A DNA stretch of 46,841 bases from a virus, in the IMG/VR virus record IMGVR_UViG_3300030117_007801, positions 1 to 46,841 of that record. One strand, written 5' to 3'. Every line of letters begins with the position of its first letter. The first letter of the stretch is position 1. The notes beneath the pieces are model-generated. The model made no database searches. It saw nothing but the letters and a program-made list of their open reading frames with translations, and was not told the DNA's origin. Positions 1 through 46,841 of this stretch are shown in pieces. The position numbers were made by a program, and so were the translations under genes.

Positions 1-1
1 C

Positions 2-310
2 GGTTCAAGTGGATCTAGCGGTTCTTCTGGTTCAAGTGGATCTTCAGGAACAGCTGGTACAAGCGGAACTTCTGGTTCAAGTGGGTCCTCTGGATCTTCT
101 GGATCTAGTGGCTCTTCTGGATCTAGCGGTTCTTCTGGATCAAGCGGTTCTTCAGGAACATCAGGAACAAGCGGGTCTTCCGGTTCAAGCGGTTCATCTG
201 GGTCGAGTGGGTCTTCTGGTTCAAGTGGTTCATCTGGATCAAGTGGATCTTCAGGAACAAGTGGTTCATCTGGTTCTAGTGGTTCATCTGGTTCTAGTGG
301 TTCTTCTGGT
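2..310 (+). repeat. Gly-Ser-Ser collagen-like triplet repeat, block 1
   Basis: Nine-base-periodic DNA (ggN tcN/agt tcN/agt) encodes Gly-Ser-Ser triplets with occasional Gly-Thr-Ala and Gly-Thr-Ser. The first 79 bases are identical to 1138-1216, showing recent copying within the gene. The block runs off the left window edge. Confidence 0.95.
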
Positions 311-2284
311 CAAGATGGTAATTTTGGCGGCGCTGCTTTCAAATATAATTTTGATACTACTACTACAGATTCAGATCCGGGTTCTGGCAACTTTAGGTTA
401 AATTCAGGAACGCAAACATCTGCTGATAGAATTTTCATTGATGATGAAGATTTAGACGGTACAGATATTCAAGATTATCTTAGAGTTATTGATGATTCTA
501 CTTCAAGTATTAAAGGTCATGTAAAAATCACAAAGTTACATGACAGCTCTAAGTTTATTCTGTATCAAATTAGCGGAGCAAACTCTGAACCAACAGGTTA
601 CTTTAGAATAGATGTAGATTCTATTTCTCAATCTTCAGCTAACCCATTTTCTAATGGAGATGATTGTGTATTAACTTTTGCTCGTACAGGTGATAAAGGT
701 GATTCTGGCACTTCAGGAACAAGCGGAAGCAGTGGTTCTTCTGGTTCTAGCGGTTCATCAGGATCTTCTGGTTCTAGTGGCTCATCTGGTTCAAGTGGTT
801 CAAGTGGAACCTCTGGAAGTAGTGGTTCTTCTGGAAGTAGTGGTTCCTCTGGATCTTCTGGATCTAGCGGTTCTTCTGGATCAAGCGGTTCTTCAGGAAC
901 AGCAGGAACAAGTGGAACTTCTGGTTCAAGTGGGTCGTCAGGATCTTCTGGTTCAAGCGGATCTTCTGGCTCAAGTGGATCTTCAGGAACAGCAGGAACA
1001 AGTGGAACTTCTGGTTCTAGTGGGTCTTCAGGATCTTCTGGTTCAAGTGGATCTTCTGGCTCAAGTGGATCTTCCGGTTCAAGTGGATCATCAGGTACAG
1101 CAGGGACAAGTGGGTCTTCTGGTTCCAGTGGTTCATCCGGTTCAAGTGGATCTAGCGGTTCTTCTGGTTCAAGTGGATCTTCAGGAACAGCTGGTACAAG
1201 CGGAACTTCTGGTTCTAGTGGGTCTTCAGGATCTTCTGGATCTAGTGGCTCTTCTGGATCGAGTGGATCTTCAGGAATAACAGGGGCAAGTGGACCTTCT
1301 GGTTCTTCTGGAACTAGCGGATCATCGGGAACAGCAGGAACAAGTGGATCTTCTGGATCAAGCGGATCTTCTGGATCTTCTGGATCTAGCGGTTCTTCTG
1401 GATCAAGCGGATCTTCAGGAACAGCTGGTACAAGCGGAACTTCTGGTTCTAGTGGTTCTTCTGGTTCTAGTGGATCTTCTGGTTCTAGTGGTTCTTCTGG
1501 ATCAAGTGGGTCATCAGGAACAGCTGGAACGAGTGGATCTTCTGGTTCAAGCGGATCTTCTGGATCTTCTGGATCTAGCGGTTCTTCTGGATCAAGCGGA
1601 TCTTCAGGAACAGCTGGTACAAGTGGAACTTCTGGTTCTAGTGGTTCTTCTGGTTCTAGTGGATCATCTGGTTCAAGTGGTTCATCTGGTTCTAGTGGTT
1701 CTAGTGGAGTTGCAGGAACAAGTGGATCATCTGGTTCTAGTGGTTCATCTGGTTCTAGTGGTTCATCTGGTTCTAGTGGTTTATTAAGTTTAACAGGTTC
1801 AACAGCAAATGGTGTTATAACTTATGATGGCAGCGGCAATAATGCTACTGCAGAAAGTGATTTAGTATTTGATGGAACTATATTAAGAGTGGGAAGTGTT
1901 TCTAGTGGAGAAAATCCTTCTCATTTCTTTGGAAATAAAAATTTAGCTATAAATGGCTCTAGTTATACTACTGCATTAACAATAACATTAAATGATCACA
2001 ATTCAGCTTATGTTAAAGTGTTTATATCAGGTGATTGGAGTTCTCATAGCGCGATAGCATTTGTGGGAGAATATATAATTCAAAATGGTGGAGATGCTTA
2101 CTCTGAGCCCGGAATAATATTATCTGAATATGATAATTTAAACAGTGATTCTATACAATCCAAGATTGTAGATCCAAGTTCAGATGCATTTACAATACAG
2201 TTTAAGTTAAGTGATGCAGATAATGGTACTTCAACTGTAAGAATATCTTATCAAATAATGGGCGAAATAACATCAGTCTCATAG
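2..2284 (+). CDS. Collagen-like Gly-Ser-Ser tail fibre, C-terminal part (5' end outside window)
   Basis: The frame is open from the first complete codon at base 2 to TAG at 2282-2284; the true start lies upstream. Gly-X-Y triplets (X and Y almost only Ser, Thr or Ala, no Pro) fill 2-310 and 689-1780. Between them is a folded domain (about 308-690) beginning GQDGNFGGAAF and ending FARTGDKGDSG, a unit I recognise from marine phage collagen-like proteins. The last ~167 residues form a non-repetitive, beta-rich-looking tip that follows GLLSLTG. Likely a trimeric host-contact fibre. The GTG at 1889 is in frame but internal, so it is not the start. It lies 27 bp upstream of the giant fibre gene. 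The other frames of the repeat are also open and look like Leu/Val/Gln-rich proteins; these are shadows. Seen: repeats and frame. Inferred: fibre role. Confidence 0.85.
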   Translation, partial: GSSGSSGSSGSSGSSGTAGTSGTSGSSGSSGSSGSSGSSGSSGSSGSSGSSGTSGTSGSSGSSGSSGSSGSSGSSGSSGSSGSSGTSGSSGSSGSSGSSGSSGQDGNFGGAAFKYNFDTTTTDSDPGSGNFRLNSGTQTSADRIFIDDEDLDGTDIQDYLRVIDDSTSSIKGHVKITKLHDSSKFILYQISGANSEPTGYFRIDVDSISQSSANPFSNGDDCVLTFARTGDKGDSGTSGTSGSSGSSGSSGSSGSSGSSGSSGSSGSSGTSGSSGSSGSSGSSGSSGSSGSSGSSGSSGTAGTSGTSGSSGSSGSSGSSGSSGSSGSSGTAGTSGTSGSSGSSGSSGSSGSSGSSGSSGSSGSSGTAGTSGSSGSSGSSGSSGSSGSSGSSGSSGTAGTSGTSGSSGSSGSSGSSGSSGSSGSSGITGASGPSGSSGTSGSSGTAGTSGSSGSSGSSGSSGSSGSSGSSGSSGTAGTSGTSGSSGSSGSSGSSGSSGSSGSSGSSGTAGTSGSSGSSGSSGSSGSSGSSGSSGSSGTAGTSGTSGSSGSSGSSGSSGSSGSSGSSGSSGVAGTSGSSGSSGSSGSSGSSGSSGLLSLTGSTANGVITYDGSGNNATAESDLVFDGTILRVGSVSSGENPSHFFGNKNLAINGSSYTTALTITLNDHNSAYVKVFISGDWSSHSAIAFVGEYIIQNGGDAYSEPGIILSEYDNLNSDSIQSKIVDPSSDAFTIQFKLSDADNGTSTVRISYQIMGEITSVS
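896..1075 (+). repeat. 90-bp tandem duplication inside the collagen-like block
   Basis: Bases 896-985 and 986-1075 are near-identical copies that start ggaacagcaggaacaagtgg and differ at a few third positions. Ninety bp is 30 codons, or ten Gly-X-Y triplets, so gain or loss of a unit keeps the frame. Confidence 0.8.
1322..1699 (+). repeat. 189-bp tandem duplication inside the collagen-like block
   Basis: Copies at 1322-1510 and 1511-1699 start tcatcgggaacagc and tcatcaggaacagc and match with scattered differences. One unit is 63 codons, or 21 Gly-X-Y triplets. This looks like recent, frame-preserving expansion of fibre length. Confidence 0.8.
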
Positions 2285-2291
2285 AAATAAA

Positions 2292-2298
2292 AGTGTAA
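2292..2298 (+). promoter_or_regulatory. AGTGTAA motif before the giant fibre gene
   Basis: AGTGTAA followed by ttattataaagtc and then ATG at 2312. No Shine-Dalgarno sequence is evident. The same heptamer lies 8-13 nt before other genes that follow non-coding gaps (16780, 22611, and 20698 on the minus strand). Candidate phage promoter element or alternative initiation signal; function is inferred only. Confidence 0.35.
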
Positions 2299-2311
2299 TT
2301 ATTATAAAGTC

Positions 2312-5300
2312 ATGGCAGATCAAACAACTCCAGTTTTAAAAATTTTAAGAGGCAACGTTGGCATAGGAACAGCAAGTCCTAGTTTTCAATTAACCGTAGT
2401 TGAAACAGGTGACTCCGTGAAAGCGGATTTCACTAATAATGTTAACGCTAATTTTAGAATAAAAACAAGTGGAACAGCTGCTCAAATTGGCCCATCAACT
2501 TCTAGTAATCTTGAGATTCAGACCGGAAATACTACCCGTTTAACTGTAGATTCATCTGGTAATATAGGTATAGGTACTACAAGTCCTGCTTCTTTATTAC
2601 ATTTATCTTCGTCTAGTAATCCAACTCTTACTTTAACGGACACAGGAACTAGCGGCAATAATACAACTGCTGGCATTATTCAGTTTCAAGCTTTAGATAG
2701 CGCGAGCAACAATGATACATTTGCACAGATTTACGGAAACGTCGATGTTTACACATCTACTGCAGAAGTTGGCCAATTAAATTTCAAAACAATGCAGTCA
2801 GGAACCATTTCTGATGCAATGGTTATTCAAGGATCTAATGTAGGCATAGGTACTGCAAGTCCAAATAGGAAATTAGATATAAGTGGAGCTACACAGAGTT
2901 GGGCTACAGCTCCTGCAATTCAGTTTACCTCTACAACAACAGCTGGCGCTAATGTTAGAAATTGGTGGGTAGGACCCGCTGACTCAACCTATGGTAATTT
3001 CCATATTTTTCCTAGCGCAACGCAAGGAGGTAACCCCGGAAGCAATTCGGAAGCAGCAAACGGAATTACAATAGATTATGTAGGTAAAGTAGGTATAGGT
3101 ACTACAAGTCCGGGTACTTTGCTTGAAGTAGCGGGTGTGATTAAATCCAGTTCTACATCTAGAGTTCAAGCTGATACGTATAACAACTCTGCAAATAGTG
3201 CAAATATCATTTATCGTTCTGGCACAAGCACGATTGTAGGTAATAACGCAAACGCTTTAGTTATCTTAGATGGTGGTAATGTAGGTATAGGCACTACAAG
3301 TCCCGACGCTAAATTGGAAATCAAAAGCGATGGCTCTGCAGCGGGTGGAGCTGAAATAAGACTTACTCACGCTAATAATAATAGCACTGATGTAGTTTCT
3401 ACTGTCAATTTCGCAAATAACGCTGGATCTGTAGCAATGATTCAAGGGGGAACGACGGGTGCGAATAATACTGGCTACATTTCATTCTTCACAGACAACG
3501 CTGGCACATCTTCAGAAAAGGTACGTATTATTGCTGATGGTAAAGTTGGTATAGGTACTACAAGTCCGGGTGCCACTCTAGATGTAAGAGGTGATGTCAG
3601 ATTAGATAGTGGAGGAAGTACCGATAGAACTATATATTTTAGAAATCAAAATTCTTCAACCACAGTAGGTGGAGCTATCAAAAGTGATCAATATCTTTCT
3701 CTGTGGGCTGGGAATGGATCAGGGACTCCCGCTCAGTATCTTACTATCAAACCTGCTGGCAATGTAGGTATAGGTACTACAAGTCCTTCTTATAAATTAA
3801 CTGTTACACCTTCAGATAATGACGGGATTCTTATTGACTCCTCTAGTGATTCACATACAGGTTATATTTATTTTGGAGACGCAACAAGCGATACTGTAGG
3901 TGCCATTTCTTACGATCATTACAGTAACGCTTTGCGTTTTAATGTTTCGAGCGCTGAAAAAATGCGTATTGATACAAATGGTAATGTTGGTATAGGTACT
4001 ACAACTCCCGGCACTTTGCTGCATGTGTATCAGAATTCTTCTTCTGCTTTGGAAGTATTATTTGAAAATGATGGTACTGGTCAAACTGGATTAACTTTAA
4101 GGTCAGATAGAAGTGCTGATGGTAACGTTGCTGGTTTTATTCACTTCGATGCTAATGATGACGCTGGAAACAACACTCGTTACGGCACTATTGAATCATT
4201 TATAGTTGATAATACTAATGCAACTGAAGATGGCCGTTTGACATTTAGTACTATGGTGGCAGGAACTGACACCGAAACAATGCATGTTACTGATGGTAAA
4301 GTTGGTATAGGTACTGCAAGTCCTCAACAAATCCTCTTTGTTCAGGCAGCTTCAAATGTTAATTTTGGAATTAGTAATAACTCAAGCGCGTTAAGAATCA
4401 ATGCGGTAAATGACGCAGCTGATACAAATGTTGCCATGGAGCTGACCGCAAGTAGCTATTCTTTCTTAGGTTCTGGAGCGGTGACCTTTAATAGCGCTTA
4501 TAGTTTTCCAACAGCTGATGGCTCATCTGGTCAAGTACTTACAACAGATGGTAGCGGTACTTTAAGTTTTAGTTCAGCTGGAACTGGTACAATATCAGGT
4601 TCTGGTACTGATAATTATATACCTCGTTTTAATGGTACTACTGCTTTAGAAAATTCTAATATTTATGATAATGGAACTAATATTGGTATAGGTTATACTT
4701 CTCCGACTGAAAAATTATTTGTTAAGCACGGTTCGGTTAATACTACAATAGCAAGATTTACTGGTGCTAATAACGATAGGGGATTAATTATAGGAACAGC
4801 AGTATCAGGTAGTACAAATGATTCTGTAATTACTTTTGATGCAGTGTCACAAAATAGCGTTGGCCAACACGCTTTTAAAACTGATGGTACTGAAAGAGTG
4901 AGAATTGACGAGAGTGGCAATGTTGGCATAGGTACTGCAAGTCCTTCCGCAAAACTTCAGGTTTCAGATCAAGCTCTTATTGATGGATTAACAATAGGTC
5001 GAGGCGGTGGAAGCGTATCTTCTAATACCGCTTTAGGAAGTTCAGCTTTAAATTCTAATACTACGGGGATTCACAATACAGCAGTTGGGTTAAGCGCATT
5101 AACTTCTAATACATCTGGTTGTCAAAACCTTGCGATAGGTAGTTGCGCTTTGTATACAAATACTACAGGTAGAAGAAATACGGGCAGTGGTGTTTATTCG
5201 CTGCGATACAATACTACCGGAATAATGAATTCTGGCTTTGGTTATGGTAGTCTGTTTTGTAATACAACTGGTGGTTATAATACAGCTTCTGGTTATAAAT

Positions 5301-8300
5301 CTTTATTTTGTAATACTACAGCAAGTAAAAATTCAGGCTACGGAACATATTCTTTATATAAAAATACTACTGGAGCTTGTAATTCTGCATCAGGTTATGG
5401 GGCTTTAACTTGTAACACTACAGGTACTGGCAATACTGCTAGCGGTTTTAAAGCTTTACAACGTAACACAACAGAAACAAAAAATACTGCTGTAGGTTTC
5501 TTTGCTTTACGCGAAGCTACGGGAGCTAGTGAAACAGTAGCTGTTGGTGGATGTTCTTTATATAATAATACTGGAACAGGTAATACCGCAGTAGGGTGGC
5601 AATCTTTATATACTAATACATCAGGAACTGAAAATGCAGCATTTGGAAATGCTGCGTTATACGGTAATACTACAGGTGATGATAATGTTGCAATGGGTTT
5701 TAAATCTTTATATTCTAACACTAGTGGTTCATTGAATACAGCTGTTGGTAAAGATGCGATGTTTAATAATACATCGGGTACAAAAAATACAGCTGTAGGT
5801 TTAAAAGCTTTACTTACAAATTCTACAGGCAGTAATATTACTGCTCTTGGATATCTAGCTTTATGCGTCAATACAGTAAGCGGAAATACAGCTGTTGGTG
5901 GTGAAGCGTTTTTAGCTAATACAACAGGTGATAAAAATGTTGGCATGGGGTATAAAGCTGGTAGATTTACTACTACAGGGTCTAGTAATACTGCTAGTGG
6001 TTATTATGCATTAAAAGTTAATACAACAGGCAATTCTAACGCAGCTTTTGGGTCGTGCGCTTTAGCTGCTAATACTACAGGTCGTAATAATACTGCTGTT
6101 GGTGGTAACAGTTTAAAAAGTAACACTTCAGGAACCTGTAGCACTGCTGTTGGTCACGCCGCCTTATCAAACAACACTACAGGTATTCGCAATAATGCGT
6201 TCGGGCTTCAAGCTTTATGCAGTAATACTACAGGTGGTTATAATCAAGCTTTTGGTATTTCAGCTCTAGCTAGTAATACTTCTTCTGTTTATAATTCAGC
6301 TTTTGGGCATTCAAGTTTATATGGTAATACTACAGGCGCTTCTAATTCTGCTTTTGGTTACAATTCGTTAAAATGTAATACCACAGGTAATTGTAACGTT
6401 GCTGTTGGTGCGTGTGGATTATGGAGCAATACTTCAGGTGAGAAAAATGTTGCTGTTGGTTTTAAGGCTTTATTCGCTAATACAACAGGCAGTTCTAACG
6501 CAGCTTTTGGGTCGTGCGCTTTACTCGCTAATACTACCGGTTCTCATAATGTAGCAGTTGGTTTGAGTTCCTTAGCTGCTAACACATCTGGGCAAAAAAA
6601 TGTTTCAGTAGGTAATTATAATTTTGCTAGTAACACTACAGGTAGTAATAATAGTAGTTTAGGTTATGCAGCTCTTATTAGCAATACCACGGCATCTAAT
6701 AATACTGGGGTTGGCATGTGTTCTTTGTATTCTAACACTACAGGAGATTGCAATACCGCGAATGGTGGTAACTCTTTGTTTACAAACACTACAGGTGTTC
6801 GCAATAACGCATTCGGATATCATGCTTTATATTATAATACAACAGGTGGTCATAATGTAGCTTTTGGTAATTCAGCTCTATTTACTAATACTACTGCTTC
6901 TTGTAATTCAGCTTTTGGGCATGGAGCTTTGTACGCTAACACTACAGGTTCTAATAATACCGCGAATGGTTATAACGCTTCAAAATGTAATACATCGGGT
7001 ACAAATAATACATCTTCAGGTTATCAAGCTTTATGTGCTAATACAACTGCTAGTTATAACGCTGCTTATGGTAGCCGCACTCTAAAAGATAATACAGGTT
7101 CTAATAATACCGCTAGTGGTGCTTACGCTCTCGCAAACAATTCAACCGCTGGTTATAACTCTGCTTTTGGTTCTAGTGCATTGAGAAACAATACTACAGG
7201 TTCTGGGTTAGCTGCTCTTGGGGCAAGTGCTTTATATGCTAATACAACAGGCGTTAATAATACTGCTGTAGGCGCCCAATCATTACAAAATAATACTTCA
7301 GGAACCTGTAATACTGCTGTTGGTCACTCCACCTTATTAAATAATACTTCAGGTAAAGAAAATGTTGCTGTTGGTTTTAGAGCTTTATGCGCTAATACAA
7401 CAGCTTGTCATAATAGCGCGTTTGGTACTGAAGCGTTAAAAGCAAATACAACGGGTAGTTATAATGCTGCATTTGGTGATAGCGCTTTAGATGCCAACAC
7501 CACGGGTGTACATAACCTCGCACTCGGCGGTGTAGCTTTATCTGGTAACACTATAGGTTCATGCAATACAGCTGTAGGTTACGGTAGTCAACAAGTTAGT
7601 ACAGAAGGCTCTAACAATGCATCTCTAGGTTTTAGAGCAATGAGATGTAATACTACAGGTGAACGTAATGTGGCGCTTGGGAGTCTAGCCTTATATAACA
7701 ATACAACAGCTGGTAATAATACAGCATCTGGCGCTTGTTCTTTATATACTAATACTACAGGTAGTAACAATGCGACGTTGGGTACCTACACATTAAAAAT
7801 GGCGACGACTGCAGTCAGAAATACTGCATTAGGTTACATATCTCAGACAGCTACTACCACGGGTAATAATAATACTAGTAGCGGTGCTTATAGTTTAAGA
7901 TATAACACAACAGGTACTGAAAACGCAGCGTTTGGCACCTATTCTTTATATTGTAATACAACAGGCGCTTGTAATGTTGCTGTTGGTTCGTGTGCATTAC
8001 GCAACAATACATCAGGAACTCGCAATGTAGCAGTTGGTTTTTGTACGTTAAAAGCTAATACTACTGGAGTATCAAATATAGCTTTTGGTGATAGAGCTCT
8101 TTCAGCCAATACTACAGGCTCCCATAATACTGCTTCTGGTTACCTTACTATGCGTGTGTCTACAACCGCAAGCACTAATGTAGCTATCGGTCAGCAAGCT
8201 TTATACGATTTAACAACTGGAAGTTGCAACATTGCATTAGGTAGCGCAGCTGGTTTATGGAACACAACTGGTAATTTTAATATTTTAATTGGTTTTAATG

Positions 8301-11300
8301 CGGGTAGAGGTACTGAAGATTCTACTACTTATAGTTCTACAGTTGCAGTAGGTTCGTACGCTTTAAATCAAAATACAACAGGAGCTAATAATGTTGCTAC
8401 CGGAAGATCGGCATTACAAAATAACACGACAGGAAATAATAATACTGCTAGCGGTACATATTCTTTATATAAAAATACTACAGCAATAGACAATGCTGCA
8501 TTTGGTTCTGCAGCATTACAAAATAACACTACAGGTAGTTATAATTCTGCTTTTGGCAGACAGAGTTTACACAGTAATACCACTAGTCATTACAATAGCG
8601 CTCTAGGTTATAAAGCTTTATACACTAATACTGGTTTAGGTAATACAGCTAGCGGTTTTTATTCTTTATGCGCTAATACAACTGGTAATTACAATACAGC
8701 AGTTGGTAAAGAGTCTCTACGTGGTAACACTAGTGGACTCCTAAACGTTGCTATTGGTAATAGATCTTTATTTGCTAATACCACGGGCTCTTGTAGCGTT
8801 GCGATGGGCTCTGCCGCATTAGAAAGCGCTACTACAGCTGTATGTAATACAGCAATAGGAACATCCAGTTTAATAAGTGATACTACAGGTCAATTAAATA
8901 CAGCATTAGGTGCTTTAGCTGGTTATGCTGTAACAACAGGAGGCAAAAATGTTGCTATTGGCGCGAGAACTTTGTGCTCTACTACTACAGGAGATTGTAA
9001 TGTTGCAATAGGAACTGATGCGTTTAGATTGAATACTACTGGTAGTTCTAATGTTGCAGTAGGTCAACTTGCTTTATACGCTACTACAAGCGGCACAAAA
9101 AATACAGCAGTTGGTGCTGAAAGTATGAAATGCAATACCAGCGGCATTAGAAACGTAGCTGTTGGAGTAATGGCTTTATACAACAATACTACTGCTACTG
9201 CTAACACAGCCAGTGGCGCTTATTCTTTATACAAAAATACTACGGGAACTGGTAATTCTGCATTTGGTTTTCAACTAATGTATTGCAATACAACTGGTAA
9301 TTACAATACAGTTACTGGTATGTACGCTTTATACAAAAATACTACTGGCTCTTATAATACTGCTAGTGGATATAATGCTTTATCATGTAATACTACTGCA
9401 TCTGGTAATACTGCAATGGGTCATGCCGCTTTGGCCGCTAACACTACTGGATACGGTAATGCTGCTTTTGGAAAAAACACTTTGTTAGTTAATACTACAG
9501 GTGCTGGTAATACTGCTTTTGGAGAAAATGCTTTAGATGCTAATACAACAGCTTCCAATAACGCAGCATTTGGTTATGTGACTCTCACTTCTAACACAAC
9601 AGGTACTTTAAATGCGGCTTTTCATCAAGGTTTAGTTAGTAATACAACTGGTTCTTGTAATTCAGCTTTTGGTTTTCAATCTTTATATAATAATACAACT
9701 GGAAATTATAACACTGCAACTGGTTTAAGAGCTTTATGCGATAATACAACAGGTGGATCTAGTACGGCGATGGGAACTCTTGCGTTAGCATCAAATACAA
9801 CGGGAGAAGCTAATAATGCTTTTGGCGCAAATTCATTAAAAACTAATACGACTGGCACACAAAATGTTGCTATGGGTGGTAACGCTCTTTGCGCCAACAC
9901 AACAGGTAATTATAATACAGCTGGTGGTTATCTAGCTTTATGCAGCAATACAACCGGAGAACGCAATACCGCTTTAGGCAGAACAACGTTGAAGGCTAAC
10001 ACAACTGGTAGTTTTAATAATGCATTTGGCATGTATGCTCTAGAGTTAAATACCACAGGCTCTTGTAATACTGCAGTAGGTTATTTTTCTTTATATGCTA
10101 ATACCGGTGGATGTCGAAACACTGCATCAGGTAACAGTTCTATGCAAGGAAACACTACTGGGTGGGAAAATACCGCTAGTGGTTTTTATTCATTGCGTTG
10201 TAATACGACTGGTTGTCATAATACGGTATTAGGTAGTTGCGCTATGTATAATAGTGAAACAGGCATATACAATACTGCGCTGGGCCATTCAGCATTAAAA
10301 TCCAATACTACTACTGATAATAATACAGCTATTGGCGCTTGCGCTTTATGCGGAAATTTACAGGATAGCAATGTAGCTGTTGGTATGAGCGCTGGTAAAG
10401 CTAACACTACAGGTAGCGTAGTTGCTGTAGGTAGAGATGCTTTACTATCTAACACTACAGGAGTTTCTAATACTGCAGTAGGTAAATTTGCCGCGCAATC
10501 AAATACATCAGGTATCAGAAACACAGCTGTAGGTGAATGTGCATTACAAAATACCACTACGGGTAGTGAAAACACCGCAATAGGTTTTCAAACTTTAAGA
10601 GTAAACACTACAGGTGGTTGCAATACCGGTATAGGCAACGAAGCTTTAGAGCTTAATACTACAGGGGTACAAAATACAGCTGTAGGTAGAACTGCTTTAT
10701 ATTCTAATACAAGTGGTAACTACAACACTGCAGTGGGAGCTCTTTCTCTACAAACCAACACAACAGGAAGCTGCAACATTGCATTAGGAAGAACTGCTTT
10801 GTATGCCAATACTACGGGATCTGGTAACGTTGCAGTAGGGCGCAGCACCATGCTTTGCAACACAAGTGGTATTCAAAACACAGCTGTAGGTCTTAACGCG
10901 TTAACCAATAATACAACAGGTCAACAAAACACTGCATCTGGCGCGTACGCTTTAGGTCTCCAGACTACTGGTAGCTATAATGTTGCAATGGGTCGTACAG
11001 CTATGTACGAAAATACAACCGGCTCTCACGGTAGCGCGTTTGGTTATGATGCTTTGAGATGCAATACAACAGGTGCGGGAAATACTGCCAGTGGTTATAT
11101 GGCTCTCAGAAGTAATACTACTGCGTCTTACAATAACGCTTTTGGTTGGAAAGCATTATGTGGTAATACTACTGGTAGCTATAATGTTGCAATGGGTCGT
11201 ACAGCTATGTACGCTAATACAACTGGAACTCATAATACTGCATCAGGTAATGAATCTTTAGCTTGTAATACTACTGGTTTTGGTAATACAGCCTCTGGTT

Positions 11301-13894
11301 ACAGAACTCTTTTTAATAATACTACCGGAGAAAGAAACACAGCTGTAGGTCATTTAGCAGCTGCTAATACCACATCTGGAAGATGGAACATAGCGGTTGG
11401 TGCTTGCTCTATTTATACTAACACTACGGGTAGTTATAATGTAGCCACTGGATATAGAAGCTTATTTTATAATACAGGGGGCTGTGAAAATACTGCATCT
11501 GGTTTATATGCTGGATTTGGCATTACAACAGGTGGCTGTAATGTTGCTATCGGAGCTAGATCTTTAGAATGTAATCAAACTAATAATCAAAATGTTGCTT
11601 TAGGTTTTCAATCTCTAAAAAATAACTTATCTTACGGTATGACCGCTGCTGGTGCTAACAGTTTGTACACTAATACTACTGGTACTTGCAGTGTTGCTTT
11701 TGGCGAAGCTGCTTTATATAAAAACACTACAGGTAACAATAATACAGCATTAGGTGTATACGCTCTTTTATGTAACACTACAGCTCCCGATAATACTTTT
11801 ATAGGTAGATGTGCTGGAGCTTTAATTACTACAGCAGGATATAATATAGGGGTCGGTGGTTCAACTTTAAAAGAAGTTACCACCGCAAATAACACTGCGG
11901 TTGGATTCGCAGCAATGCTATCTACTACTTCGGGTGGTGGTACTGCTATAGGTACTTATGCTTTATATGCAAACACAACAGGGGTAAGAAATACTGCTAG
12001 CGCTTATTATTCTTTAAGAGCTAATAGTACAGGAAGTGATAATGTTGCATATGGTCATATGAGCTTGAGGAATAATACAACTGCTGATAAAAATACAGCT
12101 TTAGGGACGTGCGCTTTATATACTGCTACTACGGCTCAACAAAATACAGCTGTCGGTAGAAATGCACTGTTTGCTACTACTACCGGTGGTTATAATAGCG
12201 CTGTAGGGGCAAGTGCTCTACAAAATAATACTACAGGTGCAGAAAATAATGCTATGGGTTGGGTCGCTTTATACGCTAATACTACTGGCTCTTATAGTAC
12301 CGCTAGTGGTCATTATGCTTTAGCTTGTAACACCACAGGTTATAAAAACGCTGCATTTGGTTATAAAGCTTTACTTAATAATACTACTAGTAACCATAAT
12401 TCTGGTTTTGGTAATCTTGCCGGACAAGGTACATCATCAGGTTGTTATAACGCTTTCTTTGGGTCATTTGCGGGTTGTGCAAATGGAACATCATGTCATG
12501 TTACTGCAATTGGTTTTCAATCTTTAAGGCATAATGCTAATACAGATAATAACACAGCTGTTGGCGCTTGCGCTTTATATACTAATACAACAGGCTCAAG
12601 AAATACTGCGTTAGGCGCGTCTGCTTTAAAGCTGAACTCGACTGGAAGCTGCCATGTCGCTGTAGGTCATGACGCTCTAGGGGTTAATACTAGTGGAATG
12701 GAAAACACTGCTGTTGGTCACAGGTCTATGTGCAAAAACACTACAGGGTCTTACAATGTTGCTGTTGGTTCAGAAGCTTTAGGTTGTAATACTAGTGGTA
12801 ATCGCAATACAGCAATAGGAAGAACTTCATTGCTTAAAACCACTACGGGTAGCCAGAATTCTGCTGTAGGCATGTATGCTGCTCTTTGTAATCAAACAGG
12901 AAGCGACAATGTTTCTATCGGTTATTTAGCTAATCGAACAGCAGCAACAGTTAGTAATAATACTGCAGTTGGCGCTTGCGCTCTGTGTAATAATACCACT
13001 GGTAATAATACAGCTCTAGGTTTATCTGCGCTTTTTAGCGCCACTACTGGTAATTACAATACATCACTTGGCACTCAATCTTCACTTTATACTACAACAG
13101 CTAGCAATAATGTAATTGTTGGTTTTCAGGCTGCAAAGAAGACAACTACAGGGGGAACAAATACAGTTGTTGGAAGTCAGGCCTTTATGGAAAATACTAC
13201 AGGGTCTAAGAATACTGCAAGTGGGTATAAAGCTTTAACTTCTAATACAACAGGTGAATGTAACATAGGTATGGGATTCTGTTCAGCGCCGAGTATTTCC
13301 ACTGGTGAGAAAAACATAGCAGTAGGTATTTGTTCAATGCGCCAACTTACAACAGGTAGCTGCAATACCCATTTAGGTCATGAGACATCATGTCTTAATT
13401 TAATAGCTCAAAATAATACTATAGCTGTAGGTTACCAAGCTACGACTTCAACTCAATCAGGAGACAACCATCATACTGTCTGGGGTAATAGCAGTAATAA
13501 TGTTTGTAATTGTGTACACAGTTCGTGGACTGTAGTTTCTGATTGTAGAGATAAAACAGATATTGCGCCATTAAATAATGGTTATGGTGTAAGTTTCATT
13601 AAGAAACTATCTCCTGTAAGTTACAAATGGGATAATAGAGAAACCTACGTAAGAGAATGTCAATGTACTTACGGTGAAAAAGATGGATCATTAAAATCTA
13701 AAAAATGTCACTATGGCTTTATTGCTCAAGACATAAAAACATCTTTAGAAGAACTAAATATTACATTTGATGCATTAGGTCATGATCCTAGTCAAGATGC
13801 TTACAGATTAACTTATGAAGAATTAATCGCTCCGCTAGTTAAAGCTGTTCAAGAACTCACAGAAAGAGTTGAAAATCTTGAAGCAGGTAATTAA
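2312..13894 (+). CDS. Giant beta-solenoid tail fibre with C-terminal peptidase S74 chaperone domain (3860 aa)
   Basis: Starts MADQTTPVLKILRGNVGIGT. Residues 1-~900 carry 11 motifs of the form GNVGIGTTSPxxxLxV spaced by beta-rich segments. Residues ~916-3711 are about 164 copies of a 17-residue unit, consensus NTTGxxNTAxGxxALxx, a pattern expected to form a stacked beta-roll like YadA-type heads. Residues ~3735-3860 are a peptidase S74 (endosialidase-type intramolecular chaperone) domain with SDCRDKTDI, YGFIAQDI and a terminal helix ending VQELTERVENLEAGN. S3743 and K3748 keep the Ser/+5 Lys spacing of the S74 self-cleavage dyad. Many repeats contain Cys, and nearly every repeat begins with an N-T-T or N-T-S sequon. 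The next genes are glycosyltransferases. Probably a trimeric receptor-binding or long side fibre. Frame and domains are seen; length, trimerisation and glycosylation are inferred. Confidence 0.9.
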   Translation: MADQTTPVLKILRGNVGIGTASPSFQLTVVETGDSVKADFTNNVNANFRIKTSGTAAQIGPSTSSNLEIQTGNTTRLTVDSSGNIGIGTTSPASLLHLSSSSNPTLTLTDTGTSGNNTTAGIIQFQALDSASNNDTFAQIYGNVDVYTSTAEVGQLNFKTMQSGTISDAMVIQGSNVGIGTASPNRKLDISGATQSWATAPAIQFTSTTTAGANVRNWWVGPADSTYGNFHIFPSATQGGNPGSNSEAANGITIDYVGKVGIGTTSPGTLLEVAGVIKSSSTSRVQADTYNNSANSANIIYRSGTSTIVGNNANALVILDGGNVGIGTTSPDAKLEIKSDGSAAGGAEIRLTHANNNSTDVVSTVNFANNAGSVAMIQGGTTGANNTGYISFFTDNAGTSSEKVRIIADGKVGIGTTSPGATLDVRGDVRLDSGGSTDRTIYFRNQNSSTTVGGAIKSDQYLSLWAGNGSGTPAQYLTIKPAGNVGIGTTSPSYKLTVTPSDNDGILIDSSSDSHTGYIYFGDATSDTVGAISYDHYSNALRFNVSSAEKMRIDTNGNVGIGTTTPGTLLHVYQNSSSALEVLFENDGTGQTGLTLRSDRSADGNVAGFIHFDANDDAGNNTRYGTIESFIVDNTNATEDGRLTFSTMVAGTDTETMHVTDGKVGIGTASPQQILFVQAASNVNFGISNNSSALRINAVNDAADTNVAMELTASSYSFLGSGAVTFNSAYSFPTADGSSGQVLTTDGSGTLSFSSAGTGTISGSGTDNYIPRFNGTTALENSNIYDNGTNIGIGYTSPTEKLFVKHGSVNTTIARFTGANNDRGLIIGTAVSGSTNDSVITFDAVSQNSVGQHAFKTDGTERVRIDESGNVGIGTASPSAKLQVSDQALIDGLTIGRGGGSVSSNTALGSSALNSNTTGIHNTAVGLSALTSNTSGCQNLAIGSCALYTNTTGRRNTGSGVYSLRYNTTGIMNSGFGYGSLFCNTTGGYNTASGYKSLFCNTTASKNSGYGTYSLYKNTTGACNSASGYGALTCNTTGTGNTASGFKALQRNTTETKNTAVGFFALREATGASETVAVGGCSLYNNTGTGNTAVGWQSLYTNTSGTENAAFGNAALYGNTTGDDNVAMGFKSLYSNTSGSLNTAVGKDAMFNNTSGTKNTAVGLKALLTNSTGSNITALGYLALCVNTVSGNTAVGGEAFLANTTGDKNVGMGYKAGRFTTTGSSNTASGYYALKVNTTGNSNAAFGSCALAANTTGRNNTAVGGNSLKSNTSGTCSTAVGHAALSNNTTGIRNNAFGLQALCSNTTGGYNQAFGISALASNTSSVYNSAFGHSSLYGNTTGASNSAFGYNSLKCNTTGNCNVAVGACGLWSNTSGEKNVAVGFKALFANTTGSSNAAFGSCALLANTTGSHNVAVGLSSLAANTSGQKNVSVGNYNFASNTTGSNNSSLGYAALISNTTASNNTGVGMCSLYSNTTGDCNTANGGNSLFTNTTGVRNNAFGYHALYYNTTGGHNVAFGNSALFTNTTASCNSAFGHGALYANTTGSNNTANGYNASKCNTSGTNNTSSGYQALCANTTASYNAAYGSRTLKDNTGSNNTASGAYALANNSTAGYNSAFGSSALRNNTTGSGLAALGASALYANTTGVNNTAVGAQSLQNNTSGTCNTAVGHSTLLNNTSGKENVAVGFRALCANTTACHNSAFGTEALKANTTGSYNAAFGDSALDANTTGVHNLALGGVALSGNTIGSCNTAVGYGSQQVSTEGSNNASLGFRAMRCNTTGERNVALGSLALYNNTTAGNNTASGACSLYTNTTGSNNATLGTYTLKMATTAVRNTALGYISQTATTTGNNNTSSGAYSLRYNTTGTENAAFGTYSLYCNTTGACNVAVGSCALRNNTSGTRNVAVGFCTLKANTTGVSNIAFGDRALSANTTGSHNTASGYLTMRVSTTASTNVAIGQQALYDLTTGSCNIALGSAAGLWNTTGNFNILIGFNAGRGTEDSTTYSSTVAVGSYALNQNTTGANNVATGRSALQNNTTGNNNTASGTYSLYKNTTAIDNAAFGSAALQNNTTGSYNSAFGRQSLHSNTTSHYNSALGYKALYTNTGLGNTASGFYSLCANTTGNYNTAVGKESLRGNTSGLLNVAIGNRSLFANTTGSCSVAMGSAALESATTAVCNTAIGTSSLISDTTGQLNTALGALAGYAVTTGGKNVAIGARTLCSTTTGDCNVAIGTDAFRLNTTGSSNVAVGQLALYATTSGTKNTAVGAESMKCNTSGIRNVAVGVMALYNNTTATANTASGAYSLYKNTTGTGNSAFGFQLMYCNTTGNYNTVTGMYALYKNTTGSYNTASGYNALSCNTTASGNTAMGHAALAANTTGYGNAAFGKNTLLVNTTGAGNTAFGENALDANTTASNNAAFGYVTLTSNTTGTLNAAFHQGLVSNTTGSCNSAFGFQSLYNNTTGNYNTATGLRALCDNTTGGSSTAMGTLALASNTTGEANNAFGANSLKTNTTGTQNVAMGGNALCANTTGNYNTAGGYLALCSNTTGERNTALGRTTLKANTTGSFNNAFGMYALELNTTGSCNTAVGYFSLYANTGGCRNTASGNSSMQGNTTGWENTASGFYSLRCNTTGCHNTVLGSCAMYNSETGIYNTALGHSALKSNTTTDNNTAIGACALCGNLQDSNVAVGMSAGKANTTGSVVAVGRDALLSNTTGVSNTAVGKFAAQSNTSGIRNTAVGECALQNTTTGSENTAIGFQTLRVNTTGGCNTGIGNEALELNTTGVQNTAVGRTALYSNTSGNYNTAVGALSLQTNTTGSCNIALGRTALYANTTGSGNVAVGRSTMLCNTSGIQNTAVGLNALTNNTTGQQNTASGAYALGLQTTGSYNVAMGRTAMYENTTGSHGSAFGYDALRCNTTGAGNTASGYMALRSNTTASYNNAFGWKALCGNTTGSYNVAMGRTAMYANTTGTHNTASGNESLACNTTGFGNTASGYRTLFNNTTGERNTAVGHLAAANTTSGRWNIAVGACSIYTNTTGSYNVATGYRSLFYNTGGCENTASGLYAGFGITTGGCNVAIGARSLECNQTNNQNVALGFQSLKNNLSYGMTAAGANSLYTNTTGTCSVAFGEAALYKNTTGNNNTALGVYALLCNTTAPDNTFIGRCAGALITTAGYNIGVGGSTLKEVTTANNTAVGFAAMLSTTSGGGTAIGTYALYANTTGVRNTASAYYSLRANSTGSDNVAYGHMSLRNNTTADKNTALGTCALYTATTAQQNTAVGRNALFATTTGGYNSAVGASALQNNTTGAENNAMGWVALYANTTGSYSTASGHYALACNTTGYKNAAFGYKALLNNTTSNHNSGFGNLAGQGTSSGCYNAFFGSFAGCANGTSCHVTAIGFQSLRHNANTDNNTAVGACALYTNTTGSRNTALGASALKLNSTGSCHVAVGHDALGVNTSGMENTAVGHRSMCKNTTGSYNVAVGSEALGCNTSGNRNTAIGRTSLLKTTTGSQNSAVGMYAALCNQTGSDNVSIGYLANRTAATVSNNTAVGACALCNNTTGNNTALGLSALFSATTGNYNTSLGTQSSLYTTTASNNVIVGFQAAKKTTTGGTNTVVGSQAFMENTTGSKNTASGYKALTSNTTGECNIGMGFCSAPSISTGEKNIAVGICSMRQLTTGSCNTHLGHETSCLNLIAQNNTIAVGYQATTSTQSGDNHHTVWGNSSNNVCNCVHSSWTVVSDCRDKTDIAPLNNGYGVSFIKKLSPVSYKWDNRETYVRECQCTYGEKDGSLKSKKCHYGFIAQDIKTSLEELNITFDALGHDPSQDAYRLTYEELIAPLVKAVQELTERVENLEAGN
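2351..4973 (+). repeat. Eleven GIGTxSP fibre motifs
   Basis: Motif G[NK]VGIGT[TA]SP followed by six residues ending LxV recurs 11 times in residues ~14-890, spaced roughly 70-100 residues apart. It is common in fibres of T4-like and marine phages. One copy departs to GIGYTSP. Similar motifs occur three times in the 592-aa protein at 30933 and once near 46485. Confidence 0.85.
5057..13443 (+). repeat. About 164 tandem 17-residue (51-bp) repeats, NTTGxxNTAxGxxALxx
   Basis: With N as position 1, N1 T2 T/S3 G4, N7 and G11 are nearly invariant and 14-15 is usually AL or SL. The span divided by 51 bp gives about 164 units; I did not count each one, and a few are shorter or altered. Cys recurs at positions 5, 6, 13 and 17. 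Synonymous codons are heavily mixed between units, so DNA identity is much lower than protein identity, unlike the neighbouring Gly-Ser-Ser tract. Confidence 0.9.
13514..13891 (+). other. Peptidase S74 / intramolecular chaperone domain of the giant fibre
   Basis: About 126 codons at the C-terminus. Seen: SDCRDKTDI (candidate nucleophile S3743, K3748), SPVSYKWD, YGFIAQDI and a helical tail. In the endosialidase family this domain trimerises the fibre and then cuts itself off just before the Ser, here releasing about 118 residues. An insertion with Cys residues (ECQC, KKCHYGF) precedes YGFIAQDI. Confidence 0.85.
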
Positions 13895-13902
13895 AATAAT
13901 TA

Positions 13903-14577
13903 GTGACAAAAATACTAGTTGGAACTCCTGCGCATGATGGTAGGCTAGACGTTTGGTATACAAATAGTTTAGTAAACACCGTCAAAATGTCTTTTGAAAA
14001 AGATGTTCGTGTTGATCCTATTTATACTAGTTTCGATAGTCTTATTCAAAGAGCTCGTAATTCTTTATTTAAAATTGCTGTTGAGGAAGATTATGATTAT
14101 TTATTCTTTATTGATAGCGATGTCGAGTGGGAGCCAGAGTGGTTTTACAGAATTATTGAATACCCAGAAGATATTGTCGGGGCGGCGCTTGTTAAAAAAT
14201 CAGATGATACAGAAGGTTACACTTGCAAGTTGCTAAATAAAAAATTAGAATTAAATGAAAGAAAAAATCTTGTTAAAGCAGACGCTGTGGGTACAGGGTT
14301 TTTAAAGTTTTCTAAAAAAGCTATTCACGCACTTTGGGATAACAGTCCAGAATATAAAAACGAAGAAAAAATGGATGATACTCCTGACAGGTTGGTTTGT
14401 AATGTAGAAATAAGAAATGGAATTTTAATTAGTGAGGATTATCTTTTATGCAAAAAAGCTAAAGATCTAGGTTTTGATTTATGGCTAGATCCAACAATAA
14501 CAATTAATCATATGGGGCCTAAAAAATTTATTGGTAATATTGATAAATTTTTGCAAAAACTTGGATACTATGTCTAA
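13903..14577 (+). CDS. GT-A-type glycosyltransferase (224 aa)
   Basis: A GTG start gives MTKILVGTPAHDG, the usual opening of phage GT2-like transferases; no in-frame ATG sits close by. SLIQRARNSL near residues 46-55 fits the nucleotide-sugar binding region. FFIDSDVEW contains a DxD-type metal motif at D71-S72-D73. GTGFLKFSKKAI and EDYLLCKKAKDLGFDLWLD match the acceptor side and late catalytic part of such enzymes. It follows the giant fibre by 8 bp and overlaps the next transferase by 8 bp, so the pair is probably co-translated. Substrate unknown. It may modify the virion fibre, phage DNA or host surface glycans. Family: fairly sure; target: inference. Confidence 0.75.
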   Translation: MTKILVGTPAHDGRLDVWYTNSLVNTVKMSFEKDVRVDPIYTSFDSLIQRARNSLFKIAVEEDYDYLFFIDSDVEWEPEWFYRIIEYPEDIVGAALVKKSDDTEGYTCKLLNKKLELNERKNLVKADAVGTGFLKFSKKAIHALWDNSPEYKNEEKMDDTPDRLVCNVEIRNGILISEDYLLCKKAKDLGFDLWLDPTITINHMGPKKFIGNIDKFLQKLGYYV

Positions 14578-15484
14578 TCCTGTTAAACCTCTAGGGGGTA
14601 CAGAGTTAATGTACAATGAGTTGAAGCGCAGAATCTCGCCCCAATACTTTCAAAAGTTTTCTATTTTTAATTACGCTTCTTACGCTGATTTTAATAAGCC
14701 AACTGTTTATTGGAATCAATTATCATACGACCAAGAAGCTGTTCAATTTCTGTTAGACCTTCAGCTTGTAGAAAAAATAAATTATTTTGTTTTTGTAAGT
14801 AATTGGCAAGCGGAAATTTTTCGTAAAATGTTTAACTTAAGAGGAGAGCAAATAAAAATTATGCGCAATGCGTGTTTGGGTGTTACTCCTGATTTAAATA
14901 AAAATAATAATAAATTAAAAATCTGTTATACATCCACACCTTGGCGGGGTTTAAATGTATTATTAAGAGCATGGGAGCTATTGAGACCAGCTGATTGTGA
15001 GCTCCACATCTTTTCTAGCACAAAAATATATGGGCAGCAGTTTGATCAGTCTAGCGGAAATCAATATGACTATTTGTATGAAAAATGCAATTGTTTAAAC
15101 AATGTTGTTTATAGGGGTATGACTGATAACGCTTTATTAAGAAGTGAATTATCTTCATTTGATATTTTAGCTTATCCTAGTACTTTCGAAGAGACTTCGT
15201 GTATATCAGTAATCGATGCGCTTAGCGCTGGTTTAAAAGTAGCTTGCTCTAATGCTGGCGCACTTCCTGAAACGACTGAAGGGTGGGCCGAAATGTATTC
15301 TTTCGTTCAAGATAATGAAAAACATGCGCAAGTTTTTGCGTCTGTATTATCTAAAGTTATATCAAAATATAAACGCGGAGATTATAAACAAGATTTAATT
15401 GATCAAGTAAATACTTATGGATCAAGATGGACATGGGATAAAAGAGAAAAAGAGTGGGTACATTTTTTAAACGCAATTCAATAA
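14570..15484 (+). CDS. GT-B-type glycosyltransferase, GT4-like (304 aa)
   Basis: I chose ATG 14570 (MSNPVKPLGGTELMY), which overlaps the previous stop as ATGTCTAA; a longer frame from 14531 would add residues that only read through the upstream gene. KPLGGTELMY matches the N-terminal glycine-rich donor loop. YTSTPWRGLNVLLRAWELL and YPSTFEETSCISVIDALSAG match the C-terminal GT4 nucleotide-sugar site. The second acidic residue of the E-x7-E motif is Asp (E208, D216), a conservative change. A tail helix (TWDKREKEWVHFL) ends the protein. With the upstream GT-A enzyme it forms a two-gene cassette directly after the repeat fibre. Donor and acceptor unknown. Confidence 0.75.
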   Translation: MSNPVKPLGGTELMYNELKRRISPQYFQKFSIFNYASYADFNKPTVYWNQLSYDQEAVQFLLDLQLVEKINYFVFVSNWQAEIFRKMFNLRGEQIKIMRNACLGVTPDLNKNNNKLKICYTSTPWRGLNVLLRAWELLRPADCELHIFSSTKIYGQQFDQSSGNQYDYLYEKCNCLNNVVYRGMTDNALLRSELSSFDILAYPSTFEETSCISVIDALSAGLKVACSNAGALPETTEGWAEMYSFVQDNEKHAQVFASVLSKVISKYKRGDYKQDLIDQVNTYGSRWTWDKREKEWVHFLNAIQ

Positions 15485-15511
15485 ATTAAAAATTTTATAT
15501 TTAAAAAGATA

Positions 15512-15518
15512 AGTGTAA
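15512..15518 (+). promoter_or_regulatory. AGTGTAA motif in the 115-bp gap before the 86-aa gene
   Basis: AGTGTAA then tatatattaatagaa and ATG at 15534, which opens only a four-codon frame (M-S-L-Y-stop). It lies 81 bp before the real start at 15600. Matches the heptamer seen before 2312, 16780 and 22611. Confidence 0.25.
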
Positions 15519-15529
15519 TATATATTAAT

Positions 15530-15557
15530 AGAAATGTCTTTGTATTAGAGACTTTCT
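15530..15557 (+). terminator. Weak hairpin after the glycosyltransferase pair
   Basis: AGAAA-t-GTCT pairs with AGAC-TTTCT: nine pairs with one bulged T and a nine-base loop. Only gttt follows, not a clear T tract. Possible weak terminator or RNA-processing stem. Confidence 0.3.
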
Positions 15558-15580
15558 GTTTAAAAAAACTAGTTAAAACA

Positions 15581-15586
15581 TATAAT
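15581..15586 (+). promoter_or_regulatory. TATAAT -10-like box before the 86-aa gene
   Basis: A perfect TATAAT lies 13 bp before ATG 15600. No convincing -35 is seen at 16-18 bp upstream. In such A+T-rich DNA this match alone is weak. Confidence 0.25.
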
Positions 15587-15599
15587 ATATTATAAAATT

Positions 15600-15860
15600 A
15601 TGGAAGAAGAAACAAAAACACAAGAAGAAGTTCAGGCTTCTATTACTGCAGCATTTGATTCTGTCAATTTAATCAATGGGATTGTTGATGGTTCTCAAAT
15701 GGCTACCGAATCAACCTCAGAAAAAGAAGATACAGTAGACAGAAATGTCGCGCATCTTGAAATCATGGAAGCTAAGACATGGTTTTCTGATGGTTTAACC
15801 AGTCAGCAGGAAACTGATATTGATGCAGCTATCGCAACTGGTAAGGCTTATCTTGCCTAA
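15600..15860 (+). CDS. Small acidic protein of unknown function (86 aa)
   Basis: Starts MEEETKTQEEVQASITAAF. The first half is acidic and low in hydrophobics. The second half (NVAHLEIMEAKTWF to TDIDAAIATGKAYLA) should be two helices. I have a loose memory of similar small C-termini in marine phage structural clusters but cannot name a family. It follows a non-coding gap with promoter-like signals and stops 2 bp before the GT9-like gene, so they are probably one unit. Function unknown. Confidence 0.7.
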   Translation: MEEETKTQEEVQASITAAFDSVNLINGIVDGSQMATESTSEKEDTVDRNVAHLEIMEAKTWFSDGLTSQQETDIDAAIATGKAYLA

Positions 15861-15862
15861 TT

Positions 15863-16762
15863 ATGACTGAGAAGTATTTGGTTTTTCACGTAGAGGGAGG
15901 CTTAGGTAAAAACGTAGCTTCCACAGCGGTGATTACTCATTTGAAAAAAAAATACAACGATAGAAAAATCGTTGTCGTTGCCTCTTATCCAGAGGTATTT
16001 TTAAATAACGAAAATATACACAGGGTTTATAGGGTCGGGGCAACACCTTATTTTTATGATGATTATATTCATGAAAAAGACACTATCGTTTTAAGAAAAG
16101 AACCTTATTACGAGAATAATCATGTTATGCGAAAAACGCCTTTGTATGAAACTTGGTTTAATATGTATGATATTCCTTATGATAAAAAGGAAATCAGTCC
16201 TTATTTACCAATGAATGGAATGCAAGAAATCTGGTCTCAAGAATGGCGACGTGAAAAACCAATACTTCTTTTACAAACTAATGGCGGTCCTTTGGATGAA
16301 AATATGCAACCAAACGCATATGCTTGGACAAGAGATATGCCGCCAGCCATAGCTGAAATTATAGTAAAAGCAGCTGCACAAAAATATCATATTATTAGAG
16401 TTTGTCGTCCTAACTCTTATCACTTAGAAGGTGTTGAGAGAGTAGATGCGCCTTTAAATAATTTTCAGTTATTTTCTTTAGTTAAAGCTTCTCAAAAAAG
16501 AGCTTTAATTGACTCTTCTTTGCATCATGCTGCAGCTGCATTTAAAATTCCTTGTACTGTTTTGTGGGTGGGAACAGATCCTAAGATGTTTGGATACGAT
16601 ATACATAATAATATTTGCGCAAGAGAACCTTCAGGAAACGTAAAAAGAATTGATAGCTATATTTTTGATTATGATTTTCATGGAAACCATCATGAGTTTC
16701 CTTATTATTCGGATGATGTTATTTTTGACTCTAAAGAAATATTAAATTCATTAGCGCTTTAA
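15863..16762 (+). CDS. GT9-like (heptosyltransferase-fold) glycosyltransferase (299 aa)
   Basis: Begins MTEKYLVFHVEGGLGKNVAST; the GGLGKN loop at residues 12-17 and an alternating beta-alpha pattern suggest a GT-B Rossmann fold. Near the C-terminus SLVKASQKRALIDSSLHHAAAAFKIP (from about residue 204) resembles the GT9 'DS.xxHxAaAxxxP' signature, with D217 and H221. This is the third transferase in 3 kb. Lambda-type tail genes do not normally include transferases, so this cluster is accessory. It may act on sugars of host lipopolysaccharide or on the fibres. Fold assignment is moderate; substrate unknown. Confidence 0.6.
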   Translation: MTEKYLVFHVEGGLGKNVASTAVITHLKKKYNDRKIVVVASYPEVFLNNENIHRVYRVGATPYFYDDYIHEKDTIVLRKEPYYENNHVMRKTPLYETWFNMYDIPYDKKEISPYLPMNGMQEIWSQEWRREKPILLLQTNGGPLDENMQPNAYAWTRDMPPAIAEIIVKAAAQKYHIIRVCRPNSYHLEGVERVDAPLNNFQLFSLVKASQKRALIDSSLHHAAAAFKIPCTVLWVGTDPKMFGYDIHNNICAREPSGNVKRIDSYIFDYDFHGNHHEFPYYSDDVIFDSKEILNSLAL

Positions 16763-16764
16763 AA

Positions 16765-16771
16765 AGTGTAA
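16765..16771 (+). promoter_or_regulatory. AGTGTAA motif before the adaptor-like gene
   Basis: AGTGTAA-agatatat-ATG (16780). It is nearly identical to the minus-strand site before 20698 (AGTGTAA-agataaat-ATG), with the same 8-nt spacing. No Shine-Dalgarno sequence is present. Confidence 0.4.
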
Positions 16772-16779
16772 AGATATAT

Positions 16780-17265
16780 ATGGTTTCTTATAGCGTACAT
16801 GATTTAGCTGATGAAATATTCGGAAATGAATTCGAATATGATAGCGGATACGCGCAATTTTATTTTATTAGCGGATGGCTTGCGAATAATGTAGGTCAAT
16901 TAAATACAAAAATCTTTACAGAGTTTTCAGTAGAAAGTGGTAATTTTACTCCTACAGGTCAATTTCAACAAGAAGAAAGAGCTATATACAAACAAATGTA
17001 TTTGTATGAATTTTATACCAAAAAAACTAGACAAGTTTTAAGAGGTGTTGATTCTGCTGTTGATTTTATCAGTTTACGTGAAGGTGATACAGCGATAACA
17101 AGAACTAATAAAAATGAATTAGCTAAAACTTATAGAGGTTTAGCTAATGACGCTAAAGAAGAGTTAGATCAATTAACTTCTCATTATAAGATTTATAGAG
17201 CCGCTCCTGTTCAGGTCGCAGGTTTAGATGGCGAAGGTTTGGTTACGGGTTCTGGGATCTGTTAA
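16780..17265 (+). CDS. Probable head-tail adaptor / neck protein (161 aa)
   Basis: Mostly helical protein starting MVSYSVHDLADEIFGNEF. A central segment with many Tyr (EERAIYKQMYLYEFYTKKTRQVLRG) is followed by REGDTAITRTNKNELAKTYRGLANDAKEELDQL. All-helical size and composition fit HK97 gp6 / SPP1 gp15-type connectors, and the pattern is one I associate with neck genes of uncultured marine siphophages. It lies next to the inverted FII-Z-U-V block, which supports a connector role. It is last before the bidirectional terminator. The call rests on composition and context. Confidence 0.45.
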   Translation: MVSYSVHDLADEIFGNEFEYDSGYAQFYFISGWLANNVGQLNTKIFTEFSVESGNFTPTGQFQQEERAIYKQMYLYEFYTKKTRQVLRGVDSAVDFISLREGDTAITRTNKNELAKTYRGLANDAKEELDQLTSHYKIYRAAPVQVAGLDGEGLVTGSGIC

Positions 17266-17285
17266 TACAATACTACACGACAATA

Positions 17286-17318
17286 AAAAACCCCAACCTC
17301 TTAGAGGCTGGGGTTTTT
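17286..17318. terminator. Strong bidirectional intrinsic terminator between convergent units
   Basis: Arms 17286-17300 (aaaaaccccaacctc) and 17304-17318 (gaggctggggttttt) pair at 14 of 15 positions around a TTA loop, with one A-C mismatch. It has a T run on the plus strand and an A run that becomes a T run on the minus strand. It lies between the stop at 17265 (+) and the stop at 17340 (-). Confidence 0.93.
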
Positions 17319-17339
17319 GCTTTTAAGGATTTATCTGAA

Positions 17340-18737
17340 TCAGTCTAACTTGCCAGCTCCTAATTTAAAGAACCCGCTAGTAATTGAATCTAATGAATCT
17401 TTATAATTTCCTGACATGAACACACCGTTTACTGTATCGTTAGCTCCACCAACCTGAACAGTGTAAGTTAAGTCAACACTTTGGTTATCTCCAATAGCTT
17501 CTGAATAAGTTTCAGATTGAAGAATAGCTCCTTTAATTGTGTATTGCATTTTAGGTTTAGGAGTGGTTGCGTTACTATCATTAAGAGTTAAGGTGAAATT
17601 ATTCTTTTGGTTTTCAGCCATAATGTCGAATAGATTAGCCTCTCTCAATTCTGCAACAACTGCACTTATTGTTAAATCAAAGTTAATTGGAACATCCACA
17701 ACTCTAGTATATCCAAAAACACTTCCTAATCTTTGAAGAACTGTTCTGGATAAAGGTATCGAGAAGCTGAATGATTGAATATGCGCTTGATTTGCACCAC
17801 TAATAGCAACAAAACCATCACCTTCAGGAAAACTTAAGGTAATATCTCCGGGCCTTAAGGCGCTAATTAAACTGTTTCCAGTAGTGAAACCAGTGAAGTT
17901 AACTCCCATCGCAGTAGCAACAGCATTGCTTCCTTGAAAATGTCTGCTTTGGTCTAATTTGTATGATTTTCCTATAGCAGTGAATTTTTCAGCAGGAGTA
18001 TTAAATAGATTAACTGCGGGACTATTGCCGCTAATAAAAGAGTTATCTATGCCGCTCAAAGCAGCACCATTGCTAAACGCATTAGTTTTACTTGCAGCGG
18101 TAAATGTGTCAGTTTTAATATTGAAAGCTTCTACAGTAACTGAAGCTGTTGGAAGACCTCCGACTGATGCTTCAAAAGAGTAATCAGTGATAAAGCCATT
18201 ACCTATTGCGACAACGTTTGAGTTTCCTACTAAAACATCTGAACCAACTACGTCTTCACCTTCGTCAACCGTTAAGATGTAGTAATTATTTCCTTGAAGA
18301 TCAGATAGAAGGCCTGAAATAGATTGGGCGTTAGGAGCGGTTTCAGTGTCAATCGATGTACCACCGGGAGCTTGACCATCTAGTACTCCAGTGACATTAA
18401 AACCTAATAATCTTTCATTAAATCCATCAGTTACATAGTAACTGAAATCCAAACCTACAGTAGGAGGTTCATTAATGATAGAATCAATACGAGCTAACTT
18501 GCCAAATTCATTAACATCTTGTCGATTAATTGTAAAGTTAAAATTACAATTTTGAACACGATCTAATTTCTTTAACAAAGAAATACCTGACCCTAAAGAT
18601 CCAGTGCTTACTGGTCCGAAAGGAGCAGATGTTATAGGGCCTGACCCTGCTGCTTCTACCCCGCTAACTTGAGCGCCGGTAGCGCTAGGGGCGATGAATA
18701 AAGCTTGACTTTGGTATATTACACGATTTCTTGCCAT
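17340..18737 (-). CDS. Major tail (tube) protein, lambda V-like position (465 aa)
   Basis: Starts MARNRVIYQSQALFIAP. NFNFTINRQDVNEFGKLARI and PPTVGLDFSYYVTDGFNE near residues 67-112 match an N-terminal signature I recognise from major tail proteins of uncultured siphophages. GFITDYSFEASVGGLPTASV and HIQSFSFSIPLSRTVLQRLG recur in altered form in the proteins at 30023 and 32712, so the family is paralogous here. The C-terminal half ends in beta-rich tube-like sequence. It is last of a four-gene minus-strand block and occupies the place of lambda V after Z and U. A 62-bp leader with a poly-A run may carry its own promoter, as suits a highly expressed protein. Confidence 0.7.
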   Translation of the reverse strand: MARNRVIYQSQALFIAPSATGAQVSGVEAAGSGPITSAPFGPVSTGSLGSGISLLKKLDRVQNCNFNFTINRQDVNEFGKLARIDSIINEPPTVGLDFSYYVTDGFNERLLGFNVTGVLDGQAPGGTSIDTETAPNAQSISGLLSDLQGNNYYILTVDEGEDVVGSDVLVGNSNVVAIGNGFITDYSFEASVGGLPTASVTVEAFNIKTDTFTAASKTNAFSNGAALSGIDNSFISGNSPAVNLFNTPAEKFTAIGKSYKLDQSRHFQGSNAVATAMGVNFTGFTTGNSLISALRPGDITLSFPEGDGFVAISGANQAHIQSFSFSIPLSRTVLQRLGSVFGYTRVVDVPINFDLTISAVVAELREANLFDIMAENQKNNFTLTLNDSNATTPKPKMQYTIKGAILQSETYSEAIGDNQSVDLTYTVQVGGANDTVNGVFMSGNYKDSLDSITSGFFKLGAGKLD

Positions 18738-18799
18738 AATATTTTTTTTTGTTTTAAATTGTTATCTTTATTTACAGTTTTTCGTTTATTTTGTGAAAT
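18738..18799 (-). promoter_or_regulatory. Leader before the tail tube gene
   Basis: The only gap in the minus-strand block. Read on the minus strand it has ACTGTAA (one base off AGTGTAA) 34 nt before the ATG, then aaagataac and a nine-A run. Candidate internal promoter or leader for the tube gene. No Shine-Dalgarno sequence is seen. Confidence 0.3.
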
Positions 18800-19660
18800 T
18801 TATAATCTTGGATATCTAAATGCTTTTATTTCAAAATCAACAAAACCTATATTTAGTTCTGGATTTAATTCTTTTATGTTGTTATCTCTTATCTTGGAGG
18901 TGTCTACGTCGGAAATAAAAAGAATATTTGAAGCGTTGGCCGCTTTTACGTTTTCATAATCGTATCCCGTAGGGTATACTCCACTTTTTACAGCTCCAAA
19001 TTCTCCAATTGGATGAGAGCTTGTTGATACTTTGGCTATAATTTCATTAAAAGAATCAGTAAAAGTACTTAAAATACCATCTAATTGATATAAGTTTTCA
19101 CAAAAAGCGACTATTTTAACTTGAGAAGTGGTTTCGTCTTCTCCTCCAAAAGAAAAAGGTTTGTTAGAAGATTCTTCCATGGACGCAAAAACAGCTGGCG
19201 TGACTGGGGTGTAGGGTTTTATGTAATCTTCTGAAACAGTAAATCTACTATTTGTTATATATTTATTTTCAATTATTAGTTTTTCTTCTGTTTGATCAGT
19301 GATATAGCTATTTATTTCTTTTACTGTATAAGTTCCAGAAATATCTAATCCAGTATTCACGCCACTATTAAAAATAACTCTACCGTTATCAAAATCAAAC
19401 TGCATACCGCTTGTTCCTGTTGCAAGAAATGTGCCGTCTACTGTTACTCCGCTGGGCACTGTTACGCCTGTTATGCTATTGTCATAAGCAAACTGTTTGT
19501 ATGGAGATCCATAAACTACTTTGCTGCCGCCTAATCTTTCGTCTGTATAATTGTAAAATTTTGTTGTATAAGTTTTGTAAGCATCGACTTTTTTCATTAG
19601 AAAATTATCGAACCACAAAAAGAAGCTATTCATTACATCATGAGAAAATGTTGATTTCAT
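18800..19660 (-). CDS. Putative tail terminator / tail completion protein, U-like position (286 aa)
   Basis: Starts MKSTFSHDVMNSFFLWFDNF, a helix, followed by a beta-rich middle with GVTVPSGVTVDGTFLATG. The C-terminal ~110 residues (QVKIVAFCENLYQLDGILSTF to NIGFVDFEIKAFRYPRL) look like an alternating alpha-beta domain and would suit a terminator fold. It overlaps the Z-like gene by ATGA. The position between Z-like and V-like genes is that of lambda U, but it is about twice U's length. I see no decisive motif, so the role rests on gene order. Confidence 0.5.
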   Translation of the reverse strand: MKSTFSHDVMNSFFLWFDNFLMKKVDAYKTYTTKFYNYTDERLGGSKVVYGSPYKQFAYDNSITGVTVPSGVTVDGTFLATGTSGMQFDFDNGRVIFNSGVNTGLDISGTYTVKEINSYITDQTEEKLIIENKYITNSRFTVSEDYIKPYTPVTPAVFASMEESSNKPFSFGGEDETTSQVKIVAFCENLYQLDGILSTFTDSFNEIIAKVSTSSHPIGEFGAVKSGVYPTGYDYENVKAANASNILFISDVDTSKIRDNNIKELNPELNIGFVDFEIKAFRYPRL

Positions 19661-20241
19661 AATTGTTTTCTATTTAAGTCTCTAAACTTTTTTTCGTATT
19701 TGTTAATTAAAGCTGATATATATTGAGTGTTTTGAAATTTTAAACCGCCTCTAACTCTTCGTTTGCTTTGAATACCAAATCCAGATCTACTAACACTCTT
19801 CTTTTTTAAGTAAAATCCTAAACCTGATATGCCTCTTTCAATTCCTTTGGCCCAACTTCTTCCATTTGCCCAAGGCATAGGTGTTGCTAAAAATATCATC
19901 TTAGCGGTGGGTATTTCAAAAGTTGCTGTTGCTAAAGATCTGCCACCGCTTGATATTCTGAAAGTTGATTTTTCTAGCAATTGTCTAATTGGATCTATAG
20001 GTCTTGATCCAGCATCAAAACCTATAAAAGAAAACAAATTAGTTACTCCACTTAGAGTGTTGGACAGATTAGGAGCTGTTACGCCAAGTTCTATTTCTTG
20101 AGTGATAGGGTGAGCGTTAAACTCTTCAATCATTTCTTGTTTTATTTTTTCAAATTCTTTTCTTATCAATGAATTTCTTTTTGAAACGTATTTCTTATCA
20201 CTCTCTAAACTTTTAAAAAGCTTTGAAAATGGTTTACTCAT
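19657..20241 (-). CDS. Putative tail completion protein, Z / HK97 gp10-like (194 aa)
   Basis: Basic, helix-rich N-terminus (SLIRKEFEKIKQEMIEEFNAHP), then LGVTAPNLSNTLSGVTNLFSFIGF and a Gly/Arg-rich second half (RSWAKGIERGISGLGFYLKKKS). The 'helix, target helix, G-rich basic strand' pattern fits HK97 gp10-like neck proteins such as lambda Z. It lies 1 bp after the FII-like stop and overlaps the U-like start by ATGA. Together FII-Z-U-V keeps lambda order although the whole block is inverted. Confidence 0.5.
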   Translation of the reverse strand: MSKPFSKLFKSLESDKKYVSKRNSLIRKEFEKIKQEMIEEFNAHPITQEIELGVTAPNLSNTLSGVTNLFSFIGFDAGSRPIDPIRQLLEKSTFRISSGGRSLATATFEIPTAKMIFLATPMPWANGRSWAKGIERGISGLGFYLKKKSVSRSGFGIQSKRRVRGGLKFQNTQYISALINKYEKKFRDLNRKQL

Positions 20242-20242
20242 A

Positions 20243-20698
20243 TTATGAATCTGGTTTTAGGTATAATGTGTAGTATTTATTATCAAATAAACCATGAGGT
20301 CTAAACGATGAATTTAGAACGTATCTTTTACCATCTACATCAAACCTTTTAGCATCTTTTATGTAATCATAATCCTCTGCTGAAATTTTCAATCTTACTG
20401 TTCCTACAATTGCATCAACTTTAATTTGAGACTGCATATTTGCATCTGACCAATATCTTTTTCCAATATCGTCTTCATATTGTATTCTTGCTTTAAAAGT
20501 CTTATAAACTGGTGTATTTACATATGAAGTGGCACCTTCTCCAGTGTCGTAAAGTGGATTAAAGTTAGGATCAGTTATAATAACAACTTTCGAAGCTTCT
20601 TTATAAACAGTAATATTTCGAGCAAAAGTCTCATGAATATCATCTATTACTGAATTCAATGCGGCTCTTTCTGATGTTGAAATTAAGCTTGTCGCCAT
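20243..20698 (-). CDS. Putative head-tail stopper, FII-like position (151 aa)
   Basis: First gene of the minus-strand block. An N-terminal helix (TSERAALNSVIDDIHETFARN) is followed by a beta-barrel-like run: VYKTFKARIQYEDDIGKRYW, GTVRLKISAEDYDYI, KRFDVDGKRYVLNSSFRPHG. The last part resembles the 'F.vdG..Y.v....p.g' end of small joining proteins (FII, SPP1 gp16). The leader carries AGTGTAA 8 nt before ATG. Role inferred from size, beta content and order. Confidence 0.5.
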   Translation of the reverse strand: MATSLISTSERAALNSVIDDIHETFARNITVYKEASKVVIITDPNFNPLYDTGEGATSYVNTPVYKTFKARIQYEDDIGKRYWSDANMQSQIKVDAIVGTVRLKISAEDYDYIKDAKRFDVDGKRYVLNSSFRPHGLFDNKYYTLYLKPDS

Positions 20699-20706
20699 AT
20701 TTATCT

Positions 20707-20713
20707 TTACACT
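20707..20713 (-). promoter_or_regulatory. AGTGTAA motif for the minus-strand neck/tube block
   Basis: On the minus strand: AGTGTAA-agataaat-ATG (start at 20698). It is almost identical in motif and spacing to the plus-strand site before 16780. It faces away from the sigma-70-like promoter at 20716-20744. Confidence 0.4.
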
Positions 20714-20715
20714 GG

Positions 20716-20744
20716 TTGAAAAACTTTAGAATATTAAATATTAT
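20716..20744 (+). promoter_or_regulatory. Sigma-70-like promoter for the chaperone / tape measure operon
   Basis: TTGAAA (20716-20721), exactly 17 bp spacer, TATTAT (20739-20744): 5/6 matches to each consensus box. The predicted start near 20751 leaves a leader of about 12 nt before ATG 20763. It is the best conventional promoter in the window and heads a 26-kb, nearly gap-free gene run. Confidence 0.65.
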
Positions 20745-20762
20745 ATAGAGAAAATAAAAACT

Positions 20763-21572
20763 ATGGCCAAAGTTTTACATACATTTACGATTAAAAGATC
20801 TGCTGAAATTGAAGAAGAAAAAACTGAAACAGTGAAAGACGAAAAAGGTGAAGACAAGATTCGCACTTACAAAGAAACTGTTACGAAAGAAATTCCAGTA
20901 GAAATAAAAATCAATCAACCTTCTAGAAGGCAAATGCAAGAAGCAGACATGGAGTTTAGTGTCGAGATGAGCAGATGTATTAGAAGTGGAATTCTAACGA
21001 AAGCGATGCTTTTAAATAAGTATTCTGATACTGGAGGTTTAATCAGCGAATCTGATGCAAAAACTATGGTTGATTCTGCTGAAGAACTAAGAGATTTACA
21101 GGCTCAGTTAACTATTCTAAATTTAAAACCTGAAGCTGAAAGAACTGCCAAAGAAAAAACGGATATCGATACTGTTACTTCTGGTATATTAGCAAAGCGT
21201 AAAACTTTGATGGAAAAAGAAACTAGTTATATTACTCTTTTTAATCATACCGCTGATGTTAAAGCTCAAAATAGAGCTATTTTATGGTATGTTTTGAATC
21301 TGACATATTATAAAGATGAAACTATGGGTGATAATTTTTCTCCTATGTTTCCGGGTAAAAATTTTGAACAACGTGAAGCTGTAATGTTTGATTATGAAGA
21401 TTCAGAAAACGAAATTTATCAAAAATGTTATAGTAAATTAGCTAGCATTGTAAGTTACTGGTTTTTTACTAGTAATGTAGATTCAGATGAGTTTGAAAGA
21501 ATAGTAGAAGAAATAGATGGACCAACAGAACCAGACGAATCAGGAGAAGGATCAGAAGAAGGATCAGAATGA
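20763..21572 (+). CDS. Putative tail assembly chaperone, G-like (269 aa)
   Basis: Charged, helix-rich protein starting MAKVLHTFTIKRSAEIEEEK. PVEIKINQPSRRQMQEADME and FSVEMSRCIRSGILTKAMLL precede a coiled-coil-like middle, and the C-terminus is very acidic (PTEPDESGEGSEEGSE). It is first in the plus-strand operon, and the next frame overlaps it by 56 bp just before the tape measure, which is the lambda G/GT arrangement. No motif proves the function; position and the overlap are the main evidence. Confidence 0.55.
   Translation: MAKVLHTFTIKRSAEIEEEKTETVKDEKGEDKIRTYKETVTKEIPVEIKINQPSRRQMQEADMEFSVEMSRCIRSGILTKAMLLNKYSDTGGLISESDAKTMVDSAEELRDLQAQLTILNLKPEAERTAKEKTDIDTVTSGILAKRKTLMEKETSYITLFNHTADVKAQNRAILWYVLNLTYYKDETMGDNFSPMFPGKNFEQREAVMFDYEDSENEIYQKCYSKLASIVSYWFFTSNVDSDEFERIVEEIDGPTEPDESGEGSEEGSE
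21515..21572 (+). other. Candidate +1 (or -2) programmed frameshift zone
   Basis: The upstream frame ends ...gga tca gaa TGA (stop 21570-21572) and the downstream frame is +1 to it. A purine-rich, SD-like aagaagga lies just before the stop, recalling the RF2-type +1 site. A +1 shift at GAA-UGA would join ...EEGSE to DSVSKYEST. Lambda itself uses -1 and Mu -2; no classical -1 heptamer fits this phase. Confidence 0.35.
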
Positions 21573-22572
21573 TTCTGTAAGTAAATACGAAAGCACTTCT
21601 TTAAGAAAAGCTTTTCGTGATATTAAAAAAGGATTCTCTAAGATAAAGTTCTTAGGGAATTATTTTTATTTAAAACATATATCTTTTGATGACCAAGTAG
21701 ATATTGACGAAGTGTATGATAAATATTTAGAAGAAGCTAAAGAAAGAGGTGTCCCAACTCATGAAGAAACTTTAGAAAGGCTTTTAGAGGAAGGCGAGTG
21801 GAGTAAAAAGCAAGAAAATAGAATAACACAGCAAGAAGATTTTATTCAAGGGTTAAAAAATACTAAAAAAGTTCAATATTTAAAAAAAGAAATTAAACGT
21901 TTAAATTCTGACATTGAAAAAGGCGAAGAAAAATTAAATCAATTAAAAAATGAAAGAGCCGCTTTGTTTTCTAGAACAGCTGAATCTTATGCTGAAGAAA
22001 GAGTAAATGATTTTTATATTTTAAGATGTTTATACAAAGATTCCAGTTTGAAAAATTCCGCTTATTCTGAAGAAGAGTTTGATAGCATCTACTCTGAAGA
22101 TTTATTTGCCATAATTAAAGAGTATAATACTGTCTACGCTCAAATAAACGATGATTCAATACAACACATAGTTTTACAAGATTTTTATAATTTATTTATG
22201 CCTTTTGCTGAAAACGCTCAAGAATTTTATGGCAAACCTATTTGTGATTTAAGTTATAATCAACTTAAGCTTCTTATTTATTCAAGGTATTTTAAAAATA
22301 TATTTAACAATAATGACAAAATGCCAGAACATATTAAAAAAGATCCAGATAAAATTATTGATTATGTAAATGCAAATGAAAATGTTAAAAAGATTAGAGA
22401 GAAAAATGCTGAAAAAGATTATTCTGCAGAATCTATAGTGGGTGCTTCAGAAGAAGACTTAGAATATATAGGCGTAAAATCTAAAGAAGAAAAAACTCTT
22501 TCGTTATCAGAAGAAGCTAAAAAGAAAGGCGGTTCACTTTCTATGGATGATATGATGAAATTATTTGGATAG
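21517..22572 (+). CDS. Putative tail assembly chaperone extension, T-like (351 aa from first ATG)
   Basis: The first in-frame ATG is 21517, inside the G-like gene. Translation may instead enter by frameshift near 21570, since no start codon follows closely after the upstream stop. From DSVSKYESTSLRKAF on it is lysine/glutamate-rich with a long coiled coil (KKEIKRLNSDIEKGEEKLNQLKNER, about residues 120-145). It has a structured middle (YSEEEFDSIYSEDLFAIIKEYN) and ends SMDDMMKLFG, a terminal pattern typical of phage chaperone or scaffold-like proteins. It ends 38 bp before the tape measure. A GT-type fusion would be about 600 residues. Confidence 0.55.
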   Translation: MDQQNQTNQEKDQKKDQNDSVSKYESTSLRKAFRDIKKGFSKIKFLGNYFYLKHISFDDQVDIDEVYDKYLEEAKERGVPTHEETLERLLEEGEWSKKQENRITQQEDFIQGLKNTKKVQYLKKEIKRLNSDIEKGEEKLNQLKNERAALFSRTAESYAEERVNDFYILRCLYKDSSLKNSAYSEEEFDSIYSEDLFAIIKEYNTVYAQINDDSIQHIVLQDFYNLFMPFAENAQEFYGKPICDLSYNQLKLLIYSRYFKNIFNNNDKMPEHIKKDPDKIIDYVNANENVKKIREKNAEKDYSAESIVGASEEDLEYIGVKSKEEKTLSLSEEAKKKGGSLSMDDMMKLFG

Positions 22573-22593
22573 TCGTATTTTTTACTGCTTTTT

Positions 22594-22600
22594 AGTGTAA
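22594..22600 (+). promoter_or_regulatory. AGTGTAA motif before the tape measure gene
   Basis: AGTGTAA-ataatgtaat-ATG (22611), in the only sizeable gap (38 bp) inside this operon. No Shine-Dalgarno sequence. Same signal and position as before 2312, 16780 and minus-strand 20698. Confidence 0.4.
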
Positions 22601-22610
22601 ATAATGTAAT

Positions 22611-25600
22611 ATGGCGATTCAGGTAGATGTATCAGCTAATCAAAGAGCTTTAATTGATTCTATAAACAGAGGTGTAAACGCTTATAACAAAAGGTTTGCT
22701 AAGTCTAATAGTATAGATTTAAAAATAAATGAGCGCTCTTTTACTCAACCTTTAGGAAGAATTACGGGTTCTGTCGATGATTTTGGAGCCGCTATGGCAG
22801 CTTCTAATGCCCGTGTTATAGCGTTCGGTGCATCTACAGCTGTTTTGGGTACTGCTGTTGCTGGCTTTAGATCTTTAGCTAAAGCTACTATTGAGGTAGA
22901 AAAGAATTTGACTGATGTTAATCGTATTTTACAGCTATCTACTTCAGATCTTCAAACTTTTGGAAAAGAGTTATTTAATATTAGCAAAAGAACAGCTACT
23001 TCTTTTAACGACGCTTCTAAAGCGTTGCTTGAATTTTCTCGTCAAGGTTTAGATGCTGCAGAAACATTGAGAAGAACTAATGATGCATTAACTCTAACTC
23101 GTTTGGCTGGATTAGGAGCAGAAGCTTCTGTTGCAGCTTTAACCGCTACAGTTAATGGTTTTTCTAAAAGTGGTCTTACCACTACACAAGTTTTAAATAA
23201 ATTAGTTGCAGTAGAACAGTCTTTTGCTGTTAGCGCAAGAGACTTATCTGAAGGTCTAGCTCGTACTGGTCAAGCAGCTCAAGAAGCTGGAATTAATATA
23301 GATCAATTAAACGCTTTAATTTCTGCAGCACAACAAAGAACTGCTAGAGGTGGTGCTGTTATTGGTAACGCTTTAAAAACAATTTTTACTCGTTTACAAC
23401 GTAGCGATACTCTCGATAGGTTGGAAGAGTTTAATATTGCAGTTAGAGACGTTCAAGGAAATACTTTACCTGCAGCTGCGGTTTTGCAAAATTTTGCAAA
23501 CGCTTACGATAGATTAGCTGACGCTCAAAGATCGCAATTATCTGAACAGGTTGCTGGTGTTTATCAGGTTAATATTTTAAAAGCTATTATAAGTGATTTA
23601 AACTCTGAACAGAGTGTTTATACTGCAGCTTTAGAAAAAGGAGCTAGAGCTTCTAACGAAGCAGAAAGAGCTAACGCTCAATTGAATCAAAGTTTATCAG
23701 CTCTTTTAACTCAATTAGGAAATAACACTCAACAACTTGCTTCTCAAATAGGTAGCGTTACGTTTGATCCTTTAGCCAAAAGCGCCGCAAAAGCTGCGAA
23801 TTCAATTTTAGAAACATTTACAGATTTATTAACTGGAGAAGGTTTTGGCAGTGATCTTGCTAACGGGCTACTAAAAGGTATTAGAAATGTTTTAGGTGGT
23901 CCGGGCGCTGTCGCCGCTTTTTATACTTTATTTAAATTAGTTCAAAATTCTTTTACGTATGTTGCGCAAGCTTTACCACAGTTAGCTGGCATAACAACTG
24001 AAACTCAAAAAAGACAAAATTTAGAACAAGCTATTTTGAGTATTTTGCAGCAAGAAAGTCAAGTGCAAAAAGCTTTAATAGGTTCTACTGGAAATCAAAA
24101 GAGACAAGCAGAAATTTTATTAGGTGTCGCAAGGCAACAAACAGCTGAGTACGTAAAACAAAAAAGTATAGCTGCAAGCTTAAGTGGTGTATTGAGAGCT
24201 CAAGGAGTCACAATCGGAGCTAGAGGTTTGCAGGCAGGAAATCCTAAAACTAGAAGCGGAGGTTATATACCACCATCCGCTAGAAAAGCAGAAAAAGCTG
24301 GAGCTTTAGCTGGAGGCTACACTCCCGGCGCAGTTGTTAATTCTCCTGTAGGAGGAGTAATGAACACTGCTGAAAACGTTAAATATATTCCGGGTTTTGC
24401 GCAACCTTTTATTAATCCACCTAAACAATCTAGAGCTGGAAGATTGCATAAAATAAATGCATTAAGGGAAGTCGGAGTTGATCCTTACCAGTATGGAGGG
24501 TTCGTTCCTAATTTCGCAAAATCCCAAAAAGCTGTTAATTTTCAAAGAGGAAGAAGTTTTGAGCAGGTAGTTGGTAATATGATTGGAGTCGCGCCAAAAT
24601 ATAACGCTCCTATAGATTATGAAAAAGTCATTAAAGGTAGAATACCGAGGAGTAAAAAAATTGGTTTTGATCTAAGCATGTATAAACGGGGAGCTTACGC
24701 TGACGCTCATGTTGGGCTTGGGCATAATAGTGCTCAGATTATATCTAAAATATTAAACCATCATGCGAATGATAAGCAAGGTTTAGATATATTTGAACAA
24801 GATGGTAAAATACTTTTAGGGTCTAATTTTGTAGAAATAATTGGAAAAGGCGCTGATATCAGGGGCCAGATAAAAACTTCCAAGTACGGCAGTTTAAATG
24901 CTACTGCTAAAAATAATTATAGTGAATACGAAGGTCAGACATTTAGAACCGCTTTTGATAAAGATAAAGTAAATATTCCTAATTTTGCAGCAGCTTACAG
25001 AAATGTTTTTACAGGCGAGTTAAATAATTCAGCTATAGCGAGAGGTTTAAGATCTGGGGCTCTTACTTCACAGCAAGCTAGTGCTATGGGGTATAGAACT
25101 TCTGGTTCAAAAATAAGTGACAGAAAAGCTAAAAGAGCAGCATCAGTTAACGCTTTAAATTATACTATGGCTTATGTTCCATGGGATGTTGAAAAATTTA
25201 GAGGAGGAAGAAGTGGCGGCAGGTTAAATATAGCTCAAGGAGATGCTTACGAAAAATATGTTTTAGGTTTAATTAGTAGTGGTAGATTGAAAGGTACAAG
25301 TGCATTAGGTCAACCTTTTTCTCTTGGGGCTAGGCCAGATGTGCGCAGTAATGAGGGATTAAAAGGGGGAAGAAATGCTCGTATAGATGGTTATTCTTTA
25401 TCTGCTGGAGAAATGTACGAAATAAAATCTGGAGATTTAGGTGCTAGTTTAGCTGGGGTTCAAACTAAGTTTATAAAAGCGTTAGAAAATAATCCTCAAA
25501 CACTTAACCCCGAAAGAAAATGGAAAAATTTTGTTTTCAGAACGACCGCTGCTAAAGGAAGAGGCGCTAGTGGTGGATTTATTCCTAATCTTGCTTATAA

Positions 25601-28600
25601 AGGTGAAGTCATGGATCTTGAAGAATTTATTAGCGGTCAAAAAGCAATTTATTCTAATGAACCTTTTCCTCATGTCAGAAATGCGAGCCAACCAACATTT
25701 GCATCTGCTATCGCAGATCATGGTGGTTTAAGTAACGCTTTAAAAGATTCTTATAGAAATCAAAGTGCTGCTGGAATGGTTTATGGTGGTTACGTGCCTA
25801 ACTTTGCGGCAAAATATCAAACTGCTGTTGGCGACATGGGTCCTGTTATAGCTGCAGATTTAACTGCGCAAGCCCAACAAAACTTAAATACAGAGATTAA
25901 AAATCTAATTCAGTCTTATAAAGATGGAAATATAACAAGAAAAAATTTAACAGCATCAACTAAAAAATTAATTCAAGAAAACAATTTAACTCAAGAATCA
26001 GGAAAAAGATTAAGGAAAAACGTTAATGCTAGGGCTAGATCGGTTGAAAAATTAGCAAAACAAGAATCTAAGCCGGGACTGTTAGGTAGAGCAGCCGGGA
26101 TGGTGCAAAAAGGTTCTATTGGATTAGCTATCGGAGGTCCAATGTTAGCTGGTTTAGCTGAACAAGCTTTTTTTGGCGATAGACAAAGAGCTGATTTATC
26201 ATCAACTGAAAGAGCTATGCAAAGCGGCTTAAGCACAGGTTTGACTTCTATAAGTACTGGTTTAGCGGTTGGTTCTGCTTTTGGTCCTATCGGAACTGCT
26301 GTGGGTGGATTAGCTGGTGCAGCTATAGCTGCAACTTCAGCTTTTAAGGCTGCTACTTTAAGTACAGAAGAATTAGCTGAAGCAAATGCAAAAGCTGCGG
26401 AACAAGCACAAAAAGACATAAACGCAGCAAGTTCTTACATAGAAGCTCAAAGAAAATTAAGTTCATTGATGTCTTCTGGAGCTTCTCAAACAGAAATAGA
26501 AGCAGCTAGCGCAGCTTTAAGCAAAAATTTCAATGCAATAAAAGATACTAAATTGCAAGAAGAATTTTTAGCTACTGGAGGTAATCTAGACGCCATGAAT
26601 AAAAAATTGATGGAGTACACAAATCTAGTAGTAAGAAGAGGAGCTGGAGAGGCATTTTTAAGTTCCGATTTTTCTAGACCTGCAGAACAAATAAGTTCTC
26701 AATTATCAGTTGCTACTGCAGGTATGGATGAAAAAGATGTTTCTGATTTTTTTGCAAGAATTTCAAAACTAACGCAGTTAGCAGATTTAGACAGAAGAAT
26801 TGCTGTTACTAGCAGCATGATCGAAGGTGAAAATGATCCATCGTCACTTATTGGATTTTATAGCCAAAGAGGATCTTTATCACAAGAAAGAGATGCTTTA
26901 TTTAGAACTTTAAGCCCTGAAGATATGTTAGGGTTAGATCCTGTAGTTTTAGCTGAAAGCGGCAGTAAGAAAGCTTTTGAAACTTTGGCGCAAAAAACTG
27001 CAGAATTTTTAGGAATAACAAGAGAAACAAGTGCTTTATACGATGATGTAGTTAAGAATTTTGCTAACAGTTTAGCTAATGGAAAAAGTTTGAAAAAAGT
27101 TATTGAGCAATTTGAGAGATCGACATCAAATAAAGATCTAGCGGATTTGATACAAGCAGGGCAAAATGCTGCAACAGAAACTTTTAATTCTATTTTTAGG
27201 CGGTTAAGGGAAAGTTTTTCGCAATTAGACGCTCAAGCAAAAGCTTCTTTTGAGCAAGCTAGATCGACAAATAAAATAGATTCAGCTTTGAATGATTTTG
27301 CAGATTCTATTAATGATAGTATGGCATCTTTTATAATTGGAAACGCTCCTAATTTTCAAAAATATCAAATACAACAACAAAATGCAGCAAGAGTAGCTAA
27401 TGCAGCTTTAGATAAATCGAGTAGAGATTTTAGAGATTTTGATTTAAAGCAAAATGATGAAAGGTCGGCGTTTTTAAGAAAAAATACAGAAGATATAACT
27501 AAAATATTTGAAGACAATTTAAGTAAATCGCAAGTTACTGCTCAAGCCTTTGAGACGATTTTACCTAGTATTAAAGCCGGTGATTACGGGGTTGATATTC
27601 AATCTGTCTTGAATAAAGGAAGAATTGATGCAGAAAAACAAGCTTTAGAAAGTATAAAACAATTTACAGATACGCCTAATGTATCTATACCCGGAATGCC
27701 TTCTTTTCAAAGTTTAGATGCTGAAACAGATTTTGAGCAAGCTTTTAATTTTTTGAACAAGTTTTACAATTCTTTAGAAGAAGGAGATCCTGCGATAAAA
27801 AAATTAACAGAATCTTATCGTAAAGTTCAAGAAGCGCAAATAGTGTTGGAAGCTTTTAATAATCAAGAAGCCGAAACAAAAATAGAAAATGCTTTAGCTG
27901 AAAGAAAAAGAAATTTAGATAATTTTGATTTATTCCAAAGAACTGCTAGAGAAGAAGCCGAAATTGCAAAAGCTTTAGCTGAAGAAAAAATAAGATTTGA
28001 ACGTTTAGTCGCAGAAGAAAAAGCTAAAACAGACGCAGAAATTTTAGAAAATCAAAGAAGAATAAATGATCAAATATCTAGAGCTCAATACCAAGTTGGC
28101 TTAGATAATATAGCTTCTCAAAGAAATATTGCTGCTATAGATAGATCTTTGAGTGATCCTAGACAAAATTTTGGTTTAGGTGTTTCTGGGAGGATGGAGA
28201 GAAGATTTGGGTTGGAAGATGATAGACTTCGTTTACAAAGAGAAGTTGAAGATAGAATTTTGCAACAAGAAATAGCTCAATCTAATTTAGAAATATTATC
28301 TAGGGCAGCTAATACAGAAGCTTTAATGCAGCTGAGTGAAACTGTTGCGAAACAATATAAAGAAGAATTAGAAGCTCAAGGTGCAGGAGGGGTTGATGCG
28401 CAAAGAATAGCTGATTATAGAGCTATGGGAGCTAGCGAAGCAGAAATTTCAAATATCATTGGTGCAGAAGCTTATACTAGAGAAATGAGTTATATTGAAA
28501 ACAATCAAAGAATAGCTAATGCGCAAGCTTTGAGAAATATGGGTAGAACAGAGCCCGGAGCACCTCTTACAGAAGAAGAAATTAGTAAAAGACTTGAACA

Positions 28601-30020
28601 AGCAAAACAAATGCCCGGACTTATGGGAGATGAGGCTACAAAATTAGAAAGAGTTAATGATTTAAGAATAAAAAATAGAGATGCTACTAGGGAAAATGCA
28701 GATAGCCAAAGAGATCTTATTAGGGAGGTAGAAAGAGAAAGAGGAACTTTGCGTGGTTCATTTCAATACGGTGTAGGTCAAATGAGGACTGAATCTGATC
28801 AGATACTTTTAAATTTGGCTGAAACAGCGCCTTCAAGATTTGCTGATGGCATGGCAAATGCTTTGAGTGAAGTCGCTCAAGGGACAAAAAGTTTAGGTGA
28901 TGCTTTTACTGATATGGCTATTGATTTTGGTCGCATGTTGCAGCAGGAAGTTTTTAGAGCTATAGCGCAAAGAGCTATAGGAAGTGTATTGAGTGGTGGA
29001 TTTGGTTTCTCAGGTGGGAGTCAAAAAGGCGGCATAATTAAAGCTCAAAACGGTATGTACATAAGTGGTGGTCGCACAGGTGATCGTAATTTAGCTATGT
29101 TAGAGGATGGCGAATATGTTTTAAACAGAAACGCTGTTAGGATGATGGGCGGTCCGAAATCTTTAGATAATTTAAATTTTGCTATGGCTCCAAGGTTTAA
29201 CAGAGGAGGAGGCTTTTCTATGGGTGTTGGTTTAGACAGTAAAAGAAATTTTGATGACACTTTATTAATAAACGACGCTAATACAGGAAAAATAGATGCT
29301 TCAATGTTTTCAGCTTTTGCTTATGAAAATAGTCCTTATTTTCAAGATGTAAGACAAAGAGCAGAAAAAAGGATGCGAAGAAAAATACAAAAACGATTTG
29401 AGAAGCGACAAAAAAGAGCGCAATTAATTTCTAGCATTGTTGGTATGGCTGGATCGATGTTTATGGGGGCAGGTTTAAGTGGTATGGGGGCAGCTAATCC
29501 AGCCCCCAAAGGTACGCAAACCGTAATGAATTTAGACGGAACTATGAGTAGTGTTGCTCCCGGCACTTCAACATATCTTTCTAGATATGCTTCGGAGCCA
29601 GCTCCCGGTTTTTTTGGGCGTAATTTTAATTTTCTAGGACGTAACTCAGGAGGATTTATTCCTCATGGATCAAGATTAAATGACACAATTCCAGCCATGT
29701 TAACTGGTGGCGAATATGTCATGAATAATAAAGCTGTTAAAAAATACGGTTTAGGAACAATGAATTCTATGAATTTTGGTTCTTATCAAGGTGGAGGAAC
29801 CGCTAATTCTAATACTACAAATAATAGAACTAACAATAACTCTACTAATGTTTCAGTAAATATTGATAGATCTGGTAATGCTGTTTACGGAAGCGATACT
29901 AAAAGTTACGAACAGCAAGATATTGTAATATCTAAGAAGATGGCAAGAGAAATAAGCGGCATTGTTCTTAAAAATATTAGTAACGAGAAAAGATACGGAG
30001 GGGAATTACACGGTAAGTAA
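22611..30020 (+). CDS. Tail tape measure protein with embedded nuclease-like domains (2469 aa)
   Basis: Residues ~60-400 form the phage tape-measure core: NLTDVNRILQLSTSDLQTFG, LFNISKRTATSFNDASKALL, RTARGGAVIGNALKTIFTRL. Residues 550-1066 carry GGYIPPSA (550), GGFVPNFA (629), NIPNFA (788), GGFIPNLA (988) and GGYVPNFA (1059). These flank two ~150-195-residue domains, the second with a PD-(D/E)XK-like pattern (E881, D926, E937-I-K939). Gly/Ala-rich hydrophobic stretches lie near 1167-1185 and 1210-1245, suitable for membrane passage. Long coiled-coil follows (~1250-2100). The C-terminus has two typical tape-measure ends, near 2140 (LEDGEYVLNRNAV) and 2347 (LTGGEYVMNNKAV). At ~0.15 nm per residue the upper bound for tail length would be about 370 nm, less if the inserted domains do not span the tube. 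Confidence 0.92.
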   Translation: MAIQVDVSANQRALIDSINRGVNAYNKRFAKSNSIDLKINERSFTQPLGRITGSVDDFGAAMAASNARVIAFGASTAVLGTAVAGFRSLAKATIEVEKNLTDVNRILQLSTSDLQTFGKELFNISKRTATSFNDASKALLEFSRQGLDAAETLRRTNDALTLTRLAGLGAEASVAALTATVNGFSKSGLTTTQVLNKLVAVEQSFAVSARDLSEGLARTGQAAQEAGINIDQLNALISAAQQRTARGGAVIGNALKTIFTRLQRSDTLDRLEEFNIAVRDVQGNTLPAAAVLQNFANAYDRLADAQRSQLSEQVAGVYQVNILKAIISDLNSEQSVYTAALEKGARASNEAERANAQLNQSLSALLTQLGNNTQQLASQIGSVTFDPLAKSAAKAANSILETFTDLLTGEGFGSDLANGLLKGIRNVLGGPGAVAAFYTLFKLVQNSFTYVAQALPQLAGITTETQKRQNLEQAILSILQQESQVQKALIGSTGNQKRQAEILLGVARQQTAEYVKQKSIAASLSGVLRAQGVTIGARGLQAGNPKTRSGGYIPPSARKAEKAGALAGGYTPGAVVNSPVGGVMNTAENVKYIPGFAQPFINPPKQSRAGRLHKINALREVGVDPYQYGGFVPNFAKSQKAVNFQRGRSFEQVVGNMIGVAPKYNAPIDYEKVIKGRIPRSKKIGFDLSMYKRGAYADAHVGLGHNSAQIISKILNHHANDKQGLDIFEQDGKILLGSNFVEIIGKGADIRGQIKTSKYGSLNATAKNNYSEYEGQTFRTAFDKDKVNIPNFAAAYRNVFTGELNNSAIARGLRSGALTSQQASAMGYRTSGSKISDRKAKRAASVNALNYTMAYVPWDVEKFRGGRSGGRLNIAQGDAYEKYVLGLISSGRLKGTSALGQPFSLGARPDVRSNEGLKGGRNARIDGYSLSAGEMYEIKSGDLGASLAGVQTKFIKALENNPQTLNPERKWKNFVFRTTAAKGRGASGGFIPNLAYKGEVMDLEEFISGQKAIYSNEPFPHVRNASQPTFASAIADHGGLSNALKDSYRNQSAAGMVYGGYVPNFAAKYQTAVGDMGPVIAADLTAQAQQNLNTEIKNLIQSYKDGNITRKNLTASTKKLIQENNLTQESGKRLRKNVNARARSVEKLAKQESKPGLLGRAAGMVQKGSIGLAIGGPMLAGLAEQAFFGDRQRADLSSTERAMQSGLSTGLTSISTGLAVGSAFGPIGTAVGGLAGAAIAATSAFKAATLSTEELAEANAKAAEQAQKDINAASSYIEAQRKLSSLMSSGASQTEIEAASAALSKNFNAIKDTKLQEEFLATGGNLDAMNKKLMEYTNLVVRRGAGEAFLSSDFSRPAEQISSQLSVATAGMDEKDVSDFFARISKLTQLADLDRRIAVTSSMIEGENDPSSLIGFYSQRGSLSQERDALFRTLSPEDMLGLDPVVLAESGSKKAFETLAQKTAEFLGITRETSALYDDVVKNFANSLANGKSLKKVIEQFERSTSNKDLADLIQAGQNAATETFNSIFRRLRESFSQLDAQAKASFEQARSTNKIDSALNDFADSINDSMASFIIGNAPNFQKYQIQQQNAARVANAALDKSSRDFRDFDLKQNDERSAFLRKNTEDITKIFEDNLSKSQVTAQAFETILPSIKAGDYGVDIQSVLNKGRIDAEKQALESIKQFTDTPNVSIPGMPSFQSLDAETDFEQAFNFLNKFYNSLEEGDPAIKKLTESYRKVQEAQIVLEAFNNQEAETKIENALAERKRNLDNFDLFQRTAREEAEIAKALAEEKIRFERLVAEEKAKTDAEILENQRRINDQISRAQYQVGLDNIASQRNIAAIDRSLSDPRQNFGLGVSGRMERRFGLEDDRLRLQREVEDRILQQEIAQSNLEILSRAANTEALMQLSETVAKQYKEELEAQGAGGVDAQRIADYRAMGASEAEISNIIGAEAYTREMSYIENNQRIANAQALRNMGRTEPGAPLTEEEISKRLEQAKQMPGLMGDEATKLERVNDLRIKNRDATRENADSQRDLIREVERERGTLRGSFQYGVGQMRTESDQILLNLAETAPSRFADGMANALSEVAQGTKSLGDAFTDMAIDFGRMLQQEVFRAIAQRAIGSVLSGGFGFSGGSQKGGIIKAQNGMYISGGRTGDRNLAMLEDGEYVLNRNAVRMMGGPKSLDNLNFAMAPRFNRGGGFSMGVGLDSKRNFDDTLLINDANTGKIDASMFSAFAYENSPYFQDVRQRAEKRMRRKIQKRFEKRQKRAQLISSIVGMAGSMFMGAGLSGMGAANPAPKGTQTVMNLDGTMSSVAPGTSTYLSRYASEPAPGFFGRNFNFLGRNSGGFIPHGSRLNDTIPAMLTGGEYVMNNKAVKKYGLGTMNSMNFGSYQGGGTANSNTTNNRTNNNSTNVSVNIDRSGNAVYGSDTKSYEQQDIVISKKMAREISGIVLKNISNEKRYGGELHGK

Positions 30021-30022
30021 TA

Positions 30023-30931
30023 ATGAAAAACGCTATAACTAATTACGAAAATACTTTTTACTTTGATGGCACTGCTTTGTCTGGTGTCGTTTCTGTAGAT
30101 GGTTCTTATAGCTTAGATTATACTCCTATTAATTCTTTGGGCAAAGGCTTTTTAAAGCAAGTAATGTCTTCAGCGCCGTCTATTAATATGTCGGTAACTC
30201 GTTTTTTAACTAACACTGATCCGCTTTTAAATTTAACAGGTACGAATAAATTTATAGCAGATTCTTTTGATGCTGGATTGTTTTATAAAAATAAATATTT
30301 TGCTTTTACGCAAGGTTATTTAACTTCTCTGGGCATTTCTTGTTCTGTAGGTGAAATACCCACAGTTGAAAGTTCTTTTAGCATATATGGAGATATAGGA
30401 CCTAATTTTAATCCGTCTGGAAATAGGTACGCTGGTTCTGTTTTCGTTCCTCAAGTAAAAGATATATTATTAACAACAAGAGGCTCTACTACAAATAGAA
30501 TAAATAGTTTTTCAATTGATTATGAATTAGGTAAACAAGCTATATATGGCATAGCTTCTTCTCAAGCTGAAAAGCCATTTGAGGTTCATAATGTTGTGCC
30601 GATTGAAGTGACAGCGAGTTTTAGCATGGAGATAGATGATTATCAAACAAAACAAGCTTTTGCGGATTTAACAAGTTCTGCAACTACAAATTTTTCAATA
30701 GATGTCAATAGCACTATTCTTTCGGACATGACTTTAGATGCTGCTGGTGGAGAAAATTTAAGCAGTTCTGATGGGGGTGGAACTAACAATTTAAATTCTT
30801 ATAATAAAGGAGATTCGTCTTCAGTTTTTAATTTTACTGCTTCTGACGCTATTATATTATCAGAGCAAATTGGATCTACATCGGATGATGTTATGAGTGT
30901 AAACTTAACATATAAAACATATTTAAACTAA
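30023..30931 (+). CDS. Tail-tube paralogue / distal tail protein (302 aa)
   Basis: Starts MKNAITNYENTFYFDGTALS, 2 bp after the tape measure. GYLTSLGISCSVGEIPTVES parallels GFITDYSFEASVGGLPTASV of the major tail protein, and RINSFSIDYELGKQAIYG parallels its HIQSFSFSIPLSRTVLQRLG. It therefore looks like a tube-fold relative that probably caps or extends the distal tube. The position just after the tape measure suits a distal-tail ring protein. Similarity was judged by eye on short blocks. Confidence 0.6.
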   Translation: MKNAITNYENTFYFDGTALSGVVSVDGSYSLDYTPINSLGKGFLKQVMSSAPSINMSVTRFLTNTDPLLNLTGTNKFIADSFDAGLFYKNKYFAFTQGYLTSLGISCSVGEIPTVESSFSIYGDIGPNFNPSGNRYAGSVFVPQVKDILLTTRGSTTNRINSFSIDYELGKQAIYGIASSQAEKPFEVHNVVPIEVTASFSMEIDDYQTKQAFADLTSSATTNFSIDVNSTILSDMTLDAAGGENLSSSDGGGTNNLNSYNKGDSSSVFNFTASDAIILSEQIGSTSDDVMSVNLTYKTYLN

Positions 30932-30932
30932 A

Positions 30933-32711
30933 ATGGCAAAATTTACAGATTTAACACCTATAGCTGGTTCAAGCATGACTACTGGTCATGTTTTTGCTGT
31001 TTCCACAAGTACGGACACATTTCAGTTAAGCTTGGACGCTTTAGAGCAATCTTTCACAGGTTTAACAGCTAAAGATACAAATGGTATTTCTTTTATAGGT
31101 AATACTGTACCTAGTGGTGTTACAGTAGGTGACAATGGTTTTGTTGGAATAGATAATACTAATCCAACTTTTTCTTTACATGTAGGTGATTATGGTGGAG
31201 CAACTAATCCTGAATTCAGAATAACAGGATCTACAACTGCCAGAACAGTAAAATCAACTATTGCAGCTAGTGGTATTTATTGGCAAGCGGCAAAAAAAGC
31301 TAACGATACAGATTATTATTTGCAAGTTTCTGAGCATGACGCCGCTTATACTGGAGTTGTAAACATAGATAAAGATGGTAATTTTGGTATTTTTGATGGC
31401 GGCGAAGATTTAAGTAATAAATTTTATGTTTCAGGTGGAGATGTTAAATTTCAAAGTGGTGTTTCAGGAATTATTTTTGATCCGGGTTATGCAGAAATAA
31501 AAACTTCAACAGCTGGTGATATTTTAAACTTTAATAAAACAAACACAGACGATGTTGTTTTAGGTAATGATATTTTATATGTAGTAAACAATACTTCTTC
31601 TCCATCTGTTGGTATAGGTACTAATAGCCCTAGTTTTCCATTAGAAGTTCAGGGTGGCAGCGAGCAAACTATTATAAATATGCAAAATCTTAGCACTTCT
31701 AGAAGCAGGCTAAGAATAAGCAACTCTTCAAATGCAGCATTTATGTTGCTTCAAAATGGTCTTTTTGGAGTAGGCTCCGCATCTTCTGCTGTTTCATCAA
31801 GCTTAATTTACGATACTGTTAGCAATAAATTAGGATTAGGAACTACAGCTCCTAGTAATAAAATACATGTTTTTAGTAGTGCAGAAAACAGATTAACAAA
31901 TTTCGAAGGTAAAGCTTCGAGCGTTTCTGAAGTTTTTCAAACTAACAATTTTAATAACGACGAAGTTACTTACACTGGTCCTAGACATACGCTTTATACA
32001 TTCGGAAGATCAGTTGGAACTGGTCCTAGTTTTACAGCTAATCAAAGTAAATGGGGTATAGGTTTATATGATGATGGTGTAGGAACAACATATGATGATG
32101 TTTTTGTTTTTAGAGTCGATGCTAATACTACTGATTCATCAATTAAAGCTGAATTAGACAGAGATGGAAATTTTGACATAAAAGGTTCTTACACAACTAG
32201 TAATTCATATTCAAAAGGTAAATTTGTTCAGAGTTATCATACACGTTGTGTTTCATCTGATTTGTATATTAATCCTTTTAGCGAAAGTTCTGCAACCAGT
32301 GCTAATGTTAGTAGCAGCACTGAAAATCCATTTGCTGTAGCACCTTTTGCTGGAGAAATAAAAAAGATAAAAATTATTACAGCGGATACAGATTTAACTG
32401 ATTTTACTGCTGGAGCTAGATTTGAAATTTCAGTTGTTAACGCGTCTTCTGGTGGCGTTAATGAACAGCTAAATTCATTTAATTCTATAGCTTCTTCCGC
32501 TCCAACTTCATTGCCTTCAAACGGTGTCGTCGCTCAATTCGCTTTAAAAGGTGTTAGTGGTGCAGGTACTGTTTATTCTTTTGAAAGCTTTTCTGGCAGT
32601 GCTGCTTTTACTGAAGGTCAATTAGTTCAATACAGAATTTCTCAAGTAAATGGCGCAGCTACAGATATAAATAGCACAATAATGTCAACAGTATCTTTCA
32701 CTATAGATTAA
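30933..32711 (+). CDS. Tail fibre-like protein with GIGTxSP motifs (592 aa)
   Basis: Starts MAKFTDLTPIAGSSMTTG. It has three motifs of the same class as the giant fibre: VGIDNTNPTFSLHV, VGIGTNSPSFPLEV and LGLGTTAPSNKIHV. The last ~160 residues (from YHTRCVSSDLYINPF) are a Ser/Ala-rich, beta-predicted tip without S74 residues. It lies 1 bp after one tube paralogue and abuts the next, an unusual place for a fibre. It may be a short side fibre attached near the distal tube. Role inferred. Confidence 0.65.
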   Translation: MAKFTDLTPIAGSSMTTGHVFAVSTSTDTFQLSLDALEQSFTGLTAKDTNGISFIGNTVPSGVTVGDNGFVGIDNTNPTFSLHVGDYGGATNPEFRITGSTTARTVKSTIAASGIYWQAAKKANDTDYYLQVSEHDAAYTGVVNIDKDGNFGIFDGGEDLSNKFYVSGGDVKFQSGVSGIIFDPGYAEIKTSTAGDILNFNKTNTDDVVLGNDILYVVNNTSSPSVGIGTNSPSFPLEVQGGSEQTIINMQNLSTSRSRLRISNSSNAAFMLLQNGLFGVGSASSAVSSSLIYDTVSNKLGLGTTAPSNKIHVFSSAENRLTNFEGKASSVSEVFQTNNFNNDEVTYTGPRHTLYTFGRSVGTGPSFTANQSKWGIGLYDDGVGTTYDDVFVFRVDANTTDSSIKAELDRDGNFDIKGSYTTSNSYSKGKFVQSYHTRCVSSDLYINPFSESSATSANVSSSTENPFAVAPFAGEIKKIKIITADTDLTDFTAGARFEISVVNASSGGVNEQLNSFNSIASSAPTSLPSNGVVAQFALKGVSGAGTVYSFESFSGSAAFTEGQLVQYRISQVNGAATDINSTIMSTVSFTID

Positions 32712-33560
32712 ATGTCAAAATTTTTAAATTACAGGGGTGTAGATTTTAAGTTAGAAGGCGAAGACTTTTATGCTACACAAGTTAGTTTAAATGCTCAAGC
32801 ATCAGTTGATCCTGTTGTTTTGAGTGACGGATCTTTATTAAAATACGCTCCTTCTGATGCTGTTGTAGGGAGTTTAAGTTGTGATTTTTATCTTAAAGGA
32901 GCTTTGCCTTCTTATTTAAATATTACAGGTACGCATGATTCACCTATTAAAGCTGAATTTGCAAATGTTGAGATAACAGGTGTTTACCCTAAAAGTATTT
33001 CTTTTTCTGTAGAGCCTTTTCAGCCTATTTTAATTTCTGCAGAATTTGACTGGTATGGAGATGTTAAAGTAGAAGACTTCTCTGAATATGGGATTAAAAA
33101 AGTTAGAGAAAAATCTGTCCCTAATTTTTGCGCTCATTCTTATAAAAGCTTTTTGCAGTCTAGAAAAATATTTACTTTTGATTCTTCGTTTTCTTCAGGT
33201 CCAACAGGACCAAGTGGGCCAGAAGGTAAGGGATCACATATAGTTTCAATATCCTACAGGTCAAATTGTGACAGACCGTCTTTTTACAATGTTGATGAAT
33301 TAATTCCTTTTAGAGTTGCTAAGTTAAATAAATCTTGTGATATAAGTTTAAGCGCAAATCATTTAGGAGATTTAATTTCAATAGAAGGTAAAGATGCGAT
33401 AGCTAACATTCATGTAAAAGATTTTTATGGAACCTTGTTAGATATTTTTACAATAAGTGGAGTTTTGTCTGATCAAAATTATAATATTTCTGAAGGTCAA
33501 TACATGTTAACTGAAGCTAGTATAAGCCAAGCAGTAACAGAGGAGAAAGTTTTAATTTAA
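32712..33560 (+). CDS. Third tail-tube-like protein with a short collagen-like loop (282 aa)
   Basis: Starts MSKFLNYRGVDFKLEGEDFY. ITGVYPKSISFSVEPFQPIL followed by ISAEFDWYGDVK lines up with GYLTSLGISCSVGEIPTVES / SFSIYGDIG of the 30023 product. Near residue 160 a GPTGPSGPEGKG stretch forms four Gly-X-Y triplets containing Pro, unlike the Pro-free fibre. It abuts the upstream stop and overlaps the next start by one base (TAATG), so it is translationally coupled. Likely a tube-fold distal-tail component; exact role unknown. Confidence 0.55.
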   Translation: MSKFLNYRGVDFKLEGEDFYATQVSLNAQASVDPVVLSDGSLLKYAPSDAVVGSLSCDFYLKGALPSYLNITGTHDSPIKAEFANVEITGVYPKSISFSVEPFQPILISAEFDWYGDVKVEDFSEYGIKKVREKSVPNFCAHSYKSFLQSRKIFTFDSSFSSGPTGPSGPEGKGSHIVSISYRSNCDRPSFYNVDELIPFRVAKLNKSCDISLSANHLGDLISIEGKDAIANIHVKDFYGTLLDIFTISGVLSDQNYNISEGQYMLTEASISQAVTEEKVLI

Positions 33561-35458
33561 TGAGTTATTTAATTTCAGGTTTAAACATAAAAAATATTTC
33601 TGATTACGATAGCTCTAAAGCTTACGAGAAATATGATATTGTCGATTACCAGCTAAATACAAATTTTTCTGCTTACCCAAGTTATACTGGTTTAGGTGGT
33701 GAAACTGGTTTAAATTATTGGTTTAATAATGAATTTTTAGAAGAGTTTAATTTAGATTCTTCTACTTTTGTTACGGGCTGGAGAAATAGATCTGATTTTA
33801 ATATAGAAGATGTTGAGTATAAAACTTTAATTCAGAATTCAGATGAAGAAAATGCAAAACCTGTAATTGATTTTAATGCAGATTATTTGACTTTAAAAGA
33901 AAACGAGTATTTATCAGGGGAAGATTTTGATTCTATTGATAGAACTATTTTCATATGTTTTGAAGCTTCTGCTAAAAGTGATTTTAGTGAGCAAAAACTT
34001 TTATATTTCGATAAATCAAGCGGCGCTCATGTAACAGAATTCCCTACTGGTCCTTCTGGTTTATTTCGTATAAAAGGCGAAGATTCTTTAGGCTCTGCAA
34101 AGATAATAATTGATGATGAAGAGTTTTCGGCTGTTTCTCCAATATATGAAACACCTAATATAGTTACATTAATTCAAAATGGGCAAGGAACTGGGCCAAT
34201 GATAGAGGTGAGACAAAATGGAGTTTATTTAGGTAATTATTCTAATTTTTATTCAGGCTGGATGTCCGGTTTTATGGAAATAGGGAGAAATGATAACCCT
34301 AATGGCATAAAATATTATGATATGTTTGCTTTTGATGGAGTTTTAAATTCATCAGAAATACAAAATTATGAAAAGTATTTGTTTGAAAGTTATTTTGATA
34401 ATGAGGGTTTGTATTTTGCCAAGCAAGATGTTCCGGCTGATATACGAAAAGCTCCAACAACTTATACTGGTATTGATTATTGGACAAAAAATATAGATGA
34501 CTTATTTAAGCTTTCGTATGGTAGTAGTGCTCAGTTTTCTTCAAAATTATCTAATATTGATTTTGGAGACGGTTATAAATCAGTTTTATCTAGGAATACA
34601 AATACTTTAAACTCATCTTTTGATTTAAGATACGAAGGCTTAACTGATAAACAAGCCAAATCTCTAATAACTTTCTTTGAAAATTCTCCAGAAGCGCCCG
34701 TGAAAAGCGAATATGAATCTTACAAAGGTGTAACAATAGATCTTTTCCAACCTTATAAGAAAAATGCAGAAGTATATTTTTTAGATATATCTCACGAAAC
34801 CCCTTATAATAATATAAACAATGTTTCAATAAAAGGAGAATCTTTATATGATAGCAGTTTAGATTATAAGGGAATGTTAGTTCAGCTAGACGAAGTGAAT
34901 ATTAGAACCTATAGTGATTCTTTAGTTGGCTTTGAGCATGATGATGTTGTTTATGTAGAAAACTCTTCATATAACGAGAGAGGTTATTATTTTTACACGG
35001 GGCAAAATACTGAAGGGGCTTTAGCGGAAGCTAAAAGACCTTTAGGCAATGACTCATTATTCACAAAAGATTTTTATTTTAAAGTCGATATAAATTATGA
35101 CATAAATTCTAAATTAAGAGTTACATCTTCTGATATGCAGGGGGCAACTAATCAGTATAAAAAAGATGGTATAAATTATAATAGGTTAGAGCTGGATTTA
35201 AATTTTTCTAGTAGGTCGAATAAAGAAGCTCTAGCTATTTTAAAGTTCCTAGACGACAAAGCTGGTTACAAATTATTTAGATACACATTGCCGCAACCTT
35301 ATAATAAAACAATGAATTTCTTTTGCCCAGAATGGAGTCATACTTATAACTTTTTTAATAATAACGATATAAACGCTAAATTTATACATTATACCGATGG
35401 AGGTATGGCAATTAATTTAGATCCAGTTTTTAACACCAAAATAAATTTCACTTCATGA
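33560..35458 (+). CDS. Lambda M-like minor tail protein with inserted LamG-like domain (632 aa)
   Basis: DFGDGYKSVLSRNTNTLNSS (from residue 334) and the following LTDKQAKSLITFFEN are the lambda gpM family core. A related second segment, NRLELDLNFSSRSNKEALAI then PEWSHTYNFFNNNDINAKF, ends the protein. Residues ~40-275 look like a concanavalin/LamG beta-sandwich that closes KYYDMFAFDGVLNSSEIQNY EKYL, the usual end of LamG-like folds. Lambda M is only ~110 residues, so this is greatly enlarged. Starts within TAATG of the upstream gene and ends in an ATGA overlap with the next. Glycan binding is inference. Confidence 0.65.
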   Translation: MSYLISGLNIKNISDYDSSKAYEKYDIVDYQLNTNFSAYPSYTGLGGETGLNYWFNNEFLEEFNLDSSTFVTGWRNRSDFNIEDVEYKTLIQNSDEENAKPVIDFNADYLTLKENEYLSGEDFDSIDRTIFICFEASAKSDFSEQKLLYFDKSSGAHVTEFPTGPSGLFRIKGEDSLGSAKIIIDDEEFSAVSPIYETPNIVTLIQNGQGTGPMIEVRQNGVYLGNYSNFYSGWMSGFMEIGRNDNPNGIKYYDMFAFDGVLNSSEIQNYEKYLFESYFDNEGLYFAKQDVPADIRKAPTTYTGIDYWTKNIDDLFKLSYGSSAQFSSKLSNIDFGDGYKSVLSRNTNTLNSSFDLRYEGLTDKQAKSLITFFENSPEAPVKSEYESYKGVTIDLFQPYKKNAEVYFLDISHETPYNNINNVSIKGESLYDSSLDYKGMLVQLDEVNIRTYSDSLVGFEHDDVVYVENSSYNERGYYFYTGQNTEGALAEAKRPLGNDSLFTKDFYFKVDINYDINSKLRVTSSDMQGATNQYKKDGINYNRLELDLNFSSRSNKEALAILKFLDDKAGYKLFRYTLPQPYNKTMNFFCPEWSHTYNFFNNNDINAKFIHYTDGGMAINLDPVFNTKINFTS

Positions 35459-38229
35459 GCACAGATTACTATAAAGAATTAACATTAAATGAGTTGCCTA
35501 CAGGTTTTGGGTTATATACCGGTGTGCAAATAGTTAACAAAGCTTTCATGGGGGTGACTTATGATGCGACATTATCTTCCACTAATTTGGGTTTAACTGA
35601 AACTCAAATAAATAATGATATAACTTTTTTAGAAGATACAATTTATTTGTCTTCAGAAAAAACTCCTCAAGGTAATTTATCGGAGGGTCAAATCTCTTTA
35701 GATCCTGCGGAAACAGGTTATTTTTATATACTTCATAAAGCGTTTAATAATTTTAAACCTACTGCTACTGCTACCGCTGGTAATGAAACAGCGAAGTTAA
35801 CAATAGAATCAACTTCTTATCTGGGTGATTCAGATTTAGATATAGAAATTTTTATTACAGGTAAGAGAGTTGTGGATTTAGATGTTGATCCTAAACGAGT
35901 GAAAAATTTTATTGCCGAAAAATCTTACGCAAACGCTTTATATTCTTTGGATTTTTCTTGGACTTGTGAGGAGCCTAATTCTTATGTGACTGGTTTCAGG
36001 TTGCATTTAGCTAGTAATTCAGATTTTTCTACCCCTGTTTTTGATTCTCCTTACGAAATACCAGTCGGGATAAATTCTTCTAATTTGCAGCCTTTGTATG
36101 GAAGTTATGTAGGTTTGTCTGGCATGGAATTTTCTAAAAAAATTGATTTTGATCCTGTTCAAGCTAGTGCTCAACCTGCAATGTACGCGAAACTTGTTCC
36201 TGTTAGCCCTTTTGATGATGGTGAAGAAGCAAATGACCCAATTACTTATGCTTATGGTATAGAAGATGGGTTTTCTTCTAACGATTTTAATCAACAAGTT
36301 GTTGATGGTTCTTTTGCTTCACCCGGAAGCGATTTAAAATTTGTTCCCGGCCATTTAATTTTAGAAAAAGATGTAGGTGATGGAATTGGGAATTTTGATT
36401 TAATGCAGTTTTTGTATGAATCTAATAATAATTCATATGATTTCACTTTTTATTCAGGGGTCACTGTTAGGTTTTTTGGTAGCTCTAACAATCAAGGGTT
36501 TATAGAAGCTTCAACTACTAATGAAAGAGCTATAACTTTTAATTATAGAGATGATTTTTATTATAGTGTTAATTCAGATGATAATAACACTTTTAGGTTA
36601 AATTTGGAATTTAACAATGTTAAAGTTTTGGGAGCTAATGGTGAAGGAGCTACAGTTAACGCACTAATGCCTTTGCATTCTAGTAATCAACAAAATGATG
36701 TTTCAACTACTCCTCCGCAAGATGGCGGTGATCTTTTTGAATTTGATAATTTTGACACTTCAAACTTAAAGTTTCATTACTATATATTAAAAGACACTAA
36801 AAGTATTTTTTATTCAGGTAGAGGTGGCACACGGGTTAGGAAGGTTAAAGATAGTGAAGATTTCTTCAAGTATATTCCTGGGTTTAAAATTAGCTTTGAA
36901 GATTTTAATTCTAAGAATTTTATAACTGATTCAGATTTTTCTGAACCTGAATCGAATGATTCTAATTTTCCTATAGGTAACAAAAGTTCTATTGGAGGTT
37001 TGAATTTTTCAAGCACAACTAAATTCCCTAACATATATTTAGGTTTCAAAGATAGATCTATATTTGATGAAAGAAATTTCTTATTTAGATTTACAACTAA
37101 AGATATAACCGCTAATGCTGGCACCGCTACAAATCAATGGTCGCCCGTGGTAGATAAATCACTGAAAAACGAAACAATTTTAAAAACAAGTGATGACGCT
37201 AATGTTTTAACTGTTAGAGAAGCTTATGGTAGAAAGTTTTATGAATTAGCAAGAGCTGGAACTGAAGGAGAAAGTAATAGTCAAATTAAGGCTATAAGAA
37301 CTGCTAGCGAACTTGGCGACTTTGGTCCTGTATATTCAACTGATATTTACAGACAATATTTTACTATTTTAGTTTTTGCTCTAGCCACAGATCAAGCGAG
37401 TAATTTGTTTAAAATGTTTGCCCAAGATGGAGCTTCTGATGTTCATAAATTTTTGCCAAATCAAGATAACAATTATAACAATATAATACAATCTCGCCCC
37501 AATGAAAGGCTTTATAATTTTACTTTTCATCCAGATGACAATAAACTCACTGCGGTTTTTGCTGGTTCTGCATTGAATAATTCATTGTTTTTATCTAATA
37601 AGAACTTTAAATCTGGTGAAGGCGGGGGAAGGTTTACGCAACCTAACCGTTTAAAATACAGTACAGGTGGATTAGATTTTCTTTATCCAAATTTCTTTAA
37701 TCATAATTTATCTAGCACTGTTTCTAATCCGGGCGCTATTCCGGGCAACTTTACCGTGAAGAATGATGGATCTGAAAATGCTAATTACGGTTCTTTTTGC
37801 ATGTTTTTTGTTAAAATGTTTCCAACTGTTACTCCTTCGCAATCTTCTTATGCAGGGTATAGCGTATCTGATTTAACTTATGTAAATACTCAGTTAACAT
37901 ACAATAATACATGGAATATACATAGCCCTGAAATCAATAATATGACATTTCATCAAAGAATACAATTACATAACGGTTCTTATAATGGGGATGTTAATAC
38001 AAGAATGTTCCTTTTTGATTATATGTACGGGGTGGCAGATACAACAACAGAAAGAGACGATAAATGTGATGAAATTATTGGTTACTTAAGTGATTACTAT
38101 CAACCTTTATTATTAAAAAGTCAGTCTGACCTATTAATAGGTCAGCATAGTGGAGGCCAAAATACTTCAATAAATTTTGGATTACCTTTAGGTCATCCTT
38201 ACTTAAACATAAATTACAAAAATGTCTGA
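35455..38229 (+). CDS. Large tail-tip protein of unknown family (924 aa)
   Basis: I do not recognise a family over the full length. Residues ~165-270 resemble a fibronectin III-like beta sandwich (YSLDFSWTCEEPNSYVTGFR ... PAMYAKLVPVSPFDDG). The C-terminal ~330 residues may be another LamG-like fold: FTILVFALATDQ, then GVADTTTERDDKCDEIIGYL as the final helix. The start is coupled to the M-like stop (ATGA) and the end overlaps the L-like start by 8 bp, so it belongs to the tip operon. Lambda has nothing between M and L. Probably a tip decoration or receptor-binding subunit. Confidence 0.6.
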   Translation: MSTDYYKELTLNELPTGFGLYTGVQIVNKAFMGVTYDATLSSTNLGLTETQINNDITFLEDTIYLSSEKTPQGNLSEGQISLDPAETGYFYILHKAFNNFKPTATATAGNETAKLTIESTSYLGDSDLDIEIFITGKRVVDLDVDPKRVKNFIAEKSYANALYSLDFSWTCEEPNSYVTGFRLHLASNSDFSTPVFDSPYEIPVGINSSNLQPLYGSYVGLSGMEFSKKIDFDPVQASAQPAMYAKLVPVSPFDDGEEANDPITYAYGIEDGFSSNDFNQQVVDGSFASPGSDLKFVPGHLILEKDVGDGIGNFDLMQFLYESNNNSYDFTFYSGVTVRFFGSSNNQGFIEASTTNERAITFNYRDDFYYSVNSDDNNTFRLNLEFNNVKVLGANGEGATVNALMPLHSSNQQNDVSTTPPQDGGDLFEFDNFDTSNLKFHYYILKDTKSIFYSGRGGTRVRKVKDSEDFFKYIPGFKISFEDFNSKNFITDSDFSEPESNDSNFPIGNKSSIGGLNFSSTTKFPNIYLGFKDRSIFDERNFLFRFTTKDITANAGTATNQWSPVVDKSLKNETILKTSDDANVLTVREAYGRKFYELARAGTEGESNSQIKAIRTASELGDFGPVYSTDIYRQYFTILVFALATDQASNLFKMFAQDGASDVHKFLPNQDNNYNNIIQSRPNERLYNFTFHPDDNKLTAVFAGSALNNSLFLSNKNFKSGEGGGRFTQPNRLKYSTGGLDFLYPNFFNHNLSSTVSNPGAIPGNFTVKNDGSENANYGSFCMFFVKMFPTVTPSQSSYAGYSVSDLTYVNTQLTYNNTWNIHSPEINNMTFHQRIQLHNGSYNGDVNTRMFLFDYMYGVADTTTERDDKCDEIIGYLSDYYQPLLLKSQSDLLIGQHSGGQNTSINFGLPLGHPYLNINYKNV
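38126..38145. other. Perfect 20-bp palindrome in coding DNA
   Basis: CTGACCTATTAATAGGTCAG equals its own reverse complement. It lies 77-96 bp before the L-like start, inside the 924-aa gene. Candidate protein-binding site or hairpin; coincidence is not excluded. Confidence 0.6.
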
Positions 38230-40408
38230 TTTATTTTTATTAAATAGCAAACAAGTTATTGATTTGTTCGAAATAAAATTGAACGATCTTGATGGGTATT
38301 TTAGGTTTCATGGATCTAAAAATTTCAATAGAGATTTAGTTTTTAAGGGCAACACTTATCTTTATATACCTTCAGAAATTTCTAACGTTCAATATGATTC
38401 TGAAGGAAAACAAAATAGACCTACGTTTTCAATATCTAATGCTAATAATTTTATTAGTGATCTTTTGGTTGGTAGGAATAGTTTATTAGGTAGAAGATTT
38501 TCAAAGAAAAAGCTTTTGGCGAAAGATTTAGATGCTGTTAATTTTGGAGGAGATTCTCAGAAAAATCCTATAGGTCAATCTAATTTTAGAGATTTTATTC
38601 AAGTGGACACCTATACTATTCACAAAAAGAATTTTCAAAACAAAGAGAAAGTAGAATTTGAATTAGCTAATATATTAGATATAGATGGTTTAACATGTCC
38701 TAAAAGAAAAGTTTTTAATAATTCTTGCCAGTGGACTTACAGAGGTGCTGGATGTAATTATGGAAAACTAGCTTCTTATGACGGTCCTACAATTGCGTTG
38801 CTGGATTATAAATTTGATACTCTTCAAAATGTTTTATCTTTTGAGAATTTTGCTGCTGATAATTTAGGTAATTATGTAAGTTTATGGTTAACTGACCCTA
38901 AAAGCAATGGAACTTTTTCAGGCAGGGAAGATTTTCGAATAAGACGTAGTTTTCCAGATGAAAAAAGACTTGGAGCCGGTGCAACAGCTGCTTTTAGTGT
39001 TTTAAGCGACTGGTCTAATTCTGCAGGTACTGTTAATACTGGAAATACTGGAATAATTATAAATGATAATAATATAACTTTAGAGGGGAAACCCAAGTTA
39101 TATAATGAAATCAGTGTGCTTAATACAAAATACTTAAAACCAAAACAAGGGGGTGGTTCATCTCCAGTTAAGGGTACTTGGATGTATAATGAAAGATCTG
39201 TCCAGCTAAATACAAAAACCCCGGCAGTTCTTTTTAATGGGGGAGGATCTCCTCAAAGATACACCAGTATAGCTAATATTGACACTCTAAAAATAGTTAA
39301 AGATTATTCTGATACAGATAAAACTATTTTTTATGTCGGTGGTCTTTCTGGTATGTTTGATAAAAGTGGTTTTCTTCCTAATACTGATAATAATCTAAAT
39401 GAGATTAATTCTAGGTTAAATGCTGTAATTAGGTCATCTGCAGCTTCAGGTTCAGATCCGGGTGATTTTGTGTTTGGTTTTGATGACGATGGTAACAACG
39501 GCACAAGTAGCAATGACCTGAGTAACAAAACAGGAGCAAAAGTTTACTCTATAAATGGTGAGCAAATATATAGCCCAACTCAATCCGGTTCAGCCGACTT
39601 TGAAAAAGCGCATATTTTTTGCATTACTTTACCAAAAGGAAGTAATAAAGAAGTTTCTCTTTATGAAGATGGAAAAAATCTTTTTATGGACAATGGTGGT
39701 TCAAAAACTATTGCTAATACGGGTTTTAAAAATTTATTTATAAATGAACAACCAACAAGCGTAACCGATCCACTACGCGAAAAAGCTAGTAATTGCTTTC
39801 TTTCAGAAATTATAATCTTTGAAAAAATATTAACAGATGACCAAATTCTTGGTATTAGCGCTTATTTAGCTAAAAAACATGGCTTAAGCATAAGTCCTGA
39901 TGCAGCAAATGTAAATAAAGTTTTTGATAATACAATAGTTCGTCCTGACCATTTTTTCCGTGATGGAGAAGGCAATTTAGGAGTTCCTGTGGCAGATTCA
40001 GATGACAAAGCGTTTTTAAAGACTTATAGAGATGCTTCGTCTGACAATAGCTATGGGTTAGAAAATATGCACTTTAGGGGTGATTATGATAGTAATACAG
40101 TATACGAAAAAGGAGATTTTGTAAAATTAGATATTGAGATAAATTTTGATTTTGAAGATGATTTGAATAAACAAAACAATGCAATTCCTTCTAGATTTTT
40201 TATTTATGTGGCTGATTCGGCTTCTAAAGGTATTCACCCTTTAAGTAATTCGCAGGTTTGGATTGAGGATAAATGTTCTAAAAAATTATCTGGATGCGGT
40301 TTACGATTTAGAAACGAAAGCCTTGATCAATCAAACGTAAATAATGTTAAAATACCTTTTGGTGGCTTTCCGGGTACTGTGACTTATGACTACAAATTAC
40401 CAGATTAA
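38222..40408 (+). CDS. Lambda L-like minor tail protein with split Fe-S cysteines and inserted LamG-like domain (728 aa)
   Basis: Residues 1-158 match the gpL N-terminal region (IDLFEIKLNDLDGYFRFHG, PTFSISNANNFISDLLVG). CQWTYRGAGCNYG gives C169 and C178; CSKKLSGCGLRF gives C685 and C692. The x8 and x6 spacings equal those I remember for the four [4Fe-4S] ligands of lambda gpL, where only ~22 residues separate the pairs. Here about 506 residues intervene, with a concanavalin/LamG-like domain at ~300-560 ending FLSEIIIFEKILTDDQILGI. An extra C159 precedes. Ends PFGGFPGT, as gpL proteins do. Overlaps the K-like gene by 23 bp. Cluster and lectin roles are inferred. Confidence 0.75.
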   Translation: MSDLFLLNSKQVIDLFEIKLNDLDGYFRFHGSKNFNRDLVFKGNTYLYIPSEISNVQYDSEGKQNRPTFSISNANNFISDLLVGRNSLLGRRFSKKKLLAKDLDAVNFGGDSQKNPIGQSNFRDFIQVDTYTIHKKNFQNKEKVEFELANILDIDGLTCPKRKVFNNSCQWTYRGAGCNYGKLASYDGPTIALLDYKFDTLQNVLSFENFAADNLGNYVSLWLTDPKSNGTFSGREDFRIRRSFPDEKRLGAGATAAFSVLSDWSNSAGTVNTGNTGIIINDNNITLEGKPKLYNEISVLNTKYLKPKQGGGSSPVKGTWMYNERSVQLNTKTPAVLFNGGGSPQRYTSIANIDTLKIVKDYSDTDKTIFYVGGLSGMFDKSGFLPNTDNNLNEINSRLNAVIRSSAASGSDPGDFVFGFDDDGNNGTSSNDLSNKTGAKVYSINGEQIYSPTQSGSADFEKAHIFCITLPKGSNKEVSLYEDGKNLFMDNGGSKTIANTGFKNLFINEQPTSVTDPLREKASNCFLSEIIIFEKILTDDQILGISAYLAKKHGLSISPDAANVNKVFDNTIVRPDHFFRDGEGNLGVPVADSDDKAFLKTYRDASSDNSYGLENMHFRGDYDSNTVYEKGDFVKLDIEINFDFEDDLNKQNNAIPSRFFIYVADSASKGIHPLSNSQVWIEDKCSKKLSGCGLRFRNESLDQSNVNNVKIPFGGFPGTVTYDYKLPD

Positions 40409-40724
40409 TACTAATATTTTTAAAGAATCTTTATTAAAAGAGTTGAGGGAAAAATCAGTTAATTCTGAATTTGAGATTTGTGGGTTTGTTTTAAATGGGT
40501 GTTTTTTAGAAAGATCTAACGTTCATCCTGATAAAAAAAATTTTTTTGTTATATCTCCGAAAGATTGTGTTTGGGATAAATCAGCTGTTTTGTTTCACAG
40601 TCACCCTAAGCATATAGACAGAAAAGGATTCTCTGAATGGGATATAGAAAATCAATACTATTTTAATTTAGATACTCTTTTATACAGTGTAAATAATGAT
40701 GAGTTTTACTTTAGAAAATCATGA
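40386..40724 (+). CDS. Lambda K-like JAMM/MPN+ metallopeptidase, minimal form (112 aa)
   Basis: E30 (FEICGF) and HSHPKHIDRKGFSEWD, with H71, H73, S83 and D86, form the JAMM metal-site set. The loop between HP and Ser is two residues longer than the common form. Lambda gpK also has an NlpC/P60 peptidoglycan hydrolase domain; it is absent here. Starts 23 bp inside the L-like gene and overlaps the I-like gene by ATGA, preserving L-K-I order. In phage tails JAMM proteins are thought to process tail assembly proteins, perhaps the neighbouring I-like one. Confidence 0.8.
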   Translation: MTTNYQINTNIFKESLLKELREKSVNSEFEICGFVLNGCFLERSNVHPDKKNFFVISPKDCVWDKSAVLFHSHPKHIDRKGFSEWDIENQYYFNLDTLLYSVNNDEFYFRKS

Positions 40725-41269
40725 CAGAAATAAAATTCAAAGGTGTGTTAGCTGAAAAATTTGGAGAAATTTGGAAATTAAATGTTTCTTCTGTTCTAGA
40801 GGTGTTTCAAGCAGTGCAAGCTAATATTTCACAAGAAGGTAATTTATTTGCTGACTTAAGAAAATTTTGTACTCACTTTATTGTAACTGTTGATGGTTCT
40901 ATTTTACCGCCTCATTTATTAAATAGTAAAATTTTAAAAAATAACACTAAAGTAGAAATAGTTCCTGTAGTTCAGGGGGGAGGTTTAGAGGCTATTGTTC
41001 TGTTTGTAATAGGCTTAGCTTTAACTGTTTTATCAATGGTTTTAATGAAAGCTTTAAGCCCTGATTCTCCTAAAGATGTTGCCACAAGTTCTAGAACTTT
41101 AGGAAAAGTTAGGAACGTTTTAAATAGAAATATAGTAGTTCCTTTAGGTTATGGTAGAATGAGGGTAGGTAGTGCTGTTATATCTAATAATTTTTTCGTA
41201 TCTTATAGTGAAGAAGGTGAGTCGCCTTCTTCTTTAATAGAGCAAACTTTAAAGACAAACTTTGAATAA
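40721..41269 (+). CDS. Lambda I-like tail assembly protein with beta-grasp N-terminus (182 aa)
   Basis: Residues 1-85 (MTEIKFKGVLAEKFGEIWKL ... KVEIVPVVQ) have the size and strand pattern of the ubiquitin-like beta-grasp domain known in gpI. G86-G87-G88 follows directly. Then a hydrophobic stretch EAIVLFVIGLALTVLSMVLM (about 90-110) and a Ser/Arg-rich tail (RNIVVPLGYGRMRVGSAVIS). Overlaps the JAMM gene by ATGA. The family acts in tail tip assembly and is not in the mature virion in lambda. Confidence 0.75.
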   Translation: MTEIKFKGVLAEKFGEIWKLNVSSVLEVFQAVQANISQEGNLFADLRKFCTHFIVTVDGSILPPHLLNSKILKNNTKVEIVPVVQGGGLEAIVLFVIGLALTVLSMVLMKALSPDSPKDVATSSRTLGKVRNVLNRNIVVPLGYGRMRVGSAVISNNFFVSYSEEGESPSSLIEQTLKTNFE

Positions 41270-41276
41270 TTAAATT

Positions 41277-44200
41277 ATGATTTACGATAAAGATGAATTT
41301 TTTGTAACTTCTGCTGTATCAAGTATTAATGAAGGTAGGTTGGTAGAAGATACTAGTGAAGATTCTAGCAGTGAAAATGAAAGCACTCAAGATCAAGGAG
41401 CTTTTAAAAAAACAAGCACTAATAAATTAGAATCTACTCAGTTTTTAAAAACTGTAGATTTAATATGCGAAGGCCCTATAGAAGGTTTAGTTGATAAAGA
41501 GGGTAATTCTTTAAAATATTTAGGGGCTGAAGAAGTCAGTGATTTGGTTTTAGCTAAAGGAATTTATTATAATGATGTCGCTTTGTTGGATTCTAATACC
41601 AATAAATTTAATTATGTTACTTCTAATTTTAAAATAGATTACGGAGAAGAGTTTTCTAGTTTTGGAGATTTTCCTTCAACTATTTTTAATTATAAAAAAC
41701 AAATGTTTTTGAATGAGAATAACCATCAACTAGGAGCACAGGGTGGGGTGAGTAACGAATTTTTTTCTATAAAAAAAGATGGAGGAATAGTTAGCTTTTT
41801 TGGGGCAGCGACGCAGAGACTGCTAAATAAATTTACTAAAGCTTCTGAAATTTTATCAAAAATAGAAAGCGCTAAAAGTGACTGCACTCCATTTAATCAT
41901 AAAATTAAAAACAAATATTGCGATTCTTTGAAAGTGCAAATTGCTATAGACAGTTTATATTCTATCACCAGTGGTGGGAGTACGGCGTCTAGTCATTTAG
42001 AATTTGTTGTTCAATTATCAGAAACGGCTTCGGCCAATACGGTTTATACTTATGTTTCTATAAATGGGGTATCAAAGGGCGGCGTTTATGTTGTTAACAT
42101 TCCTTTTGAATTAAATTTAGTTAACGATGGTTTAAGAGAGTATATTGTATCAGTTTTTCCTTTAACCGCGAAAATACCGCCTACTACAGCTGATGTAACT
42201 AAAAATTTCAGTGTTCATTCAATAGTTGAACAAGTCAGGAAAAAAGGTATTTTTTCTTACCCTTTTTCTTCTAAAGTTTCAGCGGTTGTTTCTTCGGATC
42301 ATTTTCAATCAGATCCAGATAGAACATTTGATTTAAAGTTAAAAAAAATAAATATACCAGTTAATTATGATCCTGAAGCTAGAGAATATTCTGGAGTTTG
42401 GGATGGTACATTTGCCCCGTTTTTAAAGTGGACAGATAATCCTGCGTGGATATTTTATGATATTTGCGTGAATTCTAGATATGGTTTAGGAAATGGAGCA
42501 ATAAATGAAAAAGATTTAAATAAATGGGACTTATATAAAATATCTACTTATTGCGATACGTTAGTTAAAACTTTTGCTCCCCAAAAATATAAAGAAGACG
42601 AATTTTCTACAGCACAATTTGCTGGCCAAGATTTGAAGGCTGTGTATATAGATAAAAGTGTAAGCGGTTTAAATTTGCGAGATGCAAAAGTAAAATATTG
42701 CCCTGTTTATAAGGGTGGTGATTTTTATAGTAAAAACGGTGGAGCTCAAAATTCTATAATTTATTTATATGATTTATATAACGAAGTTGATGGCAGAGTT
42801 TTTTCTAATAATTTTAAAAAAATTGTATGGAATGTTAGAGAAGGTAAAATAGAAGAAGGAAAATTTACTGTGACAGCTGAAGGTCAAGGTCGTGTTTTTA
42901 GATTAGATTTAGGTAACGATTTTGGAGCGAAGAGTAAAATAGAAAGTTATCCTAATGACGATTTATTGAATAAAGTTAAAGAAGATATAATTGTAGAAGA
43001 TGATCCTGAAAAAGATTTAAGTATAAGATTAGGTGCTAGTTGTAAAAATTCTGAAGAAAAAGCCAAACAATCTGTTATTTTGTTTTATTCAGAAAATTAT
43101 TCTGATCAAATACAGATAGAACATATAGTGAATTATTTTTCAGAAGATATATTTCCTTCAGATTATAGACCTAAAGATCCTTCAACAAACAGAATTCCTG
43201 TTTTGAAAGGAAGGTGTGTTCCTAAATGTATTGGTTACTCAGACGCTTTAGAAAGCAGGTTTACTGCAAATGTGTATATTGATAATAGCGTTGAGTGTTT
43301 AAAAATATTAAATGATTTAGCTTCTATATTTAGGGGAATGGCTTATTATAAGAACAATTTCATTACTTCAACTGTAGATGTTGATAAAAGACCTGTATAT
43401 ACATTTAACAATACTAACGTAAAAGACGGCTTATTCACTTATGCTTCAGGAAGTTTAGATGGTAATTACAGTGTTGCAAAGGTTTTGTATAAAGATAAAA
43501 ATAATGTTTTTGAAGATGCTGTTGAAATTATAGAAGATTCAGAGTTAATTAAAGAATATGGTATAGTTGTAAAAGAGATATTAGGTTTTGGTATAACTAG
43601 TAAAGGTCAAGCAAGAAGAGCCGGTGAATGGATGTTGGCTACTAACCGTTTTGAAAATGAAACTGTGGCTTTTGTCACAGATATACAAGGTTTAATTTTA
43701 AGCCCTAGTGATGTTATAGAAATTAAAGACCAACAAAACTCTTCTTCGACCATTCAGGGAAGAGTTGTGTCTATTGATTATGATGATTGTTATATTATTG
43801 TAGACAGAAAAATAGATGTCAACTTAATAGATTCAGAAATTAATTTTATAGTGGATTCTACTGTGGTAAACCCTTCAAAAACAGTTTCTTCAGATGGTAT
43901 TTTTGATGCAAATCCTAATTTTCAAAGTTTTACTATTCAGTCTATAGAGAATAATACCAATAAAATATATCTCCACAAAACAAATAATATAGATTTTTTG
44001 CCAGCTGTGTCTGCGGGTACACCGTTTACTATAAATGCAATTAGAAGTAATGAGCCAACACAGAATCTTTATAAGATAGTAAGTATAGCAGAAGAAGACG
44101 CTAATCAGTATTCTTTTTTCTGTATTAAGCATAGCCCTAATAAATACTCTTCGATAGATGATAAAACATTTGACGCAAGAGAAGAAAATGCTGGTGGTCC

Positions 44201-44666
44201 TGTTTCTTTTTCATCTTATTCAACAATTAAAGAATTAGATACTTCTGAAACTAGTGGAGTAGTTTCTTTTTACAATATTGAAACATTTAAAAGCACACAA
44301 GTTTTACAATCTAATTATGATGCTTTCTTTAGCGAATCAGACACAACTTTTGATTTACAAAATGAAAACAGTTTTGGTTTGCTTGTTGTAAAATTTGATG
44401 AATTAAGAACTCAAATACAAAACTTATCATCTTCGAGCGCTTATTATTCTACTGTTAATGATATTTTAAATAATGGTGGTGGTTTTATATGTAGGATTTT
44501 ATATAAGAATCAATCTGTTAAAATAAAAATTCCTAATTCAGATGTTTCCGCAAAAAGAGTTCTTCTTGGCCGTGTTAGTAACACGGTTGTCGAAAATGCT
44601 GAGTCATCGTTTTTGAATTTAAAATTATTTATATATAATAATAAAGATCAAATAGTAGAGGTGTAA
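41277..44666 (+). CDS. Lambda J-like tail tip / central hub protein (1129 aa)
   Basis: FLKTVDLICEGPIEGLVD at ~60-77 and the segment FAPFLKWTDNPAWIFYDICV, then SRYGLGNG, at ~380-410 are classic gpJ landmarks. KGQARRAGEWMLATNRFENE then VAFVTDIQGLILSPSDVIEI at ~780-820 is the hub domain that ends the conserved J core. A variable region of ~300 residues follows and ends KLFIYNNKDQIVEV. Lambda J puts its fibronectin and receptor-binding parts in the same chain. Here the chain stops and a second gene follows after 13 bp, so J function seems split over two proteins. Confidence 0.85.
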   Translation: MIYDKDEFFVTSAVSSINEGRLVEDTSEDSSSENESTQDQGAFKKTSTNKLESTQFLKTVDLICEGPIEGLVDKEGNSLKYLGAEEVSDLVLAKGIYYNDVALLDSNTNKFNYVTSNFKIDYGEEFSSFGDFPSTIFNYKKQMFLNENNHQLGAQGGVSNEFFSIKKDGGIVSFFGAATQRLLNKFTKASEILSKIESAKSDCTPFNHKIKNKYCDSLKVQIAIDSLYSITSGGSTASSHLEFVVQLSETASANTVYTYVSINGVSKGGVYVVNIPFELNLVNDGLREYIVSVFPLTAKIPPTTADVTKNFSVHSIVEQVRKKGIFSYPFSSKVSAVVSSDHFQSDPDRTFDLKLKKINIPVNYDPEAREYSGVWDGTFAPFLKWTDNPAWIFYDICVNSRYGLGNGAINEKDLNKWDLYKISTYCDTLVKTFAPQKYKEDEFSTAQFAGQDLKAVYIDKSVSGLNLRDAKVKYCPVYKGGDFYSKNGGAQNSIIYLYDLYNEVDGRVFSNNFKKIVWNVREGKIEEGKFTVTAEGQGRVFRLDLGNDFGAKSKIESYPNDDLLNKVKEDIIVEDDPEKDLSIRLGASCKNSEEKAKQSVILFYSENYSDQIQIEHIVNYFSEDIFPSDYRPKDPSTNRIPVLKGRCVPKCIGYSDALESRFTANVYIDNSVECLKILNDLASIFRGMAYYKNNFITSTVDVDKRPVYTFNNTNVKDGLFTYASGSLDGNYSVAKVLYKDKNNVFEDAVEIIEDSELIKEYGIVVKEILGFGITSKGQARRAGEWMLATNRFENETVAFVTDIQGLILSPSDVIEIKDQQNSSSTIQGRVVSIDYDDCYIIVDRKIDVNLIDSEINFIVDSTVVNPSKTVSSDGIFDANPNFQSFTIQSIENNTNKIYLHKTNNIDFLPAVSAGTPFTINAIRSNEPTQNLYKIVSIAEEDANQYSFFCIKHSPNKYSSIDDKTFDAREENAGGPVSFSSYSTIKELDTSETSGVVSFYNIETFKSTQVLQSNYDAFFSESDTTFDLQNENSFGLLVVKFDELRTQIQNLSSSSAYYSTVNDILNNGGGFICRILYKNQSVKIKIPNSDVSAKRVLLGRVSNTVVENAESSFLNLKLFIYNNKDQIVEV
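44570..44586. other. Dyad symmetry near the end of the J-like gene
   Basis: CCGTGTTA-g-TAACACGG: two perfect 8-bp arms around one base. It is too tight for a normal RNA hairpin but fits an operator-like dyad. It lies 80 bp before the stop of the J-like gene. Confidence 0.3.
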
Positions 44667-44679
44667 TAAATAGTGTATT

Positions 44680-46841
44680 ATGGTGCAAGCAACTGGACAA
44701 TTAAGCGAAAATGTTGGTAAGTTTGTTATAAATTCAGTATCCCTTAAAAATAAGGGATTTTACACTGTTTTTGACGACACTCAATCCCCTGAATCTTACA
44801 GTTTCAATGGGTCGGCTGATAAATTTGCTGTTGTAACAGCTTTACAGGATGGTGATTTATCTTTTGATTTAAATGTTTTTGATCCTTCTTCGTCAAAAAA
44901 TATATCTAGCGCTAAAATACGCTCTTTTGATTTTTCTGGTATTTCTGTAGATTTATATGACTATAATAGAACTTTTATTGCGCCTTTAGCGAATGGTCTG
45001 CAAAGCACAAATATTTTAGTAAAAAAACAACAAATAAAACAATATCTAAAAAGTAGCTCTTCTGATTATGAAACTTATGGTAGAACTTTCTTTGTTGATT
45101 TTAAAACTGTTGCTGTAGATGGATCTTCAGATACTTACACTTTATATATTGATTATCCTAAAGTAGAGATAACCGGTTTAGATATACAAAACACAAACCC
45201 CATAAGGGTGACTCCTTTGGTGAATGATTTTTCATACTTAAATACTATTGATATATATAGTACTCCTGATAATTCTATTTTGCCTACAGGTGTTTATGTA
45301 GATTATGATAAAGCTGAAAATTATCAAGTTGTACGTGAAAATTTTTCAAACGCTAGATACGCTAGGTCTATAAATATAGATGTTCCAGATTTAGTTTCTG
45401 GTTTTGTAGAAGTTTCAAATCCTTTAAATTTAGTATTAATACCAAGAGATTATTATTCAACAGGAGATTATTTCTTATCTTCTGGAATAAAAACAAGTTA
45501 TTATGACGATACTAATTTGCCTAGCGGCATAGATAATATAACAGGTTACATAAAAGTCGATCAAAATAAATACGACAAAGATTTAAATGCAAATGCTTTT
45601 ATCAAATGGGATGCTGTAAATTCAGATTATAGTTTAACTTTTGAAGCAGATGTATGCGAAAAAGATGATTCGGAGGTTTTAAATTATGTTATTTCTGCTA
45701 CTTATCCGAAACTAGAAAGCGTTTCGTCTATTATTCATGGAACTGGCTCTGGTATTAATATAAACAGTTTAGGTTCAAATTATTATTCTGGAACTTCACC
45801 TGTATTTTCAGCTTATGGGCAAAATGGTATTCAATGGCAGGATCATACTTTATATATTGATAATTATAATTCTTTGCCTTTAGGGTTATTTCCTACAGGC
45901 ACTGATTTAAAATATGTAACAGAGGTAAGGATGCCCAAAGGGCAAATATCCGATCCTAATTTATATTTTGTTTATAGTTATAATAGTGGTAGTAATGAAT
46001 TTTCTATATTACCTAGTGGTGGTCAATATACTGGAACTGTTTATACAGGAACTTACACCGGCTCTAAACATACTGGTCAACACTCGAATCCAGAAACATA
46101 TGGACCTTTTGGTTCCCGTGGTGTATCTGGATTAGTTCCTTTACCTGTCAATTATGAAACAGGTATATTATTAGCTTCAAGGTTAACAGGGTTTACTGGT
46201 GAATATGATTTTATTGCCTCGCAATTTGAGCCTCACATAAAAGTACCTGTAAAGCCAAATAAAGATTATGAAATAAAAGTAAGAGCATCTTATTCTGATG
46301 GAAGCTGCTCTGATTTTTCTGAAAGCTTATTTTTTACTTCTGGACAAGTGATTAATAACATGGAGCAGATTTTTTCTGGCAAATATGTTATAGCTGGTTC
46401 TGGAGCTACAGGTTTTATTCCTTTCTTTAGTGGAGAAGATTTAATACATAATTCTGAGATTTATCAAAACGAATCTGGCAGCATAGGTATTGGAATAACT
46501 GGAGACGATATTTCTGGTCAATTACATGTTGGTGGAGATGTTTTTGTTAATTTAGTTACTGAAGATCAAAATGCTGATAAAGTTTTAACATGGAACGCTG
46601 ATAGTAAATTAATTAGTTTTTCTACATCTGGTTTAAGTGGTGGAGGCACTGGAACTTCTGGAACTTCAGGAAGTAGTGGAACTTCAGGTTCTAGTGGCTC
46701 TTCTGGATCTAGTGGCTCTTCTGGATCTAGTGGATCTTCTGGGTCAAGTGGAACTTCAGGAACAAGTGGAACTTCTGGATCAAGCGGTTCTTCTGGATCT
46801 AGTGGATCTTCTGGATCTAGTGGATCTTCTGGATCAAGTGG
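44680..46841 (+). CDS. Second tail-tip / collagen-like fibre protein (N-terminal 720 aa; runs off window)
   Basis: ATG 44680 gives MVQATGQLSENVGKFVINSV, and the frame stays open to the window end. Residues ~1-590 are beta-rich. VKPNKDYEIKVRASYSDGSC SDFSES near 525-550 is the end of a fibronectin III-like domain, as in the distal part of lambda J. Then GSIGIGITGDDISGQLHVGG (near 603) is a GIGT-type fibre motif, and from 46645 the chain enters Gly-Ser/Thr-Ser triplets. The order hub, fibronectin, fibre motif, collagen implies the central or side fibre attached to J. The GTGTAA at 44661 overlaps the J-like stop. Confidence 0.85.
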   Translation, partial: MVQATGQLSENVGKFVINSVSLKNKGFYTVFDDTQSPESYSFNGSADKFAVVTALQDGDLSFDLNVFDPSSSKNISSAKIRSFDFSGISVDLYDYNRTFIAPLANGLQSTNILVKKQQIKQYLKSSSSDYETYGRTFFVDFKTVAVDGSSDTYTLYIDYPKVEITGLDIQNTNPIRVTPLVNDFSYLNTIDIYSTPDNSILPTGVYVDYDKAENYQVVRENFSNARYARSINIDVPDLVSGFVEVSNPLNLVLIPRDYYSTGDYFLSSGIKTSYYDDTNLPSGIDNITGYIKVDQNKYDKDLNANAFIKWDAVNSDYSLTFEADVCEKDDSEVLNYVISATYPKLESVSSIIHGTGSGININSLGSNYYSGTSPVFSAYGQNGIQWQDHTLYIDNYNSLPLGLFPTGTDLKYVTEVRMPKGQISDPNLYFVYSYNSGSNEFSILPSGGQYTGTVYTGTYTGSKHTGQHSNPETYGPFGSRGVSGLVPLPVNYETGILLASRLTGFTGEYDFIASQFEPHIKVPVKPNKDYEIKVRASYSDGSCSDFSESLFFTSGQVINNMEQIFSGKYVIAGSGATGFIPFFSGEDLIHNSEIYQNESGSIGIGITGDDISGQLHVGGDVFVNLVTEDQNADKVLTWNADSKLISFSTSGLSGGGTGTSGTSGSSGTSGSSGSSGSSGSSGSSGSSGSSGTSGTSGTSGSSGSSGSSGSSGSSGSSGSS
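44739..44758 (+). other. Perfect hairpin with short T run just inside the second tip gene
   Basis: ATCCCTTA-aaaa-TAAGGGAT: eight pairs, a four-base loop, then tttaca. It starts 59 nt after the ATG. Possible attenuator-like stem; it may equally be chance. Confidence 0.4.
46645..46841 (+). repeat. Gly-Ser-Ser collagen-like triplet repeat, block 3 (cut by window end)
   Basis: Gly-Thr-Gly-Thr-Ser then repeated Gly-Ser-Ser and Gly-Thr-Ser, with the same codon choices as the left-edge blocks. The window ends after two bases of a Gly codon. Confidence 0.95.

Follow-up and report, generated by a model that had tools for sequence, protein, structure and literature searches.

A 165-unit array of seventeen-residue repeats in a giant S74 fiber of an uncultivated virus

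What kind of protein is encoded by a viral gene in which a single seventeen-residue pattern recurs over 2797 amino acids, and what might so long a run be for? The gene lies in a complete 46,841-base IMG/VR record, an uncultivated viral contig that we analyzed over its whole length (hereafter the window). It occupies 2312–13894 on the plus strand, exactly the single 3860-aa open reading frame (ORF) named in a preliminary description of this DNA. We located the repeat units with an iterated position weight matrix (PWM) that allowed no overlaps. The PWM scored 156 units in the ORF, and 145 of the 155 spacings between neighbors were exactly 17 residues, confirming the continuous run described earlier. 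Seven of the irregular spacings were 33 residues and two were 32, each hiding one shortened unit of 15–16 residues, and one spacing of 20 marks a 3-residue insertion within the array. Counting the nine shortened units brings the total to 165, in line with the earlier estimate of about 164; the boundaries first given for the run (5057–13443) had to be moved, as the array starts one unit earlier and its last clear unit ends at 13396, with 13397–13443 degenerate. The array thus occupies 5006–13396 on the plus strand, or 164.5 unit lengths.

The consensus of the array unit is NTTGSxNTAxGxxALxx. Among the 156 scored units, G11 is retained in 155, N7 in 143, and T2 in 140, and the strongly conserved columns hold 2.9–4.3 bits of information, compared with 0.5–0.9 bits at positions 5, 6, 12, 13, 16, and 17. 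The array is hydrophobic at L15 and at position 10 (V, F, or L), contains 0.07% proline, and is basic (pI 8.9). Where shortened units could be read, the missing residues fall within the turn segment TTGxx. Shuffling the window yielded no seventeen-residue runs, and a six-unit T/G pattern with 80 matches in the real sequence had none in 100 dinucleotide shuffles, so the repeat run is far from chance.

The protein as a whole is a modular S74 fiber in which 11 GIGT modules are followed by the array and then by a C-terminal S74 autochaperone. The N-terminal region (aa 1–898; 2312–5005, plus strand) contains 11 VGIGT..P...L motifs, has a pI of 4.7, and matches crystal structures of Bdellovibrio MAT fiber tips (best 8ond, E 2.5e-10; also 8oml and 8ojn). 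Such tips are trimeric and beta-helical and carry S74 chaperones, and a motif of the GIGT kind forms a capping loop of S74 fibers (PMC10769870). At the other end, a Peptidase_S74 autochaperone domain lies at 13538–13756 (plus strand; aa 3743–3815), where PF13884 matched with 37.3 bits (E 3.4e-9; Pfam cut-off 22). The match begins with SDCRDK at aa 3743, an intact copy of the SDxxxK motif given as the catalytic cleavage motif of S74 fibers (PMC10769870). Both features bear out the earlier assignment to the S74 fiber type. The predicted cleavage serine is S3743, and the mature chain left after self-cleavage would be 3742 aa long (378 kDa). Over many repeats and the C-terminus, the protein also matched PHROGs 23837, 6002, and 4636 with 1636, 1233, and 1203 bits.

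Judging from profile matches of the neighboring genes, the fiber gene sits in a siphovirus tail region. A tape measure protein of 2469 aa is encoded at 22611–30020 (plus strand; PHROG 4211, E 2.7e-45), and a lambda-type tail tip module at 33560–44666 (plus strand) comprises genes for a minor tail protein (33560) and for L-like (38222), I-like (40721), and J-like (41277) proteins, assigned with Pfam and PHROGs. The giant fiber was absent from L051–L053, the relatives of the J-like protein, but these relatives are fragments. Directly upstream of the fiber gene, an ORF cut by the contig start (2–2284, plus strand) encodes at least 760 aa of a collagen-like (GSS)n tail fiber with a GSSGSSG repeat, matching PHROG tail fiber and collagen-like minor tail families. 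Four opposite-strand ORFs (465, 286, 194, and 151 aa) lie inside the tail region at 17340–20698 (minus strand); none of the four matched a PHROG, and neither of the two tested matched Pfam.

Directly after the fiber gene, at 13903–15484, are GT2 and GT group 1 glycosyltransferase genes. A GT2 match just downstream of an S74 match on the same strand also occurs in two other array contigs (G028:C1:16359-18157 and G015:C1:49-1028). We considered glycosylation of the fiber by such adjacent enzymes and rejected it: despite an N-x-S/T triplet in 121 units of the array, GT2 passed its cut-off in just 4 of 34 array-bearing contigs. Because GT2 is rare among these contigs, a structural role explains the triplet better.

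At the DNA level the units have little in common, as the preliminary description had noted: mean identity between units is 53% (44% for protein). Where two units share a residue, they share its codon at a frequency of 0.48, compared with 0.46 expected from codon usage, and when codons were permuted within column and residue, sharing at lags 1–6 and 8 was neither clearly raised nor clearly lowered (z between −1.7 and 0.6, with 0.4 at lag 1). Synonymous sites in the array are saturated and the core pattern is conserved, which together argue for purifying selection on an old array, in agreement with the earlier view that selection keeps the protein pattern. The companion idea, that the mixed codons serve to avoid recombination, did not hold up. 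Selection against recombination would require codon sharing below random, random sharing was observed, and the array contains long exact repeats. The longest, of 46 nt, occurs at 10964 and 11168 (plus strand; span 10964–11213), four units apart, and the second, of 31 nt, recurs nine units apart; both are longer than any repeat in 60 synonymous shuffles, where the maximum was 28, and indicate occasional past exchange or duplication of segments. Most other sampled arrays of the repeat are likewise saturated at synonymous sites, with a recently homogenized minority (L118, L135, L242, L196, and L103). One of these, L196, belongs to a Ca. Thorarchaeota MAG (Asgard archaeal, contig assignment as filed) and has at least 56 units of the same seventeen-residue array with a 125-nt exact repeat.

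We modeled 12 units (204 residues) with AlphaFold2 from an alignment with 81 gap-free relatives. The model had a mean pLDDT of 67.6 and a pTM of 0.68 and placed short strands at positions 8–10 and 16–17 in most units, disturbed mid-stretch; a single-sequence model of the array reached a pLDDT of 60.8. A PDB sequence search with the array matched no chain, and Foldseek with the array model found no relative in the PDB. Against BFVD, Foldseek matched 36 predicted structures of viral proteins (E ≤ 0.001), including S74 proteins of phages and of giant viruses, and several superposed at about 1 Å over 100 residues. These matches are suggestive, though not proof, of a two-strand solenoid common to the family of seventeen-residue-repeat arrays. 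For the beta-solenoid proposed at the outset, the periodic strands are favorable, but the model confidence is moderate and the PDB offers no match. The rise measured in the YadA-type beta-roll of BpaC is 4.8 Å per coil (PMC9543794). Provided that one unit is one coil, 164.5 × 0.48 nm would give a rod of about 79 nm, and the earlier value near 78 nm is reasonable on the same proviso.

For comparison, we gathered arrays by protein similarity and with an 11-unit DNA pattern from viral contigs and one-per-species prokaryote genomes. At least 283 loci gave at least 269 runs of five or more scored units in viral and bacterial contigs, with a median of about 24–25 units; the 99th percentile of array length among the matches listed was 75 unit lengths. 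The window array, at about 165, is the longest among the matches listed, exceeding any other about 1.4-fold and those of other viruses 1.8-fold in a comparison in which some viral arrays end at contig ends; the extreme length suspected earlier is thus real within this sample. Next among these matches are a Bacteroidetes MAG array of 112 scored units (119.5 lengths, 2631 aa) and a Nomurabacteria MAG array of 111 units. The next-longest viral array among them, L010, has 83 units (91 lengths), so the window array raises the sampled viral maximum for the repeat, otherwise about 91 unit lengths, to about 165. Of 34 viral contigs with an array, 26 also have S74 above its cut-off, for the most part in a reading frame as long as the array ORF, which makes an array combined with S74 the normal design. 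Pfam and NCBIfam contain no model for the seventeen-residue repeat; matches of array members to their LbH_EIF2B, DUF1720, and methyltransferase models were scattered and weak, as expected of a repetitive query, and we set them aside. A literature search, mainly of openly accessible papers, found no description of the repeat.

The array is also rich in cysteine, at 2.9% compared with 0% in the preceding 898 residues and 0–1.3% in the other contig proteins tested. The 77 cysteines in the 156 scored units occur only at positions 5, 6, 13, 16, and 17, which are among the most variable. Among the matches listed, 18 of 163 viral arrays and 0 of 102 cellular arrays of at least 10 units exceed 2.5% cysteine, cellular arrays reaching at most 1.3%; by simple proportion, with kinship ignored, the probability of this split is about 1.6e-4. 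The Cys-rich viral arrays include that of the window (5006–13396), L118, L103, L153, L039, and L074, with cysteine mainly at variable positions. A disulfide ladder was considered and discarded: neither this array nor 18 other Cys-rich ones had an excess of cysteine pairs within units or at lags 1–3, so intrachain pairing of neighbors is not under selection. Stray cysteines are avoided by exported bacterial surface proteins, and phage fibers fold in the cytoplasm; this difference provides a plain reading of the virus-only cysteine. That the presumed outward cysteines (about 230 per presumed trimer) serve a virus-only function, such as forming oxidative cross-links or binding metal along the shaft once the fiber is outside the cell, seems to us improbable.

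The explanation we favor, with a probability of about 0.72 for the whole, is that the giant protein is a homotrimeric tail fiber or spike of a lambda-like siphovirus, with the array as a solenoid spacer. The C-terminal S74 domain would nucleate trimerization and then cleave itself off, and the GIGT modules would form MAT-like beta-structured segments. The array would stack as a parallel beta-solenoid with two strands per turn and one unit per coil, N1, T2, T3, G4, N7, A9, G11, A14, and L15 supplying the core and turns while positions 5, 6, 12, 13, 16, and 17 would face outward and drift. In the virion, the resulting stiff spacer of about 79 nm would hold the binding end at a distance from the tail. 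The array itself is old, its length changing occasionally through duplication or exchange of segments. This explanation is supported by the S74 match with its SDxxxK motif, the co-occurrence of S74 with arrays in 26 of 34 contigs, the MAT-tip matches, the modeled strands, the BFVD matches, the column conservation, the loss of residues from the turn segment in shortened units, and the lambda-type tail genes. It is weakened by the moderate pLDDT, the missing fold relative in the PDB, and a contig without a close relative that carries the fiber gene.

Other readings account for parts of the same evidence. The shaft itself might be adhesive, the variable outward positions of 165 coils forming a multivalent surface for host or environmental polysaccharide; the wide variety at those positions, the basic pI, and the occurrence of the same repeats in bacterial proteins agree with this. 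However, no surface motif is repeated, the six positions seem to drift without constraint and do not look like a conserved site, and S74 fibers normally bind through a domain beside the chaperone, so we regard an adhesive shaft as unlikely. The low-complexity composition, the moderate pLDDT, and the absence of PDB matches could also point to a flexible, disordered linker rich in Asn, Thr, and Ser in place of a solenoid. Such a linker is hard to reconcile with a strict seventeen-residue phase, near-invariant G11 and N7, hydrophobic residues at positions 10 and 15, scarce proline, and periodic strands in the model, and we give it little credence. Even less can be said for an assembly artifact. 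Repeats commonly break metagenome assembly and this contig is from an uncultivated virus, but the longest exact repeat in the array (46 nt, the next being 31 nt) is shorter than ordinary short reads, which leaves the units distinguishable, and the reading frame runs uninterrupted to a correct S74 domain at its end; an artifact is hardly credible.

The spacer explanation can also accommodate a different source for the length. The array is far longer than the sampled median and could reflect neutral drift instead of a selected spacer length, with unequal exchange growing and shrinking arrays and this phage at the long end. In favor of this are the two exact repeats above all shuffles, the wide range of lengths elsewhere among the matches listed (about 25 units at the median and 75 unit lengths at the 99th percentile), and the recent homogenization of L118, L135, L242, and L196. 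Most units, however, are synonymously saturated and show no added similarity to their neighbors, so the greater part of the length is old and has persisted with no frameshift or stop codon; we consider a neutral origin of the length possible but doubtful. A rigid spacer remains the most likely role of the array.

What is new here is the length, the virus-only Cys-rich subset, which is a small further question, and the fact that a repeat this common has no entry in Pfam, NCBIfam, or the PDB. It is found in phages and giant viruses as well as in bacteria and an archaeal MAG, yet it has no Pfam model or solved structure, and one structure of a 10–15-unit fragment would provide annotation for a large number of proteins. 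The window array is a handy test piece, with units that can be told apart by their DNA and flanking modules that have solved relatives.

Set beside known systems, the repeat has several kinds of kin. Bacterial and archaeal MAG genes (Bacteroidetes, Ca. Nomurabacteria, Thorarchaeota, and others) have the same unit consensus, with up to 120 lengths per ORF among the matches listed, but the cellular arrays are Cys-poor, unlike that of the window. Among solved structures, the YadA-type beta-roll comes closest in concept, with a short unit rich in Asn, Thr, Gly, and Ala, one unit proposed per coil, and a 4.8 Å rise (BpaC; PMC9543794). We do not claim membership for the window array, because the YadA-type unit has 14 residues rather than 17 and the Pfam YadA-head profile neither matched the giant fiber nor was among the 25 commonest families matched by 82 aligned stretches. 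The Bdellovibrio MAT fibers (PMC10769870) share with the window fiber the GIGT capping-loop motif and an S74 domain with SDxxxK, and the solved MAT structures have no match to the array itself. MAT fibers also have a signal peptide and a conserved N-terminal beta domain of about 130 aa, which would be unexpected in a phage protein. No close homolog of the giant fiber was found, the best showing 50% identity over 305 aa. The nearest likeness is to S74 (endosialidase-chaperone) fibers with seventeen-residue repeats (PHROGs 23837, 6002, and 4636), which have the same repeat and the same order of array then S74 in tailed phages. Examples are gp55 of Methylophilales phage Venkman and fibers of pelagiphages HTVC111P and HTVC112P, roseophages CRP-1 and CRP-7, and cyanophages P-SSM2 and P-SSM5. 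Venkman gp55 has 28 scored units, compared with about 165 in the window fiber, which is therefore a fiber of an already known kind, of record length among the matches listed and otherwise typical.
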